From Pyxidicoccus trucidator (GTDB taxonomy: Bacteria > Myxococcota > Myxococcia > Myxococcales > Myxococcaceae), in contig NZ_JAAIXZ010000003.1 of assembly GCF_010894435.1 (NCBI RefSeq), forward strand, positions 1 through 64,000: DNA of 64,000 nt, given 5' to 3'. Every line of letters begins with the position of its first letter. Positions within the stretch are counted from its first letter, which is position 1. The notes beneath the pieces are model-generated. The model saw only the letters and a list, made by a program, of their open reading frames with translations, ran no database searches and was not told where the DNA came from. Position numbers and translations under genes: made by a program. This document shows, one piece after another, positions 1-64,000 of this stretch.

Positions 1-130
1 CGGGCGTCCATCGGTCCATGTTCGCTCCTGCTGTGTCGTCCATGGACCTACCTGCTCACCTCGGGCGCTGGTGTCGATCCCCTGGCCCTTGCCTGCTCTC
101 TCGCCGTAACCTGTTCGACGTTCTAGGCTC

Positions 131-360
131 TGGCCGGAGGAAGCCTTCTTCTTCGAGTACACGCCTCGCGAGACGAGCGCCGCGGTGCTGGAGTTCTTCA
201 AGGGCTTCAGCGGCTACGTACAGGCCGATGCGGGAAGCCTTCTCCTCCTGGGCCGAGGCGGAGCACGAGAAGGTGCGTGAAGAGCGCGGCCTTTTGCGCA
301 AGGCGCTCGGCTACGCCGTGCGGCACCACGAGGCCCTGCGACGCATGCGGCGACCGCCCG
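131..360 (+). pseudogene. IS66-family transposase remnant
   Basis: Two short stretches in different frames look like the C-terminal third of an IS66 transposase (DDE type). The first (131-256) reads WPEEAFFFEYTPRETS followed by GYVQADA, like the conserved Y-x-P...G-Y-L-Q-A-D-A block around a catalytic Asp. The second (about 236-360) reads KALGYAVRHHEALRR, like the K-A-L-x-Y-A-L-x-x-W-x-A-L helix near the family C-terminus. The segment between them is missing and the frame changes, so the copy is dead. No inverted repeats or accessory ORFs are visible. The flanks (1-130 and 361-485) show no recognisable gene. Confidence 0.6.
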
Positions 361-485
361 GACCGCGGAAGACGGGGCTCGTGCAGCGGATACGCCGAAG
401 TGCGAATGATCATGTCGAAGCTTGCGCCTCGTCTGCTTGTCATCGGGCCCGGCATTCGGCCAGTTTCAATGAGCGCTTCGGACAA

Positions 486-1250
486 TCAAGGGGTGGAGCG
501 CCCGCCAATCTCCGGGAAGCGCTCGTAGGCCCGCAGGAGCGCGTCCAGGTGGGCGGGGTTGTCGAGGTCGAGAGGTGCGTCCGTGAGACGAACAACCCAC
601 CCGCCCGTCGCGGTGCGCCGCGCTCGCGAGAGCAGGTCCGCGTCGCGGGCCGGGTCCGGGAAGCCGATGGCTAGGGCGGCGGCGGCGGACCAGTAGTTCA
701 ACCACCCGAGGCGATGGGGAAGCTCCGGCGCGCGGATGTGCCACGAGGGCTTGAGTGCCGGCAGCCCTCGGGGTGGAGCCTCCAGGTCAAGCGCCGGATT
801 CTGCGTCTGCTGCGCGATCTCCACGCCCGCGCTGAACGGCGTCGCATGCCCCCAGAACGCACGCGCGCCCTCCGCCACGCCCTCCAGCACATCCGCTGCC
901 GCCGCGATGCTGTTCCCGGTCAGGGGCAGGGCCGCATGCACCTCAAACTGGGCCTGACCGCCTGAGGAGATGTTCGCCGCCGCTTCCCATCCGGATACCG
1001 ACACCAGGTAGCGCTCGTCGCCGTTGCAAACGAGTGGAAATCCCCGCCCGTTCGGTCTCCCCCGGGCGAGCCATGTCGTGCGATGCGGCAGCGGGATGAA
1101 CTGCCCCTCTTTGGAAATCGTCCATTCCAGGCGCACGCCAGGGAGCGTGCGTTCCATTTGAAGAACCACGTCCAGAGGGCGGCCATCATCGCTCACGAAC
1201 TCGGGTGAGTAGACGATGAGGGCGAGTTCATTTTCTTGGGTAGCCGGCAT
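486..1250 (-). CDS. DUF5953 family protein, probable immunity partner
   Basis: A 254-residue soluble protein with no signal peptide or membrane segment. It matches the myxobacterial DUF5953 family as I remember it: an N-terminal LALIVYSPEF strand, a central EGVAEGARAFWGHATP motif, and a C-terminal GWVVRLTDAPLDLDNP segment. The ATG at 1250 was chosen because it lies one base after the stop codon of the upstream lipoprotein gene, so the two are almost certainly co-translated. The reading frame stays open upstream to 1409, but that stretch overlaps the neighbour. A small cytoplasmic protein encoded directly behind an exported nuclease-like lipoprotein fits an immunity protein. That role is inferred from gene order. 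Confidence 0.7.
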   Translation of the reverse strand: MPATQENELALIVYSPEFVSDDGRPLDVVLQMERTLPGVRLEWTISKEGQFIPLPHRTTWLARGRPNGRGFPLVCNGDERYLVSVSGWEAAANISSGGQAQFEVHAALPLTGNSIAAAADVLEGVAEGARAFWGHATPFSAGVEIAQQTQNPALDLEAPPRGLPALKPSWHIRAPELPHRLGWLNYWSAAAALAIGFPDPARDADLLSRARRTATGGWVVRLTDAPLDLDNPAHLDALLRAYERFPEIGGRSTP

Positions 1251-1251
1251 T

Positions 1252-2172
1252 TCAGCACCAGTCCATGACGACGATGATGCCCCTGAGATTCGGGTCCTGG
1301 AGTTCCAGTGCGGCTTTATGCGCTGCGCTGCGCACGCCCACTCGGAAGTCAAATCCGCAGGCCCTCGCGAGTCCGTGCTCGCGCTGCAGTTCCTCCGCTT
1401 GATTCTCAATCACAATTCTTCGAAGGGCGACTGTGTACGTGTCGAAGTTGTCGGTCTTGACCTCCCACAGCACGCGCGTGCGGGGTTGCAGTGCGTCGAA
1501 GCGCTTCCCGTTGACGAGCACGTCCGAGCCAGGGAAGCCATTCAGCGGAACCCTGTCGGCGCACTGGTTGTGCAGGGCATCGCCGCCCAGGTGCGGCACG
1601 GGCTGGGGGACGCACTCGGGCCGGCGCTCTCGCTCCGAGTGCTCGGGTGGCAGAGGGGGAAGCCAGTCCTGCCCGGAGGGCTCCGGCGCAGGCTTCCGTT
1701 CCGCCAAGGGCTCCCGAGGGGTGGGCTTCGTCTCAATCACGGGCTCCGCTTCCTCGGAGTAGGGCCGCCGCAGCTCATAGGCCTCCAGCTCCTCGTGAAT
1801 GGCGACGGCCACCACCACGGCGCCGATGATGACCACCGCTCCCACGAGGATGTACGGCTGGGACAAGAGGCAGATGCCGACCATCGCGGGCACCGCCACC
1901 GCGCCCGCGGCGGCCACCGTGCAGCGCCGCTCGGGGTCGTGGAAGCGGATTCTGCGCGTATCGAGCGTGTGGAAGCACCGCTCCACGAGTACGGGCCAGG
2001 GATGGGAGGCCTCCTGGACGACGCAGCGCCCCTCGTCCGTCCAGGGCAGGGCCGCCGCTCTCTGGAGGTTGGCCATCCTTGGGTTGCGAGCCACCGGCTC
2101 GCCTGGACGAGGCTCCGTCGTCGCGCAGGCGGAGAGAAGGAGCAGCAGTGCGATGCAGGAGCGGAAACGCAT
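1252..2172 (-). CDS. DUF6310 lipoprotein with PD-(D/E)XK-like nuclease domain
   Basis: A 306-residue protein. The ATG at 2172 has GGAGAGG upstream and gives a lipoprotein signal (MRFRSCIALLLLLSAC). A hydrophobic glycine- and valine-rich segment follows near residues 95-125, then a proline-rich linker. The C-terminal domain contains FDAL, then LWEVKTDN about 11 residues on, which is the D...E-x-K pattern of the restriction-endonuclease fold. It ends in the VVMDWC motif typical of DUF6310. The downstream gene starts one base after the stop. The arrangement resembles polymorphic lipoprotein toxins of myxobacteria (lipid anchor, variable nuclease domain, immunity gene). Nuclease activity is inferred from motif spacing only. 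Confidence 0.7.
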   Translation of the reverse strand: MRFRSCIALLLLLSACATTEPRPGEPVARNPRMANLQRAAALPWTDEGRCVVQEASHPWPVLVERCFHTLDTRRIRFHDPERRCTVAAAGAVAVPAMVGICLLSQPYILVGAVVIIGAVVVAVAIHEELEAYELRRPYSEEAEPVIETKPTPREPLAERKPAPEPSGQDWLPPLPPEHSERERRPECVPQPVPHLGGDALHNQCADRVPLNGFPGSDVLVNGKRFDALQPRTRVLWEVKTDNFDTYTVALRRIVIENQAEELQREHGLARACGFDFRVGVRSAAHKAALELQDPNLRGIIVVMDWC

Positions 2173-2297
2173 GGCCACGTCCTCTCCAGTCAAGCCAGGG
2201 CACCGTGGGTCAGGGCTGGCCGGCTCCAGAGTATGCCAGCAGCCCTGATGGCGAGGCCCTGCTGGAGTCCGCCAAGCACATGAGAGAGGCCACCGCC

Positions 2298-3179
2298 TCA
2301 GGGACTAGCTACCTCCTTCGGCGCGGCTGACGCAGACGGCGCTCGCGCACCGATGCTCCAACAGGCAGCGGTAAAGCGGACTTCAGCTCCGTGCACATAG
2401 GGCTCGAAGGCGGCACGGACCGTCTCGATGACCTGCGTGCGAGTCCGGTCGTCCGCCTCTTGAAGGAACATCCCGACGGGACCGAGCCGGGTCAGATAAC
2501 GGACCAGCTCCTTCTCGGGAAGGGTGCAGGCGACATCGATTGGCTGGATATCAATCTCGGCCCAGCCGCTCTCCTCCAGGATGGAGGAGACCCGGCTCGG
2601 GTCCGCGAAGGCGAACTGCCCCGGCGCTCCCGGCCGGCGGGCGGGGAGGTTCGGCAGGAGCGGTGCCGCGGCGCGCTCGGCTGTCGTCATGAACGGATTC
2701 TCCGCGGCACTCCGCCAGGCGATGAACCGGAGCTCGGCGTCGTGCCTTGCCGCTTGCCGCAGGTTCGCAAAGGCCCGGACAGGGTCGTCGAAGAACATCA
2801 CGCCGAAGCGCGAGATGAGCAGGTCGAAGCTTGCAGGCTCGAACGCGTGGAGCTGCGCGTTGGCGCAGATGAAGCTTGCCGGCGTACCTTCCCGTTCCGC
2901 GCGGGCCCGGGCGGCGGAAATCATCGGCTCCGAAATGTCGATGCCGGTGCAGCGGCCCTTCGCTCCGAGCCGCCGCGCGACGGCGAGCAGGACGCTGCCC
3001 GTGCCGCAGCCGACGTCGAGCACTCGACCTCCGGATTCGGCGGGAACCGCTTCGACGAGCAGGTCTTCGAACGGCTTGAACAGCTGGTCGAGCAGCTCCT
3101 GCATCTCGACCCAGGTACGGCCGGCGCGGCCGTTCCAGAGCTTCGTCTGCTCGTCATCGGGCGGGTGAGTGACTTCCAT
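2298..3179 (-). CDS. Class I SAM-dependent methyltransferase
   Basis: A 293-residue protein starting at an ATG with AGGGAG upstream. The Rossmann fold is clear: motif I VLDVGCGTGS near residues 48-57, an acidic end of strand 2 (GIDISEPM), and a motif IV-like FDLLISRFGVMFFDDP. This matches the UbiE/methyltransferase-11 group acting on small molecules; the substrate cannot be told. It is divergent from a MerR-type regulator gene, with a perfect palindrome between them, so it is probably that regulator's target. No membrane segment is visible. Confidence 0.85.
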   Translation of the reverse strand: MEVTHPPDDEQTKLWNGRAGRTWVEMQELLDQLFKPFEDLLVEAVPAESGGRVLDVGCGTGSVLLAVARRLGAKGRCTGIDISEPMISAARARAEREGTPASFICANAQLHAFEPASFDLLISRFGVMFFDDPVRAFANLRQAARHDAELRFIAWRSAAENPFMTTAERAAAPLLPNLPARRPGAPGQFAFADPSRVSSILEESGWAEIDIQPIDVACTLPEKELVRYLTRLGPVGMFLQEADDRTRTQVIETVRAAFEPYVHGAEVRFTAACWSIGARAPSASAAPKEVASP

Positions 3180-3234
3180 GAGCGTCTCCCTCTGCTGACT
3201 TGCCTTCAAGAAGTGGAAACCGCACTGTGCCAGT

Positions 3235-3248
3235 TCAAGTCGACTTGA
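3235..3248. promoter_or_regulatory. 14-bp palindrome resembling a sox box, probable MerR operator
   Basis: TCAAGTCGACTTGA is a perfect inverted repeat in the 79-bp gap between the methyltransferase and MerR-type genes. On the minus strand it directly follows TTGACC, a good -35 hexamer, giving TTGACC-TCAAGTCGACTTGA. The E. coli soxS operator is CCTCAAGTTAACTTGAGG, so core and position match the MerR/SoxR architecture in which the operator fills a long spacer. The -10 on the minus strand (CACAGT after 19 bp) is poor. Confidence 0.65.
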
Positions 3249-3258
3249 GGTCAAGAGG

Positions 3259-3690
3259 ATGGGAGACCTGGACATCTCCGAGGTGGCGCGGCGGTCCGGC
3301 GTTCCTGCGTCGACACTGCGGTTCTATGAGGAAAAGGGGCTGATCGCCTCCATCGGCAGAAGGGGCCTGCGCCGTCTGTTCGCTCCTGACGTGCTGGAAC
3401 GGCTGGCGCTGATTGCGCTGGGGCGCGCTGCCGGCTTCTCGCTTGATGAGGTCGCGCTCATGTTCGCGTCGGACGGTCGGCCGCGTATCGACCGGAAGAT
3501 GCTCGCGGCCAAGGCGGACGAGCTGGACAGGACGCTCCGCAAGCTGACCGCCATGCGCGACGGCCTCCGGCACGCCGCGGCCTGTCCCGCGCCGAGCCAC
3601 ATGGAATGCCCCACCTTCCGCCGCATGCTGCGGGCCGCCGCGTCTGGAACGATGGGAGCGCGAAGGAAGAGGGCTCCGCGGCCGCCGTGA
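3259..3690 (+). CDS. MerR-family transcriptional regulator
   Basis: A 143-residue protein. The N-terminal winged HTH is typical of MerR: ISEVARRSGVPASTLRFYEEKGLI, then the wing with RRLFAPDVLERL. A dimerisation helix follows around residues 75-105. The tail has two cysteines (CPAPSHMEC) rather than the four-Cys cluster of SoxR, so it is not a standard [2Fe-2S] SoxR even though the operator looks sox-like. It begins 79 bp from the divergent methyltransferase and probably controls both genes. The effector is unknown. Confidence 0.85.
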   Translation: MGDLDISEVARRSGVPASTLRFYEEKGLIASIGRRGLRRLFAPDVLERLALIALGRAAGFSLDEVALMFASDGRPRIDRKMLAAKADELDRTLRKLTAMRDGLRHAAACPAPSHMECPTFRRMLRAAASGTMGARRKRAPRPP

Positions 3691-3894
3691 AGTCGAGCAT
3701 CGAGCTCCTCGAACACGCGTCACCGACGCCCCGTACCGGACAGCGGTACACGCACCCAGGACGGACTTTCAACGAACCACCAGCATGCCTGCTCGCTCCG
3801 CCGTGGAAGCTCACGAGGTGCGGGCGATGGCGGGCACCCCCCCGGTGATTACCCTTCGGACGGAAGTCCTCCCTCTCTCGTCGAGGAGACCCTC

Positions 3895-4800
3895 ATGAAA
3901 GCCGTCGTGCTGAAGTCCTACGGGGATGTGGATGCGCTTGCCGTGCAGGAGATGCCCGAGCCCCAGGTGGGACCGGGCGAGGTGAAGGTGCGCGTCTCCG
4001 CCGCGAGCATCAACCCGGTGGACTGGAAGATTCGCCGGGGTGACCTGAAGGCGGGGATGCCCGTGAAGTTCCCCACCATCCTCGGGCGGGACGTGGCCGG
4101 TGAGGTCATCGAGGTGGGACCGGGCGTGGACGCGTTCAAGCCGGGCGACAGGGTGATGGGCCTGGTGAGCGCCGGCTACGCGGAGCGGGTCGTCGCACCC
4201 GTGGAAGCCTGGGCGAAGGTGCCCGAGTCGATGGACTTGAAGGACGCCGCCGCGTTGCCCCTCGTCACGCTGACAGGCGTGCAGTTGATGGAAGAGGCGG
4301 TGAATCCGAAGCAGGGCGACACGGTGCTCGTCACCGGAGCGCTGGGCGCGGTGGGACGTGCCGCCGTCTTCGCGGCGAAGGCCCGGGGCGTGAAGGTCTG
4401 GGCCGGCGTGCGCGCCAGCCAGAAGGCGGAGGCGGAGAAGCTGGGGGTGGAGGGCGTGGTCGCGCTCGAAGCCGCCGAGGAGGTCGCGAAGCTGCCCATG
4501 CTGGATGCCGTCGCTGACACCGTGGGCGGCAAGGCCGTGGCCGGAGTGCTGGACAAGGTGAAGCCGGGCGGCACCCTGGGCAGCGTGGTGGGCGAGCCTG
4601 CGGAAGCGAAGGGACGGAACCTCACCGTGCGCGCCATCTTCTCGCATCCGGACTCGCGCCGCCTCACGCAGCTGGGGCAGAGCGCGGCGAAGGGAGACCT
4701 GGTCATCCCCGTCAGCAAGCGGTTCCCCCTGGACCAGGTGAAGGAAGCCCAGAAGCTCGCGGAGCAGGGCGGCGTGGGCAAGGTGCTGCTCACCAACTGA
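3895..4800 (+). CDS. NADP-dependent oxidoreductase, MDR/quinone oxidoreductase type
   Basis: A 301-residue zinc-independent medium-chain dehydrogenase/reductase. The GroES-like N-terminal domain carries SINPVDWKIRRGD and GRDVAGEVIEVGPGV. The nucleotide-binding motif is VTGALGAVGRAA near residue 145, and the end is GKVLLTN, as in quinone oxidoreductases of this type. The start has GAGGAGA upstream. It stands alone and converges with the next gene. A paralogue of similar length lies at 8236-9177. The likely reaction is NADPH-dependent reduction of quinones or enones. Confidence 0.85.
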   Translation: MKAVVLKSYGDVDALAVQEMPEPQVGPGEVKVRVSAASINPVDWKIRRGDLKAGMPVKFPTILGRDVAGEVIEVGPGVDAFKPGDRVMGLVSAGYAERVVAPVEAWAKVPESMDLKDAAALPLVTLTGVQLMEEAVNPKQGDTVLVTGALGAVGRAAVFAAKARGVKVWAGVRASQKAEAEKLGVEGVVALEAAEEVAKLPMLDAVADTVGGKAVAGVLDKVKPGGTLGSVVGEPAEAKGRNLTVRAIFSHPDSRRLTQLGQSAAKGDLVIPVSKRFPLDQVKEAQKLAEQGGVGKVLLTN

Positions 4801-4866
4801 AGACAGCGGCACATCGCCCATGGCCCATGAGCGCGGTCCACGCCCGCGCGCCGCACGCGGCGCGGC

Positions 4867-5676
4867 TCAGCGCGGGTGGAACTGCTCGATGGTGATCTCC
4901 TCGGCCAGCGCGTGGAGGGGCGCTCCGAAGGTGGTGACTGTGGTGAACCAGTGCGTGGTGACGCCGTCGACGCTGAAGGTCAACGGTACCAGCACGGACC
5001 CTGCGCTCCCGGGCATCGGCGGGAGGTCGCGCGCGTCGGGGAACGTGAGCACGCGCGCCAGCACGCGCGCGGACTCGGAGTGGGGGCCGCGCAGCCGGGC
5101 GTTCTCCCGCAGCCGGTGGAGCAGGAAGCCCGCCACCTCCTGCCAGTTCCCGATGGCAGAGCGCACCCGTCCGGGTGCGAAGACCAGGTCCATCAGGTTG
5201 AGGTGCCCGAGCGCGTCTCGCCCCTCTCCCATCAGCGTGAGCGCGCCGACGTTCGCATCGAGCACCGTCGAGGCCGCGTCGAGCACCAGGGCGGGGTGCG
5301 GGTCGTGCGCCTTGAGCATCATCTCCGCCGCCTGACGGAGCTCCTTCAGCGCTTCGCTGTTCCAGCCGCCTTCGCCGAACCGTGGCGCGTAGCCGGCCGC
5401 CACGAGCAGGACGTTGCGCTCTCGCAACCCGAGCATCAGCGCGTCGGCCAGCCGCAGCACCATGTCCTGGCTGGGCGCCGTCCGGCCCGACTCGATGAAG
5501 GCCAGGTGTCGGGGAGACACCTCGGCGTCGAGCGCCAGGCTGAGCTGGCTCTTGCCACGCAGCGCACGCCAGTCCTTCAACAGCGTGCCCAGCTCGCTGC
5601 CGCCGCCCGCCGCGACCGGCTTCCGCGCCGTGACGCGCCTGGCGTCCATCACAGCCTTGTCATCGACGTTACGCAC
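4867..5676 (-). CDS. XRE-family regulator with MmyB-like ligand-binding domain
   Basis: A 269-residue protein. The GTG start at 5676 is supported by GAGGAGG about 11 bases upstream. The N-terminal HTH (about residues 28-82) reads LGTLLKDWRALRGKSQLSLAL and SPRHLAFIESGRTAPS. The rest matches the MmyB-like ligand-binding domain: VLDAASTVLDAN, NLMDLVFAPGRVR, and a late HWFTTVTTFGAPLHALAEEITIE. Such proteins usually regulate a neighbouring oxidoreductase or SDR gene in response to a hydrophobic ligand. The convergent MDR gene and the divergent membrane-protein gene are candidate targets. This is inference. Confidence 0.85.
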   Translation of the reverse strand: MRNVDDKAVMDARRVTARKPVAAGGGSELGTLLKDWRALRGKSQLSLALDAEVSPRHLAFIESGRTAPSQDMVLRLADALMLGLRERNVLLVAAGYAPRFGEGGWNSEALKELRQAAEMMLKAHDPHPALVLDAASTVLDANVGALTLMGEGRDALGHLNLMDLVFAPGRVRSAIGNWQEVAGFLLHRLRENARLRGPHSESARVLARVLTFPDARDLPPMPGSAGSVLVPLTFSVDGVTTHWFTTVTTFGAPLHALAEEITIEQFHPR

Positions 5677-5796
5677 GGCAGACCCTCCTCGCGGTTACCC
5701 GATGATGAACCACGCCGCACTTCCCTCCGAGGTCATTGCGGGGTGCCCTGCGGAACTGAAGTCTTCGGGGCGAACCCTCACACCGGAAGTGCCCTC

Positions 5797-6183
5797 ATGG
5801 ATGACCGCCTCGTCTACCGCCTCGATGCCTTCGCCGCCATCTTCATGGGCGCCGTGTTGCTGGTCTGGGCCACGCCCCTCACCACGCTCGCCGGCTGGCC
5901 GCTGCCCCCGGCCTTCCTGTTCGGCGTGGGCCTGTTCCTGGTGCCCTGGGCCGGCTTCAATGCGTGGGTGTCCGTCCAGCCGGCAGTCCCCTTGCGCGCC
6001 GCGTGGGTGCACCTCGTGGTCGATGCCTCGTGGGTGCTCGGCAGCGGAGCGCTGCTCGTGGCGTACGCACCGGGGATGTCGGGCGTCGGCGTCGCGCTCG
6101 TCGCGGGCCAGGCCGTCTCCGTGCTCGGAGTCTTCACGCTCAAGCTCATGGGGGCCGCTCGCCCCCGTCTCGTTCGCGGTTGA
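5797..6183 (+). CDS. Small four-helix membrane protein
   Basis: A 128-residue protein with no recognised family. About four hydrophobic segments are evident: FAAIFMGAVLLVWATPL, AFLFGVGLFLVPWAGF, WVLGSGALLVAYAP, and a final VALVAGQAVSVLGVFTLKL. It is divergent from the MmyB-like regulator gene with a 120-bp gap and may be its target. The ATG follows a weak GGAAG. It resembles integral membrane proteins that often accompany this regulator class, but that is general knowledge and not visible here. Confidence 0.7.
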   Translation: MDDRLVYRLDAFAAIFMGAVLLVWATPLTTLAGWPLPPAFLFGVGLFLVPWAGFNAWVSVQPAVPLRAAWVHLVVDASWVLGSGALLVAYAPGMSGVGVALVAGQAVSVLGVFTLKLMGAARPRLVRG

Positions 6184-6212
6184 GCCGGAGGCGCTGCCGG
6201 CTCCACGCGCCG

Positions 6213-7352
<1,140 letters not shown>

Positions 7353-7426
7353 CAAGCCTCCGGAATGGCCGCAGTGTAGAGCGGCGATGGAGCAGAGACG
7401 AGCGGGTGTGCCTGTCGGGACGGCGC

Positions 7427-8200
7427 TCAGGCGTCCTCGCCCAGCAGGAACGGCAGCAATTCCTCGGCGCGCCCCAGCACCTCCTGGTCGAAGTCCGGGT
7501 GGCGGGGCTGCATGGGCGTGAGGTTGAGCAGCACCGTCCAGGCTCCTGCGTACTTCGCTCCACGGACGAAGTTCGAGGCGGGCGCCACCGTGCCGGACGT
7601 TCCCACCGCCAGGAAGAGGTCGCACTCGCGCAGGGCCTTCTTGGCGGCCCACTCCGCGTCCACCGGAAGCGGCTCGTTGAACAGGGTGATGTCCGGACGG
7701 AGGGGCTGTCCGCACCGCTCGCACGGCGTTGCCCGCACGTGCTCGGTGGAGTCCTCGAAAGGGGGCAGCCCACACTCCGGGTTGCCACAGCGGGTGCGCA
7801 GCAGCGAGCCGTGCAGCTCGACGACGTCCCGGCTGCCTGCCCGGGTGTGCAGCCCATCCACGTTCTGCGTCACCAGGGTGAAGGCGCGTCCCGGCACCGG
7901 CCGGGCCTGCCACTCCGCCAGCGCCAGGTGGGCCGCATTGGGAGCCGCGACCTGGAGGTGCCTGCGCAGCGGACCGAACAGGCTCCAGACCCGGGACGGC
8001 TCACGGGCCATCATGGCCGCGTCGGGAACCTCCTCCAGCTCTGGCCGGGTCCACAGCCCACCGGGGCCGCGGTAGGTGGGCAGCCCGGAGGCGACGGAGA
8101 TGCCCGCGCCGGTGAGGACCACGACGTGGCGCCATGCGGTCGCCCTCAGCCGGTCGCGCAGCCGCCGCAGCTCCTCATCGCTCGTGAAGGCATCCGCCAT
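7427..8200 (-). CDS. Sir2-family NAD-dependent protein deacylase
   Basis: A 257-residue class III sirtuin of normal bacterial length. NAD-binding motifs are GAGISVASGLPTYRGPGGLW and TQNVDGLH; the catalytic His is in VELHGSL. A zinc ribbon is formed by CGNPEC and CERCGQ. VGTSGTVAPA is the second NAD-binding motif. It removes acyl groups from lysine, producing nicotinamide and O-acyl-ADP-ribose, in the cytoplasm. It is monocistronic and has no relation to the defence-type SIR2 protein at 57-59.6 kb apart from the fold. Confidence 0.9.
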   Translation of the reverse strand: MADAFTSDEELRRLRDRLRATAWRHVVVLTGAGISVASGLPTYRGPGGLWTRPELEEVPDAAMMAREPSRVWSLFGPLRRHLQVAAPNAAHLALAEWQARPVPGRAFTLVTQNVDGLHTRAGSRDVVELHGSLLRTRCGNPECGLPPFEDSTEHVRATPCERCGQPLRPDITLFNEPLPVDAEWAAKKALRECDLFLAVGTSGTVAPASNFVRGAKYAGAWTVLLNLTPMQPRHPDFDQEVLGRAEELLPFLLGEDA

Positions 8201-8235
8201 GCGTGGACTCTACGCCGGCACGGAGCGGGAAGCAG

Positions 8236-9177
8236 TCACGCGAGCCGGACGACGACCTTGCCGACCAGGCCGCCCTTCTCCGCGACCTCGAAGGCGCGCC
8301 GGTACTCGGAGAGCGCGAACACGCGGGTGGGGCCAGGACGCAGCTCCCCTGCGTCGACCTTCCGGCCCAGGGCCTCGAGGGCGGCGGTGGGCGATTGGAC
8401 GATGACGAAGCGGTGCTGCTGGGAGCGGAACGGGTTCTGGAGGGTGGCGCCGATGAGCTTCGCGGGGCCCGGCTCGAGGTCGACGTAGACGCCCCGGGGC
8501 TTCAGGAGGACCCGCGCCTCGCTGAAGGGGAGTCGCGTGGAGAGCTCGAGCACCGAGTCGAAGGTCCTTCCCGACTCCGTGATGGCTTCGCGCTTGTAGT
8601 CGACGACGGTGTCCGCGCCGAGCTCGCGCGCCAGTGCCACGCCGTCGGTGCCGCTGACCGCGGTGACCTGGGCACCGGCCCGTTTGGCGAGCTGGAGGGC
8701 ATACGGCCCCAGCCCTCCGCTGGCGCCGTTGATGAGCACGTGGTCGCCCGCTTTGATGCGGGCGGCCTGCACGGCGGCCTGGGCCGCGAGCCCGACGACG
8801 GCGATGGCAGCGGCCCCCTCGAAGTCGAGCGACTTCGGCTTCTTCGCGACGACTCGCGCGGGAACGGAGATGCGCTCGGAGAGGTACCCCACCTTCAAGG
8901 AGCCAGGGCCGCCGAAGACCGCATCACCGACCTGGAAGCCCTGCACGCCCTCGCCCACCTGCTCCACCACGCCTGCGAAATCGAGGCCCGGCGTCTTGGG
9001 GAACTTCGTGCCACTGAGCAGGCGGGCGTCACCACGCCGAATCTTGCTGTCGAGCGGATTGATGGACACGGCGTGCACGCGCACGACGAGGTGTCCACTG
9101 CGAGGGGACGTCGGGGCGGCATCCGACAGCGTCAGGACGTCGGGGCTTCCAAAGCGGGAGTAGGTGACTGTTTGCAT
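8236..9177 (-). CDS. NADP-dependent oxidoreductase (MDR), LysR-linked
   Basis: A 313-residue zinc-independent MDR protein. The substrate-domain motifs are SINPLDSKIRRGDARL and GLDFAGVVEQVGEGV, with the nucleotide-binding loop INGASGGLGPYALQLAK. It is paralogous to the gene at 3895. It is divergent from a LysR gene 67 bp away. There is no Shine-Dalgarno site before ATG 9177. Instead a TTCCGT-N17-TATTCA promoter ends seven bases before the ATG, so the mRNA may be leaderless. The reaction is probably NADPH-dependent reduction of a quinone or enone. Confidence 0.85.
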   Translation of the reverse strand: MQTVTYSRFGSPDVLTLSDAAPTSPRSGHLVVRVHAVSINPLDSKIRRGDARLLSGTKFPKTPGLDFAGVVEQVGEGVQGFQVGDAVFGGPGSLKVGYLSERISVPARVVAKKPKSLDFEGAAAIAVVGLAAQAAVQAARIKAGDHVLINGASGGLGPYALQLAKRAGAQVTAVSGTDGVALARELGADTVVDYKREAITESGRTFDSVLELSTRLPFSEARVLLKPRGVYVDLEPGPAKLIGATLQNPFRSQQHRFVIVQSPTAALEALGRKVDAGELRPGPTRVFALSEYRRAFEVAEKGGLVGKVVVRLA

Positions 9178-9184
9178 GAGCCAA

Positions 9185-9213
9185 TGAATAGGCTCGCGAA
9201 GTAATTCACGGAA
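9185..9213 (-). promoter_or_regulatory. Promoter of the MDR gene, predicted leaderless
   Basis: On the minus strand, TTCCGT (9208-9213) and TATTCA (9185-9190) are separated by exactly 17 bp. Seven bases after the -10 comes the ATG of the MDR gene. The same two hexamers with the same spacing, and the surrounding bases, recur at 10694-10722 before the DUF1857 gene. A shared block extends to about 9230, consistent with binding by the adjacent LysR protein. Confidence 0.6.
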
Positions 9214-9244
9214 CTTGATGTTGGACAGCGCTAGGCTTCACGCC

Positions 9245-10165
9245 ATGAATGTCTCCGCATTCGACCTGAACCACGCGCGCGCACTGCACTTCCTGCTCGA
9301 AGAGGCCCATGTCGCCCGGGCCGCGCGGAGGCTGGGAATCACCCCCGCGGCGGCGAGCAATGCGCTGCGGCGCCTGCGGAGCGACTTCGATGACGCGCTC
9401 CTGGTCCGGACGGGACGCACGCTGGTGAGGACTCCGCTGGGGGAGCAATTGCGAGGTCCCGCGAGAGAGGTGCTGGCCGCGGCGGGGCGCCTCTTCGACG
9501 TGAGCGCGCCCTTCGAGCCCGGCACCTACGACGGCGAGCTCGTGCTCACCACGTCAGACCGGGTGGCCGAAGCGCTCCTTCCGGCGCTCGATGGACTGCT
9601 GACCGCGCGAGCCCCGCGAGCCAGTCTGGCGGTACGCACGGTGACGGTCGACGTGGCCAGCTTCCTGAGAGACAGGGGTGGCCTGGCCGTCGTGCCCGAC
9701 ACCACCCGGGAGCGAGGCCTCTCGACGGAGAAGCTGTTCCTGGAGGACTTCGTCTGCGTGCTCCGCAAGGAGCATCCGCTGCTGAAGGGCGCATGGACGC
9801 TGCGGCGCTTCGCGGCCGCGGAGCACATCCTCGTCACCCCCCTGGCGCAGTCTCGCCGTGGGGCCGTGGATGACGTGCTCGAAGCGCAGGGGCTGTCGCG
9901 GCGGATAACGCGGGTGGTGACGTCGTTCGCGCTGGCGACGCCCCTGCTCGTCTCCTCCGACCGCATCACGGTCCTGCCGCGCAGCTTCGCGCTGGCTCGG
10001 ACCCGGGATGTGGAGGTAGTCGTTCGGACGCTCCCCTTCGAGCTGTCCCCCATCGTGATGGAGATGGCGTGGCACCCGGGGCACGAGGGGGACACGAAGC
10101 ACCTCTGGTTCCGAGGCCTCCTCCGGGACGCCGTGCGTGCCGCGGGGCTTCAGACTCCGAAGTGA
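9245..10165 (+). CDS. LysR-family transcriptional regulator
   Basis: A 306-residue LTTR of usual length. The ATG at 9245 begins the family start (MNVSAFDLNHARALHFLLEE); an upstream TTG/ATG at 9215-9218 is in frame but falls in the shared promoter block. The HTH is HVARAARRLGITPAAASNAL. The effector domain follows from about residue 90 (type 2 periplasmic-binding fold). It is divergent from the MDR gene. The DUF1857 gene downstream is convergent with it but carries the same promoter block, so both are probable targets. Confidence 0.88.
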   Translation: MNVSAFDLNHARALHFLLEEAHVARAARRLGITPAAASNALRRLRSDFDDALLVRTGRTLVRTPLGEQLRGPAREVLAAAGRLFDVSAPFEPGTYDGELVLTTSDRVAEALLPALDGLLTARAPRASLAVRTVTVDVASFLRDRGGLAVVPDTTRERGLSTEKLFLEDFVCVLRKEHPLLKGAWTLRRFAAAEHILVTPLAQSRRGAVDDVLEAQGLSRRITRVVTSFALATPLLVSSDRITVLPRSFALARTRDVEVVVRTLPFELSPIVMEMAWHPGHEGDTKHLWFRGLLRDAVRAAGLQTPK

Positions 10166-10180
10166 GCTGCCGCGCCCTGA

Positions 10181-10657
10181 CTAGATGCGGCCTTCCCGGA
10201 CGAGCGCCCGGGTCTGCGCGAGGGTCGACAGCAGTGCCCGCTTGTAGCCGCGCTCCTCGCTGTCCATGGCGGCCTGCTCGTTCCGCTCCTGCTCGCTCCC
10301 CGGCTCCCCGTTCCTCAGCCCCACCAGGCAGTAGAACTTCAGGTGCAGCGAGCCATCGGCACCTTCGAGCACCTGGTTGACGATGACGCCCTCGCGCGGC
10401 CCCTTGACCTGGTGGAAGGACACCTTGCTCTGGGGCTCGAAGGTGATGAGCTCCGACACGTCGGCGCCCATGATGGTGGCCTCACGGAGGATGAACTCCT
10501 CACCGTCGACAACCACGTCACACCTCGTGCAGGCGCCAGGCGGCAGGAACAGCCTCGCGTCACGCGCCTTGAGGACAAGGCCCTTCCAGAGCTGCGCGCG
10601 GGTGAGCGGGAGCTCGCCTTCGGGGTTCACGGGCACGGTCGCGGTTGAATAGATCAT
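10181..10657 (-). CDS. DUF1857/AtaL-like SRPBCC protein
   Basis: A 158-residue protein. The ATG at 10657 has AGAGGA upstream. It shows the SRPBCC (START-like) pattern of DUF1857 proteins: an early LTRAQLWKGLVLKARDARLF helix, then strands with GEEFILREATIMGADVSELITF and LHLKFYCLVGL, and a long C-terminal helix. Members are small lipid- or polyketide-binding proteins; the ligand is unknown. Its upstream block duplicates the LysR-MDR intergenic block, linking it to that regulator. Confidence 0.7.
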   Translation of the reverse strand: MIYSTATVPVNPEGELPLTRAQLWKGLVLKARDARLFLPPGACTRCDVVVDGEEFILREATIMGADVSELITFEPQSKVSFHQVKGPREGVIVNQVLEGADGSLHLKFYCLVGLRNGEPGSEQERNEQAAMDSEERGYKRALLSTLAQTRALVREGRI

Positions 10658-10693
10658 GTCGCGGGTCCTCTTCCGGGGTTCGGGTACGGGCAA

Positions 10694-10722
10694 TGAATAG
10701 GCCCACCCTGTCATTCACGGAA
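10694..10722 (-). promoter_or_regulatory. Promoter of the DUF1857 gene, copy of the LysR-MDR block
   Basis: TTCCGT (10717-10722), 17 bp, TATTCA (10694-10699) on the minus strand, with a leader of about 30 nt carrying a Shine-Dalgarno site. Identity to the 9182-9240 block continues past the promoter (CAATGAATAGGC, ATTCACGGAA, TTGATGTTGGA). Confidence 0.6.
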
Positions 10723-10754
10723 GTTGATGTTGGAAAGGGACGATGCTTCAGGAT

Positions 10755-10800
10755 GTGAAGGCCTTGGCGTTCGACTTTGGACCCTGGCCTTCCATGCGCT
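10755..10800 (+). pseudogene. Remnant of a second LysR start
   Basis: Beyond the duplicated promoter block, GTG at 10755 begins VKALAFDFG, which lines up with MNVSAFDLN of the LysR protein at the equivalent place (31 versus 30 bases from TTGATG). Similarity then fades. This appears to be all that is left of a duplicated regulator after the region was rearranged next to the 5'-nucleotidase gene. Confidence 0.4.
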
Positions 10801-10826
10801 GCCCGGCGCGCGGCACCCACCCTGGA

Positions 10827-10857
10827 TTTTCTGCATCATCTGCCGCCACGCCGGCTC
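10827..10857 (+). promoter_or_regulatory. GCATCAT-N13-GGCTC element, site 1
   Basis: TTTTCTGCATCAT, then 13 bases, then GGCTC, starting 44 bp upstream of the 5'-nucleotidase ATG. The same bipartite element with the same spacing occurs at three other places in the window, each upstream of an exported protein. The spacing fits a sigma-factor -35/-10 pair. Confidence 0.5.
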
Positions 10858-10870
10858 ATCTCCCTTGCCT

Positions 10871-12610
10871 ATGAAAAACCCCACCACCGTCACCTCAAGC
10901 CCGCGGAGCAGCCGCCGCGTCTTCACGCTCCTCGGAGCCCTCTTCACCAGCTCCATGCTCATGGCCCAGCCCGGCTGCGGCGATGAGGAGCCCCAGCCCC
11001 AGCCAGAGCCCCAGGAGCCGATTCGCGTCCAGGTCCTGGCCTTCAACGACTTTCACGGCAACCTGGAGGCCCCGTCGGGCAGCACCGGCCGCATCCGCGT
11101 GCCCGCCGCCGATGGTGGCACCGGCGTGGATGTGAACGCCGGTGGCGCGGCCTACCTGGCCCACCACATCCAGGCGCTGCGGCAGGAGAACCCCCAGAAC
11201 ACAGTGGTCGTCTCGGCGGGAGACCTCATCGGCGCCTCGCCGCTGGCCTCCGGCATCTTCCACGACGAGCCCACCATCGAAGTGATGAACCTGATGGGGC
11301 TGGACATCAACTCCGTGGGCAACCACGAGTTCGACGAGGGCTTCACCGAGCTGCTGCGCATGCAGACCGGCGGCTGCCACCCGGTGGACGGGTGCCAGGC
11401 GGGTCCGACGTTCCCCGGCGCGAGCTTCAAGTTCCTCTCGGCCAACGTGTTCACCGACGTGGCCACCCGGAAGACGCTGTTCCCGGCCTACAACCTCCGC
11501 GAGTTCCAGGGGGTGAAGGTCGCCTTCATCGGGATGACGCTGGAGGGCACCCCGCTCATCGTCAACCCCACGGGCGTGTCGGGGCTCACCTTCCAGGACG
11601 AGGCGGACACGGTCAACGCCCTCGTCCCCGAGCTGAAGCAGCAGGGCGTGGAGGCCATCGTGGTGGTCATCCACGAGGGTGGCCTGCCGACGGGCTCCTT
11701 CGATGAGTGCCCCGGCATCTCCGGGCCCATCAAGGACCTGGTCGAGCGGTTCGACGACGAGGTGGATGTGGTCGCCTCCGGCCACACCCACCAGGCGTAC
11801 AACTGCATCATCGACGGCAAGCGCGTCACCAGCGCGGCCAGCAACGGGCGCCTGCTCACCGACATCGACCTGGTGCTGGACCCGACCACGCGTGACGTGG
11901 TGGAGACGGCCGCTCGCAACGTCATCGTCACGCGGGACACCGCGCATGCCCCGGTGGCGGCCTTCGTGCAGGACGTCATCGGCAAGGTCGCGCCCCTTCG
12001 GGACAGGGTCATCGGCCAGACGGCGAGCGGGCTGGCAGCTCCCGTGCGGCCCCTCCCGGCGGGTACCTCGGGGGAGTCCACGCTCGGCAACGCCGTGGCG
12101 GATGGGATGCTCGCGGCCACGCGCAGCGAGCAGACCGGCGGGGCCGTCATCGCCATGCAGAACCCGGGCGGCGTGCGCGCGGACATCAACGCGGGGGACA
12201 TCACCTTCGGTGAGGTCTTCGCCGTCCAGCCCTTCGCCAACAACATGGTGACGTTGACGCTCACCGGCGCGCAGCTTGACACGCTGCTGGAGCAGATGTT
12301 CCAGCCGGGAGGTACCTCCATCCTCCAGGTGTCGCAGGGCTTCGCCTTCAGCTGGAGCGCGTCGGCGCCGAGGGGAAGCAAGGTGGACCCGGCGTCCATC
12401 ACCCTCAACGGCGAGCCCCTCAACCCGGCGGCGAACTACCGCGTCACCGTGAACAACTTCATGGCCGGCGGCGGTGACGGCCTCGCGGTGCTCCTCGAGG
12501 GGAAGGACCCGCGCACGGGCCCCATCGACACCGACGTGCTCGAGGCCTACACGCGCGCCAACAACCCGCTGACTACACCGCAGCTGGGCCGCGTCACGCT
12601 CCTTCCGTAA
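10871..12610 (+). CDS. Exported bifunctional 5'-nucleotidase / 2',3'-cyclic phosphodiesterase type
   Basis: A 579-residue lipoprotein-like protein (signal with MLMAQPGCGDEE, then a proline-glutamine linker). The metallophosphatase domain has FNDFHGNLEA, SAGDLIGASPLAS, NSVGNHEFDEG, and VVASGHTHQAYN, giving the two-metal site residues (D, H, N, H). The C-terminal 5'-nucleotidase substrate domain has ESTLGNAVADGML and NPGGVRADI. This is the UshA/NucA architecture at full length. It would hydrolyse extracellular nucleotides to scavenge phosphate and nucleosides. A hairpin terminator follows the stop. Confidence 0.9.
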   Translation: MKNPTTVTSSPRSSRRVFTLLGALFTSSMLMAQPGCGDEEPQPQPEPQEPIRVQVLAFNDFHGNLEAPSGSTGRIRVPAADGGTGVDVNAGGAAYLAHHIQALRQENPQNTVVVSAGDLIGASPLASGIFHDEPTIEVMNLMGLDINSVGNHEFDEGFTELLRMQTGGCHPVDGCQAGPTFPGASFKFLSANVFTDVATRKTLFPAYNLREFQGVKVAFIGMTLEGTPLIVNPTGVSGLTFQDEADTVNALVPELKQQGVEAIVVVIHEGGLPTGSFDECPGISGPIKDLVERFDDEVDVVASGHTHQAYNCIIDGKRVTSAASNGRLLTDIDLVLDPTTRDVVETAARNVIVTRDTAHAPVAAFVQDVIGKVAPLRDRVIGQTASGLAAPVRPLPAGTSGESTLGNAVADGMLAATRSEQTGGAVIAMQNPGGVRADINAGDITFGEVFAVQPFANNMVTLTLTGAQLDTLLEQMFQPGGTSILQVSQGFAFSWSASAPRGSKVDPASITLNGEPLNPAANYRVTVNNFMAGGGDGLAVLLEGKDPRTGPIDTDVLEAYTRANNPLTTPQLGRVTLLP

Positions 12611-12621
12611 CGCGAGGCGGG

Positions 12622-12653
12622 GAGGGGCCTTGCACGGTGGAGGTCCCTCCCTA
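12622..12653 (+). terminator. Hairpin after the 5'-nucleotidase gene
   Basis: GGGAGGGGCC and GGTCCCTCCC pair over 10 bp (one G-T wobble) with a 12-nt loop, 12 bases after the stop codon. There is no U-tract, as is common in high-GC genomes. Confidence 0.5.
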
Positions 12654-12770
12654 CCGACACAGCGTGGAGAGCAGCGGCCATGGGGCTGACAGGGCAGCTC
12701 TCACAGGGGGAAACCCGGTGGGGCCAGTCAGACCAGGAATATCGAAACGGGACGGGTACCAGGAGCCAAC

Positions 12771-15700
12771 ATGGGGGGGATTCGTGGGTGGATGCTGGGG
12801 GTGATGCTGTGCTGTGCGGCGGAAGCGGCGGGCGGGGAGAAGCCGTCAGAAGCGTGGTCGAGAGAGGCGCAGACAGCCTTCAACGAGGCGAGCACGCTCT
12901 GGGATGCGGGCAGGTACGACGAGGCCATTGCAAGGGGAGAGCATGCGCTGGCGCTGCGGGAGGCTGTGCTCGGGGGGGCCCATCCAGACGTCGCCAGGTG
13001 CCTGGCACTACTCGGTTCTCATCACCTGCTGCGGGGGAACTCCGTGCGAGCCGAGCCGCTGCTGCACCGCGCGCTGGCGATCCAGGAAGCAGCAATGGGG
13101 AAGGTCCACCCGGAGGTCGCCCAAACGCTCAATACCCTCGCCAGGCTCTACTCGGCCCAGTGGCTGTCCGCCCGTGCTGAGCCACTCTACCTGCGTGCAC
13201 TGGCGATTCGGGAGGCTGCCTTCGGCAAGAACCATCCACTCGTCGCCGAGTCACTCAACCACCTCGCCAACCTCTACCTGGACCAGGATTTGTATGCTCA
13301 GGCCGAGCCGCTTTATGCACGCGCGCTGGCGATTCGGGAAGCGGCCCTGGGCAGGGTCCACCCGGAGGTTGCTCAAACGCTCTACGATTTCGCCTGCTTC
13401 TACCTTGCACAGGGGCGGTTCGGCCAAGCCGAGTCGCTCTATAAGCGCGCGCTGGCGATTCGGGAAGCGGCCCTGGGAAAGAGTCACCCCCTCGTTGCCG
13501 ATCCGCTTGAGTGGCTTGCCTCCCTCTACGAGCAACAAGGGCTGTACGCGCGTGCCAGGCCGTACCATGAGCGCGCGCTGGCGATTCGGAAGGCGGCCCT
13601 CGGTGACCACCCTCCCGATGCCGCCGACACGCTCAACAAGCTCGCCGACCTCTACTTGTCCCGGCGGTTATACGCTCGTGCCGAGCCGCTCTACGCGCGC
13701 GCGCTGGCGATTCGGGAAGCGGCCCTGGGCAAGAGCCATCCCCTGGTCGCCGCGTCACTCTACAACCTCGCGGCCGTCTACCACGCCCAGGGGTTGTACG
13801 GTCAGGCTGAGCCGCTCCACGAGCGCGCGCTGGCAATTCTGGAAGCGGCCCACGGCAAGGACCATCCCGATGTCACCTACTCACTCGTCTCTCTTGGCCG
13901 CCTCTACATGGTCCAAGGCTTGTTCACTCGCGCAGAGCCACTCTTCACGCGTGCGCTGGTAATTCGGGAGGCGGCCTTCGGTGAGAACCATCCACTCCTC
14001 ATCGAGCCGCTCAACCACCTCGCCGACCTCTACGCGGCCCAGGGATTGTATGGTCTGGCTGAGCCGCTCTACGCACGCGCGATGACGATTGTGGAGGCGG
14101 TCCTCGGCAAGAACCATCCTTTCATTGCCCCGTCACTCAGGGGGCTTGCCCTCCTCTACACGGCCCAGAGGTTGTACCGCCAAGCCGAGCCACTCCATAT
14201 GCGTGCGCTGGTGGTTTATGAGGCGGCCTTCGGCAAGAACCATCCCCCCATCGCTGAGTCGCTCAACAGCCTCGCCGACCTCTACTCGGTCCAGGGCTTG
14301 CACGGCCGGGCCAGGCCGCTCTACGAGCGCGCGCTCGCCATTCAGGAGGCGACTCGCGGCAAGAACCATCCTAGCGCCGCGAAAACGCTCAACCACCTTG
14401 CCGTGGTCTGTCTGGCTCAGCACCGCCTCGCCCAAGCCCTGCCGCTGCTCACGCGCGCTTTCGCCATCTCCGAGCAGCGCCTGCGCCAGGAGGCACTCGG
14501 CTTCTCCGAGGAGCACCTGGCCCACTTCCTCCAGTTCCTGCGCGCCGACGAGGAGCGGCTCTATGCGCTGCTGCGCGCCCATCCAGACAACGCCCGCGTC
14601 AGACGCCTGGCCCTGGGCGCCGCCTTCCTGCTCAAGGGCCGCTCTGTCGAGGAGAGCTCCAACATCTCCCGCACCGTCTACCGGAGCCTGGGTGCGCAAG
14701 ATAGAGACGCCTTCGAGCGACTGAAGGGGCTGCGCACCGAGCTGGCCCAGCTGTCACTCCAAGGCCCCGGCGCGCTTCCACCCAAGGCCTACCAACAGCG
14801 CCTCGATGAGCTCTCCGCGCAGGGCAGTGCCCTCGAAGCCGACCTGGCCCGGCGCTCCGCCCCCTTGCGCGCGCTGGCCGCGCTGCCGCCTCCCGCGGAG
14901 ATTGTCGACCGTGTCGCCGCGGCCCTGCGCAGGGACGGTGCCCTCATCGAGCTCATCGCGTACATGGACCGCCCGCTCGTGCCCGGGCCTGGCACGCCCA
15001 AGCCCCAGTCCTCCGGACACCTGCGCTACCTGGCGCTGGTGCTCTTCCCGGACGCAACCATCCGCTTCCGGGACCTGGGGCCCGCCGAGCCCATCGACCT
15101 CGCCGCCTCGCGCCTGCGTGACGCGCTCGCCAATCGCGACGCAACCTTCCAGGCACCCGCCCAGGCCCTCTACCAGCTCGTCTTCCAGCCCCTGCTTCCG
15201 CTGCTGGGAGAGACCCGCCGCCTCTTCCTCTCACCGGATGGCCAGCTCGCCCTGGTGCCCTTCGCCGCCCTGCACGATGGCCACCAGTTCCTCGTCGACG
15301 CCTTCGACTTCACCTACGTCCCCTCCGGCAAGGACCTGCTGCTGGCCCCCCAGGAAGCGCATCCCCCTGACTCCGTGGTCGTCCTCGCCGACCCGGACTT
15401 CAGCGCCCCGCTTCGAGCACCTGCTCACGCCCAGGAGGACACTCCGGCGCTGACCTCGCGCTCCGCCTCCGCCGTGCGCTCCAGGTCCACGCTGCGCGCG
15501 GACCTGGCACAACGGGCCTGGGACCTCGCTCCACTGCCCGGAAGCCGCCAGGAGGCCGAGGCCATCCAGCGGCTGCTTCCGCGGGCCCAGCTGTTCCTGG
15601 GCGCCGAGGCCACCAAGGAGCGGCTCCTGCGGGTGCCCACCCCCGGCATCCTCCATCTGGCCACCCATGGCTTCTTCCTGGAGGACGCGCCCGAGGCTCC

Positions 15701-16208
15701 GGCCTCCCGCGCGGTGGTTGACTTCGGTGCGCTGGGAGAGGGCCCTCTCGCGACGTCGGCCGCTGACCCCCTGCTGCGCTCGGGCATTGTCCTCGCGGGC
15801 GCGCGAGCCCCGGCGCCCTCCGGTTCCAGTGCCCCGCAGCTCCCGCCTGAGAGCGCGCTGGTGACGGCACTGGAGCTGGCGGGGCTCAACCTGTGGGGCA
15901 CCCAGCTGGTGGTGCTCTCGGCGTGTGACACGGGGCGAGGGGACGTGAAGCTGGGGCAGGGCGTGTACGGGCTGCACCGGTCATTCCTCGTGGCGGGAGC
16001 GGAGACGGTGGTGATGAGCCTGTGGAAGGTGAACGACGAGACGACCCGCGAGCTGATGGAGATCTACTATTCCAACCTGTTGGCGGGGCAGGGCCGCGCC
16101 ACGGCGCTACGCGAGGCGATGCGCGAGTTGCGGCAGACGCAGCCGCATCCCCACTACTGGGCGCCCTTCATCGCAATGGGCCGGGATACGCCCCTGCGCC
16201 TGCCCTGA
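12771..16208 (+). CDS. TPR-CHAT protease-like protein, exported (copy 1)
   Basis: An 1145-residue protein starting at an ATG with AGGAG upstream. A short Sec-type leader (WMLGVMLCCAAEAAGG) is followed by about a dozen 42-residue TPRs of the kinesin-light-chain type (consensus A-E-P-L-Y-x-R-A-L-A-I-R-E-A-A-L-G-K-x-H-P). From about residue 740 comes the CHAT domain, a caspase-like fold. The catalytic His is in HLATHGFFLED and the Cys in LSACDTGRGD; the end is HPHYWAPFIAMG. Both catalytic residues are present. Paralogue at 21322-24255. CHAT proteins are thought to be proteases switched by the TPR part. Its export suggests a role in the envelope or outside the cell, which is unusual for defence caspases. 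Confidence 0.85.
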   Translation: MGGIRGWMLGVMLCCAAEAAGGEKPSEAWSREAQTAFNEASTLWDAGRYDEAIARGEHALALREAVLGGAHPDVARCLALLGSHHLLRGNSVRAEPLLHRALAIQEAAMGKVHPEVAQTLNTLARLYSAQWLSARAEPLYLRALAIREAAFGKNHPLVAESLNHLANLYLDQDLYAQAEPLYARALAIREAALGRVHPEVAQTLYDFACFYLAQGRFGQAESLYKRALAIREAALGKSHPLVADPLEWLASLYEQQGLYARARPYHERALAIRKAALGDHPPDAADTLNKLADLYLSRRLYARAEPLYARALAIREAALGKSHPLVAASLYNLAAVYHAQGLYGQAEPLHERALAILEAAHGKDHPDVTYSLVSLGRLYMVQGLFTRAEPLFTRALVIREAAFGENHPLLIEPLNHLADLYAAQGLYGLAEPLYARAMTIVEAVLGKNHPFIAPSLRGLALLYTAQRLYRQAEPLHMRALVVYEAAFGKNHPPIAESLNSLADLYSVQGLHGRARPLYERALAIQEATRGKNHPSAAKTLNHLAVVCLAQHRLAQALPLLTRAFAISEQRLRQEALGFSEEHLAHFLQFLRADEERLYALLRAHPDNARVRRLALGAAFLLKGRSVEESSNISRTVYRSLGAQDRDAFERLKGLRTELAQLSLQGPGALPPKAYQQRLDELSAQGSALEADLARRSAPLRALAALPPPAEIVDRVAAALRRDGALIELIAYMDRPLVPGPGTPKPQSSGHLRYLALVLFPDATIRFRDLGPAEPIDLAASRLRDALANRDATFQAPAQALYQLVFQPLLPLLGETRRLFLSPDGQLALVPFAALHDGHQFLVDAFDFTYVPSGKDLLLAPQEAHPPDSVVVLADPDFSAPLRAPAHAQEDTPALTSRSASAVRSRSTLRADLAQRAWDLAPLPGSRQEAEAIQRLLPRAQLFLGAEATKERLLRVPTPGILHLATHGFFLEDAPEAPASRAVVDFGALGEGPLATSAADPLLRSGIVLAGARAPAPSGSSAPQLPPESALVTALELAGLNLWGTQLVVLSACDTGRGDVKLGQGVYGLHRSFLVAGAETVVMSLWKVNDETTRELMEIYYSNLLAGQGRATALREAMRELRQTQPHPHYWAPFIAMGRDTPLRLP

Positions 16209-16259
16209 ATGCTCCCGTGAATGACGACGCTTCACCCATCCAGCACCGAGGACTCCCTC

Positions 16260-17265
16260 TTGAGAAGAACATCCACTCCCCTGCTGCTGGCGCTCGCGCT
16301 GTTCGCCGGCTGCACCGCCACCGCTCCCGACACCGGCTCCTTCCAGCTCGCCGTCTCCGTCCCCCAGGCGCTCTCCTCCTCTGACGTCACCCACGTCCAG
16401 GTGACGGTCTCCGCCTCCGACATGACGTCCCTCGTCGTCGACCTGGCCAGGTCCAATGGCTCCTGGGGCGGCCTCATCGGCAACATCCCCGCGGGCTCCA
16501 ACCGCTCCTTCCTTGCACAGGCTTTCGACTCCTCGGGTTCCCTTCTCTTCCAGGGCCAGACTGCCGGCGTCTCCATCTCCGCCAATCAGATCACCGCCGT
16601 CGCCCTCATCCTCCAGGAGGTTTCTCCCCCGCCTCCCTATGGCAACGAGGCTCCTCTCATCGACTCCCTCGTCGCCTCCACCACCTCCGTCCAGACAGGT
16701 GCCTCTCTTTCCGTCCTCCGTCCCGGCCGGCGCGTGTAACAACTGCCTGCTCACCGTCACCGTGCAGGACGGCCGCGGCGGGCAGACCTCGGGGACGCTC
16801 AACCTCTGCATCGCCTCCTCTTCGACCGAGCGCTTCGCTCCCCGCTTCACCAATTTCTACCAGTCCGCCACCTCCACCTCCCCGGGCCAGACGGTGGCCT
16901 TTGACGTCACCGCCCTGGACCCGCAGTCCAGCTCCCTGACGTTTGCCTGGACTGCCAACACCGGCTCGCTGGCCACGGCGCAGAACACCGCCAGCACCAG
17001 CCACGTCGTGTGGACGGCGCCTTCCTGTGTCTCGGCAAGCACGACGCCCGGCATCACCGCCACCGTCACCAACGCATTCAACCTGACGGCCACCCAGAGC
17101 TTCGCTGTCACGGGGTTGCCGGTCTGTGTCCCCTGGACCTCGACTGGCGCCCTGTCCGCGGCTCGCCAGCTCCACACGGCGACGCCGCTGAACAACGGCA
17201 AGGTCCTCCTGTCCGCGGGGATTACCAACGTCCCCCTCACGGCGGCGGAGTTGTACACACCCTGA
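16260..17265 (+). pseudogene. Kelch-repeat lipoprotein, frameshifted and truncated
   Basis: The first part (TTG start at 16260 behind GAGG, or ATG 16221) encodes a lipoprotein leader ending ALFAGC, then immunoglobulin-like sequence to VQTGASLSV. It runs into a stop at 16739. From about 16728 a different frame continues with [20 protein letters not shown], another Ig-like domain ([16 protein letters not shown]), and one kelch motif ([17 protein letters not shown]), stopping at 17265. Relatives in myxobacteria have several kelch repeats and a W-T-A-P-A-G-A-C junction. Here the joining segment and the C-terminal repeats are deleted. It is likely nonfunctional. Confidence 0.75.
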
Positions 17266-17291
17266 GCCTCGCGAGTCCTCGGGCTCACATT

Positions 17292-17430
17292 CTCTCGTCT
17301 CACCTTTCTCGCCGAAGGTGGAGGAGCCCTCCTCTCCGCGCACGTTGCGCTCCATGTCGGTGACTTCCTCGGGACGCTCGTCCACGAGGAAGAGGATGCG
17401 GTCGACGTCCGGGTGGTCGACGCGGAGTGG
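17292..17430 (-). pseudogene. Fragment resembling transcription terminator Rho
   Basis: Minus-strand reading gives [18 protein letters not shown] followed by [10 protein letters not shown] and SSTF. This closely follows the Rho segment around the Walker B/R-loop ([24 protein letters not shown]). Only about 46 codons remain, there is no start, and both ends pass into unrelated sequence. Not expressed as a protein. Confidence 0.55.
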
Positions 17431-17640
17431 CGGCCAGACGTTACGTCCTGGGGCTCCAGCGCGGCCACGCTGGAGTCCCCCGGCTCACCGCTCGGGTCCG
17501 GTGCGCCGTCCTGGAGGGCTTTTCCCTGCACGCCAACACGCACCTGCTCTTCACCGGGATGGAGCTGTTACGGCGTGTGGCGTCGCGGGTGCCTCCGCCT
17601 CGGACAAATCTCACGAGGTGTCACGGAAGCAATCCGAAGG
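17427..17640 (+). mobile_element. IS91-type transposase remnant (first copy)
   Basis: The reading [20 protein letters not shown] jumps directly to LLFTGMELLRRVASRVPPPR then TNLTRCHG. In intact IS91-family transposases these blocks are separated by about 45 residues, so this copy has an in-frame internal deletion and then loses similarity. A second remnant of the same region is at 49577. No ends of the element are visible. Confidence 0.6.
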
Positions 17641-17858
17641 GGTGCGCGCCATGTGGAGCACCTGGGGTTGCCCATGGCAGGTGCGAGCCTGGCCCCAGCG
17701 CGAGGGCCACCCTGTCGAGGCTTGCGCCGCCACAGAGCCAACTGGCCCAGACTCCTGCCGCGCACCTGATGGGAGGCGGCCTGGGCATGTGTGTCCCTCA
17801 AGGGGCTGCACGGGCTCTACACCGGCCGGGAGCACAAGTCGGGCGCTGGAGCCGCTGG

Positions 17859-19301
17859 CTATGGACCGCCGTCTCGAGCCGCGGGGCCCGAGGTGGCAGG
17901 GCGTTGCCGAGTCATGAAGGGGAAGTAGCACGCGCCCCTGTATTCAACGCCGCCCGAATCAGCACAGTCCTTCAGGTCCACGGGCAGCTTCGTCCAACAA
18001 CCGCCGTTGATGGCGACCTGCACCTTGCCGGGACAGCGGCCGTAGCCGTCCGGGCGCCGCTGCCCTGGGAAGGGTTTCGGTGGCACGTCTACCGCGATGG
18101 AGGGCCACACGGAGGGGGCTCGCTCGGGAGCCACCGGCGCCGTCAGGACGGAGTCCCCGACGGCCACGGTGCCGGCATCCTTCGTCTCTTCCTGCTGCGC
18201 GAGGTGCGACGTCGTGGGCTCCTCGGGGGGGCTCACGCTCCGCAGCCCCCCGGCGCTCAGCGCCAGTGCGCCTGCGAAGCCGGCGGCGGCGAACCAGGGC
18301 CACCTGCGCATGGGAGGAGGGCGCCGCACCGTGACGCGCTGGGGGAGGGGAAAGAGGCCCGCGGGCCGAGGCTCTTCTCCCGTGAAGAGCGGCGCATCCG
18401 CCTCACGTCCCGCGTTGCGCGCGGCCTGCTCGAGCGCTTCCGCCACCTCCCGCGCGCTGCCTCGCGCCTCGGGGCGGGGCGAGAGCATCCGGGACACCAG
18501 GGCGCTGAGCTCCGGAATGCAGTGGGGGTTGCAGACTCGCGCCGTCCAGTGCGCCAGCTCCTCGGTGCGCCAGAGCCAGGCCTCCGCCTTCTCCCAGGGG
18601 TGCGCGGACGGAGGGTACTTCCCGGTGACGAGGCGATAGGCGGTGACACCCAGGGCGAAGAGGTCATCCGCGGGCCCCGGGGCATAGGGGACGGGCGGGG
18701 GCTTTCGGGGGCCGAAGACGAAGCGCCACGCCTCGGGCGAGCGGTAGGACGGGGTTCCGGGAGGAAAGAGCTGAGAGGTGAGGGTGGAGGCGCCCAGGTG
18801 GTGTCCTGAGCCGAAGTCCATGAGGAAGGCCTGGCCGTCCGCGCGGCGGACGCGGACGTTGTCACCCTTCACATCGCGGTGGAGGCCTCCGGCCGAATGG
18901 GTGGCGTCCAGGGCGCGGGCCAGCCGGGCCAGAAGCTGAAGCACCTGCCGCGAAGACGGGCGCTGTGCCTGGGCCCAGTCATAGAGGGAAACGCCTTCGA
19001 CCCACTCCATGACGAGCCAGGCGTAGGAGACGCCCTCGTGGGGCTGCCAGTGGCCACTGTCCAGGAGGCGTGGGACGGCGGGGTGGTGGACGCGGGAGAG
19101 CAGCTCGGCCTCGCGCGCGAAGCGCGCATTCCCTGGGTAGAGGGCCAGCTTGAGGGCCACGACGTGCGCGGCCTGCTGCTCTGCGAGCACGGCGCGGTAG
19201 ACGACGCCGTAGGCGCCCCGGCCGCGCTGCTCCAGCAGCTGCCACGGGCCGAGTCGCGTCCCCGAGGGCAGGCTTGCCGGATCGAGGTAATCAGACGCCA
19301 T
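17859..19301 (-). CDS. Ser/Thr protein kinase, single-pass membrane (copy 1)
   Basis: A 480-residue PknB-type kinase. The ATG at 19301 has GAGG 8 bases upstream. Kinase motifs: GRGAYG loop (27-32), ATP-binding Lys51, HRDVKGDN (141-148), DFG (162-164), then GTPSYRSPE. A proline-arginine juxtamembrane region and one transmembrane helix (WFAAAGFAGALALSAGGL, about residue 345) follow. An outer segment ends with cysteines (INGGCW, LKDC, YRGAC), a tail shared by many myxobacterial receptor kinases. It is near-identical to the gene at 41328. The ligand is unknown. Confidence 0.9.
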   Translation of the reverse strand: MASDYLDPASLPSGTRLGPWQLLEQRGRGAYGVVYRAVLAEQQAAHVVALKLALYPGNARFAREAELLSRVHHPAVPRLLDSGHWQPHEGVSYAWLVMEWVEGVSLYDWAQAQRPSSRQVLQLLARLARALDATHSAGGLHRDVKGDNVRVRRADGQAFLMDFGSGHHLGASTLTSQLFPPGTPSYRSPEAWRFVFGPRKPPPVPYAPGPADDLFALGVTAYRLVTGKYPPSAHPWEKAEAWLWRTEELAHWTARVCNPHCIPELSALVSRMLSPRPEARGSAREVAEALEQAARNAGREADAPLFTGEEPRPAGLFPLPQRVTVRRPPPMRRWPWFAAAGFAGALALSAGGLRSVSPPEEPTTSHLAQQEETKDAGTVAVGDSVLTAPVAPERAPSVWPSIAVDVPPKPFPGQRRPDGYGRCPGKVQVAINGGCWTKLPVDLKDCADSGGVEYRGACYFPFMTRQRPATSGPAARDGGP

Positions 19302-19796
19302 GAGGTACCTCGTGAGGCGGTCCGCACCGCAGCCGAGGAGACTACTCGCGAGGTAGTGGAACTCCAACACCATCCAACGAGTATCCGCGGCGGCTGAAGC
19401 ACCAGCCGAGGACTTGCTGTGGTGACACGCCGGACACGGGCCGGGCGTGCCGCCTACAGCTCGCGGTCCGCCTCTTCCTGGAAGGCGCGGTACTCGTCGC
19501 GCGTCGTGTGCTCCAGCGCCTTGGCGCTCAGCTCCTGAAGGCTGCTGGCGAGGACCGTCTCCGTCCCGGCAGTACGAGCGTCGGTGCGGCTACATGACTC
19601 CCAGCGCGTGCGGCGGGCCCACGTGCACTTGAGCTACGAGGCGCCCTGAAGAGCCCCGGATGCTGCCCAGGTGTGGGGTGGGCAGCCAACGGACGCCAAG
19701 AGGCGGTGACTCCAGGAACCGGGGCCCCTGAGGCACCCGCGCCAACCCGGGGCGAGGGTCCTCAGGCGGCCCGCCTGCTCCGGGCTCACGGCGGGG
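19302..19796. other. Non-coding stretch with gene debris
   Basis: The first 70 bases belong to the duplicated kinase upstream region. On the minus strand, 19453-19560 reads LQELSAKALEHTTRDEY followed by RAFQEEADREL and a stop, like the C-terminus of an unidentified protein with no start. At about 19566-19630 the plus strand reads ERRCGYMTPSAC, vaguely like the end of an IS3-type transposase. Nothing recognisable lies at 19640-19796. Confidence 0.35.
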
Positions 19797-21005
19797 CTAT
19801 TGGCCTCCCGTGCCGGTGCTCCACAGCGGCTGCCCCGACGGCGAGTAGATGACCACGTTGCCGTCGTTCTGGACCGCCAGGCTGGAGCCCGGGTTGCCAT
19901 ACGTATTGGTGTGCCAGATATACCGGCCGAGGCCCGTATAGATGACGAGGTTGCCATCGGTCTGCATGTACGTGCCGTAGCCCGCCTGGTTCGCGGTTCC
20001 AGACGACCAGATGGCGGTATGGGAGGAGCCGGTAGGCGAGTAGGTCACCTTGTAGAGGCGAAGGTTCCCGTCCAGCGCGTGTTGGAGATAGAAGCGGGAG
20101 TCGCACGACCAGAGAGTTTGACCCCGGTCGAGGCCCTTGCCGGCGGGAAGATGGCCGCAGCCCCCCGGAGAAACCGCGTTCGTCCAGACGCGGCTGCCGT
20201 ACTGCTGGGTGGCTCCCTCCATGTCGCTTTGAGACAGGGCCGAGGTGTTGGTCCCGCCGCAATGGGGGTACATCATGATGGAGCCGCTATCGTAGGGAGT
20301 GATGGGCCGTCCCCCTCCGCTCTCCGTGCACGAGGAGCCGGCCTGGCTGAACTCGTGGCTGAATCCGAGCGCATGACCCAGCTCGTGCATCAGGAGGCCT
20401 GACAGCGGCCAGCCGGTGCCGGGGTTGAACGCCACGCTGTAGATGGTGAGCGTGCGAAGCTCACGCGGCGTGGAGGGAGGGAGCGCCCGGGCAAGGGTTG
20501 TCGTGCTGGTGGCGTAGTTGACGTCGAATTCAACGTTGGTGTTCGCGCTGGTGCAGTTGGCGTCCTGGCTCGGGACGTAGACGAAGTTGACGAGCGCCTT
20601 CGCGGCCCAGGCGGCGCCAGCGACGCTCATGGCGTTGATGACGGCCTGCTTGTTGTTGTTGAAGTTGTTGCTGATGCAATAGGTAATATTGAGCTTCTTG
20701 TTGTCTGGCCAGACATCGTCGGCGTACGCGTTGTACGGGAAGGCGGTGAGGGCGCCGTTCGGCGGATACATGCGCTCCCAGGCCTGCCGCAGCTCACCGA
20801 TGCTATACGCAGACATGTCACCGTCGTAGACGTACACGCCATCCGCTTCCTGGTGGACGGTGCCGAGGAACTCCTCGAACGTGACGGTCCGTCCGGCGGT
20901 GGTGGTGACCGGCTCGCCAGCCGCCTCATCGGGTGCCGCGTCGCAGCCGCCGCAGACAATGCTCATCGCCAGTGCGGCGCGTACAAGGGTCCTGGACTTC
21001 TTCAT
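19797..21005 (-). CDS. Secreted zinc metalloprotease with bulb-type lectin domain
   Basis: A 402-residue lipoprotein (signal ending SIVCGGC). The catalytic domain has [12 protein letters not shown], the H-E-x-x-H-x-x-G-x-x-H zinc signature of metzincins, with a Met-turn candidate [10 protein letters not shown] about 26 residues later. The C-terminal 110 residues carry three B-lectin repeats with the Q-x-D-G-N-x-x-x-Y pattern ([29 protein letters not shown]), the mannose-binding fold of plant and bacterial monocot-lectin domains. It is likely surface-anchored or released, with the lectin targeting glycans of prey or matrix. The start has GGAAGG. Element site 2 lies upstream. Confidence 0.85.
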
Positions 21006-21321
21006 GGGTAGGTCCTTCCGATAGACGCGACGGAGCCGGGCCCAGCCACGCGCATCGGCTGCGTGCTCTGGCCCCTACCGTCGAAAGTGATGAGCCGGCC
21101 CGGCCGACAATGATGCAAAGAATCTTCGGGCCGCCCGAGCTCTGTGCTTTGCGGTGGAGACCCTGGGCACCTTCGGGGATGACCGCATCGGCTCCGAGCG
21201 GCACTCCAGCCGCGAGGGCGAGCTGCCCGAGCGGGCCGGTGAGCAGCTCTCCCTGAACATCCATTCGCGGGGGCTGCTTCGGTTCCAGCACAGCCGAACC
21301 CGCCCCCGAGCTTCGAGCGGG
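21006..21321. other. Intergenic region between metalloprotease and TPR-CHAT copy 2
   Basis: Contains the upstream region of the metalloprotease gene (both neighbours are on the minus strand) with the GCATCAT-N13-GGCTC element. The rest shows no open frame with recognisable similarity. Confidence 0.5.
21092..21122 (-). promoter_or_regulatory. GCATCAT-N13-GGCTC element, site 2
   Basis: Minus strand: TTCTTTGCATCAT, 13 bases, GGCTCATC, about 87 bp upstream of the metalloprotease ATG. It shares the flanking GGCTCATC with site 1. Confidence 0.5.
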
Positions 21322-24255
21322 CTATGGCTTCGGCTCCAGCCCGTGCAGCGGAGCGTCTCGGCCCAGCGCGATGAAGGGAGCCCAGTAGTGCGGGTGGGGC
21401 TGGGTGGCCCGCAACCAGAGCATGGCCTCGCGCAGGGCGGTGGCGCGGCCCTGACCCGCGAGCAGTCTCTGGTAGTAGGCCTCCATCAAGTGCCGGGTGG
21501 TGTCGTCGTTCACCTTCCACAGCCCCATCACCACCGTCTCGGCCCCCGCCAGCACGAGCGCGCGGCGCAGCCCGTAGACGCCCTGGCCTGGCTTTACGTC
21601 GCCCCGGGCGGTGTCGCAGGCGGATAGCACTACCAGTTGGGTGCCCCACAGGTTGAGGCCCGCCAGTTCCAGCGCCGTCGCCAGCGCGCTGTCGGGCGGG
21701 GACTGGGGCGCGCCGGAGGCGGAGGGCGCCGGCGCATTCGCCCCCGCGAAGAGCAGGCCGGAGCGCAGCAGCGGGTCCGAGGGGCGTGGAGCAAGAGGGG
21801 CCTCGCCCAGCGCACCGAAGCTGCCGACGGCGCGGGTATTCGTAGAAGCCGGGGCGTCATCCAGAAAGAAGCCATGCGTTGCCAGGTGGAGGATGCCGGG
21901 GGTGGGCACTTGCAGCAGCCGCTGTTTGGTGGCCTCCGGGCCCAGGAAGAGCTGGGCCTGGGGCAGCAGGCGCTTGATGGCCTCGGCCTCCTGGCGGGAG
22001 CCTGGCAGGGGGACGAGGTTCCAGTCCCGCTGCGCCAGCTCCTCACGCCGCGTGGAGAAGAAGCGATCAACGGAGGTGGAGCGCTCGGCTGGCGCGGGAG
22101 CCTCTTCCTTGGAGCGCGCGGGTGCCTGGGGTGGGGCGCTGAAGTCAGGGTCGGCCAGGACGACGACAGAGGAAGCGGGGACAGGCTGCTGGGGGCGAGG
22201 CAGCAGCTCCTTGCCGGAGGTGAGGTAGGTGAAGTCGAAGGCCTCCACGAGGAAGCGCTCGCCGTCGTGCAGGGCGGCGAAGGGCACCAGGGCCAGCTGT
22301 CCATCCGGCGAGAGGAAGAGGCGGCGGGCCTTGCCCAGCAGTGGAAGCAGGGGTTGAAAAGCGAGCTGATGGAGTGCCTGGGCCTGAGCCTGGAAGGTGG
22401 CCTCGCGGTTGGCCAGGGCGTCTCGTAGGCGCGAGGCGGCGGAGTCGATGGGTTCGGCGGGGCCCAGGTCGAGGGTGCGAATGCTGGCGTCCGGGAAGAG
22501 CACCAGCGCCAGGTAGCGGAGGTGGGGCTCTGGGACGCCGGGCCCGCGCGCGAATGGACGGTCCTGATAGGTGATGAACTCGATGAGGGCACCGTCCCTG
22601 GGCAGGGCCTGGGCGACCCGGCCGACGATGTCAGCGGGAGACGGCAGCGCGGCCAGCGCGCGCAGGGGGGCGGATTGCCTGGCGAGGTCGGCTTCGAGGG
22701 CATCCCCCTGCGAGGCAAGCGCTTTGAGCTGTTGTTGGTGGGCAGTCAATGGGAGCGAGCCAGGGCCCTGGAGCGAGCGACTCGCCAGCTGGGTGCGCAG
22801 CCCGCGCAACCGCTCGAAGGTTTCGCGCTCCTGGGCGCCCAGGCGCTGGTAGACAGCACGGTAGATGTCCGCCGTCTCCTCGACGGAGCGGCCTTTGAGC
22901 AGCAGGGTGGCAGACAGGGCCATGCGCCTGATGCTGGCGTTTTCGGGGTGTGCGCGCAGCAGCGCATAGAGCAGCTCCTCGTCGGTCCGCAAAAGCTGGA
23001 GGAAGCTGGCCAGGCGCGCCTCGGAGAAGCCGAGTGCCTCCTTGCGCAGGCGCTGCTCGGACATGGCGAAGGCGCGCGTGAACAGCGGGACGGCCGCGCC
23101 GAGGCGCTTCTGGCCCACCTTGAGCAGGGCGAGGTGGTTGAGTGAGACGGCGACGTAGGGATGGTTCTTGCCAAGGGCCGCTTCCCAAATGGCGAGTGCG
23201 CGCTCGACGAGCGGCTCGGCCCGGCCGTACAACCCCTGCTCACGGTAGCGATTGGCAAGGTTGTTGAGCGAGGTGGCGATGCTGGGATGGTTCTTGCCGA
23301 GGGTCGCTTCGTTGATGGCGAGCGCGCGCTCGAAGAGCGGCTCGGCCCGGCCGTGCAACCCCTGCGCAGCGTAGACGTTGGCGAGGTTGTTGAGCGAGTT
23401 GGCGACGTAGGGGTGGCTCTTGCCCAGCGCCTCCTCCAAAATGGCGAGCCCACGCTCGTAGAGCGGCTCGGCCCGGCTGTACAGGTGCTGGGCCACGTAG
23501 AGGTTGGCGAGGTTGTTGAGCGCGATGGCGACGTAGGGATGGTTCTTGCCGAAGGCCTCCTCCCAAATGGCGAGCGCGCGCTCGCGGAGCGGTTCGGCCC
23601 GGCCGTACAGCCCCTGGGAATGGTAGAGGCCGGCGAGGTCGTTGAGCGAGTTGGCGACGTCGGGATGGTTCTTGCCGAGGGCCCCTTCGCCAATGGCGAG
23701 CGCGCGCTCGAAGAGCGGCTCGGCCCGGCCGTACAACCCCTGCGCACGGTAGATGTTGGCGAGGCCGTTGAGCGAGGTGGCGATGCTGGGAGGGTTCTTG
23801 CCGGGGGCCGCTTCGCCAATGGCGAGCGCGCGCTCGAAGAGCGGCTCGGCCCGGCCGTACAACCCCTGAGCATCGTAGAGGTTGGCGAGGCTGTTGAGCG
23901 AGGTGGCGACGTCGGGATGGTTCTTGCCGAGCGCCGCTTCCCGAAGGGTGAGCCCGCGTTGAAGCAGTGGCTCGGCTCGGGCGAAGTTCCCCTGGGTTTG
24001 CTGCAACCCACCGAGCAGGTCCAGACAGCTGGCGACGTCTGGATGCGAGGCCCCGAGCACCGCCTCCCGCAGCACGCGCGCATGTTCACCCTGCGCCACA
24101 GCCTCGGCGTACTTGCCCGCCTTTTCGAGTGTTATCGCTTTGTCATAGGCCGTCTGCGCTTCCTGCAGCCGTGCATCCGGCGGGTTCTCCCCGGCCGCCG
24201 CTTTTGCTGCACAGCACAGGGCCACCACTGCCATCCACACGAGAACCTGTCGCAT
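21322..24255 (-). CDS. TPR-CHAT protease-like protein, exported (copy 2)
   Basis: A 977-residue paralogue of the protein at 12771. The ATG at 24255 follows GGGGGAG. The leader is WMAVVALCCAAKAAAG. About nine 42-residue TPRs follow (A-E-P-L-F-E-R-A-L-A-I-x-E-A-A-L-G-K-N-H-P), fewer than in copy 1. The CHAT domain has the catalytic His in HLATHGFFLDD and the Cys in LSACDTARGD, and the same HPHYWAPFIA end. The TPR units are very similar to one another at DNA level, so unit number may change by recombination. Its substrate is unknown. Confidence 0.85.
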   Translation of the reverse strand: MRQVLVWMAVVALCCAAKAAAGENPPDARLQEAQTAYDKAITLEKAGKYAEAVAQGEHARVLREAVLGASHPDVASCLDLLGGLQQTQGNFARAEPLLQRGLTLREAALGKNHPDVATSLNSLANLYDAQGLYGRAEPLFERALAIGEAAPGKNPPSIATSLNGLANIYRAQGLYGRAEPLFERALAIGEGALGKNHPDVANSLNDLAGLYHSQGLYGRAEPLRERALAIWEEAFGKNHPYVAIALNNLANLYVAQHLYSRAEPLYERGLAILEEALGKSHPYVANSLNNLANVYAAQGLHGRAEPLFERALAINEATLGKNHPSIATSLNNLANRYREQGLYGRAEPLVERALAIWEAALGKNHPYVAVSLNHLALLKVGQKRLGAAVPLFTRAFAMSEQRLRKEALGFSEARLASFLQLLRTDEELLYALLRAHPENASIRRMALSATLLLKGRSVEETADIYRAVYQRLGAQERETFERLRGLRTQLASRSLQGPGSLPLTAHQQQLKALASQGDALEADLARQSAPLRALAALPSPADIVGRVAQALPRDGALIEFITYQDRPFARGPGVPEPHLRYLALVLFPDASIRTLDLGPAEPIDSAASRLRDALANREATFQAQAQALHQLAFQPLLPLLGKARRLFLSPDGQLALVPFAALHDGERFLVEAFDFTYLTSGKELLPRPQQPVPASSVVVLADPDFSAPPQAPARSKEEAPAPAERSTSVDRFFSTRREELAQRDWNLVPLPGSRQEAEAIKRLLPQAQLFLGPEATKQRLLQVPTPGILHLATHGFFLDDAPASTNTRAVGSFGALGEAPLAPRPSDPLLRSGLLFAGANAPAPSASGAPQSPPDSALATALELAGLNLWGTQLVVLSACDTARGDVKPGQGVYGLRRALVLAGAETVVMGLWKVNDDTTRHLMEAYYQRLLAGQGRATALREAMLWLRATQPHPHYWAPFIALGRDAPLHGLEPKP

Positions 24256-24311
24256 GTCTCCCCCTTGGGCCCACAATACGGCCATCCACCGTTCAACAGC
24301 CTCCACCCCAA

Positions 24312-24343
24312 GAGCCGGTGACCCGCAAAGTCATGCAAGAACA
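24312..24343 (-). promoter_or_regulatory. GCATCAT-N13-GGCTC element, site 4 (GCATGAC variant)
   Basis: Minus strand: GTTCTTGCATGAC, 13 bases, GGCTC, 57 bp upstream of the TPR-CHAT copy 2 ATG. Two bases of the left half differ from the other three sites; the spacing is the same. Confidence 0.4.
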
Positions 24344-24520
24344 TCCGCGGATTCCTGCTCACGCCGCACCGTGGGGACACCAAGGGCGCCTATCTCCCTG
24401 GTTTTTCTGCATGAACGTCCAGGTCAGCGCATCGGTGGCGAGCGCGGGGCGTAGCTCCTCCTCGCGCAGGTCGTCCGGGTCCTGCCGCTGTCGCACCGCT
24501 CCGTGCGACACTTCCGGTGC

Positions 24521-25799
24521 ATGTTCCCCGAAGACCCACCCGTCGTGCTTGGCCGCAGTCGAGCCTGGCGCCTCCAGCTGTTCGCCTGGCGCGTCGTCAT
24601 CGCGCTGTCGGCCCTGTTGCTGGCGCGGTCGACCGAGGACCTCTCCATGCCCGGCGCGCTGCGCTGGACGCTGGTGGGCGTGGTCGCGCTGCTCGCGGTG
24701 AGGCCGTCATGGGACCTCAGCCGCACCGTGAGCCTCGACTCCCTTTATCTGGAGCGAGGCTTCTCCCGCCAGGCGTGGGTCGACCTCACCTCCGTGCAGC
24801 TCGGGCCCCGCGAGAGCCCGCGGCGGGGGCCCTCCCTCGGGAGCGTCACGCTGCACTTCAAGGGCCATTTCGGCGACAAAGCCGTGTCCTTCGGGCGCGA
24901 ATGGCCGCTGGAGAAACTCCTGGAGGTAGCGCTCTCACGCGCGTCGCTGTGCGTGCAGCTCTCGCGGGCACGCGAGCGCATGGAGCGGGAGCAAGGCCTG
25001 AGCTTCGGTGCGCTCCGGCTGGAGCCGGACTCGCTCGAACATTGGGAGGGAGGAAAGCCCGTGCGCCGCGCGGCGCGGGCGGACGTGCGTGGCGTGTCGC
25101 TGGAGCTCTCCGACCACGACGCCACGATGCGCATCGAAGTGGCTGGATGGGGGACATGGCACGTCCCGCTCGGAGAGCTGAGGGACCCGCATGTGCTGGC
25201 CGCGCTCCTGGTGGGCGATGAGTTCGTTCTGAGGTATTCCGCGCCGGCCTCACCGCCCCCCGCCAGGACGGACCGGAAGTCAGGCGCCTGGCGAGAGCTC
25301 CCGATGACGTGCCTGGTCGTCATGGTGGGACTCATGGTGGGGGGGGGTAGGACTCCTCCACCTCGAGGAGCTGGCCCTCGAGGGCTGGGAGAGTCAGGGC
25401 TGGCAGCCCGTCCCAGCGGAAATCGTCACATCCCGCACCTGGGAGCATCAGCCCATCCGGAATCGGACGACGACCGAGCGACTGGGAGCAATCACCTACC
25501 GCTTCGTCTTCAACGGCGTCAGCTATACGGCGGAGCGCTTCACCGTGGACGGAACGAGCGCCCGAGACGCAGAGCGCCTCGTTCCGGGCCAGCGAGTCAC
25601 CGCCTACGTGCCGCCGGAACACCCCGAGCGCGCGGTGCTCGCTCCCGGCATGCCCCTCGTCAAGGTCATCATCGGTGGAGCCCTGGCCCTGACCTTCCTG
25701 GTGTTGTCGGTGCTGTACGGGCTCACCACCCTCGCCAAGATTCTCGGCTTGGACTCGTGGCCCTTCACATTCAAGGCCCGGGCGCGCGGCCGTTCATGA
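24521..25799 (+). pseudogene. DUF3592-like membrane protein split at a G9 tract
   Basis: Frame 1 (ATG 24521) encodes a protein with N-terminal membrane segments (VVIALSALLLARS, LVGVVALLAV), a PH-like middle part, and a third membrane segment TCLVVMVGLMVGGG, where it meets nine G residues at 25339-25347 and drifts into unrelated sequence. The frame one base on continues exactly from there: VGLLHLEELALEGWESQGW, ITYRFVFNGVSYTAERF, RVTAYVPPEHPERAVL, then a final membrane segment. That second half has the DUF3592 pattern. Eight G would join the two into one protein of about 425 residues. It is a frameshift, a sequencing slip or a phase-variable switch. Confidence 0.65.
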
Positions 25800-25818
25800 C
25801 ACCCGCGACACCCCAAGC

Positions 25819-26822
25819 TCAGTCCTCCAGGCCGGCGACGACCTGGTCGACCAGGGCGTTCAGCGCCGACTGCTGCCGTGCCGTGAAGTACGTCGGGGCC
25901 TCGTACCGCGAGACATCATGGCGCAGGTAGCCCATGTACGTGCGCGCGCGCGCTCGCGCTTCCGGGGTGGCCGGGCGCAGTCCCCGGGCGTGGTTGGACA
26001 GCAGCAGGTTCAGGCCCCATGCCGTCGCGTCGTAGCTCCAGCGGACGGGAGTCCGGCCGGACGCGGCCTGGACGAGGAGATAGGGGTGCTCGCTGACGGG
26101 GCCCTCGCTGGCGAGCGCCGCCGAGTAGAGCATGGTGTACGCCGAGTGCCGCCCCAGCCCGGCGTGCTTGACCAGCTCGGGGAAGTAGAAGGTGAGGGTG
26201 TTCTGGCGCAGGGGGTCCAGCGACCAGGACAGGTACATCCAGGTGGAGCCGCTGGGGGCGTGGATGGGGCGGAGGTCCGAATTGCGTGAAGCGATGGTGG
26301 CCTCGGCGGCGCCCACGTCCCACCACAGGTCCACCACTTCTCCCGGCACCCGGTCCTGCAGTCCGGAGCGCAGCACATGCAGGCCCGCCAGCGCGGCCAT
26401 CCACTTGCGCGCCTGGAAGCAGGGCTCGGGCGTGGTGTGGAAGCCCTCCACGCCCTCGCAGATGCGCCCGGCCCCCTCGGGCCCTTCCGTCAGCTCATGG
26501 AGCACGCGGTGGTCGTGTCCACGTGTGCGCTCGCCCGCCGGACGATTGCCGCGTCCGAGTAGCCGAAGTGGGCCAGGTCCCACCCGTCGCTGTTCACATG
26601 GCACTGCGCGCAGGCCGCCCGGAAGGCGGCGAGCCCCTCTTCGGGGACAGCGCCGGGCGGGCAGACCCCCACGTCCGCCGCGGGCCGTGCTTCCTCCTCG
26701 TTCGTCTCGAGCCTGAACGTCAGGGAGGGGCCGCCGGAGACGGATTCGAGGAGCACCCGCTCATCCACTTCGAGCTGGCACGGAGGGATTGGCTCGCCTG
26801 GGTGCTGTGCGCTTCGTACCAT
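25819..26822 (-). pseudogene. Cytochrome c-like protein, frameshifted
   Basis: The upstream part (ATG 26822) holds EEGLAAFRAACAQCHVNSDG, a C-x-x-C-H haem motif, and ends AIVRRASAHVDTTTA. Around 26500-26520 the coding sense moves to another frame: RVLHELTEGPEGAGRICEGV, then a long helical domain to the stop at 25819 (VDLWWDVGAAEATIA, WSLDPLRQNTLTFYFPEL, TYMGYLRHDVSRYEAP). The two halves together look like one exported haem protein, but no signal peptide can be found before the first half. It is probably inactivated at both ends. Confidence 0.5.
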
Positions 26823-26864
26823 CCGCCCTCCACCCTTCACCGGATCACCGAGCGGAGCCTCTGA

Positions 26865-28931
26865 ATGCAACCGGCGTTTCACCATCTGGAGAGAGACGCA
26901 CAGCGCAGGCGCAGTGCGCTGTGGGGACTGCTCGCGGGCCTGTCGGCCGCATTGCTGAGCTGTGGAGTGGGGGAGGGCGAGTCGACTGAAGGCACCCTGA
27001 CCTCACACGCCGGACTCGCGGACGGCTACAACCTCGTCGTCACGGGTGTGAGCCCGACCACCACGGCCCCGGGCAGTACCGTCATCTTCAGCGCGACACT
27101 CAAGAACACGGGGACGGTCGCGACTCCGGCAGGCGTCATCCATGGCGTCTCGTTCTGGGTGAACGGCACCCAGGTGTCGTGGTCGGATACACACACGACC
27201 TCCATCGCTCCCGGCGCAAGCGTCACGCTCAGCGCCAACCATGGCCCGACGGGAACCCGGGAGTGGACCGCGCCGGGCACCGCTGGCACGCACACGCTCC
27301 TCGCGCACGTCGACGACATCAACCGCCTGAAGGCCGAGACCGACGAGAGCGATAATCAGTACGACACTCCGCTGAGCGTAACGGCCGCGACCTGCTCGGA
27401 CCGGGTCCAGAATGGGACCGAGACGGGCGTCGATTGCGGTCCCGACTGCGGTCCGTGTGAGTGGCCATTCACCGCGGTCTCCCGGACGGCGCTCCGGCAG
27501 TCGGCGAGGAAGGTCTATGCGCACTGGCACTACTATCCGGTGTCGCTCGACAACTACAACCCGACGTCCAATGACTACTACGAGCGCAACTACATCGCCG
27601 TCAACGGCGAGGGTGGAGCGCACGCGGCGTATGGCGGCATGATGCGAGAGCGCCCGCTTCCGAGGCTGACGCGACCGGAGACGGATTGGCGGCTGCGCGA
27701 CGCGAAGGACGAAATCGAGCTCGCCGCGAGAATCGGCATCGATGGCTTCTATCTGAACCTGTGGACCGACAGCGACGTGAACAACGGCGCCGTGTGGACC
27801 CGGGCGAAGACCGTCGTCGACGCGGCCTCCCAGGCCGGTGGCTTCGACATCGTTCCCAACTTCGACCTGACGATTCTCAATACGGGAAGCACGTCGGGGG
27901 ACCAGGACATGATGATTCGCATCCTGGGGCAGTTGAAGGGCTATTCAGCGCTCCTGCGACGCCCCGATGGGAAGTATGTCGTGGGCCTGTTCAATCCCGC
28001 CGCACAGGGCCGGACGGCTGCTTTCCACGCCACCTTCAAGCAGCGCGCTTCGACTGAGCTGGGCATGAGCCTGTATCTGGTGCCTGTCTTCCTCGGGACG
28101 GGAAGTACGGCGCTCTTCGAGGAGTACAAGACGGTCGCCGACGCCTACGCGGGATGGGGGACCGCCGTCCCCATCACCACGGCCGGGTACTCGGGAGGCC
28201 TGAAGACGAAGGCGGCCGGGTATGGGAAGCCGTGGATCCACCCGATGAGCAGTCAGGACTACCGGCCCAAGGACAAGGCCTTCTGGGAGGCGAAGAACTC
28301 ACAGACGCTTCGCTCCATCTGGGAGAACGTGATTGCCGACGGCATGGACCAGGTTCAAATCGTGACCTGGAATGACCAGCACGAGCACCACAACATCCGG
28401 CCCTCGACTGGCAAGCAGTGGCCCGCGTACGACATGACCGCGTATTACATCCAGTGGTTCAAGACCGGCACCCGGCCGACCCTCGAGCGCGACGTGTTGT
28501 ATTACAACCACCGTATCCACCATCAGTCCCTGGTGCCCACGAAACAGACCTCGGCGAATCTCGCGGGCTGCCGGGCGGGGTGCCCGGCGACGAACGAGGT
28601 TGAGTTGGTGGGCTTCCTGAAGTCCGCGGGCCGGCTCGAAATCACCCAGGGCGCGACGACCTACGGTGAGGACGAGACGGCGGGCGGTGTGCAGGTCGTC
28701 AAGACGGCGATGACGGTGGGCACTCCGACCTTCAGGCTGAAGCGCGCGGGAGCCACCGTCGTGCAGTTCCAGAGCATGCACGGAATCGTCGGCTCCATCG
28801 ACTACCAGGACTTGCTGTACCGGGCCGGGAGTTCGAGCCGCGCAACGCTCCCGTCGTGCGCGGTCTCCTGTGCGAATGGTGAAGCCCGCTGCCGGATGTG
28901 CCCTGGCGAACCGATGTGGCTGAAGCGCTGA
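26865..28931 (+). CDS. GH71 endo-alpha-1,3-glucanase with CARDB domain, lipoprotein
   Basis: A 688-residue exported protein (leader LLAGLSAALLSCG). Residues about 50-165 form a CARDB/APHP-like Ig domain (TTTAPGSTVIFSATLKNTG, HVDDINRLKAETDESDN). A Cys-rich linker (CSDRVQNGTETGVDCGPDC) leads into a GH71-type catalytic domain: KVYAHWHYYP, IGIDGFYLNLWTDSDV, FDIVPNFDLT, and QIVTWNDQHEHHN. GH71 enzymes cut alpha-1,3-glucan of fungal cell walls. That fits a myxobacterium preying on or degrading fungi. A strong hairpin terminator follows. Confidence 0.8.
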   Translation: MQPAFHHLERDAQRRRSALWGLLAGLSAALLSCGVGEGESTEGTLTSHAGLADGYNLVVTGVSPTTTAPGSTVIFSATLKNTGTVATPAGVIHGVSFWVNGTQVSWSDTHTTSIAPGASVTLSANHGPTGTREWTAPGTAGTHTLLAHVDDINRLKAETDESDNQYDTPLSVTAATCSDRVQNGTETGVDCGPDCGPCEWPFTAVSRTALRQSARKVYAHWHYYPVSLDNYNPTSNDYYERNYIAVNGEGGAHAAYGGMMRERPLPRLTRPETDWRLRDAKDEIELAARIGIDGFYLNLWTDSDVNNGAVWTRAKTVVDAASQAGGFDIVPNFDLTILNTGSTSGDQDMMIRILGQLKGYSALLRRPDGKYVVGLFNPAAQGRTAAFHATFKQRASTELGMSLYLVPVFLGTGSTALFEEYKTVADAYAGWGTAVPITTAGYSGGLKTKAAGYGKPWIHPMSSQDYRPKDKAFWEAKNSQTLRSIWENVIADGMDQVQIVTWNDQHEHHNIRPSTGKQWPAYDMTAYYIQWFKTGTRPTLERDVLYYNHRIHHQSLVPTKQTSANLAGCRAGCPATNEVELVGFLKSAGRLEITQGATTYGEDETAGGVQVVKTAMTVGTPTFRLKRAGATVVQFQSMHGIVGSIDYQDLLYRAGSSSRATLPSCAVSCANGEARCRMCPGEPMWLKR

Positions 28932-28953
28932 ACGACACGACAAGGTGTCTCGA

Positions 28954-28988
28954 AGACCCGACGAGCCAGCGCACGGCTCGTCGGGTCT
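28954..28988 (+). terminator. Strong hairpin terminator after the GH71 gene
   Basis: AGACCCGACGAGCC and GGCTCGTCGGGTCT form a perfect 14-bp stem with a 7-nt loop, 23 bases after the stop codon. Confidence 0.8.
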
Positions 28989-29208
28989 CCCTTCAACCCT
29001 CCTACCCATCGTCGGGTTCTACGCGCAGCGCGGCGAGCTCGGCCAGGCGCGGAGCAGGTCTCTGGCGAGTGGCCATTGAGCCCTGCCCACGTCCCCGGTG
29101 GCTCGTCCGTCACTTCGCCTCGCTCCATGCCCGCTCAACACCGGGCAGGCCGTTTCCTGCTTCGCGGACGCGCACCAGTCCGCGCACTGTCTGTTTTGTC
29201 GCCTGGAG

Positions 29209-29499
29209 CTATGGCGTTGTCGGTGCGATTCCGAGGCACTCCTCGCTGTATTCCACGACCGCATAAGGGGTTCTGCGGCCAGAGCGCAATGGCGTACTGC
29301 CGCAGAAGCACCGATCCGAGCCGACCTCCGTGGTGTAGGTGGCGTCGCTGTAAAAGACGGTGAGAGAATCAGTCTGGCAGATATAGAGTTGGTCCTCGCG
29401 CGATGCCAAATCGGACTGTGCTCCCATGTCAGCTTCGTCCGCTCCACAGCCGAGCTGAACTCCGACGACGGCAAGACCCAGAAGCAATAGCGAGCGCAT
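29209..29499 (-). CDS. Small Cys-containing lipoprotein, DUF6289-like
   Basis: A 96-residue protein. The ATG at 29499 follows GGAGGAAG. The leader LLLLGLAVVGVQLGCG is a lipoprotein signal. The mature part reads VFYSDATYTTEVGSDRCFC and VVEYSEEC, the pattern of short secreted myxobacterial proteins annotated DUF6289. No enzyme motif is visible. It stands alone, with the GH71 gene convergent to it. Confidence 0.7.
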   Translation of the reverse strand: MRSLLLLGLAVVGVQLGCGADEADMGAQSDLASREDQLYICQTDSLTVFYSDATYTTEVGSDRCFCGSTPLRSGRRTPYAVVEYSEECLGIAPTTP

Positions 29500-29747
29500 T
29501 CTTCCTCCCTGAGGGATGAGGTGTTCCAGGCAATTGCTGCGTGGGTATGGTGCCACAAAGCCTCATGCGAGTGGGTAGGGGAGGGGTATTTCATGGCGAG
29601 CGCAACACTTCAGCTCCCTTGGAAGAGCTGCCATCGGAGCGCGAGGGGGCTTGATTGGCCCGACGAGGTCATGCTCCGGTGCGCCGAGGCGGAACTGGAC
29701 TTACAGCAGCTCGCCCCCAGCGCGGACTGAGGACCTGGCAGAGGCTG

Positions 29748-30377
29748 TCAACGGCGGGAGACTTTGAAGGTTCCACCGATGTTGAGGACGGCGGTCCCCT
29801 CCCGGCCACCCGCATTGACGCGGAAGGTGAGCCTGTCGGACCAATGCAAGATGTCACCATCCTTGATCCCCCCAATAGTCCCGTGGAGCTGGTAGTAGAT
29901 GGGCACGGTGTGGTGCCCGTTCTGGCCTAGCTTCTTCGTGGCTGTATGCCAGACCATTCCAGACTCCTTCATGTCTCCGACAGCGATGGCCACGAGCTTC
30001 TGCGAAACCTTGAACCCCCAGTTGACGTTCTTGAAGCGGCAGTTGTAGCGGGCGCTGAAGATGCCGTTCCGGTCTGTGAAGACGTGGTTCGCCTCGTCGC
30101 ATTTGACAACGTCATACTGCGGCCCATTTCCGTTGGGCTTCGGTATGAAGGTTTGAACGTCTTCTTCCTCTACGGCGCCCTGCAGGCTCTTCGTCAACGC
30201 CTCCGCCTCGGCGGCCGGCATCGGCTGGTCCCAGGTGATATCGAGCGTGGTACCGGAGGTGCGGACCTCTGAACGAGTCTGCGCGTTGGAACCCGGCTCC
30301 CCGGCCGTCGCGGTGAGCGGCGTGCCGGAGATCAGCAGTGTTCCAACCAGTGCTGCCAGAAACCTTGCGATTCTCAT
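29748..30377 (-). CDS. Exported protein of unknown function
   Basis: A 209-residue protein. The ATG at 30377 has a strong AAGGAGC. The cleavable signal peptide is RFLAALVGTLLISGTPLTATAG. The mature part is beta-rich with two cysteines (VVKCDEANH, YNCRFKN) that could form a disulfide, and the motif ITWDQPMPAAEAEAL. I do not recognise the family. An 8-bp inverted repeat lies about 60-80 bp upstream and could be an operator. Confidence 0.7.
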   Translation of the reverse strand: MRIARFLAALVGTLLISGTPLTATAGEPGSNAQTRSEVRTSGTTLDITWDQPMPAAEAEALTKSLQGAVEEEDVQTFIPKPNGNGPQYDVVKCDEANHVFTDRNGIFSARYNCRFKNVNWGFKVSQKLVAIAVGDMKESGMVWHTATKKLGQNGHHTVPIYYQLHGTIGGIKDGDILHWSDRLTFRVNAGGREGTAVLNIGGTFKVSRR

Positions 30378-30700
30378 GGGAAAGCTCCTTTCTCGCTGGG
30401 TGACCGGAAACTTGAGGCTCCTCTCATTTGGGAAAATCCCCCGCAATCCTGGGGGATTCCGTTGCGCTTCGGATGGGAGAGGAGCTCTCCGGTTGCCAAT
30501 GGACGGCGGGGCAGGCACCGCCTTGCATGTCCGCTGCACGTCTTCTCTCCACGGCGTCTTGACACCGAGGCGAGGCGCCACGAGACAGGGCGAGCGGGCA
30601 GGCGCCAGCGCAGCCCTCGCGACCGACCTGCCTCCTGGCCGCGAGGACGCTCTCACGATTGTGGGCTGCTGACGCGGCTGGGCCCCTTCGAGCGACGTCG
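30378..30700. other. Intergenic stretch without a gene
   Basis: Holds the upstream region of the exported protein gene, including the inverted repeat at 30435-30458. No recognisable coding sequence. Confidence 0.5.
30435..30458. promoter_or_regulatory. 8-bp inverted repeat, possible operator
   Basis: AATCCCCC, an 8-nt loop, GGGGGATT. Located 58-81 bp before the ATG of the exported protein gene on the minus strand. Confidence 0.3.
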
Positions 30701-31252
30701 CTAGAGCAGGGTCAGCGAGAACTGGAGATGCTCCATGTCGGGGATGGAGGTCAGCGCGGTTGCGCCGGGCTTCCAATCCACCTGGAGGGTGCCTTCGGAA
30801 GGAGGCCCCTGTCGCTCGAACTCGATGCGGTAGGTGTTTTCGAAGACACGGGCCTTCTCATCCAGCTCCGGGCCGAAGGAGAGGGGCCACCCGGGGGGCG
30901 TCTCAGGGCCCGCGACGATGAGGACGTGCTCATCCACCATGAGCCCATCGCGCTCGTCGAAGACGCGCACACGGAACCACGGATGGACCTCTGGGATGGC
31001 CCCCTCGGGAACGTCCCAGGACAGCCTTGTCAGTTCGATGAAGAAGTTGAGCTGGAGGAACTCCAGCTTCTCGCCGGGCTTCGGGGCGACGCGGACGTGC
31101 AGGCGGCGCTCGAGGAGCGGCTCGGAAGGTGAGAGGACGGTGGTGGTTTCGGCGGAGGCCGGCGCTTCCACCTGGTCGTAGCCCGGCCGGCAGGCCGTCG
31201 TCAGGAGTGCGAACGCGAGCCCCAGGAGGGACGTGAGGGAGCGTGGGGTCAT
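30701..31252 (-). CDS. Lipoprotein of unknown function, second in a pair
   Basis: A 183-residue protein with a lipoprotein leader (LLGLAFALLTTAC). The mature part is beta-rich (RRLHVRVAPKPGEKLEFL, HPWFRVRVFDE, YRIEFERQG) and resembles the product of the upstream gene, so the two seem to be related secreted proteins. Its ATG overlaps the stop of the upstream gene by four bases (ATGA type), indicating translational coupling. No family recognised. Confidence 0.7.
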   Translation of the reverse strand: MTPRSLTSLLGLAFALLTTACRPGYDQVEAPASAETTTVLSPSEPLLERRLHVRVAPKPGEKLEFLQLNFFIELTRLSWDVPEGAIPEVHPWFRVRVFDERDGLMVDEHVLIVAGPETPPGWPLSFGPELDEKARVFENTYRIEFERQGPPSEGTLQVDWKPGATALTSIPDMEHLQFSLTLL

Positions 31253-31851
31253 GGTGAGGAGACCTCCAGCGTGAAGCCCTTGGGCAGGTCGCTCGTGCCC
31301 TCCACGTGCGCGCTGGCCACCGCCGTCCACTCCACGTCGACCGTCCCGGGCGAGACGTTGTCCTGGACCTCGAAGTCGACTGCCTTGTGCCACTCGCACG
31401 CCGCGTCGAGCGGACATTCTTTGGACAATCCCGCGCGTAGCTCTATCACGGTGGTGTCATCAGGGCCTCCCAGCACCACGATGGGGTCAGGGCTCGAGGC
31501 GCCCTGCAGTGATGCCCGGAACCACGGCCGCTGGGGCAGGGTGGGGTCGGTAGGCTTCCAGCGCGCGGAGATGCGCACGGACAACTCCCCCCACACCGAA
31601 GTGTCCTCGGGCTTCGCGGCCGTGGCCCGGATGACGAGGTGGCGCGTGGCCCTGGGGGCTTCGGTCGACAGGCTGAAGGGTGGGCCCGCGTGCTCCTCTG
31701 AGTGGAAGTCCGGCGAGGTGGGCTCCGAGGTGGCCAGCACACTGGCACTCGCCCCGAGCAGCGCGAGCCGCGCGGCCCAGGCGCGCAGCCGCGAGTGCCT
31801 TGGGGGAAAGGAAGAAGACTCAAGGCGGGGAGAAGGACTTGCGCGATGCAT
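31249..31851 (-). CDS. Exported protein of unknown function, first in a pair
   Basis: A 200-residue protein with an arginine-rich start and hydrophobic core (WAARLALLGASASVLA), a likely signal peptide. The mature part includes TRHLVIRATAAKPEDTS, LSVRISARWKPTDP, WFRASLQG and VDVEWTAVA, similar in order to the downstream lipoprotein. No clear ribosome-binding site precedes ATG 31851, so another start is possible. Confidence 0.6.
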   Translation of the reverse strand: MHRASPSPRLESSSFPPRHSRLRAWAARLALLGASASVLATSEPTSPDFHSEEHAGPPFSLSTEAPRATRHLVIRATAAKPEDTSVWGELSVRISARWKPTDPTLPQRPWFRASLQGASSPDPIVVLGGPDDTTVIELRAGLSKECPLDAACEWHKAVDFEVQDNVSPGTVDVEWTAVASAHVEGTSDLPKGFTLEVSSP

Positions 31852-32299
31852 GGGCTGCGGCGGCTCCGTTGTCGAGGCTCCCCGCGCCAGGCCACGCTCG
31901 GGAGCGGCGGGAGTGTAGAGCAATCCAGAGGCCACTCCTCCCCAGGGGGGAATGCAGCCCTGGAAGTCCCCTGTGGGGGCCGCGCCTGACATGGGCGTCA
32001 TGGATGAGCCCACGCAGACAGGACACCTGCGGCGCGGGAAGCCGTCTCGTGCCGGGCGGTGAATCCTCACACCCTGAGCCATCCGGACGTCGCGCAGGAT
32101 AACGTTTCGTGCTTTTCGATATTTCCACGAAAATCGAGTAAAGCGCTTCGCGGCAGGAAGGGCGCCGGCCGTGTAGCTCGCGGGCAAGGCCGCCCTGATG
32201 GCACAGCCGACAGGCTGTCGCATTCATTGAGTTGCAACAGACATTCCACTGCGCATGCTGCGCGGTGTCATGCAGCCACGGGCTGCAAGCGGGAGACGT
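31852..32299. other. Divergent promoter region
   Basis: Separates the exported-protein pair (minus) from the metalloprotease gene (plus). It contains an unusually AT-rich patch around 32100-32150 with an inverted repeat, a likely promoter or operator zone. No coding sequence seen. Confidence 0.45.
32105..32132. promoter_or_regulatory. Inverted repeat in AT-rich patch
   Basis: TTTCGTG, 14 bases, CACGAAA, in the least GC-rich part of the divergent region between two exported-protein transcription units. Confidence 0.35.
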
Positions 32300-33907
32300 A
32301 TGCGGAAGCTGTCCATGGCGGGCGTCATGCTGTGCGGAGCACTGGTGTCAGGGTGCCAGGGAGAAGAGTGGGAGCAGCGCGCCCACGAACAGCCCGGCGG
32401 CACCGGCACCGAGGCGTCCGTCGCGTCCACCCGCCAGGCGGTCATCTCCCCGGCGCTCGAGTTGTCGCTCGCGTGCGTCGCGACGTATGCCAACGCGGGG
32501 ACCTGCGACTGGGCTCACTGGAGCGAGCTGTGGGAGACGTGCAAGACCTACGAGCACGGGGAGCTCGAGGACGGCCTCTTTCTAGATGAGGTGCAGTCAG
32601 GTAACTGCACGGCGGCCAACTGGCCCGCGCTGCGCGAGCAGCTCATCACCCCGCGCCCGCCGCTCGTCCGCGTGCGCGAGGCCTGCAATGGCAGCTCCCA
32701 GGTGATTCAGGAGGCCGGGTCCAACGGCTGCCACACGCTCGCGCAAGCCGCTGGCGCCTCCTACGTCGACGTGCCGCTCGGCAAGGCCGTGACGCTCCAT
32801 GCCGGTGTGGACTGTACCGGGGCCTCGGTCACCGTCGAGACCGACACGAACCTCTGTGAGACTTCGTTCGGGAGCGGCGCCAGCGCGAACGACAACGTGC
32901 GCTCGTTCCAGGTTCAGGACGTCGTGGCGCCGCCATCGGCGCACCGCTATGACTGCGCCCCCGAGGAGTTGACGTGCGTCGAGAACGACAACATCCGATT
33001 GGGCTCCATCAACCGGAAGCACACCGTCAAGGTCGTCCGCGTCACCCTCGCGGGCAGGTCCACGCCCGAGCTGTCCTCCATCCGAGGCAGGGTCAATGAC
33101 ATGTACGCCTTCTTCGCCGTCGCGTCTCACGGCCAGGTGGGCCTGGAGAGCATCGTTTCGCAGACCGTGGCGGTGACGGCGGGCAGCACCTGCACGGCGG
33201 CGAAGAAGCAGGCCGTCGGGCAAGCCAACTCGAACAAGGTCCTGACCGTGTATTCGATGCCCAGCGGGCTGTGTTCCACCTCGAACGCCGGCTCGCGCAG
33301 CATCTACCTCAATGGCAACCTGTTCCGGGACTACACCCACGAGACCGGGCACGTCCTCGGCCTCGCGCACGGCAACACGCGAGACCCGTCGACCGGCACG
33401 GTCACCCAGTACGGTGACGCGAGCACGTTCATGGGCAAGTTTCCGTCGGATAACTACAACCTCCCTCAGCTCCACTGGCTGGGGTGGACGAAGAAGGAGG
33501 AGCTCATCAAGGTCAACTCGGCCATCGACAACGGTGGATTCATCGACGTCACCCTCCGTCCGGTGGGAAGCAACGCCGAGAGCACCAGCAGCCTCCCGCT
33601 GGGCGCCGTCTGGGATATTCCCGGCACCGAGCCCAAGATGCGGCTGTTCATCGCCGTACCGAAGGCGCGCCTCAACGACACGAACCAGATTGAGGGCGGC
33701 ACGGTAATCGTCTACCGCGCCCCCAGGTGCGAGGGTTGCACGGGCATGTCCATGGGTACGACGACGATGGCGCGGTTCAGCGCCAGGTCCGTCAATGCGC
33801 ACGCAGCCAGCGGACTCCTCATCAAGCCGGTGGGCTACACGAGCAGCGTCGTCCAGGGCGTCGAAGTGTTCACCTCCGTCACGGTGCGCATCAACCTCGC
33901 GCCGTAG
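32300..33907 (+). CDS. Exported M11/gametolysin-like metalloprotease, lipoprotein
   Basis: A 535-residue protein. The ATG at 32300 follows GGGAGACG and gives a lipoprotein leader (SMAGVMLCGALVSGC). Several Cys pairs lie in the N-terminal half. The catalytic site is HETGHVLGLAHG, the metzincin zinc signature, followed by YGDASTFMG as the Met-turn; that combination is typical of peptidase M11 (gametolysin-like) enzymes. A beta-sandwich-like C-terminal part follows. It is likely a secreted or surface protease used in predation or development. A hairpin terminator follows the stop. Confidence 0.75.
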   Translation: MRKLSMAGVMLCGALVSGCQGEEWEQRAHEQPGGTGTEASVASTRQAVISPALELSLACVATYANAGTCDWAHWSELWETCKTYEHGELEDGLFLDEVQSGNCTAANWPALREQLITPRPPLVRVREACNGSSQVIQEAGSNGCHTLAQAAGASYVDVPLGKAVTLHAGVDCTGASVTVETDTNLCETSFGSGASANDNVRSFQVQDVVAPPSAHRYDCAPEELTCVENDNIRLGSINRKHTVKVVRVTLAGRSTPELSSIRGRVNDMYAFFAVASHGQVGLESIVSQTVAVTAGSTCTAAKKQAVGQANSNKVLTVYSMPSGLCSTSNAGSRSIYLNGNLFRDYTHETGHVLGLAHGNTRDPSTGTVTQYGDASTFMGKFPSDNYNLPQLHWLGWTKKEELIKVNSAIDNGGFIDVTLRPVGSNAESTSSLPLGAVWDIPGTEPKMRLFIAVPKARLNDTNQIEGGTVIVYRAPRCEGCTGMSMGTTTMARFSARSVNAHAASGLLIKPVGYTSSVVQGVEVFTSVTVRINLAP

Positions 33908-33922
33908 AGGCCGGCCTTCATC

Positions 33923-33955
33923 GCGACCGGCTGGCGCTGCTCGCCAGCCGGTCGC
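33923..33955 (+). terminator. Hairpin terminator after the M11-like protease gene
   Basis: GCGACCGGCTGGCG, 5-nt loop, CGCCAGCCGGTCGC: a perfect 14-bp stem 15 bases after the stop. Confidence 0.75.
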
Positions 33956-34167
33956 AAGTGATTCGCGAGAAGAACTTCGGGAAGATCTCCAGCTCGTGTC
34001 GTTGACGCGGAGGGGTGCCCGAGCTGTCCGAGAACCCCTATCCGGCCTGCTGCTACCCGTACCCGAGCCGGCCTGGCATGGCGGGGTGGTAGCGGCGCGG
34101 GCTCCACTGGCGTGGCTATGATGCGCGCCCCGCCGCGGCCCTCCCGGCCCACGCGCTCAGGTCAGCC

Positions 34168-35142
34168 ATGCCCATTTCCACGACGACCCGCCGCGCCGCT
34201 GCTTCTCGCAGGCCCCGAGGCGGGCGGAACCGGAGCAGAAGGGCGCAGCGGGGCCATGTCTTCCTCGGGCTGCTCGTCCTGTTGGGGCTGCTCGCGGCGG
34301 GCGTCTCCTGGCTCGCGTGGCGCCCTCCCGACGTGGGCCCCGCGTTGGCGTGGCTCATCGGGGGCCTGGTGGTGGCCGGGTGGAGCTCGCTCGCGTTCTG
34401 GCGCCGGGACTCGTTCGCGGCGGCCAAGCTCCTGCTGTTCTGCACCCTGATGCCCGTGCTGTTCTGCCTGCTCTGGGTCATCAACGCGCACAGCTTCGGA
34501 GGGCCGGCGACGTGGGTGGGTGGGGCCTCCGCGGTGGGCGCGGCACTGTTCGCACGGTACCTCTGGCGCGAGTGGCGACGCGTGGAGGTGCTGCCCAACT
34601 TCCTGCTCGAGGCGGCGAACAAGGACGACATCCACGAGCTCGACGGCCTGCAGTTCTGTGCGGGGCTGTCCCGCCCCGAAGAGGGGCCCGTTCCCCTGGA
34701 GCTGCACGTGCTGGTGCAGAGCTGCGTGGACGCGGAGCGCACGCTGACGCTGAAGCTCTCCGGGCCCTCCCAGACGCGGGTGCACTACCCGGACAGCGTG
34801 ACGGTGCAGGTCGGCCCGGGAGAGGTGGGCCAGCTCGTGGTGCCGCTCCACCTGCTCCCTGGTGCGCGCGCGGCGGGCAAGCTCTACCTCACGCCGAGCA
34901 TCTCAGGGCCCGGAGGGCCCCGCCTGCGCTACTGGCGCGCGAAAGACTACGTGGCACGCATCCACCCGGTGATGCAGGTGCTCGGCCTCTTCGCGGGAGT
35001 GATTGCCTGGGGCGGCGGCTTGTCCGTCGAGCTCCCCGTCATTCCCGACGCACCGCCTCCGCGTCCGCAGCTTCCGCCCGAGCGCTGGAAGGTGATGTGG
35101 CGCCCCGGGCTGGAGCAGCTCCAGCAGGCCCGCGCGGCCTGA
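34168..35142 (+). CDS. Membrane protein of unknown function
   Basis: A 324-residue protein. An Arg-rich cytoplasmic start precedes four N-terminal hydrophobic segments (VFLGLLVLLGLLAAGVSWLAW, LAWLIGGLVVAGWSSLAF, LLLFCTLMPVLFCLLWVI, WVGGASAVGAALFA). A beta-rich domain of about 140 residues follows (LELHVLVQSCVDAERTLTLKL, DSVTVQVGPGEVGQLVVPLHL), and one more hydrophobic segment (MQVLGLFAGVIAWGGGL). I do not recognise the family. It is monocistronic. Confidence 0.65.
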   Translation: MPISTTTRRAAASRRPRGGRNRSRRAQRGHVFLGLLVLLGLLAAGVSWLAWRPPDVGPALAWLIGGLVVAGWSSLAFWRRDSFAAAKLLLFCTLMPVLFCLLWVINAHSFGGPATWVGGASAVGAALFARYLWREWRRVEVLPNFLLEAANKDDIHELDGLQFCAGLSRPEEGPVPLELHVLVQSCVDAERTLTLKLSGPSQTRVHYPDSVTVQVGPGEVGQLVVPLHLLPGARAAGKLYLTPSISGPGGPRLRYWRAKDYVARIHPVMQVLGLFAGVIAWGGGLSVELPVIPDAPPPRPQLPPERWKVMWRPGLEQLQQARAA

Positions 35143-35229
35143 GCTTCCACTCCTACAGGTACTCCGCCAGGCGGAGGTCGTCCGGCCTGGCTCAGTCCAG
35201 ACGACCCTGGAGCGACGGCTCGAGCTGTT

Positions 35230-35982
35230 TCACAGCGTGTAGCCGCCGTCGCTCAGCAACGTCGCGCCCGTCATGAGCGCGCAGTCGTCTGACAGCAGGA
35301 AGCCAATCTGCCGCGCAATCTCCTCGGGCCTGGCATAGCGGCCGAGCGGCGTCGCCATGGCCGCCAGCTCGGCGAAGGCCGCGTCGCGCCCGACCTGTGC
35401 CGCCCGCTCGGCGAACATGGGGACCGCATCCCATACCGGCGTCTCGACACCCGCGGGCGCAATCGCATTGACGCGGATGCGGTCGGCCGCGCCCTCCTTC
35501 GCGGCCACCTTCACCAGGTGGATGAGCGCAGCCTTCGACGCGCCATACGCGGCGACACCAGGCTCGGGCTTCACACCCGCGGCGGAGGCCGTCGCGACGA
35601 TGGAGCCACCGCGTCCCCGCATCGCGCGCATCGCCGCGCGCAGCGTCAGGAACGCGCCGTCCAGATTGACGGACAGGATGCGCCGCCACTCGTCGAAGCC
35701 ATGGTCGACGATGGCCGCCGCTCCCGCGACACCGGCATTGACGACAGCGTGGTCGAGCCCTGCCAGCTTCGGCGCCAGCCCCTCCCAGAACGCCTCGTCC
35801 CGCACGTCCCCCACCGCCCGGTCGACCACGCACGGAAGCTCCACCGCCTCCAAGGCCTTGGGAGCGAGGTCGACCAGAATCAGCCGCGCGGCGCCCTCGG
35901 CGGCAAGATGCTGCGCAACGGCCAACCCGATGCCAGAAGCAGCACCGGTCACGAGCGCGGTTCGATGGGTGAACTGGGGCAT
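35230..35982 (-). CDS. SDR-family oxidoreductase
   Basis: A 250-residue classical short-chain dehydrogenase. The cofactor loop is TGAASGIG, followed by VDLAPKAL with an Asp at the end of strand 2, which favours NAD(H). Then NAGVAG, the catalytic Ser region VATASAAGVK, and YGASK. The C-terminus DDCALMTGATLLSDGGYTL is typical. The substrate is unknown. It is not linked to any neighbour by strand and spacing. Confidence 0.9.
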   Translation of the reverse strand: MPQFTHRTALVTGAASGIGLAVAQHLAAEGAARLILVDLAPKALEAVELPCVVDRAVGDVRDEAFWEGLAPKLAGLDHAVVNAGVAGAAAIVDHGFDEWRRILSVNLDGAFLTLRAAMRAMRGRGGSIVATASAAGVKPEPGVAAYGASKAALIHLVKVAAKEGAADRIRVNAIAPAGVETPVWDAVPMFAERAAQVGRDAAFAELAAMATPLGRYARPEEIARQIGFLLSDDCALMTGATLLSDGGYTL

Positions 35983-36226
35983 GTCTCATTGTACCCGCAC
36001 CCACGTGAGGCGCAGGGGGGCCGTCCCCCGGCAACTCCCTGGACCCCACCATGGGAGTCTGCGCCCCGCGCGATGCAGGGCTGCCCTGCCTGGACTGAGT
36101 CCAGGCCCTTCCCGGTTTTGATATATCCATGATTGGAAGTGCACTCCGGGCGGCACCGCGCCCGGGGTGGCGGCAGTGCCGAGGATGCGTGCGTGCTCGG
36201 GGTTCGTGCCAGTCATCCCGCCGCGC

Positions 36227-38461
36227 TCACCAGACCTGGGACGGGGAGAGCCTGTAGGCCGAGGTGCCGTTGCCGAGCTCGCCGTCGTCGTTGTTACCCC
36301 AGGCCTCGAGTGTCCCATCGGAAGACACCGCGAAGGTGTGGGCGGCCCCCGTTGCAATGGCCACGACCTCCGTGAGGCCCTGAACCTGCCCGGGCGACAA
36401 ACGCGAGCTGAAGGTTCCATCGCCGAGCTGGCCCGAGGAGTTGAAGCCCCAGCTCCAGACCGTGCCGTCCAGCTTCAGGGCCACCACGTGACTGCTCTTG
36501 GCGGACAGGGCGCGCACGCCGCCGAGGCCGGGCACCGGGCCAGGCGTCAGCCGGGAGGCGGTCGTCCCATCTCCCAACTGGCCGGCGCCATTGTTGCCCC
36601 AGGCCCAGACGGTGCCGTCGGCCTTCAGCGCCAGCGAGGAGCTGTTGCCCGCGGCCAGGGCCGTCACGCCGGTGAGAGCGGACACCGGGTGGGGTGTCCG
36701 CCGGGTGGTTCTCGTCCCATCGCCCAGCTGTCCCTGGCTGTTGGAGCCCCAGGCCCAGACGGTGCCGTCGGCCTTCAGCGCCAGCGAGTAGCCGATGCCG
36801 GCTGACAGGGCCACCACGCCGGTGAGGCCGGGCACCTGGCCTGGCACCGGCCGGTTCGTGTTCGTCCCATCCCCCAACTGGCCCGTGTCGTTGAAGCCCC
36901 AGGCCCAGACGGTGCCGTCCGCCTGGAGTGCCAGCGAGTGGTTGATGCTCGCGGACAGGGCCGTCACGCCGGTGAGGCCTGGCACCTGGATGGGCGCCGG
37001 CCGGAAGGTCCTCGTCCCATCTCCCAACTGTCCCTGGCTGTTGGAGCCCCAGGCCCAGACGGAGCCGTCGGCCTTGAGCGCCAGCGAGTGGCTGAAGCCC
37101 GCGGCCAGGGCCACCACGCCGGTGAGGCCGGGCACCTGGCCAGGCACCCACCGGGAAAGGTCCGTCCCATCCCCCAACTGTCCCTGGCTGTTGGAGCCCC
37201 AGGCCCAGACGGAGCCGTCGGCCTGGAGCGCCAGCGAGTGGTCGCCGCCAGCCGCCAGTGCCCGGCTGTGGGTGAGCTGCGAGGGAGTCGGCCGGGTGTA
37301 TCGGGGCGGAATTCCGTCGCCGACCTGCCCGGAGTCGTTGAAGCCCCAGGCCCAGATGGAGCCGTCGGACTTGAGCACCAGGGAGTGGGAGTCGCCAGCG
37401 GCCAGGGCCACTCCTCCCGTGAGGCCAGGCACCTGCGTCGGCACCACCTGGGGCCGGGAGTTCCGGGTTCCATCCCCCAACTGGCCGTAGGCGTTGCGGC
37501 CCCAGCCCCAGACGGAGCCATCGGCCTTGAGCGCCAGCGAGTGGTCGCCGCCCGTGGCCAGGCCCACCACGCCGGTGAGGCCCGGCACCAGACCCGGCAC
37601 CGGCCGGGAGGTGGTCGTCCCATCCCCCAGTTGGCCGAAGTCGTTGTAGCCCCACATCCACACGGAGCCGTCGGCCTTGAGCGCCATCGAATGAAAGCCG
37701 CTCGCGGACAGGGCCACCACTCGGGTCAGGCCGGGGACATGGACAGGCACCCGCCGGTCCGTGTTCGTCCCGTCGCCCAGCTCGCCATCCAAGTTGGAGC
37801 CCCAGGCCCAGACGGAGCCGTCGGCCTTGAGCGCCAGCGAGTGGTTGGCGCCCGCGGCCAGGGCCACGACGCCAGTGAGGTCCGGCACCTGGACAGGCTC
37901 CAACTGGGAGTGGTCCGTCCCATCCCCCAACTGACCGGAGAAGTTGCCGCCCCAGGCCCACACGGTGCCGTCCTCCTTGAGTGCCAGCGAGTGGAAGCCG
38001 CCCGCGGCCAGGGCCACCACGCCGGTGAGGTCAGACACCCGGGCAGGGGTCGGCCGGTGGGTGGTCGTCCCATCGCCCAGTTGGCCCTCGAAATTGGAGC
38101 CCCAGGCCCAGACGGAGCCGTCCTCCTTGAGTGCCAGCGAATGAAAGCTGCCTGCCATCAGGGTCCGCACGCCCGTGAGGCCGGGCACCTGGGTGGGCGC
38201 CATCCGGTTCGTGGTCGTCCCATCGCCCAGTTGGCCGAAGAAGTTGTAGCCCCAGGCCCACACGGTGCCGTCTTCCTTCAGCGCCAGGGAGTGCTCGGAG
38301 CCCGCCGTCACCGACACCCGCGCCAGCAGGGCGAGCGCGTTCCCCTGGGTCTCCAGCCCCGGGGCGGGCTCCTCTCGCAGACACGCGGAGGCTCCCAGGA
38401 GCCCACACACCAGCCAGAAGACTCTCAAGACAGCAGACCCGACGCGCTTGCTGACTTCCAT
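36227..38461 (-). CDS. RCC1-repeat lipoprotein (14 repeats)
   Basis: A 744-residue protein. ATG 38461 has GGAGGT six bases upstream and is preferred over ATG 38467, which touches that site. The lipoprotein leader (VFWLVCGLLGASAC) is followed by 14 RCC1 repeats of about 51 residues with the core H-S-L-A-L-K-x-D-G-S-V-W-A-W-G and G-Q-L-G-D-G-T. Fourteen units fit two seven-bladed propellers. The repeats are highly similar at DNA level. Such proteins are common, large families in myxobacteria; a surface binding role is likely, with no known substrate. Confidence 0.85.
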   Translation of the reverse strand: MEVSKRVGSAVLRVFWLVCGLLGASACLREEPAPGLETQGNALALLARVSVTAGSEHSLALKEDGTVWAWGYNFFGQLGDGTTTNRMAPTQVPGLTGVRTLMAGSFHSLALKEDGSVWAWGSNFEGQLGDGTTTHRPTPARVSDLTGVVALAAGGFHSLALKEDGTVWAWGGNFSGQLGDGTDHSQLEPVQVPDLTGVVALAAGANHSLALKADGSVWAWGSNLDGELGDGTNTDRRVPVHVPGLTRVVALSASGFHSMALKADGSVWMWGYNDFGQLGDGTTTSRPVPGLVPGLTGVVGLATGGDHSLALKADGSVWGWGRNAYGQLGDGTRNSRPQVVPTQVPGLTGGVALAAGDSHSLVLKSDGSIWAWGFNDSGQVGDGIPPRYTRPTPSQLTHSRALAAGGDHSLALQADGSVWAWGSNSQGQLGDGTDLSRWVPGQVPGLTGVVALAAGFSHSLALKADGSVWAWGSNSQGQLGDGTRTFRPAPIQVPGLTGVTALSASINHSLALQADGTVWAWGFNDTGQLGDGTNTNRPVPGQVPGLTGVVALSAGIGYSLALKADGTVWAWGSNSQGQLGDGTRTTRRTPHPVSALTGVTALAAGNSSSLALKADGTVWAWGNNGAGQLGDGTTASRLTPGPVPGLGGVRALSAKSSHVVALKLDGTVWSWGFNSSGQLGDGTFSSRLSPGQVQGLTEVVAIATGAAHTFAVSSDGTLEAWGNNDDGELGNGTSAYRLSPSQVW

Positions 38462-38856
38462 GGACATACCTCCGGAACAACAGCTTGCACGAATTGCACC
38501 GGAAACGCTGCTCACAGGGCGCGAAAGCCCCTGCCGGGTGCCAGGGAGCGGCTCCCCGGTGCTACGGAACCGAGACATCGTCAGGCGGGCATGTCATTAC
38601 GCCCGTGCCTCGCTCGGGGGATGGCGGGTCGAGCTCCGGAACGAGCCGCCGAGCCCCCCGCCTGGCCTGCCGGAACCCGTTGCTGCCGCATGAATCACGG
38701 AGGCGATTGCTGCGCACACGCTCATTCCGCAGTATGGATGCCTCAACTGATGTCCGGACGCGTCGCCGCTGGCTGTAGGGGCTGGCGCACGCCTCGCTCG
38801 CATCCCGCGCCCTGGCGATGGACGCGGGCTTGCTGCGAGCCAAGGAGAATCCCAAG
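38462..38856. other. Gene-free stretch
   Basis: Divergent region between the RCC1-repeat gene and an orphan gene. Apart from ribosome-binding sites at both ends I see no gene, repeat or convincing promoter. Confidence 0.4.
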
Positions 38857-39849
38857 ATGCATGCACCTCGGCCGCTCGGCGAGCTCCAGGTCGGCGAGTT
38901 CGTCGTCGGCTTCTGGCTCTTCACCCATCGGCGTCGTGTCCACCTCGGCGTGTTCGACCTTGATCGCCGCGAGTTCCGCAGCACCCTGACGTTCGCGCGC
39001 CTCGAAGCCGATGGGCAGGCCACGCCAGTGCGGCGCATCGAGAACGAGGATGCGAGCATTCGTGCTGTCGATGCGCGGGTCGTCGGTCCGGACATGCGCT
39101 TCGTGCTCGAGCTCAATCGGGGCGTTCCGCTGCAGCTGACCCGCACGGCCCTCGAACCGTTGCTCGAGCCCGCCGGGCCGCCGCTGACGTTCAGTCCCGC
39201 TCGTCCGCTCGGTCCCTGGCCGCAACTGGACGCGCGCATCCAGCTCGACATCGGTGAGCAGTGGAACGTGGCGGACAGCCTGAGGCCGGAGCAATGGTTG
39301 TTCAATCCACGCTTCTCGCCGGGCGCTCCGACGGCATCGATGAGCGTCAACACCGCCGATGGCCAGACCCTGCTGCTGACCGATGAGGGCGCGCCCGCCG
39401 GCCTCCTGTCCGACGCGGCGCTGCCGCAGTGGTGGGACCGGCCTGCGCTGCGCGTCGTCGCGTTTCAACGCATGGCCAGGGCCTACCGGCCGTTCTTGGC
39501 GCTGTCGCGCTATTCAGCACCGAAGCTGATTCCCCCCAGCGAACTGTGGGTGGTCGACGCCAGCACCGCGCCGCGCAGTCTCTCGGCCGAGTGCAAGCTC
39601 GGAGCGGTGATTGGCTTCGCACTCGCGGAGGGCCCGCGCGGCGAGCCCTGGCTGCTGGCGCTGACACGCGCCAGGGCCGGCGTGGTCATCAGTGCGCTGG
39701 CACGCGCCGCCAAGGGCTGGGCGATGGTCCACGAATGGCCCGTCGACGCACTGGCGACGCGTATCGTGGCCCTGTGGCACGACGACGCCTGGCACATCGT
39801 GTTGGGCCATGGCGAGCCGGCCACCTCGCTGCACTACCTGCGTCGATGA
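38857..39849 (+). CDS. Conserved-looking protein of unknown function
   Basis: A 330-residue soluble protein. ATG 38857 has AAGGAG nine bases upstream; an in-frame ATG at 38818 has none. No signal peptide or membrane segment. Strand-rich sequence with recurring W/L-V-V-D and L-A-L-T motifs (GEFVVGFWLFTHRRRVHLGVF, SELWVVDAS, EPWLLALTRARAG, HDDAWHIVLGH) suggests a beta-propeller-like or beta-sandwich fold, but the family is not recognised. It is the only clearly cytoplasmic gene among exported ones here, perhaps acquired by transfer. Confidence 0.6.
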   Translation: MHAPRPLGELQVGEFVVGFWLFTHRRRVHLGVFDLDRREFRSTLTFARLEADGQATPVRRIENEDASIRAVDARVVGPDMRFVLELNRGVPLQLTRTALEPLLEPAGPPLTFSPARPLGPWPQLDARIQLDIGEQWNVADSLRPEQWLFNPRFSPGAPTASMSVNTADGQTLLLTDEGAPAGLLSDAALPQWWDRPALRVVAFQRMARAYRPFLALSRYSAPKLIPPSELWVVDASTAPRSLSAECKLGAVIGFALAEGPRGEPWLLALTRARAGVVISALARAAKGWAMVHEWPVDALATRIVALWHDDAWHIVLGHGEPATSLHYLRR

Positions 39850-39890
39850 CCGGCACCCGAGCTGGAGTTGCCCCCGTCAAATCGGACAGC

Positions 39891-40045
39891 TCAGGGTTGA
39901 GAGTTGGCAGTCGCCTCGGCCTGCTCGCGGGCGCTGCCACGCGCCTCCGGGTGCACGGAGAGCAGCCGGGACACGAGGCCGCTCAGCTCCTCGCCGCGGC
40001 GAGCGTTGACGGCTTGCGGCGGCCGGAGGCCCGCGCCATCCACGT
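39891..40045 (-). pseudogene. Remnant of a third Ser/Thr kinase
   Basis: The minus strand reads EELSGLVSRLLSVHPEARGS followed by AREQAEATANSQP and a stop. This aligns with ELSALVSRMLSPRPEARGSA in the end of the catalytic domain of the two intact kinases at 17859 and 41328. Only about 50 codons remain, without catalytic motifs. Confidence 0.7.
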
Positions 40046-40064
40046 GACAGGCTAGGATGGGGGG

Positions 40065-41270
40065 ATGCGCTCGCCCTCACCCTGGATGTGTCCGTGGGCT
40101 GTCGCCCTCCTGTTGCCGCTGGCCTGTGTGAATCCCGACCCCGGGCCGGGGACCCCGCGGGATGGAGGCGTGAGCGAAGGCTGGACGTGGCTCCCGGTCG
40201 AGGGCTCCCGGTGCGCGCGGGGCTCGACCGCCGGCATCGGGCTGAAGCGCTCGGGGCTGGACGAGGACCTCTTCATCTTCCTGCAGGGAGGAGGCGCCTG
40301 CTGGAACCAGGGGACCTGCGTGCCCTCGGTGATGCGCTTCGGACCCATCTGCTACTACGACACGGCGTGTCTCTACAGCGGCGCCGGTGGTCAGCAGCCC
40401 TCGGCCGTCCACGTGAACGAGGACAATCCCTATCCCGCGGATGGTGGCGGTCACTTCCCGCAGGAGGTGGCGCTTCTGGACTCGGTGCGCGCGCTGGACC
40501 GCACCGTGCCGGACAACCCCTTCCGCGACGCGACGTTCGTCTTCGTCCCGTACTGCACCGGAGACCTGCACGCGGGCGATGCGGAGCGGACCTACCAGTA
40601 CAAGGTCGGCTATCTGGATCCTGTCCAGTCGCGGAAGATTCACTTCGCCGGGGCGCGCAACATGGACGCCTACCTCCGGGAGCTGAAGGCGCGGTTCCCC
40701 GACGCGAAGCGGATCTGGCTCACCGGCTCCAGCGCGGGCGGGTATGGAGCGACATTCAATCTCCCGAGGGTTCGAGACGCCTTCCCCGACGCGGAGGTCC
40801 ACCTGCTCGCTGACTCGGCGCCGTTCGTCCAACCGGTGCACTGGGAGCATTGGCGCGAGGCCTGGAACATCCAGCTCCCCGCTGACTGTGAGGACTGCGA
40901 TGCGGGGATGCCCCAGATTGCAGAGCATCTCGCGCAGCGCTTCCCGGACTCGCGGCAGGGGCTCCTGGCATACGACTCGGATCAGGTCCTCAGGTGGTTC
41001 TTCTTCGCCGGGACGGGTCCCGAGGCCGCGCTCAATCCGCCGGTCGGCCCCTATCAAGCGGGGTTCGGCGCGCTGCTTGCCGAGCGCGCCGCACACGCGA
41101 ACGCGGACGCCTTCGTCCTTCCCGGCACGGCGCACGTGATGTGGCAGGGATACGGCACCGCGCTCTCCGATGGGGGGACTGCTCCCCCGTTCAACAGCGC
41201 GGACGGAGGCACGAACCTGCGGGAGTGGATTCATGCGTGGGCCACGGGCGAGGGCTTCGGCGGACCCTGA
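40065..41270 (+). CDS. Pectin-acetylesterase/Notum-like hydrolase, lipoprotein
   Basis: A 401-residue lipoprotein (leader AVALLLPLACVNPDPGPG). It shows the PAE/Notum alpha/beta-hydrolase pattern: LFIFLQGGGACWN (oxyanion-region G-G-x-C-W), VFVPYCTGDLHAGD, the nucleophile elbow WLTGSSAGGYGA, and a late catalytic His in PGTAHVM. Several Cys pairs are consistent with disulfides outside the cytoplasm. It would deacetylate or deacylate polysaccharides or lipoproteins. It ends 57 bp before the convergent kinase gene. Confidence 0.8.
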   Translation: MRSPSPWMCPWAVALLLPLACVNPDPGPGTPRDGGVSEGWTWLPVEGSRCARGSTAGIGLKRSGLDEDLFIFLQGGGACWNQGTCVPSVMRFGPICYYDTACLYSGAGGQQPSAVHVNEDNPYPADGGGHFPQEVALLDSVRALDRTVPDNPFRDATFVFVPYCTGDLHAGDAERTYQYKVGYLDPVQSRKIHFAGARNMDAYLRELKARFPDAKRIWLTGSSAGGYGATFNLPRVRDAFPDAEVHLLADSAPFVQPVHWEHWREAWNIQLPADCEDCDAGMPQIAEHLAQRFPDSRQGLLAYDSDQVLRWFFFAGTGPEAALNPPVGPYQAGFGALLAERAAHANADAFVLPGTAHVMWQGYGTALSDGGTAPPFNSADGGTNLREWIHAWATGEGFGGP

Positions 41271-41327
41271 GCGGAAGGACCTCGTCCCGCAGCGCGGCGA
41301 AGTCGCCCGAGTCCCTGGAGCCGCTGG

Positions 41328-42773
41328 CTATGGACTGTCGTCTCGAGCCGTGGGGCCCGAGGTGGCGGGGCGTGGCGGAGTCATGGCGGGTTGGTAGCAC
41401 GCGCCCCTGTATTCAACGCCGGCCCAATAATCTGCACAGTCCTTCAGGTCCACGGGCAGCTTCATCCAGCACCCGCCGTTGATGGCGACCTGCATCTTGC
41501 CGGGACAGCGGCTGTGGCCGTCCGGGCGCTGCTGCCCTGGTAAGGGTTTCGGTGGCACGTCCACCGCGATGGAGGCCCATACGGAGGGGGTTCGCTCGGG
41601 AGCCACCGGCGCCGTCAGGACGGAGTCCCCGACGGCCACGGTGCCGGCATCCTTCGTCTCTTCCTGCTGCGCGAGGTGCGACGTCGCGGGCTCCTCGGAG
41701 GGACTCACACTCCGCAGCCCCCCGGCGCTCAGCGCCAGTGCGCCTGCGAGGCCGGCGGCGGCGAGCCAGGGCCACCTCCGCATGGGAGGAGGGCGCCGCA
41801 CCGTGACGCGCTGGGGGCGGGGAAAGAGGCCCGCGGGCCGAGGCTCTTCTCCCGTGAAGAGAGGCACATCCGCCTCGAGTCCCGCGTTGCGCGCGGCCTG
41901 CTCGAGCGCTTCCGCTACGTCCCGTGCGCGGCCTCGCGCCTCGGGACGGGGCGAGAGCATCCGGGACACCAGGGCGCTGAGCTCCGGAATGCAGCGGGGG
42001 TTGCAGACTCGCGCCGTCCAGTGCGCCAGCTCCTCGGTGCGCCAGAGCCAGGCCTCCGCCTTCTCCCAGGGGTGCGCGGACGGAGGGTACTTCCCGGTGA
42101 CGAGGCGATAGGCGGTGACACCCAGGGCGAAGAGGTCATCCGCGGGCCCCGGGGCATAGGGGGCGGGCGGGGGCTTTCGGGGGCCGAAGACGAAGCGCCA
42201 CGCCTCGGGCGAGCGGTAGGACGGGGTGCCGGGAGGAAAGAGCTGCGAGGTGAGCGTGGAGGCGCCCAGGTGGTGTCCGGAGCCGAAGTCCATGAGGAAG
42301 GCCTGGCCATCTGCCGTCCGGACGCGGACGTTGTCACCCTTCACATCGCGGTGGAGGCCTCCGGCCGAATGGGTGGCGTCCAGGGCGCGGGCCAGTCGGG
42401 CGAGGAGGCGAAGCACCTGCCGCGAAGACGGGCGCTGTGCCTGGGCCCAGTCATAGAGGGACACGCCTTCGACCCACTCCATGACGAGCCAGGAGTAGGA
42501 GACGCCCTCGTGGGGCTGCCAGTGGCCACTGTCCAGGAGGCGTGGGACGGCGGGGTGGTGGACGCGGGAGAGCAGTTCGGCCTCGCGCGCGAAGCGCGCA
42601 TTCCCTGGGTAGAGAGCCAGCTTGAGGGCCACGGCTTCGGCGGCCTGCTGCTCTGCGAGCACGGCGCGGTAGACGACGCCGTAGGCGCCCCGTCCGCGCT
42701 GCTCCAGCAGCAGCCACGGGCCGAGTCGCGTCCCGGAGGGCAGGCTTGCCGGGTTGAGGTAATCAGACTCCAT
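41328..42773 (-). CDS. Ser/Thr protein kinase, single-pass membrane (copy 2)
   Basis: A 481-residue kinase, near-identical to the one at 17859: same GRGAYG loop, ALKLAL Lys, LHRDVKGDN and DFG, one membrane helix (WLAAAGLAGALALSAGGL), and the same Cys tail (INGGCW, LKDC, YRGAC). Differences are scattered substitutions and one extra residue in the tail. Identity runs from about 41320 to 42850 and so includes 70 bases before the ATG. It lies 109 bp downstream of the SitI6 gene on the same strand and could share its transcript. Confidence 0.9.
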   Translation of the reverse strand: MESDYLNPASLPSGTRLGPWLLLEQRGRGAYGVVYRAVLAEQQAAEAVALKLALYPGNARFAREAELLSRVHHPAVPRLLDSGHWQPHEGVSYSWLVMEWVEGVSLYDWAQAQRPSSRQVLRLLARLARALDATHSAGGLHRDVKGDNVRVRTADGQAFLMDFGSGHHLGASTLTSQLFPPGTPSYRSPEAWRFVFGPRKPPPAPYAPGPADDLFALGVTAYRLVTGKYPPSAHPWEKAEAWLWRTEELAHWTARVCNPRCIPELSALVSRMLSPRPEARGRARDVAEALEQAARNAGLEADVPLFTGEEPRPAGLFPRPQRVTVRRPPPMRRWPWLAAAGLAGALALSAGGLRSVSPSEEPATSHLAQQEETKDAGTVAVGDSVLTAPVAPERTPSVWASIAVDVPPKPLPGQQRPDGHSRCPGKMQVAINGGCWMKLPVDLKDCADYWAGVEYRGACYQPAMTPPRPATSGPTARDDSP

Positions 42774-42882
42774 GAGGTACCTCGTGAGGCGGTCCGCACC
42801 GCGCACGAGGAGACTACTCGCGAGGTAGTTGGACTCCAACGTCATCCAGCAGGTGAAGGAACGCCCGGCACTCCAGCGCTAC

Positions 42883-43605
42883 TCAGCGCGCGGGTAGCTC
42901 GCGGAAGGTGATGCCGTCCAGCTCCAGGCGGCGCACCGCTTCCATGAAGCGCTCGGTGCCGATGATGAGCGTGGCGAAGTTGCCCACGCGGAATAGGTCC
43001 CGGTCCGTGGGCAGCGACGCGGCGTCGAGGATGGGCTCGTCGGGCAGTGTGAGTCCGAACCGTCCACAGGTCTGGCACGGGGGAGGCTCGTCCGGGGGGA
43101 TGCAGTCGGGGTGCAGTTGGCCCAGCGGCTCCAACTGGAGCTCCAGCATCTCCGGCGGGTTCTTCTGTCGCCACCGAAGCTCCGTCCGAGCGCCCAGCAG
43201 GCCCCGGATGCCCTCCGCCTGGAGGCGCTCCAGCGTGTCCCGGCGCAGTAGCAACAGATAGTCCCCCTGCCACGCCAGCGGGCCCAGGTCTCCCCGGGCA
43301 GTGCCCACCATGGGTCCGAAACCCGTGCCCGGGGGCAGGGTTGCGTTCGGTGGCGCGAGGGGACGCACGAGCTCCCGGAGGCGCGCGAACTCGGCAAAGG
43401 GCTCGGGCCTGGGCACCTCGAACTCGCCGCGTTCTGGCAGTTGCGACAAGTCCACGGCGGGGTACCGGTGCCCAGCAGAGGCCCAGGTGACGCCACAGTC
43501 GGCGCACCTCGCCCCTGGCAGTCCCCATCGACGCCCGGCGTTGAAGTCCCCTTTGTGACGGGCTGTCGCGGCCCCGTCCTCCCCGAGCAAGAAGTAACGA
43601 GTCAT
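42883..43605 (-). CDS. SitI6-type double-CXXCG immunity protein
   Basis: A 240-residue cytoplasmic protein with two CxxCG knuckles, CADCG near residue 34 and CQTCG near residue 178, probably a zinc-binding pair. This is the myxobacterial double-CXXCG paralogous family, shown to be immunity proteins (SitI6) for SitA6 toxins. The start ATG overlaps the stop of the upstream toxin gene by four bases, so both are made together. It should neutralise the paired toxin transferred from siblings by outer-membrane exchange. Confidence 0.85.
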   Translation of the reverse strand: MTRYFLLGEDGAATARHKGDFNAGRRWGLPGARCADCGVTWASAGHRYPAVDLSQLPERGEFEVPRPEPFAEFARLRELVRPLAPPNATLPPGTGFGPMVGTARGDLGPLAWQGDYLLLLRRDTLERLQAEGIRGLLGARTELRWRQKNPPEMLELQLEPLGQLHPDCIPPDEPPPCQTCGRFGLTLPDEPILDAASLPTDRDLFRVGNFATLIIGTERFMEAVRRLELDGITFRELPAR

Positions 43606-44279
43606 TCGTCCGTGAGCCTCATGCGCGAGGAATGGTAGGGCTGGATGGGACCGCCCATGAGCTGGAAGCGGTGGATGAGCTCTCCCGCGTGCTTGTAGAT
43701 GGCTTCAGGGCTGGCGCCCGGCTTCGCTTTCATGAACTCTCGCCAGGCATTGTTCCACGCCCCGCCGCGGTCTCCGCCCCTGTGGATTCGTTGATGGACG
43801 TCGCGCGGAATGGGCATGGTGTAGTCGTGAATCTTGACGCCTTGCAGCTTGAACCACTCCGCTAGGTCGCTGGCCTGGGGGAAGAGGTGGTGCTTCTCGA
43901 AGCGGCCGGGCGGGAGCCGGTGGGACGGGGGGATGATGCGCTCGGGGGCGTCGTTCCAGTTGGGGAAGACCATGACGGCGCCACCGGGCAGCTTCCCCGC
44001 GCCTCCCCAGTTTCTTCGGGGGCCCATGCCCGGTGACGCAGCAGGGGGGCGCGCCCCCGGGAAACGCGCCAGCTCGACTTCACCGGGCGCGTCCTCGCAC
44101 CGGTAGAAGCCGCAGGCGTCACCCAGGCACAGGAGGGTGACGCACCGGTCCTCCTGGGGGGCGTCGCACTCCACCGCCGCCCCGTCCCAGGCCTGCTGCA
44201 AGGGAGCCCCCGGAGTCGTGGAGCAGCCCAGCCAGGACAATGCCAGCAGCGAAAGCCAGAGAGCGCGAGGAGTTCGCAT
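43602..44279 (-). CDS. SitA6-type polymorphic toxin lipoprotein
   Basis: A 225-residue lipoprotein (leader LSLLALSWLGCSTTPG). A short Cys-containing N-terminal region (CDAPQEDRCVTLLCLG, CGFYRC) leads to a C-terminal nuclease-like domain with EKHHLFPQ and RDVHQRIHRGGDRGGAWNN, a His-rich HNH-type motif. SitA proteins are delivered to neighbours by TraA/B-dependent outer-membrane exchange and kill cells without the SitI partner. It starts 12 bases after the McrC stop, with the nearest AGGAGGA inside the end of the mcrC gene, so it may be coupled to McrBC expression. Confidence 0.85.
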   Translation of the reverse strand: MRTPRALWLSLLALSWLGCSTTPGAPLQQAWDGAAVECDAPQEDRCVTLLCLGDACGFYRCEDAPGEVELARFPGARPPAASPGMGPRRNWGGAGKLPGGAVMVFPNWNDAPERIIPPSHRLPPGRFEKHHLFPQASDLAEWFKLQGVKIHDYTMPIPRDVHQRIHRGGDRGGAWNNAWREFMKAKPGASPEAIYKHAGELIHRFQLMGGPIQPYHSSRMRLTDE

Positions 44280-44291
44280 CGCCGGTGAACG

Positions 44292-45587
44292 TTAGCAGCT
44301 GTCCTCCTGCTTCGCGCTGAGCGCCGCGAGCACTCGGTCCAGCTTCTCGTTCGTCTCTTGGAGCCGGGCCCCGTCGACTGGGCTCGATGATGACCGGTGC
44401 TCGAGGAGCTTCCGGGCGAGGCTCACCACCCCGTGCGCAGAGCTCACCATCTCGGCGCGCGACCGCAAATCGAGTCTCAGTGTCCAGACAGTCTCCCCAC
44501 CGCGGCAGTGGATTGGACATGGGGGCACTGTTCCTTCACCAGGAACCACGATGAGCGCCGCGGGGCTGCGAAAGGCGCGGCAATAGGCCAGCACCTGGTA
44601 GACGTCCGAGCTGGGAGGGTCGCGAACGTCCTTGTACTTCGCGTCGATTGGCAGCTCCGCCAGCCGGCGGCGCACGAGGACATCCGGCCTCACCTTGACC
44701 GAGCGCTCCTCGTCGAGGAATCGCTCCTGCGGTTCGAGCGTGATGGAGTACTCCTCTGTTGGCAGCCCCGTGCGGAGGGCTCTCCCGACGAACGCTTGGA
44801 ACAACGCGTTCATGTCGATCCAGAACCCGCTCGCCTCTTCACCGGTCGCCGCATCCGAGAATCCCAGCGCGCGGAGCACCGACTCGGCGAGCCGGAGGGC
44901 AGCGCGATAGAACGGGTCCCGACTCCGCGAGGCAAGGCGCCCCGCCACAGCCGCAGCGCATGGGAGCGGGGAGGGGAGTCCCCGGAGGACCTCGGCCGCC
45001 CCCTTGCGGAGTGGTGCGGAAAACACCATCGGCGAGCCCAACAGTCGTTGGACTGCGTAGGCCAGCACCCGGTTCTCCTCAGCGTCCTGCTCGAAGTCCT
45101 CAAATGCGCACGCGAGTTTGACGCGTGCGCTGACGTGCTCGAGCCCGGTACGTCGAACGTCGATCCGCCCGCGCGCGTAGGTCAGGACCTCTTCGCGAGG
45201 CACGTAGTCCCGGCGGAGTCCGCGCCGGCAGAGCTGCGCCACGGCGCTCACGAACGCGTATCCGATGAGTTCCTGCAACTCCGCGGCGACGCCCACGGAA
45301 GCACGGCCCACCAGGTGGAGGCGTCCCACCTCGTCGCCGAGAAGCGCGAGCACGGCCGCATCCGGGATCTTCGGGACGATCCGCAGATTCAGGCCTCCGA
45401 ACCGGCCAACGCCGACCCAGTGCTTTGCCTGCAGCTCGCAGCTGCCATCCGGACGCAGCCGCAGCTCCACGATTGACGGCTGGCTCGCAAGCAGCGCCGT
45501 GATGACTGCGGGTGGAAGTTTCCCCGACCACCTCTCCCACTCACGAAGGAGAAGCGGGCCCCCGGGCTCGGTCGTGGTGACGCTCAC
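44292..45587 (-). CDS. mcrC: McrC-family restriction subunit
   Basis: A 431-residue McrC homologue. The N-terminal domain has VGRFGGLNLRIVPKIP, and the middle AFEDFEQDAEENRVLAYAV. The nuclease core is PD-(D/E)XK-like: KVRPDVLVRR followed by LPIDAKYKD (D...D-x-K), the catalytic residues in McrC. The ATG overlaps the McrB stop by four bases. With McrB it should form a GTP-dependent enzyme that cleaves DNA with modified cytosines, a type IV restriction system acting on modified phage or foreign DNA. Confidence 0.9.
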   Translation of the reverse strand: MSVTTTEPGGPLLLREWERWSGKLPPAVITALLASQPSIVELRLRPDGSCELQAKHWVGVGRFGGLNLRIVPKIPDAAVLALLGDEVGRLHLVGRASVGVAAELQELIGYAFVSAVAQLCRRGLRRDYVPREEVLTYARGRIDVRRTGLEHVSARVKLACAFEDFEQDAEENRVLAYAVQRLLGSPMVFSAPLRKGAAEVLRGLPSPLPCAAAVAGRLASRSRDPFYRAALRLAESVLRALGFSDAATGEEASGFWIDMNALFQAFVGRALRTGLPTEEYSITLEPQERFLDEERSVKVRPDVLVRRRLAELPIDAKYKDVRDPPSSDVYQVLAYCRAFRSPAALIVVPGEGTVPPCPIHCRGGETVWTLRLDLRSRAEMVSSAHGVVSLARKLLEHRSSSSPVDGARLQETNEKLDRVLAALSAKQEDSC

Positions 45588-47791
45588 CCTGTCGGGCCCT
45601 GCATCGAACGGGCGCGGACCTTGGCGAGCGAGAATTCGGCCACCTTCGACGGCTCCGCGAAGAAGAGCTCCCGAACCAACGGAAGAATGCTCGTCGCCCA
45701 GAGTTCCTCCAACTCGTCGGCGTCAAGTGAGTCGCGCATGAAGTACGAGTGACCAATGAGGCGCTCAGGCTCGATTCCCGCCGTCTCCAGCTCGCGGTTG
45801 AGCGTCTGAAAGAGCGCGGAGACCTCCAGCGGCAGCTTCTTGCGCTCGATCCATGCACGCAGCACGCCCTCGTCCGGGCCCAGCTCGAAGAAGTGGAACC
45901 TGCGGCGAAGTGCGAGGTCGAAGAGCGCGATTGAACGGTCCGCGTTGTTCATCGTGCCGAGGAGGATGATGTTCCTCGGTATCGAGAACTGCTCCTTCGA
46001 CTGTGGCAGGGTAATGGTCTCTTCCCGGCGCTCGAGCAACATCATCAGCTCGCCAAAGATTCGCGGAAGGTTTCCGCGGTTGATTTCGTCGATGACCAGC
46101 ACGTGCTGATGCGTCGGCTGCGCTCGAGCGCGCTCACACAGTCTGCGGAAGACGCCCGGTACGATTTCGTACTGGAGGTGGCCCTGCTTCACGACTGGGC
46201 GAAGCCCCTCGATGAACTCCTCGTAGCCGTAGGACGGGTGGAACTGGACCTTTTCGACCCTGACGCGGTCGCCGGCGAGGGCGTTGGCCAGTCGAAGTGC
46301 GAGTTCGGTCTTTCCCGTCCCCGGCGGGCCGCCCAGGATGACCTGCCCGCTGCGGCGCGCACGGTCGGCAATCCTGTTCACGAGCGTGCGCGCCATTCCC
46401 AGGTCGTCCGCGAGGGTGTCCAGGTCCGCCGTCGTTGCCGGCGTCACCGATGAGTGGACCGCGACGGGGACGGAGGCAGGAGTGCCTGCGTGTCCGGACA
46501 GGACGGACAACGCCAGATCGTGAAGCGCCGCCGGGACGCCATGGCGCTGGCGCATGCGCCGGACGAGGTCGCAGTACTCGAAGTACGCGGAGGCGAGACG
46601 GTCACCCAAAGGAGGGTCGACGCGCATCAGGCGTCGGACCGCGGTGTCGAGTGACGTCAACCAGACCGCGTACTGCTCGGGGTCTTTGAGAAACAGCACG
46701 GCGGTCGGAAAGCTGGTCCCAGCGTTGGGGATATCCGCGTCGAAGAACGCCTGGAGTGCTGACGCCGTCTCCTCGTCACTCTTTGCATTCCAGAGCCCGG
46801 CGATGAGCGGATTCAGCCGATCGAGCGCGGCGACCATCGAGTTGGCGTTGTGGCCGACGAACTGCGGCGCGAACCGGGTGTACACCTTGCCCTTGCCGTT
46901 CTTTCCTTCGCAGGTGTTCAGGTGCGTGAAGACCTGTCTCAGGTCGGCCTCGCTCAGCGCTCCAAGCCGCGACTCGATCAGCTCCTTCGCCTGGGCTTGT
47001 GCCTCCTCACGCAGCACGCGGTCGCCGTGGGCCTCCACCAGGACTCTATGCAGCGTCGACGCGGCTGCGGACTGGTCAGGCGGAAGGGCTGCACCTCCGG
47101 GTGTCCCTGGGAGGTCTTGGTTGGTCTCGACGTATGCGGCGCGCGACAGCGCTACGAAGTCCCCGCCGAGCTTGGACCTCACCTGCTCCACCAGCGCCCG
47201 GTACGAGGTGAAGTCCTCCGCCATGAAGGGCAGGCCCTGCCTCTCCAGCGCTGCGCAGGTGTTTCCATCCAGCGGTACGAACTCGTCGGGCCGAAGCCAG
47301 AACAGCCCCTGCGTCAGCTTCCGGATCGCCACCTGCTTGACCCTCAAGCCGCGGTCGAATTTCGCCGCAGTGACGCCATTGAGGCCCGCCTCGACGGCTG
47401 CTCTCGCGAGCGCCCACAAAGCTGGGATGTCGTCGCTCTTCCGCGCCCTGGCGTAGGCAAAGAACCATGAGTTCTGGTTGTTCGCCGTCGGGATGCCGTC
47501 GAAGTCGGTCGGGAGCGGGCTCTGGAGACTCAAGTGCGCCTTGCACCGTTCCAGGATGGCGACGCGATGCGCTGGAACGATGCTTCGGTTGAACGAAGCG
47601 AAGAACGTGAACGGGTCGATGACGGCCAGGGGAAACGGCTTCCCATCGGCGTCCAGGTCCGTGAATTGGCCAGCCGGAACTCCCTCTGCTTTCAGCGATT
47701 GAAGGAGCGACAGCAGCTCCCCCTGTCGCGACTCGTAGGCGGCCAGCTTCTCCGCGAGCTCGCGGTAGATGGGCATCCAGGAAAAGGACAT
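45584..47791 (-). CDS. mcrB: McrB-family AAA+ GTPase restriction subunit
   Basis: A 735-residue protein; ATG 47791 preceded by GGAG. The AAA+ module has Walker A GGPPGTGKT (487-495), Walker B VLVIDEINRGN (564-574), and the McrB-specific TMNNADRS (613-620). The 480-residue N-terminal half (FTFFASFNRSIVPAHR, IPALWALARAA, LLPD-like helices) would recognise modified DNA; it does not look like the E. coli McrB DNA-binding domain and suggests another modification specificity. First gene of the McrB-McrC-SitA6-SitI6 run. Confidence 0.9.
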   Translation of the reverse strand: MSFSWMPIYRELAEKLAAYESRQGELLSLLQSLKAEGVPAGQFTDLDADGKPFPLAVIDPFTFFASFNRSIVPAHRVAILERCKAHLSLQSPLPTDFDGIPTANNQNSWFFAYARARKSDDIPALWALARAAVEAGLNGVTAAKFDRGLRVKQVAIRKLTQGLFWLRPDEFVPLDGNTCAALERQGLPFMAEDFTSYRALVEQVRSKLGGDFVALSRAAYVETNQDLPGTPGGAALPPDQSAAASTLHRVLVEAHGDRVLREEAQAQAKELIESRLGALSEADLRQVFTHLNTCEGKNGKGKVYTRFAPQFVGHNANSMVAALDRLNPLIAGLWNAKSDEETASALQAFFDADIPNAGTSFPTAVLFLKDPEQYAVWLTSLDTAVRRLMRVDPPLGDRLASAYFEYCDLVRRMRQRHGVPAALHDLALSVLSGHAGTPASVPVAVHSSVTPATTADLDTLADDLGMARTLVNRIADRARRSGQVILGGPPGTGKTELALRLANALAGDRVRVEKVQFHPSYGYEEFIEGLRPVVKQGHLQYEIVPGVFRRLCERARAQPTHQHVLVIDEINRGNLPRIFGELMMLLERREETITLPQSKEQFSIPRNIILLGTMNNADRSIALFDLALRRRFHFFELGPDEGVLRAWIERKKLPLEVSALFQTLNRELETAGIEPERLIGHSYFMRDSLDADELEELWATSILPLVRELFFAEPSKVAEFSLAKVRARSMQGPTG

Positions 47792-48111
47792 TGGCGGCGC
47801 TCCGGGCACGAGGGAACAATTCCCGAGAGGCTGCCCGCTTTTCTCCTGACCCGTGCAGGTTTCTGCGACGCAGCCTGCCCTGCGGCGTGGCTCGCCCGTC
47901 GACCCACGCGCGGCCACCCGCGGAGCGGACGCTACCCTGAGCCTCGGCGGGCCGGCGCGCCTCCGGTGGGGTCGTCCCGTAGGGGGCCCAGGGCGCTCCC
48001 CGTTCCCAGGCACACAGCCGGCAGGCTTCCGGGGCACTTGCTCCCGGACTCCTCGGACTCCACTTCTTGGCGAATCCTTCGAGCGGAACCCGCCCAGCAC
48101 AGAGAGAGTCC
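47792..48111. other. Divergent promoter region of mcrB and the DUF1254 gene
   Basis: No coding sequence recognised. A small inverted repeat GGGAA-CAA-TTCCC lies at 47812-47824, about 20-30 bp before the mcrB ATG. Confidence 0.4.
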
Positions 48112-49521
48112 ATGACGACGCAGACCCCGAGCCAGACACCCGCTGGCTTTCCGACGCCGGACGTCATCCAGCGCGCCTACGACGAGGGCGACCTGAACCG
48201 CGCCGTTCAGGCCTATCGCTTCTTCTACCCGACCGTCTCGATGGAAGGCACGATGAACGGGCAACGGGAGGCAGGCGCCGAGGACAGCAAGGGCGCGCTG
48301 GTCCTGGCGGGTGGACCCAGGCACGTGTTGTTCACCGGCAACTCCGACACGCCCTATATGGGAATGGTGCTGGATTTGAAGCAGTCCGGGCCGATGGTGA
48401 TTGAGCTCCCGCCGGGCAAGTTCCTGGGCATCGTCAACGACCACCACTACCGCTGGATTCACGATGTGGGCATTCCTGGCCCCGACGCCGGCAAGGGTGG
48501 CAAACACCTCCTCCTGCCTCCCGACTCCAAGGCAGAGGCCCCGCCGGGCTACTACCCGGCGCGTTCGGCGACGTACAAAATCCTGCTCGGGCTGCGCGCA
48601 CTGCCGGTCGGGGGCGATCTGCAAGGTGCCCTGGACTCCCTGCGCAAGGTGAAGATCTACCCGCTCGCCCAGGCAGGCAGCCCCCCCGGCTTCACGTTCC
48701 TGGAGTGCACCGACCAGAAGATCGATGTCACCTGCCTGCGCTGGGAGGACAACTTCCAGTACTGGGAGAAGCTGTACAAGGTCCTCGGCGAGGAGCCGAC
48801 CTTCGACGAGTTCCGCCCGATGTACGGCCTGCTCGCCACGTTGGGCATCGAGAAGGACAGACCCTTCGCGCCGGACGCGCGCATGAAGGCGATTCTGGAG
48901 AGAGCGGCCAGGGTGGGTCGTGAGCAGATGCTCGTCGCGGGCTTCGCCAGTCACCGGCCCGACCGCGTCGCCTGGAAGGAGCGCAAGTGGGAGTGGGCAG
49001 CCCTGCGCTACGAGAACGGTGACTTCGAGCTGCCGACCGGGCTCGACCTCGAAGCCCGTGACCGATGGTTCTCCCAGGCCATTGGCGCCTCGCCCGCGAT
49101 GTTCCGCCGCTCGGCCGGAGCCGGCTCGCTCTACTGGCTCGGGCTGCGAGACAAGAACGGGGCCTACCTCGACGGCAGCAAGACCTACAAGCTGACGGTG
49201 CCGCAGCCCGTGCCGGCCACGCTGTTCTGGTCGGTCACGGTGTATGACAATGGTACGCGCTCGCAAATCCAGACGGACCAGGACAAGGCCGCGCTGCGGT
49301 CGCTGTTCGAGCTGAAGGACACGACGGGGGAGAAGGCGCTGGAGCTCTACTTCGGCCCCAAGGCCCCGGTGGGCAAGGAGGGGCGGTGGATCAAGACCCT
49401 TCCCGGCAAGGGCTGGTTCGTCTACTTCCGCATCTACGGACCCGAGGCACCTGCCTTCGACGGCTCCTGGAAACCGGGCGACTTCGAAGAGGTGAAGCAG
49501 GTTCGAAGCGCCGAGGCGTGA
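48112..49521 (+). CDS. DUF1254/DUF1214 domain protein
   Basis: A 469-residue protein; ATG 48112 with GAGAGAG upstream. The N-terminal DUF1254 has AYRFFYPTVSMEG, FTGNSDTPYMGMVLDLKQSG and YRWIHDVGIPGPD. The C-terminal DUF1214 has GLRDKNGAYLDGSKTYKLTV, LFWSVTVYDNGTRSQI, and the ending KGWFVYFRIYGPEAPAFDGSW. These proteins often carry signal peptides; none is evident here. Function of the family is unknown. Divergent from the McrBC unit. Confidence 0.85.
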   Translation: MTTQTPSQTPAGFPTPDVIQRAYDEGDLNRAVQAYRFFYPTVSMEGTMNGQREAGAEDSKGALVLAGGPRHVLFTGNSDTPYMGMVLDLKQSGPMVIELPPGKFLGIVNDHHYRWIHDVGIPGPDAGKGGKHLLLPPDSKAEAPPGYYPARSATYKILLGLRALPVGGDLQGALDSLRKVKIYPLAQAGSPPGFTFLECTDQKIDVTCLRWEDNFQYWEKLYKVLGEEPTFDEFRPMYGLLATLGIEKDRPFAPDARMKAILERAARVGREQMLVAGFASHRPDRVAWKERKWEWAALRYENGDFELPTGLDLEARDRWFSQAIGASPAMFRRSAGAGSLYWLGLRDKNGAYLDGSKTYKLTVPQPVPATLFWSVTVYDNGTRSQIQTDQDKAALRSLFELKDTTGEKALELYFGPKAPVGKEGRWIKTLPGKGWFVYFRIYGPEAPAFDGSWKPGDFEEVKQVRSAEA

Positions 49522-49576
49522 GCGCGCGGACGCGTTCGGGTCGGGGGAGGCGCTGCCTCTTGCGCCGCCTCACCTT

Positions 49577-49760
49577 CCGCCTCGGGCAAACCTCACGAGG
49601 TTCCACGGCGTCTTCGCTCCAGGCGCCGAACCGCGGCCATTTCTGGTCCCCCAAGCAGGTGCGGAGGAGGGGAGCGCGGGGCATGAGGAAGCGGCCAGGA
49701 AGGAGTGGATGAAGGAGAGGACGCCGCGAGAGGAAGAGGTCCAGGTTCCTGCCACGCACC
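49577..49760 (+). mobile_element. IS91-type transposase remnant (second copy)
   Basis: Reads PPRANLTRFHGVFAPGAEPR then PFLVPQAGAEEGSAGHEEAA, a stretch near the C-terminal part of IS91-family transposases that continues the block seen in the first remnant at 17427. No start, catalytic tyrosines or element ends are visible. The rest of 49522-49901 shows no gene. Confidence 0.6.
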
Positions 49761-49901
49761 TGATGGGAGCGAGGCCCGGGCAGGCGTGTCCCCCAAGGGG
49801 GCCGAGCGGCCTGACCAGTCGACGCACCGTGGACCCGCACCCTGTTCGCCGGGAACGAGGGTGGCTGACGCTGTGTGCCTGGCTCAATCCTGGCGTTGGG
49901 C

Positions 49902-52076
49902 TCACTGAACCGGAAAATCGTCTCCCAGGAGCCCCCGCCAGAGCGCGAGCGCTCCGGCGGTGTCGCCCGCCCGCTCCAGTTCCAGGGCCTGAGCAGCCTG
50001 GTGCGCGGCTTCGGCCAGTCGCTGCTGCCCCTGCGCGAGGTATCCCGCCTCCAACCCTGCGTTGAGGGGGGGACCGAGTCCTGCCGGGTCCCGCCACTCC
50101 TCCAGGATGCTCTCGCTCATGAACCTGAGCAGGTGCGCCAGGCCCTGTGAGTAGACGGAGAGGCTCGAGTCCGGGCTGAATGAGTCGATGCCCGCGCAGG
50201 CCATCACCTCCAACAGAAATGACGGCACGGGCCTACCCTGGAGCTGATTCCAGCGCTTGATGGCCTTGATGAGTGGCTTCAGCCGCCGCTGCGCCTTTGC
50301 ATTCGCCGTCTCGCTGGCCTCGATGTGTTTGCGCGGGTTGCTGTGGATCCACCCTCCGAGGCGCCAGTCTGGAATCCAGTACGCGCCCGGCTGGCGCGGG
50401 TCCTCCAAGGCGGGGACGACATCGAAGCCGATGCCAGTCCCGTCGAACTCGAGGTTGACCGAGCGGTTCCGCAGCTGCACCGGCTTGCCAGGGAACTCCG
50501 CCTCGAGCGCCTCCTTGACGCGCTTCAGGAAGTCCCCGGGCAGGTCCCTTCCGCTCCCGCTGCGCTCCTCGGTGAAGACGAGAAAGAGGTCGATATCGTG
50601 CAGCGGGCGGATGGCCGTGTTCCGGACATAGGCGCCGCTGAGAATGAACTCCTTGGGCTCCAGCCGGCGCTTCATCGCCTCGAATACGTTGCGCGCCTGG
50701 CGTTTCGCCTCGCTCTTCTCCGCCGCCTGCAGCTCCAGGGACCGCATGAACTTCTCGAACCCCTGGGCCACGGTCGACATCGCCGGTGTCTGGGGCTCTG
50801 CTGGCGACACGAGGGGACGCTCGGACACGACAGGGGGGGCCTCACGAAGCTCGCCGAGCCGCTTCCGCATCGTCTCCCGCAGGCGGCGCGTCTCGCGCTC
50901 GTCGAACCCAGCCTCCTCCAGCCGCTCCATCCAGGACTCCGCGACGTCACAGAGCTTGTCGAGCAGCTTGACGATGGCGCCCTCCTTCACCCCGTAGCGC
51001 TCCCCGAAGTCGATGAAATGGGCCCGCTTGAGGTTGTCGTTCCTCCCCTCGAATTGCAGCGCCATGAGCCGGTCGCCGTAGGGCAGCGTGGTGAGCACGT
51101 CGTACGCAGGTGACAGCCGGAAGCCTCCCGCCGGGCCGTCCGCGAGGATGCTCACGTTCTTCGCGTGCAGGTCCCCGTTGCCAATGAGGTAGCTGAAGGC
51201 GAGCAGCAGGAGGAAGCGGGCCATCTCGGGAATCGGCGCCGTGCACGTCTCGAGAATCCCCTCCGCGATGTCCGAGCAGGGGATGCGGTACTTTTCCCCC
51301 GGGTACTTGTCGAGGAACTGGCAGGCGTCCTCCTGGTGGAGCCGCCGAAACCGCTTCTCCTCCTTCTCCCACACTCGGTCGAAGCGCTCCACCAGGAGCC
51401 CCGGGTTCTTCTCCCGGTCGTGGATGAGCCGCGTGGTGGCGACCTTCAGGCCGCAGGCCTTCGCCATCCGCATGAAGAAGTACTCGTTCTGGACGAGCTG
51501 GGGCTTCTCGTCGGGATTCAGCTTGAGGATGTACGCGTGCCGCCCGGACATCCGCACGGGAAACGAGATGGTCGATGCCGAGACCTTCTCCTGCACGCCA
51601 GGGATGACGGGCTCGGTTCCCTCCGCCGTCCGGGTGAGGCTCTGCTCGAACAAATCCTTGAAGAGAACCGTGTCCGGACTCCACCGCTCCGCGCGCGTCT
51701 CGAGCTCCGCCAGGCTTTCTCCCCGCGGGACGACCGAGAGGTCTCCGATGGTGTCGGTGCCCGCGGCAATGAGCAGGCTGAGCAGGTCGTCCTCCGAGGT
51801 CTTCACGCGCTGGACCAACGCGCGCAGCCGGAGCCCCTCGGGCAACAGGCCCGCGAAGTACGTATGGAGATTCGTTCCCCACGTCTCGACACGCCGCTGA
51901 ACGTAGGGAAGGTGGACCGCGAGGCCTCCTTCCTGCCGCGAGTACTGCGCGAAGAAGTTCTCGTCGTATTCGAAGACCGAGCCGCGCGGGGTGCGTGTGA
52001 TGGAGCCGACGCGCTTCGTCTCCCGCCACACGTCGGCGACCTGGACGTCAGTAGGCCGAATCACGCAGCTTCTCAC
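49902..52076 (-). CDS. HipA-family kinase fused to a CD-NTase-like nucleotidyltransferase
   Basis: A 724-residue protein. GTG 52076 gives a 29-nt overlap with hipB; GTG 52064 is an alternative. Residues 1-415 are HipA-like: VGSITRTPRGSVFEYDENFF, GVQEKVS (160-166), YILKLNPDE (182-190), catalytic loop NGDLHAKN (300-307) and YDVL (325-328). After a linker rich in Pro and Glu (412-435), residues about 440-700 form a nucleotidyltransferase: SGAYVRNT (480-487), HDIDLF (493-498, D494 and D496), and FDVVPA (551-556, D552), then a helical end with DPAGLGPPLNAG. These are the three metal ligands of CD-NTase/SMODS enzymes. All key residues appear intact in both halves. No fusion of this type is known to me. 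The role could be a toxin that phosphorylates a target and an NTase that modifies RNA/protein or makes a nucleotide signal; this is inference. Confidence 0.8.
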   Translation of the reverse strand: MRSCVIRPTDVQVADVWRETKRVGSITRTPRGSVFEYDENFFAQYSRQEGGLAVHLPYVQRRVETWGTNLHTYFAGLLPEGLRLRALVQRVKTSEDDLLSLLIAAGTDTIGDLSVVPRGESLAELETRAERWSPDTVLFKDLFEQSLTRTAEGTEPVIPGVQEKVSASTISFPVRMSGRHAYILKLNPDEKPQLVQNEYFFMRMAKACGLKVATTRLIHDREKNPGLLVERFDRVWEKEEKRFRRLHQEDACQFLDKYPGEKYRIPCSDIAEGILETCTAPIPEMARFLLLLAFSYLIGNGDLHAKNVSILADGPAGGFRLSPAYDVLTTLPYGDRLMALQFEGRNDNLKRAHFIDFGERYGVKEGAIVKLLDKLCDVAESWMERLEEAGFDERETRRLRETMRKRLGELREAPPVVSERPLVSPAEPQTPAMSTVAQGFEKFMRSLELQAAEKSEAKRQARNVFEAMKRRLEPKEFILSGAYVRNTAIRPLHDIDLFLVFTEERSGSGRDLPGDFLKRVKEALEAEFPGKPVQLRNRSVNLEFDGTGIGFDVVPALEDPRQPGAYWIPDWRLGGWIHSNPRKHIEASETANAKAQRRLKPLIKAIKRWNQLQGRPVPSFLLEVMACAGIDSFSPDSSLSVYSQGLAHLLRFMSESILEEWRDPAGLGPPLNAGLEAGYLAQGQQRLAEAAHQAAQALELERAGDTAGALALWRGLLGDDFPVQ

Positions 52077-52326
52077 TCACTTGAAAGCGCTGCTTGCCAC
52101 TCTCGAGCGTCAGTTGCAGCCCGAGGACGTTGAGGACATCGAGGAGCTTGTCGAGCCGCAGGGTCGGCTTGCGACCGTTCTCCACGTCGTAGACGAAAAC
52201 AGGGCCACAGCCGGCCAGGGTGCTCACGTCGTGCTGGGTCAACCCCAGCCGCTTGCGCTGGGTCCGCACCGCCTGCGCGAGCGCCTGCATCCAGCTTCTC
52301 GCTTCACCGGGTCCATCCAATGACAT
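52048..52326 (-). CDS. HipB-type XRE antitoxin/repressor
   Basis: A 92-residue protein. ATG 52326. The HTH is LAQAVRTQRKRLGLTQHDVS followed by TLAGCGPVFVYDVENGR, as in HipB. The C-terminal tail (VSEKLRDSAY) is short. It overlaps the HipA/NTase gene. HipB proteins bind HipA and repress their own operon through T-A-T-C-C-N8-G-G-A-T-A operators; four very similar sites lie upstream here, so autoregulation is likely. Upstream in-frame sequence to 52506 is not needed and would run through two of the operators. Confidence 0.85.
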   Translation of the reverse strand: MSLDGPGEARSWMQALAQAVRTQRKRLGLTQHDVSTLAGCGPVFVYDVENGRKPTLRLDKLLDVLNVLGLQLTLESGKQRFQVSEKLRDSAY

Positions 52327-52368
52327 GGGCTTCGGTACTCCTGCGCGGCCCCCACCTGGGAAGCAGAA

Positions 52369-52386
52369 TCCATCCGTTCGAATGGA
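52369..52386. promoter_or_regulatory. Operator O1 of hipB
   Basis: TCCAT-N8-ATGGA, 43 bp upstream of the hipB ATG. A possible -10 (TAGATT, minus strand) overlaps its edge, so occupation would block transcription. Confidence 0.75.
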
Positions 52387-52430
52387 ATCTAGCGCTGGTG
52401 AGGGCAGTTCGCCATTTTCTGGGCGCCAAA

Positions 52431-52448
52431 TCCATCCCATCGGATGGA
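52431..52448. promoter_or_regulatory. Operator O2 of hipB
   Basis: TCCAT-N8-ATGGA, centre 62 bp from that of O1. The arms extend to AATCCAT and ATGGATT. Confidence 0.75.
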
Positions 52449-52491
52449 TTTGAGTATCATCGCGCGGCCCAAGGGGACTTCCGTACGTATT

Positions 52492-52509
52492 TCCATGCGC
52501 TCGCATGGA
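52492..52509. promoter_or_regulatory. Operator O3 of hipB
   Basis: TCCAT-N8-ATGGA, centre 61 bp from O2. Flanking GTACGTAT and TTGGTACGC make a longer imperfect palindrome. Confidence 0.75.
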
Positions 52510-52553
52510 TTGGTACGCATTTCAGGCGCAGGAGCCCAGTTTTTGCCCTGTTT

Positions 52554-52571
52554 TCCATCTGCTCGCGTGGA
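52554..52571. promoter_or_regulatory. Operator O4 of hipB
   Basis: TCCAT-N8-GTGGA, one mismatch, centre 62 bp from O3. It lies outside any likely promoter of hipB, so it would act by looping or cooperative binding. Confidence 0.6.
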
Positions 52572-52609
52572 TTCTGAAACGCAGCCATGTGCGTACCGAA
52601 GCTGCGCCG

Positions 52610-52780
52610 GAGCAGGGGCTCCCACGCCGGCCTGCCCTCCCTGCTCCAGGAGGGCTTCCTGCTTCTGGCCGGAGAGCGAGGCCGCGCAGGCCACGTTGTA
52701 AGCGGCCCGGGTTTGCGCTCGCCGACTCCCGCTTCTGCGTAGAGGGAAAACAGCCTTGGCCCGAGCCACAGCCGCCGCAC
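52610..52780 (-). pseudogene. TPR-protein C-terminal fragment
   Basis: The minus strand reads AAYNVACAASLSGQKQEALL followed by EQGGQAGVG, the typical last repeat of bacterial TPR proteins (A-Y-N-L-A-C-x-x-S-L-x-G). Upstream, LFSLYAEAGVGERKPG is in another frame. No start; a remnant. Confidence 0.45.
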
Positions 52781-52792
52781 CCCCCATCCGCC

Positions 52793-54808
52793 TCACCTGC
52801 CGCCCGCCGTGGGCTGACCATTCAAATACGTCTGGATGACCGGAATCCTGCTGAGCTGCGTCGGGTCCCCACCGCGTGCGGGGTCGTAGTCGAGCGGGTT
52901 GGCGCCGAGCACGACGAAGTCGGCCACCTTGCCCGGCTCGATGCTGCCCAGCCACGCGTCCAGCTCGTGCTGACGGGCGGGCTCCAGGGTGATGGCGCGC
53001 AGCGCCTCCTCCACTGTCGCCGCATGCTCGGGGCCGAGCACGTAGCTCTTCTTGAAGTCCGGATAGGCCCAGGTGCGCCGCGTCACCGCCTGCTCCACGA
53101 GCCACAGCGGGCGCGGAGGTGTCACCACCGAGTCGCTGTGCAGGGAAAACGGAATCCCATGCCGCCGCTCAAAGCCTACCGGGTCGAGGTTGCGCGCCTC
53201 CGCTCCCAGGGTGTGCTCGAAGGCGTCGCCCCAGTAGGCCACATGGCCAATGAGATGCGTCACCCGTGCGTCCAGCCTGGGAACGGTGGCGCCGTCGCTC
53301 GTGACGAAGGTGCCCTCACGCAGGCTGGCGAGCTTCCGCGTCACCTCCTCAGAGCCCACCGTCTGGTGGATGAACAGCACCGGATGCGGATTGACGACCT
53401 CCCGCTGGAGCTCCGCGAAGACGTCGATGGCCCACTGCTGCGCTCCATTGCCGTTGGTGTGCAGCTGGAACCGCCAGCCCTTCGTCCGCCAGAGCCCTCT
53501 CAAGCTGTCGGCGATTTCCCGCGGACTCTTGTAGTTGGACCGGCCCTCCCGCGCGCCCTTGCAGTGCCCTGTGTCCTTGTACCGATACGGAGGCGCGAGC
53601 TGCGCGGTGCAGCCCTGCGTCGAGCCGTCCACCCAGAGCTTGATACCGCTCGCTCCCAGCCACTTCGGCAGCTTGCAGTCCGGCGCTGTCCTGGGGTCAC
53701 AGGCGGGCCCTGAAGGCTGGAGCAGCTCCCGCTGCGTCTGGGCGTCGTAGGCCAGGTCGTATTCGAGAAGGGCCGTGACGCGCAGCGGGAGGTCGTCCCG
53801 TTCCGCCAGGAGCTTCACCGCCTCGAGCTCAGCGGGGCTCATCAGGCCACCGTCCGCGAGCGTCGTCAGCCCCGCTTCGCGCAGCTGCTGGAGCGTTCGC
53901 CGCACCTCCGCTCCAGGCTGCGTGACGAGCCTCACCGGGTCCGTCTGGAGTGCCTGCGACGGGCGCTGCTTCATCAGCGCCTGGAAGAACGGCAGGAAGG
54001 CCGCGGGCTCGCGGAGCAGGCCGGTGTACTCGCCGCCCGCCTTCACCCACTCTCCGCCGCTGCTCGTCACCGACGCTGGCGGAGTGCACTCCTTCTTGCC
54101 CGTCAGGTCGAGGCAGGTGACCTCGAACGCCTGCTGGTTCGCGTAGGCGAGATGGCCGGACTGGTCCACGATGAACACCGGGCGGTCCTGGCTCACACAG
54201 TCAGCGAGATAGCGCTTCGGCAGGTCCAGGAAGGACACCGCCCCGGCTCCTCCGCACAGGCCCGGGATGAGCCGCTGCCGGGACGGGTCCAGGTTCGTGC
54301 CCATGATGGGCTCCTTCGACTCGCTCCCGCCGGAGGCGTCTGGCCGCAACGTCATGAGCGCCTTCAGCAGCTCCGTCTGGCAGTGAGGGGTATCCGCGCC
54401 CGAGTACGGTGGCGGCAGGCAGGGCGCCAGGTTGTGCGCCACCGGCAAGGCCTGGAGCAGCGTTGGCAGCAAGTGCATGTGCGGCTCGATGAAGCCCGGC
54501 ATCAGCACCTGCTGGGGTTCCAGGCGTACGAAGGTCAGCGCACGGGTGTCGAGCCCGGCCACCACCTCCTGCTCGGTCCCCACCTTCAGGATGCGGCCAT
54601 GCGCGTCCACGGAGACGGCCCCGGCCTGCGTCCCCCGCTCATCCATGGTGAGGACTCTTCCGACGAAGACCGTCGTACGCGCCCCGCCGGGGGCTGTTGC
54701 TCCCTTCGTCGCGCAGGCGCAGAGGAGCGCGAGCGCGGCGGTGCACACGAGGTCACCGCGGAAGGCTGGACGGCGGCCGGGACGCGCTCGAAGGGGAGGT
54801 GGGTTCAT
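52793..54808 (-). CDS. Amidohydrolase (YtcJ-like), lipoprotein
   Basis: A 671-residue exported metal-dependent hydrolase of the amidohydrolase-3 group. Lipoprotein-type leader (TAALALLCACATKG). Motifs: VLTMDERGTQAGAVSVDAHG, PGFIEPHMHLLP (first H-x-H), KLWVDGSTQG, RFQLHTNGNGAQQ, FIHQTVGS, and the terminal GSIEPGKVADFVVLGANPL. Additional Cys pairs (CLPPPYSGADTPHC, CDPRTAPDC) fit an extracytoplasmic protein. The substrate is unknown. An 8-bp inverted repeat lies 36-59 bp upstream. Confidence 0.85.
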   Translation of the reverse strand: MNPPPLRARPGRRPAFRGDLVCTAALALLCACATKGATAPGGARTTVFVGRVLTMDERGTQAGAVSVDAHGRILKVGTEQEVVAGLDTRALTFVRLEPQQVLMPGFIEPHMHLLPTLLQALPVAHNLAPCLPPPYSGADTPHCQTELLKALMTLRPDASGGSESKEPIMGTNLDPSRQRLIPGLCGGAGAVSFLDLPKRYLADCVSQDRPVFIVDQSGHLAYANQQAFEVTCLDLTGKKECTPPASVTSSGGEWVKAGGEYTGLLREPAAFLPFFQALMKQRPSQALQTDPVRLVTQPGAEVRRTLQQLREAGLTTLADGGLMSPAELEAVKLLAERDDLPLRVTALLEYDLAYDAQTQRELLQPSGPACDPRTAPDCKLPKWLGASGIKLWVDGSTQGCTAQLAPPYRYKDTGHCKGAREGRSNYKSPREIADSLRGLWRTKGWRFQLHTNGNGAQQWAIDVFAELQREVVNPHPVLFIHQTVGSEEVTRKLASLREGTFVTSDGATVPRLDARVTHLIGHVAYWGDAFEHTLGAEARNLDPVGFERRHGIPFSLHSDSVVTPPRPLWLVEQAVTRRTWAYPDFKKSYVLGPEHAATVEEALRAITLEPARQHELDAWLGSIEPGKVADFVVLGANPLDYDPARGGDPTQLSRIPVIQTYLNGQPTAGGR

Positions 54809-55175
54809 GGGGCTCGGAGGAGCCCACGCTCATCACCGACCCACCGCCAGTGGAATCAGACTGGCGGGGCGCTCCGCCCCGGCGAGAGCGCGGCAGCGAA
54901 CGCTCACCTGCCTCCGGGTCCCAGCTCATGCTCTGTCCGAGAGCGCCGGGTGAAACGCATGACCCCACCACCCTGCTCGACACGCTGCGTGACTGGCTGC
55001 GACTCAATGCGTCCACGTCTCACCGCCGCGACACCTCGGTCGACTCACTCCCGGAGAACGTCTCCCAGGCGACCCCTGGCGCTGCGGTGACGCAGAATTG
55101 TCGCAATCTGATTCTTGATTTCTTGGTATTCAAGGCTTCGCAGGCAACGACGTCGGTGAGGAAGAGAGCCAGGGA
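54809..55175. other. Divergent region between amidohydrolase and nuclease genes
   Basis: Carries an inverted repeat CCGCCAGT-N8-ACTGGCGG at 54844-54867 near the amidohydrolase start, a candidate operator, and an AT-richer patch at 55090-55140 ahead of the nuclease gene. No gene seen. Confidence 0.45.
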
Positions 55176-55955
55176 ATGCGCACCACGAACAAGCTCGCAG
55201 TCGCGGCGATGTTGGGTCTGTTTCTCGGCGGTTGCGGACCCACGGACACGAACCTGGGCGGCGAAGGCGTCGCCAGTCACCTCGAGCAGGACTTCGGTGG
55301 CCCGAGCGGCCTCGCCGGGTTCTTCGAGGGCCACTCCGAGGAGGAGATTCGAGCGGCGATGGCGCGGTACGGGGTGGGGTACGTCGTCCACGGGGAGGTC
55401 GATGCGGCTGCAATCAGCGACTGCCCGAAGTACTTCCCGTCGAGCGACCGGAACGTCTGGCACAACTTCGACGGTGAGTACTACTTCATCGACACCGCGG
55501 GCCGGCCGAACCGGGCGTACAAGTTCCTGCCGAAGATTCTCGCCGCGCCGCGCGCCGACTCCTGTCAGACGAGCGTGGGGCAGTGGGGCGACGCGGAGAA
55601 CTCCAGCAACGACTATGACGGGGGACACCTCATCGGCTCGCAGCTCGGGGGCTGGGGAGGCCGGGCGAACCTGGTGCCCCAGGATGCCAACTTCAACCGC
55701 GGCAACTGGCTGCAGCTCGAGAACAAGATGGCCACGTGCGGGGGCCTGCCGAGCGGCCGGCTGCGCTACTACGTCGGTGCGAACTACCCGAACTCCACCG
55801 CGCTCATCCCCAACAACATGACGCTGGAGCTCCGGAACCAGTCCACCGGGAGCAGCGTGTCGATGTCCTTCTCGAACGTGGATTACGGCGGCTCGAACGG
55901 AACGAACGAGCGGACCCGTGGCGTGAACTGGCTGTCGGGCCAGGGCTGTAACTGA
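55176..55955 (+). CDS. DNA/RNA non-specific endonuclease, lipoprotein
   Basis: A 259-residue protein with a lipoprotein leader (VAAMLGLFLGGCGPTD). The nuclease core reads DYDGGHLIGSQLGG then GRANLVPQDANFNRGNW, the D-x-G-H and N-x-x-x-N pattern of the Serratia-type beta-beta-alpha-metal nucleases (His as general base, Asn as Mg ligand). Cys residues around it are consistent with export. No candidate immunity gene follows. It is probably a surface nuclease for feeding on DNA or clearing matrix. Confidence 0.8.
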   Translation: MRTTNKLAVAAMLGLFLGGCGPTDTNLGGEGVASHLEQDFGGPSGLAGFFEGHSEEEIRAAMARYGVGYVVHGEVDAAAISDCPKYFPSSDRNVWHNFDGEYYFIDTAGRPNRAYKFLPKILAAPRADSCQTSVGQWGDAENSSNDYDGGHLIGSQLGGWGGRANLVPQDANFNRGNWLQLENKMATCGGLPSGRLRYYVGANYPNSTALIPNNMTLELRNQSTGSSVSMSFSNVDYGGSNGTNERTRGVNWLSGQGCN

Positions 55956-56046
55956 GGAGCCGGCGCTGGCCCTTCGGAGCAGCTTCCCTTCCACCCGGTA
56001 ACACCTCGGCGTCCCAAGCGGCGGCGGGCTGACGCCGTCCTCCGCG

Positions 56047-56447
56047 AGGTCTCCCTGTCCGGTGGTGACGCCGGGCGCGCAAGCCTCCAGCGGCGGGAGG
56101 CTTGCGCGAGATGGTGGTGGACCTGCGCTACGTCGTGAGCTTGGAGCTGGCCTTCTTCGCCTCCTTCCCCAGCGCGCAGGGCGTGGGAGCGCACACCCAC
56201 GACGTGGAGACAGCGGAGTTCAAGCTCGTCGCCTTCTCCACGGACAGCGAGGCCTTCCAGAAGGCGGCGGGCATGCGCTGCGACCCGGTGGAGCAGGTCG
56301 TGCTCGTCACGCGGGTGAGCGGCAAGGCTCATGGCCTCTTCTGGTACCGGAACGTCAGCGACACGGATGCGGGATCGCGCTTTCCAATTCGGTGTGTTCA
56401 CCGACTTCTGGGGCGGGCGCCTGGGCCTCAAGAGCTACGGTTTCTTC
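56047..56447 (+). pseudogene. Decayed partial copy of the exported protein at 60245
   Basis: About 56047-56395 matches 60618-60955 base for base in most positions (EVSLSGGDAGRASLQR, VVDLRYV, GVGAHTHDVETAEFKL, EQVVLVTRVSGKAHGLF), with a small deletion that breaks the frame near 56105. It then jumps to the equivalent of 61702-61765 (GVFTDFWGGRLGLKSYGFFG), losing about 750 bases. It ends at the IS110 fragment. No start codon. Confidence 0.8.
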
Positions 56448-56547
56448 GGTTGGGTGCGCAGGCGCTGCTCCAGCACCACCTCGCCCCTTCCGTCAGGATG
56501 CACATCTGGCTGTCCCTCTTGTGCACGTCGATGCCGATGAAATCCAT
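56447..56547 (-). mobile_element. IS110-family transposase N-terminal fragment
   Basis: ATG 56547 on the minus strand begins MDFIGIDVHKRDSQMCILTE, the conserved start of IS110-family transposases with a RuvC-like Asp in G-I-D-V-H-K. A one-base shift is needed to continue as GEVVLEQRLRTQ. It stops abruptly at the junction with the decayed gene copy. Confidence 0.7.
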
Positions 56548-56847
56548 GGCCCGCTCCCCCTACCTCGGCGGTCTTGTTCTCGCCGAGGCAATCTAGGGCT
56601 CGGTGGGCCTCCCTCCACATCCGCGGCTGGCCGGCCGCTTCATCTCCTCTATGCTCACGCGCCTGCTGCGGCCTTTCCTCTACGAGCTGCATCTGCGACG
56701 TGGTGCAGGCTGCGTAGAGGCGCAGGCCCAGCGTTACGGCGCTGCGCAGCATCAAAAGGGTTGGCTTCATGCCTGGCAGCAGGCACGACGCCGGGTATCC
56801 GGACCACCCGGCCCTGACGACTGCACGAGCCCGCGACGCAGTCGGGA

Positions 56848-57033
56848 TGGACCCTGAAGGCCCGGGGGCTCATCAACGTGGTGGACTCGGGCTGGGTGCG
56901 CACGGATATGGGCGGGACGGGTGCGCCGCGCTCGGTGGATCAGGGAGCTGACACACTGGTGTGGCTCGCCACGCTCCCGGACGATGAACCCACGGGTGGC
57001 TTCTTCCACGACCGCCGGCCCGTGGAGTGGTGA
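56848..57033 (+). pseudogene. SDR C-terminal fragment
   Basis: The plus strand reads LKARGLINVVDSGWVRTDMG, then RSVDQGADTLVWLATLPDDE and GGFFHDRRPVEW and a stop. This is the C-terminus of short-chain dehydrogenases that follow P-G-W-V-x-T-D-M-G. The N-terminal two thirds are missing. Between 56548 and 56847 no other gene can be recognised; a short signal-like sequence on the minus strand (KPTLLMLRSAVTLGLRLY) has no continuation. Confidence 0.7.
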
Positions 57034-57119
57034 GGAGCGGAGGACGGACCCACGCTCCTCTTGGGCTGAACGTGAACAGGTCAGAGCGCGGTGGATGCGC
57101 CCTTATGCGTGGTGCCCGT

Positions 57120-59567
57120 TCATCCCTTGTGATTCTCGAGAAATGCTGTGAACCAAGGGTGCTTACGTACAGGGTCCATGTCGCTATCACTCTCCAAGTG
57201 CTCGCGATTCGGCAGTTTCCCGTGCTCGCGTGCTCGCGTGAGCCATACGCGGCAATCCTCTGCTTGCCCTGTTAGCGCTGCAATGCAGGCCAGATTGTAG
57301 GAGCCCATTCCTGGCTTCTTTGCTTCTGCTTGGTTGAGTTTGTCGCGAGCTTGGTTGAACAGAGACTCCGCCTCTGTGCCAGTCTTCCACTTGGCCTGTT
57401 CCAATAGCGCGGTGCTCCAGTTGTTGAGGGCCTCGTGCATGTCCGGCTTGAGGCGCAGGGCCTCTGAGTACTTCTCGCCGGCCTGCTCGAAGAGGCGATC
57501 CGCCTCCGCGCCCATCTTCGTCTTGGCCCAGTCGGAGAGCGTGTTGCCCCAGTTATTGAGGGCATCGTGCATGTCCGGCTTGAGGCGCAGGGCCTCTGCG
57601 TACTTCGCGCCGGCCTGCTCGAAGAGGCGGTCCGCCTCCGCACCCGTCTTCGTCTTGGCCCAGTCGGAGAGCGCGGCACCCCAGTTGTTGAGGGCCGCGT
57701 GCATGTCCGGATTGAGGCGCAGGGCCTCTGCGTACTTCGCGCCGGCCTGCTCGCAGAGGCGGTCCGCCTCCGCACCCGTCTTCGTCCTGGCCCAGTCGTA
57801 GAGTGTGTTGCCCCAGTTGTTGAGGGCCGCGTGCATGTCCGGATTGAGGCGCAGGGCCTCTGCGTACTTCTCGCCGGCCTGCTCGAAGAGGTGGTCCGCC
57901 TCCGCACCCGTCTTTGTCTTGGCCCAGTCGGAGAGCGCGGCGCCCCAGTTGTTGAGGGCCGTGTGCATGTCCGGCTTGAGGCGCAGGGCCTCTGCGTACT
58001 TCGCGCCGGCCTGCTCGAAGAGGCGGTCCGCCTCCGCACCCGTCTTCGTCTTGGCCCAGTCGGAGAGCGTGTTGCCCCAGTTATTGAGGGCCTCGTGCTT
58101 GTCCGGCTTGATGCGCAGGGCCTCTGCGTACTTCACGCCGGCCTGCTCGAAGAGGCGGTCCGTCTCCGCACCCGTCTTCGTCTTGGCCCAGTCGGAGAGC
58201 GCGGCGCCCCAGTTGTTGAGGGCCGTGTGCATGTCCGGCTTGAGGCGCAGGGCCTCTGCGTACTTCGCGTCGGCCTGCTCGAAGAGGCGGTCCGCCTCCG
58301 CACCCGTCTTCGTCTTGGCCCAGCCGTAGAGTGTGTTGCCCCAGTTGTTGAGGGCATCGTGCATGTCCGGATTGAGGCGCAGGGCCTCTGCGTACTTCTC
58401 GCCGGCCTGCTCGAAGAGGCGGCTCGCCTCCGCACCCGTCTTCGTCCTGGCCACCTCGATGAGCGAATTGCCTTTCACGACGTAAGCCCATGCGAGTGGC
58501 TCCTGAAGGCTTGGAACCGTGCCGCTCTCGTAGGCAGGACGCAGCTTGATGATTTCATCGTACTGTCCGGCCATTAGCATTGCGGAAGCATCAATGCCCT
58601 GGGCAATTCTGGATTCGCTACCCTTCGGAGTGGTGCTCTTGACTTCATAGGCCGCGATTGCCCGCTTTACGCTCTCCTTGGCTGCACTAAGTGGATCGTA
58701 GTTCTCTGCCTGACCTGGAAGCGTGAAACGAGTGAGTTGCTTCAATGTGTATGCAAGATGCGAGAAGGGGCGCCCCACCAAGTCTGGGGGAAAGCACCCG
58801 AGCCGCTGCGTCAATTCGACGAAGAATCCATCAGCCTCGTAGCCAGGAACCCAGCATCGATCCGCTCCATCAAAAGTCAGCGTCTTGCGAACGGAGGCCG
58901 CAGGCTCATTGTCTTTGTAGCCCACCCAGTAGATGCCGTATTGGTGAGGGGCTGCGACCAGGAGATCGACCAGAGGATCGTTCTCTCCGCTGTAGCCAAC
59001 TACGATCCACATGCGGCCTTCGCCAGCCTTCTGGAACACCGGCTTTATCTGCTCCGCATGTCTCGTGAGTTCTTCGGGGGTGTTCAGCAGCACGAATCCC
59101 GAGCGCTGGCCGTGGAGGTGGAAGACCGCAGGACTGGGAACCATGTCCGGGATGAATTGTGTCGCGGCAGCAAAGTCGTAGACCGCCGGGAACTCATTCA
59201 CCAGCGCGCAGGCGCGTAGGATCAAGGGGTCGAAGTTCGTGGTGAAGATGCGGTCCACGTATCCATGGGCGACGAGCTGGGCAATGCCGACGTGAGCCCA
59301 GTTGATGCCAGTGGCGTCATCGATGCTCTTCGCAACCAGGTCCCTCCGCACGTTCGAGGGGAGCTGCTTCATGCAGGCCCCGTAGGTCTTCTCGGGTGCC
59401 CTGTCGTAACGAAAGGGATGCGCCTCCTTGATGAGGTCTACGAATCCCTGGGCGGTAGGCACTCCGGCGGTAACAGAGCAGCCAGCGCCGATGAGCAAGG
59501 AGCACTTCTTGCCGTGGTTCTTGACGTGCCGGAGCTGCTCGACGACCTCTTGAATGGTGGTCTTCAT
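57120..59567 (-). CDS. SIR2-domain protein with tandem TPRs, candidate defence effector
   Basis: An 815-residue protein; ATG 59567 has only a weak ribosome-binding site. Residues 1-260 form a SIR2-like NAD-binding domain: LLIGAGCSVTAGVP (24-37), TTNFDPL (109-115, N111), FHLHG (149-153, H152), VVGYSGEND (189-197). This resembles the NADase-type SIR2 of anti-phage systems and not deacetylases, as there is no zinc ribbon. A helical linker follows. Then eight 44-residue TPRs (K-Y-A-E-A-L-R-L-x-P-D-M-H-x-A-L-N-N-W-G), nearly identical in DNA (132 bp), and a different final repeat (YNLACIAALTGQ). It is probably an abortive-infection sensor-effector; inferred from domains. Confidence 0.75.
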   Translation of the reverse strand: MKTTIQEVVEQLRHVKNHGKKCSLLIGAGCSVTAGVPTAQGFVDLIKEAHPFRYDRAPEKTYGACMKQLPSNVRRDLVAKSIDDATGINWAHVGIAQLVAHGYVDRIFTTNFDPLILRACALVNEFPAVYDFAAATQFIPDMVPSPAVFHLHGQRSGFVLLNTPEELTRHAEQIKPVFQKAGEGRMWIVVGYSGENDPLVDLLVAAPHQYGIYWVGYKDNEPAASVRKTLTFDGADRCWVPGYEADGFFVELTQRLGCFPPDLVGRPFSHLAYTLKQLTRFTLPGQAENYDPLSAAKESVKRAIAAYEVKSTTPKGSESRIAQGIDASAMLMAGQYDEIIKLRPAYESGTVPSLQEPLAWAYVVKGNSLIEVARTKTGAEASRLFEQAGEKYAEALRLNPDMHDALNNWGNTLYGWAKTKTGAEADRLFEQADAKYAEALRLKPDMHTALNNWGAALSDWAKTKTGAETDRLFEQAGVKYAEALRIKPDKHEALNNWGNTLSDWAKTKTGAEADRLFEQAGAKYAEALRLKPDMHTALNNWGAALSDWAKTKTGAEADHLFEQAGEKYAEALRLNPDMHAALNNWGNTLYDWARTKTGAEADRLCEQAGAKYAEALRLNPDMHAALNNWGAALSDWAKTKTGAEADRLFEQAGAKYAEALRLKPDMHDALNNWGNTLSDWAKTKMGAEADRLFEQAGEKYSEALRLKPDMHEALNNWSTALLEQAKWKTGTEAESLFNQARDKLNQAEAKKPGMGSYNLACIAALTGQAEDCRVWLTRAREHGKLPNREHLESDSDMDPVRKHPWFTAFLENHKG
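57420..58450 (-). repeat. 132-bp tandem repeat encoding TPRs, 264-bp higher-order unit
   Basis: Eight units spaced 132 bp. Even and odd units differ: NNWGNTL in one set and NNWGAALSDW in the other, alternating, so the array grew by duplication of 264-bp pairs. Confidence 0.8.
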
Positions 59568-59926
59568 GCGGGTGTCCCGTAGCTGAACATCCAAGCGCAC
59601 CGCTTCCAAGAGGGGGCATGCGTCTCCTGAGTACTGGACGCCACGAGTCTTGATGCAGTGCGCCGGAGCCTCGGGAGCTCGCGATGGCGGAGGCTCAAAG
59701 CATGGCGCCGGGTGGATGCCTTCCGGCTCGATCAGCCTCTGCTCAACGAGCCCGGCATCCGACGACGCATGGACTGGAGCCGGGTGGCGTCCGACCCGGG
59801 CAGCCCCAGGGCCCTGCGAGCGGAAGGAACAGTCATTCCACGGTGACCTTCCCAGCCGGGGGCTGCTCTGGGGCGCGAGCGGCCTGTGCCGACGTGTGCC
59901 CAAAGGGGCTGCACGGCCTCTCCACT

Positions 59927-59998
59927 CGTCCTGTGCACAGCCCCAGCGGCACCCGTCAGCAGCGTCCTGTGCACAGCCCCAGCGGCACCCGTCAGCGG
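59927..59998. repeat. 36-bp tandem repeat, two copies
   Basis: The unit starts CGTCCTGTGCACAGCCCC and ends CACCCGTCAGC plus two bases; the copies at 59927-59962 and 59963-59998 differ in one base. It is in the non-coding stretch 59568-60244, which otherwise shows only remnants. Confidence 0.7.
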
Positions 59999-60014
59999 CC
60001 CTCCGCGGCCATGT

Positions 60015-60140
60015 CGCCCCGTCACACGGCAGCATGAGGGTGAACGCCGCGCCCGCACCGGGAAGCTGTCGAGCGTCACGCCGTCGCCGTGGGCCTCGAC
60101 CACCTGCTTCACAATACAGAGGCTAGGCCGAAGCACCTCG
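60015..60140 (-). pseudogene. Histidine kinase ATPase-domain remnant
   Basis: The minus strand reads LCIVKQVVEAHGDGVTLDS then, after a frame change, GAGAAFTLMLPCDG. This is the G2-box end of a sensor histidine kinase (G-L-G-L-x-I-V-K-x-V-V-E-A-H-G-G...F-T-L-x-L-P). The rest of the gene is missing. Confidence 0.6.
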
Positions 60141-60244
60141 CGAGCTGCTCGCTTCCCGCCTCGACGAGCGCAATGCAGCCGACGCTCACCTGCCTTCGAG
60201 TCCCATGGAAAGCGTGAGGCACGGCGCTCACGCTTCGCCGTCCA

Positions 60245-61810
60245 ATGGCTTGGAGCCCGGTGCAGGCGTGGCGGTGGACCGCACGAGTCCGGCTGTGCAC
60301 CCTCCTGGTGCTGACGCTGAGCGCGCCTCCAGCCACAGCGCGGGAGCCCGGCCCGCCCACGCTTCGCGCGGAGCAGGAGGCGGCGACGCCGCGCGAGGTC
60401 GGCACGTGCAAGCCAGGCTCGCTGCCCGGCCTGGTGTGGCATGGCACGGAGCGCCAGCTCACCCTCGCGCGCCTCGCGGCGTACGTCGCGCCCGTCTACT
60501 GGTTCTCTCCGGACGAGCCAGGGCTGCGCGGGCCGGACGGCGGGGACATCCAGCTTCCCCAGGCCCTTCCCTTCGAGGCCGCCGCCGACACCCCCGTCGT
60601 GTACTACCAGTTCAGCGAGGTCTCCCTGTCCGGCGGCGACGCGGGGCGCGCGAGCCTCCAGCGGAAGGAGGACCCGGGCGAGACGGTGGTGGACCTGCGC
60701 TACGTCGCGAGCTTCGAGCTGGCCTTCTTCGCCTACTTTCCCAGCGAGCAGGGCGTGGGGGCGCACACCCACGACGTGGAGACAGCGGAGTTCAAGCTCG
60801 TCGTCTTCTCCACGGACAACGAGGCCTTCCAGAAGGCGACGGGCATGCGCTGCGACCCGGTGGAGCAGGTCGTGCTCGTCACGCGGGTGAGCGGCAAGGC
60901 CCACGGCCTCTTCTGGTACTGGAACGTGAGCGACACGGACGAGGGCTCGCGCTTCCCCATGCACCTGCTGGTGGAGGAGGGGAAGCACGCCCTCGCGACA
61001 GACAAGAATGGCGACGGCTACTTCACGCCTGGCTACGACGTGAGCCGCAGCGTCAACGACGCCTGGGGCGTGCGAGACGCCACGCGCAGCGGCCTGCTCT
61101 TCAGCGGCAGCTATCAGGCGTGGATGTCGAAGGTGCGTCGCCCGGAGGACCGCATCTACCCGCCGCTGCCGCCGGACAGCCCGCTCCAGGGCGCCTTCGA
61201 GCGACCGGGGGACGCCGGTCCCCGGGTCGAGTACGCGCTGCGGCCCCTTCCTCCCGCGACCCAGGCCCGGAGCGTTCCGGGCCTCTACCCCTTCCTGGAG
61301 GACAAGGAGGTGCCCGGCTGGCCCGTAATAAAGGAGGCCGGGACGCTGGAGGACCTTGGCGAGTGGGTCGACGCGGGCAGGTCACTGCGCTCGTGGTCCC
61401 TCTCGCTCTACGTGGATGGCGACGTGGGAATCGGCCTGGTCCTCCCATTCCTGGTCGTGAAGAACCTCGAGCTGCCGATGGCCGGCGGCTATCTCGTCCA
61501 CCGCCTGTACCTGAAGGACAAAGGCCTGCGGGACTTCGGGTGGATGGCCATGTACACGCCGTCCGCCTCCCGGTGGTTCGACCACTACCTCGCGGCGGGC
61601 GTCGAGTGGGACAGCGAGCCCTTGCGGCGCCGCACCGATGTCGTCCTGGAGCTCGGGTTCAAGTTCCGCGTCAACATCTCGCGCTCGCCGGTGAAGTTCC
61701 TCGGCGTGTTCACCGACTTCTGGGGCGTGCGCCTGGGCATCAAGAGCTACGGCTTCTTCGACGTGGACCGGCTCACCTATGTGTTCGAGGTGGGCGCGGG
61801 GACCTGGTGA
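60245..61810 (+). CDS. Exported protein of unknown function, Vps62-like pattern
   Basis: A 521-residue protein with a signal peptide (RLCTLLVLTLSAPPATA). The N-terminal half reads VVYYQFSEVSLSGG, HTHDVETAEFKLVVFS, LFWYWNVSD and VEEGKHA, faintly like Vps62-type proteins; DKNGDGYFTPGYD looks like a calcium-binding loop. The C-terminal half (LPFLVVKNLELPMAGGYLVHRLYLKD, FKFRVNI, GVRLGIKSYGFFD) is beta-rich and may be a barrel. Start uncertain, no Shine-Dalgarno site seen. A decayed copy is at 56047. Confidence 0.6.
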   Translation: MAWSPVQAWRWTARVRLCTLLVLTLSAPPATAREPGPPTLRAEQEAATPREVGTCKPGSLPGLVWHGTERQLTLARLAAYVAPVYWFSPDEPGLRGPDGGDIQLPQALPFEAAADTPVVYYQFSEVSLSGGDAGRASLQRKEDPGETVVDLRYVASFELAFFAYFPSEQGVGAHTHDVETAEFKLVVFSTDNEAFQKATGMRCDPVEQVVLVTRVSGKAHGLFWYWNVSDTDEGSRFPMHLLVEEGKHALATDKNGDGYFTPGYDVSRSVNDAWGVRDATRSGLLFSGSYQAWMSKVRRPEDRIYPPLPPDSPLQGAFERPGDAGPRVEYALRPLPPATQARSVPGLYPFLEDKEVPGWPVIKEAGTLEDLGEWVDAGRSLRSWSLSLYVDGDVGIGLVLPFLVVKNLELPMAGGYLVHRLYLKDKGLRDFGWMAMYTPSASRWFDHYLAAGVEWDSEPLRRRTDVVLELGFKFRVNISRSPVKFLGVFTDFWGVRLGIKSYGFFDVDRLTYVFEVGAGTW

Positions 61811-61866
61811 AGGGGCCTCCGCGCCTCGCGCCGCCCCGGACGGGGTAGCCAGGACCCGCTCGCAGG

Positions 61867-61897
61867 TTTTCTGCATCATTTTCCCCCTCGTCGGCTC
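61867..61897 (+). promoter_or_regulatory. GCATCAT-N13-GGCTC element, site 3
   Basis: TTTTCTGCATCAT, 13 bases, GGCTC, about 105 bp upstream of the surface protein ATG at 62003. Confidence 0.5.
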
Positions 61898-62002
61898 CTT
61901 CGAATTGGGGGGAACTGCTTGGGCCCACGAAGCCAACCTGGAACGAGCCGAAGACCCCCGGGTTTCCAACGCGGGGCGGACGCCTCGAATCCTGGAGCTA
62001 CG

Positions 62003-64000
62003 ATGCGCCTGAAGACTTCCTGGCCCCTTCGCTGTGCCCTGGGCCTCCTCATCACCCAGTTCGTGCTCGCCTGCGGTGACGGCGGCGGCGACGTTGACGG
62101 TGGCGTCGTCGTCGTCGACAGCGGCGTTGACGGTGGTGGCGTCGTCGTCGACAGCGGCGTTGACGGTGGCGGCGGCGGCGTTGATAGCGGCATTGACGGT
62201 GGTGGCGGCGGCGTTGATAGCGGTGTTGATGGTGGCGACGTTGATAGCGGTGTTGACGGCGGCGTTGACGACACGGCGGCGCCCTCCACGCGGGCGACCC
62301 CCGTGGGCGGCAGCTTCACGAGCGCGGTGGCAGTGACGCTTGCGTGCGACGACGGTGCGGGCAGCGGGTGCTCGGCCACGTACTACACGCTGGACGGCTC
62401 CACGCCAGGCACCGGCTCCACGCTGTACCGCGAGCCCTTCACCCTGGGCGCCCCTGCCACGCTTCGCTTCTTCTCCGTGGACGAGGCCGGCAATGCCGAG
62501 GCCGCGAAGACGGAGACCTACGTCATCGACACCACGGTTCCCACCGTCTCCGCCAACCCGGGAGGCGGCACGTTCTTCAGCCCGCGCACGGTGACGTTGT
62601 CGTGCAACGACACGGGCACGGGCTGCGCCGGCATCCACTACACGACCGATGGCTCCGTGCCCGGCACCGGCTCCACGCGCTACACGGCGGCGCTCGACCT
62701 CTCGAGCAACACCACCCTGCGGTTCATCGGCGTGGACGGCGTGGGCAACACCAGCACGGTGGTGACGGAGACGTACACCTTCGTGACGGACACCACGGCC
62801 CCCGTCACCACGATTGCGCCCCCGCCCGGGACCTACACCTCCTCGCGCAACGTGACGCTGACGTGCACGGACAACGAGGGCGGCAGCGGCTGCGACGGGA
62901 CGTTCTACACGCTGGACGGCAGCGAGCCGACGACCGACAGCACCCGCTACACCGGGGCCTTCACCCTCTCCGCCAGCACCACGGTGCGTTTCTTCTCCGT
63001 GGACGCGGCAGGCAACGCGGAGACGGCGCAGGTCGCGGTCTACACCCTCGACTTCCAGGCACCCGTCACGGTGGCGACGCCCCCGGGCGACACGTACCCG
63101 GACCCCACCGTCACGGTGACGCTGACGTGCAGTGACTCGGGCACGGGCTGCGGCGCGACGCGCTACACCACGGACGGCTCCCTGCCGGGCGGCGCCTCAG
63201 CGCTGTACACGGGCCCGTTCACCCTGGCTCGGAGCGCCACCGTGCGCTTCTTCTCCGTGGACCTCGCGGGCAACGTGGAGCCCGTGGTGGACCAGAGCTT
63301 CGCGCTGCCGAACTCCAGCGGCGAGACCGCCTCGGCGCAGATTGCCGCCGTGCGCACCGCGGCGGACGGCCTGGTGAGCCTGCCCATCGACGGGGCCTAC
63401 ATCACCTTCGTGAAGCCGGGCGTGGGCTCCCTCGCCAATGACCCGGCGGGCTTCTTCCTCCAGGCGGAGCGCGGCGGCCCGGCCCTCTTCGTGGAAGTGG
63501 ACCCGGCGGGGCTGAGCCCCGAGCCCCAGGCCGGCATGCGCGTGAGCATCGTCGTCAACAGCAAGCGTGTGACGAACGGCATGGTGCGGGCGACCCTCTC
63601 CAGCTTCGGCGTGCAGAGCACCGGCCAGGTGCTGACGGGGTTCGTCCAGGACGTGAGCCAGGTGGACCTGCCCGCCTCCCTGCCGGACTACGAGTCGGAG
63701 CTCATCACCCTCACGGGTACCCTCAACGGCCCGTTCTCCCTGGCGGGCGCCGGCCACGAGCAGGCGCCGCTGGTGACGGCTCGCGTGCCTGCGGGTTCCC
63801 CGAGCGCCTTCAACTTCCGGCTGCGCGTGGTGGAGACGGTGAGAGAGCAGCTCGACCTGGTCCAGGGCTGCACGGTGCGCATCGTCTCGCCGCTGTGGTT
63901 CTTCTCGACCGGGACGGGGACGCCGCTCACCCAGCCTTCCGTGTGGGCGCCCGAGCAGCTGGTCTCGTCGACGTGCCCGGGGCCCCGGGTGACGGGGGGG
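62003..64000 (+). CDS. Surface protein with chitobiase-like repeats (3' end outside)
   Basis: At least 666 codons, open at the window end. ATG 62003 has GGAG six bases upstream. The leader is a lipoprotein signal (GLLITQFVLACGDGG). Residues about 24-93 are a low-complexity Gly/Asp/Val/Ser region (VDSGVDGG units). Four domains of the chitobiase/beta-hexosaminidase C-terminal type follow, each with a core Y-T-x-D-G-S-x-P-x-x-x-S-T-x-Y and ending R-F-F-S-V-D-x-A-G-N. The last part (VSLPIDGAYITFVKPG) starts another domain, perhaps a bacterial OB-fold or Ig domain. Function unknown, probably adhesion or carbohydrate binding. Confidence 0.8.
   Translation, partial: MRLKTSWPLRCALGLLITQFVLACGDGGGDVDGGVVVVDSGVDGGGVVVDSGVDGGGGGVDSGIDGGGGGVDSGVDGGDVDSGVDGGVDDTAAPSTRATPVGGSFTSAVAVTLACDDGAGSGCSATYYTLDGSTPGTGSTLYREPFTLGAPATLRFFSVDEAGNAEAAKTETYVIDTTVPTVSANPGGGTFFSPRTVTLSCNDTGTGCAGIHYTTDGSVPGTGSTRYTAALDLSSNTTLRFIGVDGVGNTSTVVTETYTFVTDTTAPVTTIAPPPGTYTSSRNVTLTCTDNEGGSGCDGTFYTLDGSEPTTDSTRYTGAFTLSASTTVRFFSVDAAGNAETAQVAVYTLDFQAPVTVATPPGDTYPDPTVTVTLTCSDSGTGCGATRYTTDGSLPGGASALYTGPFTLARSATVRFFSVDLAGNVEPVVDQSFALPNSSGETASAQIAAVRTAADGLVSLPIDGAYITFVKPGVGSLANDPAGFFLQAERGGPALFVEVDPAGLSPEPQAGMRVSIVVNSKRVTNGMVRATLSSFGVQSTGQVLTGFVQDVSQVDLPASLPDYESELITLTGTLNGPFSLAGAGHEQAPLVTARVPAGSPSAFNFRLRVVETVREQLDLVQGCTVRIVSPLWFFSTGTGTPLTQPSVWAPEQLVSSTCPGPRVTGG

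What the first reader, a model, noticed from the sequence alone, without database searches (positions are those of the whole stretch)
49902..52326. HipBA with a nucleotidyltransferase fused to HipA: candidate undescribed toxin/defence system
A single protein joins a complete HipA-type kinase (GVQEKVS, NGDLHAKN, YDVL) to a CD-NTase-like domain with G-S, H-D-I-D and F-D-V-V-P-A, and is encoded behind hipB with overlap. HipA enzymes phosphorylate a tRNA synthetase; CD-NTases make cyclic nucleotides, and related MNT/NTase antitoxins AMPylate kinases. A fusion could let one half regulate the other (for example by AMPylation of the kinase) or could couple a nucleotide signal to growth arrest. It lies next to McrBC and other conflict genes. 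No separate CBASS effector is present, so the kinase itself may be the effector.
Basis: partly seen in the sequence, partly recalled or inferred. Interest (0 to 1): 0.95.

Follow-up and report, generated by a model that had tools for sequence, protein, structure and literature searches.

The report
Toxin kinase fused to CBASS cyclase
In one myxobacterial genome a HipA-type toxin kinase, encoded next to its HipB antitoxin, is joined in one protein to a CBASS-type nucleotide cyclase domain that lacks a serine found in all 118 relatives compared, so the cyclase half is likely inactive as an enzyme and the locus likely works as an ordinary toxin-antitoxin pair with a borrowed tail.

Summary
The observation mostly holds: one open frame (49902-52064, minus strand) joins a full HipA kinase to a full CdnD-like CD-NTase and overlaps hipB. 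The stated G-S motif is absent: the frame reads S-G-A-Y, while 118 of 118 homologues have the serine. The HipA half breaks no family-invariant position; the CD-NTase half breaks five of 53, the most of 37 sequences. The fusion was found once: 1 of 195 phylum genomes, and only itself among long proteins scored. Close kin of each half are separate genes. The nearest hipA stops at the junction; here the frame runs on through a 20-residue linker to the cyclase's own Met, which lacks the Shine-Dalgarno match seen in eight kin cyclases. Eight of nine kin cyclases precede a CHAT-SAVED effector; none is in this window. HipB-type palindromes upstream are kept.

Best reading: a working hipBA module whose kinase carries a likely cyclase-dead CD-NTase tail, probably a recent chance fusion. 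An ATP-binding pseudo-cyclase gating the kinase is not excluded; nor is a one-base assembly error at the junction. New variant of a known kind.

The parts
49902..52064 (-). hipA::CD-NTase fused gene, 720 aa from GTG 52064 (724 aa from 52076)
   Evidence: one open frame, GC3 0.78-0.97 in each of the twelve full 60-codon blocks; domain hits on both halves
50841..52064 (-). HipA kinase half (residues 5-412)
   Evidence: HipA_C and Couple_hipA; 88% to P0122, a separate HipA of Pyxidicoccus xibeiensis; no invariant position broken
50781..50840 (-). Pro-rich linker, residues 413-432, with a C7 run; starts where the nearest kin hipA ends
   Evidence: junction comparison; pLDDT under 50 over residues 414-431 in the model
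49905..50780 (-). CD-NTase half (residues 433-724), begins at its own ATG/Met433
   Evidence: SMODS, PADLOC Cyclase, CdnD fold
50625..50633 (-). residues 482-484 (A-Y-V) where close kin read S-Y-G: GS-motif serine lost
   Evidence: S in 118 of 118 homologues; G484 in 35 of 35 close ones, 47 of 118 in all
52048..52326 (-). hipB antitoxin/repressor gene (XRE HTH), overlapping the fusion's start
   Evidence: HTH_31 38.6 bits; TIGR03070 couple_hipB 70.5 bits, just under its 71.65 cut-off; 87% to G079 HipB
52430..52449 (.). perfect palindrome ATCCATCC-N4-GGATGGAT, probable HipB operator
   Evidence: pattern scan: 3 sites in the window with up to 3 mismatches, 0.12 expected
52368..52387 (.). second operator-like palindrome, 62 bp from the first (2 mismatches)
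   Evidence: like sites upstream of kin hipB
52491..52510 (.). third operator-like palindrome, 61 bp further (3 mismatches)

Best explanation
This is a hipBA toxin-antitoxin module whose HipA kinase runs in frame into a complete CD-NTase (CBASS cyclase) domain lacking the invariant GS-motif serine, so it likely works as an ordinary HipB-controlled growth-arresting kinase carrying a likely cyclase-dead tail. Shown: the single frame, the domain identities, the intact kinase motifs, the upstream palindromes, the lost serine, no Shine-Dalgarno match before the cyclase Met, and no SAVED-CHAT effector in the window. Inferred: HipB binds the palindromes and the kinase, and free HipA phosphorylates a translation target such as a tRNA synthetase. 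Inferred: a stray cdn gene came to lie just behind hipA, and a one-base loss at the hipA stop joined the two. Inferred: the tail no longer makes a signal but may still bind a nucleotide, since the three Asp, R485, H584 and K607 are kept, and it is tolerated or mildly used.
For: Kinase half under strong constraint: no invariant column broken among 119 HipA homologues. hipB and operator-like sites shared with kin. Cyclase half: 5 of 53 invariant columns broken, rank 1 of 37; the next are 4 of 57 and 3 of 56, mean of the others 0.69. S482A against 118 of 118. End branch 0.28, against 0.046-0.17 for 19 of its 20 clade mates, P0025 at 0.58 being the exception. In V. cholerae CdnG the motif serine touches the donor beta-phosphate in a predicted complex, and the G56A/S57A double mutant made no product (PMC12804361, passages); S53 of BcCdnD lines the donor ATP site (PMC13424991, passages). 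No Shine-Dalgarno match of 4 or more before Met433, whereas 8 of 8 kin genes examined have one. Fusion seen once. SAVED-CHAT gene next to 8 of 9 kin cyclases but not here.
Against: All catalytic carboxylates and the other donor-site residues are kept, so some activity could remain: a single S-to-A change was not among the mutants in the passages I saw, the double mutant still used about half the substrate, and some NTases outside this family have Gly there (recalled). The cyclase frame is intact over 292 codons, with the most private changes at third positions, which suggests some remaining use. Second:third-position changes are also raised in the HipA half (13:20 against 4:29, p 0.02 with one outgroup; p 0.59 with the other), so the whole gene could be relaxing. 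The window's own hipA start has only a 4-base Shine-Dalgarno match, so weak sites are not proof of non-translation. Toxicity and HipB control are untested.
Confidence: 0.5

Rival explanations
1. Pseudo-cyclase sensor: the dead CD-NTase still binds ATP or another nucleotide or a phage cue and gates the attached kinase, making a one-protein phage-triggered toxin.
For: Donor-site R485, H584, K607 and the three Asp are kept while the GS serine is lost; the frame is intact; a HipA-related kinase is needed for anti-phage protection in DS-6/HipAD (PMC13092281, passages); HipL is a precedent for a HipA-like kinase with an added C-terminal domain (PMC8262856, one passage).
Against: One genome only; no sign of selection for the pairing; poorly predicted 20-residue linker and no confident inter-domain model (full-length pTM 0.45).
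Confidence: 0.15
2. Active two-headed system: the cyclase makes a signal, or AMPylates the kinase, and the kinase is the effector.
For: Full CD-NTase fold with catalytic Asp triad; no separate SAVED-CHAT effector beside it.
Against: GS serine lost (118 of 118 have it); no SAVED or other ligand-binding domain found on the kinase; found once.
Confidence: 0.1
3. Two neighbouring genes, hipA and an orphan cdn, misjoined by a one-base error or a very recent indel.
For: In G079 hipA ends CTTCGC-TGA; here CTTCG-TGAGG, with the TGA one base out of frame, and a C7 run follows.
Against: No Shine-Dalgarno match before the cyclase Met here, present in 8 of 8 kin examined, so it would hardly be made alone, though the window's hipA start is weak too; the gene lies about 50 kb inside an 803-kb contig; only one record, so no second read-out.
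Confidence: 0.12
4. Decaying fusion with no function left in either half.
For: Found once; long cyclase branch; weak excess of second-position changes, in the HipA half with one of two outgroups only.
Against: HipA keeps every invariant residue, hipB and operators are kept, no stop or frameshift.
Confidence: 0.13

Closest known systems
hipBA type II toxin-antitoxin modules (nearest: Pyxidicoccus xibeiensis HipA, P0122, 88%)
   Same: hipB beside or overlapping hipA, kinase motifs, TCC-N8-GGA-type palindromes upstream, spaced 58-68 bp where two or more were seen
   Different: the nearest kin HipA ends at the residue where this one runs on into a linker and a CD-NTase
CBASS CD-NTases, CdnD-like (P. 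aeruginosa CdnD 6p8u; nearest kin P0004, Pyxidicoccus sp. 3LG, 73%)
   Same: whole fold, Asp triad, lid and donor Arg/His/Lys
   Different: GS serine replaced by Ala; no Shine-Dalgarno match of its own; no SAVED-CHAT gene in the window; fused to a kinase
HipL kinases (HipA homologues with a C-terminal HIRAN domain; PMC8262856, one passage)
   Same: HipA-type kinase core with an added C-terminal domain
   Different: added domain is SMODS/CD-NTase, not HIRAN, and the N-terminal Couple_hipA part is kept
HipAD / DS-6 (PMC13092281, passages)
   Same: HipA-related kinase; loss of a predicted catalytic residue lost the anti-phage protection in that system
   Different: partner is a DUF3037/DUF1829 protein without similarity to HipB; no NTase domain is mentioned in the passages seen
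HEPN-MNT and other NTase-antitoxin pairs (recalled; HEPN-MNT pairing seen in passages of PMC2701414)
   Same: an NTase-fold protein tied to a toxin
   Different: the NTase here is a full CD-NTase with the CdnD-like helical C-terminus and is fused to a kinase toxin

Membership tests
HipBA type II toxin-antitoxin | HipA N- and C-terminal domains in one protein | tested here: met
   Couple_hipA 63.3 and HipA_C 163.4 bits, over cut-offs
HipBA type II toxin-antitoxin | hipB HTH gene directly upstream, overlapping | tested here: met
   HTH_31/HTH_3 over cut-off; TIGR03070 70.5 against 71.65, just under
HipBA type II toxin-antitoxin | kinase motif residues kept | tested here: met
   no invariant column of 119 homologues broken, incl. 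Q162/K164, D302/N307, D326
HipBA type II toxin-antitoxin | palindromic HipB operators upstream | tested here: met
   three sites upstream of hipB, 0.12 expected in the window; like sites in 6 of 8 kin scanned; TATCC-N8-GGATA consensus of E. coli recalled; binding untested
HipBA type II toxin-antitoxin | toxicity relieved by HipB | not testable with these tools
   needs expression in a lab strain
CBASS | CD-NTase domain | tested here: met
CBASS | complete NTase active site (GS motif plus Asp triad) | tested here: not met
   A482 where 118 of 118 have S; Asp triad kept
CBASS | effector gene beside the cyclase | tested here: not met
   no SAVED-CHAT relative in the window; the genome's one SAVED match is on contig C23 with another CD-NTase. 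Other effector types were looked for only among the seven window ORFs scanned and two
CBASS | cyclic oligonucleotide made on infection | not testable with these tools
   needs biochemistry
MNT-type NTase antitoxin | minimal NTase (MNT) fold | tested here: inconclusive
   NTP_transf_2 21.2 bits against 21 cut-off, but the best matches are CD-NTases; no MNT chain among the 50 rows listed
HipL kinases | C-terminal HIRAN domain, no N-subdomain-1 | tested here: not met
   C-terminal domain is SMODS and Couple_hipA is present

The most novel reading that the evidence does not exclude
A toxin kinase has captured a CBASS cyclase as a built-in pseudo-enzyme sensor: the GS-less CD-NTase binds ATP or a phage cue without cyclising it and switches the attached HipA kinase on, giving a one-protein immune receptor that bypasses the second messenger.
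Probability: 0.14. Interest if true: 0.85.

Novelty: new variant of a known kind. Interest (0 to 1): 0.42.

Why it matters
No HipA::CD-NTase protein other than this one appeared in the searches made here (papers: as listings; proteins; genomes). If the tail is used, it would be a route by which toxin-antitoxin and cyclic-nucleotide immunity merge: a cyclase turned into a sensor fused to its effector. If not, it is a clean natural snapshot of two conflict genes joined at a stop codon, with the kinase kept and the cyclase active site already altered. Either way a single protein makes the question testable.

Tried and rejected
Misjoin by large assembly error: no evidence. GC3 and frame are continuous, and the window shows no trace of the cdn operon (tblastn of five operon proteins gave only weak hits, best E 0.003 and 0.005, CHAT-like, elsewhere in the window).

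Fusion elsewhere: viral contigs gave 2 pattern hits and 0 relatives. Plasmids gave 2,881 records with a match, none covering 80% of the query in one place; only the 15 best rows were seen. Limits: the long-protein search scored only the 7,995 candidates sharing most words; the genome searches scored at most 11, 7 and 5 first-look candidates per genome, and one search's match list was cut. Distant HipA-CD-NTase fusions could be missed.

Same neighbourhood in kin: all 12 HipA loci fetched carry a HipA gene of the group and none has a CD-NTase by the gene call (two, L041 and L043, were called with truncated HipA starts). The window matches the loci held then at DNA level only within 49923-52640.

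Structure of the whole fusion: mean pLDDT 65, pTM 0.45. The HipA half is poor because alignments with many HipA rows put the cyclase rows on the HipA half (A2, A4), so only four HipA rows besides the fusion itself could be used (A5). No domain arrangement is claimed.

Pairwise dN/dS did not run (import error) and was not repeated; private codon-position counts were used instead and are weak.

CapK as a HipA relative: rejected; the paper describes it as resembling anti-sigma-factor kinases (GHKL) and does not name HipA (PMC13373217, abstract and passages).

Full report

THE LOST SERINE. Of the 120 proteins listed (146 passed its cut-off), 118 of 240-330 aa were aligned (P0002 too long and P0036 too short were dropped). 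Position 482 is Ser in 118 of 118; position 484 is Gly in 35 of 35 close kin but in 47 of 118 overall. The donor- and acceptor-site residues named for BcCdnD (PMC13424991, passages), mapped by eye, are otherwise kept: Asp494, Asp496, Asp552, R485, H584, K607, R538, S539. In V. cholerae CdnG the motif serine contacts the donor beta-phosphate in a predicted complex, and a G56A/S57A double mutant made no 3'2'-cGAMP, with substrate use down by about 50% (PMC12804361, passages). A single serine change was not among the mutants I saw, so 'likely inactive as a cyclase' is inference.

CONSTRAINT ON THE TWO HALVES. Leave-one-out over columns invariant in all other rows: the CD-NTase half breaks 5 of 53 (S482A, G484V, Q536R, I542L, C588S), the most of 37 sequences (next 4 of 57 and 3 of 56; mean of the others 0.69). 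The HipA half breaks none, in a 32-row or a 120-row set. In trees the CD-NTase half has an end branch of 0.28 inside a 21-row clade (100/99) where 19 of 20 others have 0.046-0.17 and one 0.58; the HipA half has 0.083 against 0.038 for its sister. Private changes by codon position: CD-NTase 24/34/42 against 19/14/40 in G003; HipA 10/13/20 against 7/4/29 in G079. The second:third contrasts give p 0.04 for the CD-NTase (both outgroups), and 0.02 or 0.59 for HipA depending on the outgroup; nonsynonymous:synonymous codon contrasts are not significant (p 0.52, 0.12). So the cyclase half is relaxed at its active site but not plainly neutral; some change may predate the fusion.

HOW IT AROSE. The nearest HipA (Pyxidicoccus xibeiensis, 88%, P0122) is a separate gene with its hipB; G079 is taken to be that genome because the contig lengths agree. 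DNA identity of 88% runs from 52640 to 50845 and stops at the end of hipA. Its 3' end reads GAGCTTCGC-TGA. Here it reads GAGCTTCG-TGAGG, so a TGA lies one base out of frame and the frame runs on through 20 Pro-rich residues to the cyclase's own ATG (Met433; most close kin start M-x-T-V-A-Q). A one-base loss at the stop, after a cdn gene came to lie about 60 bp downstream, is the simplest history (inferred; the linker itself aligned to neither kin). A sequencing error of one base would give the same picture. Against it: no Shine-Dalgarno match of four or more bases precedes Met433, whereas 8 of 8 kin genes examined have one (8 of the 9 full-length kin with 46-71% identity; G076 was not examined). 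The window's own hipA start has only a 4-base match, so this is support, not proof.

HOW COMMON. A match spanning both halves: 1 of 96 family genomes, 1 of 145 in the order, 1 of 195 in the phylum (nested sets; at most 11, 7 and 5 candidates scored per genome). In a protein search restricted to long proteins only the window's own protein and one 460-aa cyclase without a HipA domain matched, of 7,995 scored. Paper searches: HipA+SMODS+nucleotidyltransferase 0 papers; HipA/CBASS/CD-NTase/fusion 45 papers holding at least three of the four terms, none of the 20 listed naming HipA; the 15 of 34 and 12 of 28 papers listed show no such fusion in title or abstract start.

CONTEXT. Nine full-length kin of the cyclase with 46-71% identity were listed in the family and all nine loci fetched. 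In 8 of 9 the next gene belongs to the protein cluster of a CHAT-SAVED effector (Pfam and PADLOC checked on the L024 member only); in G015 the cyclase has no such neighbour. The window has no such gene. The genome's one SAVED match sits on contig C23 with another CD-NTase, HORMA, TRIP13, ECF sigma and two further protease-like proteins. The fused cyclase therefore has no SAVED-CHAT partner beside it. Around it lie McrBC and a SIR2-TPR gene.

THE TOXIN-ANTITOXIN SIDE LOOKS INTACT. Three ATCCATCC-N4-GGATGGAT-like palindromes lie upstream of hipB at 62- and 61-bp steps, the only ones in the window (3 found, 0.12 expected). Like sites lie upstream of kin hipB genes in 6 of the 8 other loci scanned (G079, G065, G028, G020, G017, G037; not G021, G044), 58-68 bp apart where two or more were seen. 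They resemble the E. coli HipB operator (recalled).

MECHANISM. Shown: architecture, motifs, lost serine, palindromes, no Shine-Dalgarno match, no SAVED-CHAT in the window. Inferred: HipB represses and neutralises; freed kinase phosphorylates a translation factor and arrests growth; the tail makes no signal but may bind nucleotide. Whether the tail gates the kinase cannot be told from sequence; the full-length model is too poor (pTM 0.45) to show contacts.

VERDICT. Real fusion in the assembly, correctly spotted, with one misread motif. The evidence fits a hipBA module with an accidental, catalytically weakened CD-NTase tail better than a new signalling system. A fusion seen in one genome keeps the interest moderate; the pseudo-cyclase sensor reading is the bold case that the evidence leaves open.

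Noticed in passing
L024 8000-16325; also L025, L026, L028, L029, L030, L031: Kin cyclases head a conserved myxobacterial operon: CD-NTase, CHAT-SAVED, ECF sigma factor, zf-HC2/TPR/CHAT protein (anti-sigma-like), small protein, Peptidase_C25-like protein. It looks like a CBASS counterpart of the CRISPR protease/sigma systems (domains checked on L024 only).
   Followed up: partly
L054 2000-12095 (G000 contig C23): The window's genome holds a separate CBASS locus: sigma, CHAT protein with weak zf-HC2 and TPR matches, C25-like, CHAT-SAVED, CD-NTase, HORMA, TRIP13.
   Followed up: partly
L030 8520-11921; L025 14895-18560: A second, distant CD-NTase with ThiF (E1-like) and JAB genes follows the operon in L030, as in type II CBASS; L025 has genes of the same clusters.
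   Followed up: no
L033-L038: More distant kin cyclases stand in groups of one to three near large genes of one cluster that look kinase-like by eye, with no SAVED-CHAT cluster member.
   Followed up: no
L039 (G079) and L032 (G071): The nearest hipBA and a CD-NTase/CHAT-SAVED pair both lie beside relatives of one PKD/beta-helix lipoprotein-like gene and share three further gene clusters nearby, hinting at one shared insertion region.
   Followed up: partly
57120-60035 (-): SIR2-like domain followed by many near-identical TPR repeats; PADLOC matches up to 84 bits to SIR2 pAgo-associated and PDC-S65 models.
   Followed up: partly
44292-47791 (-): McrC gene and McrB-like AAA gene, overlapping.
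   Followed up: partly
12792-16208 (+) and 21322-24285 (-): Two related long proteins with weak similarity to the CHAT protein of the kin operon (E 0.003 and 0.005).
   Followed up: no
55176-55955 (+): Lipoprotein-like DNA/RNA non-specific endonuclease (PF13930, 109 bits).
   Followed up: no
L064 (G000:C1:669297-670418): A protein 38% identical to the CHAT part of the kin effector, in an open frame of 1,092 codons without a SAVED match.
   Followed up: no
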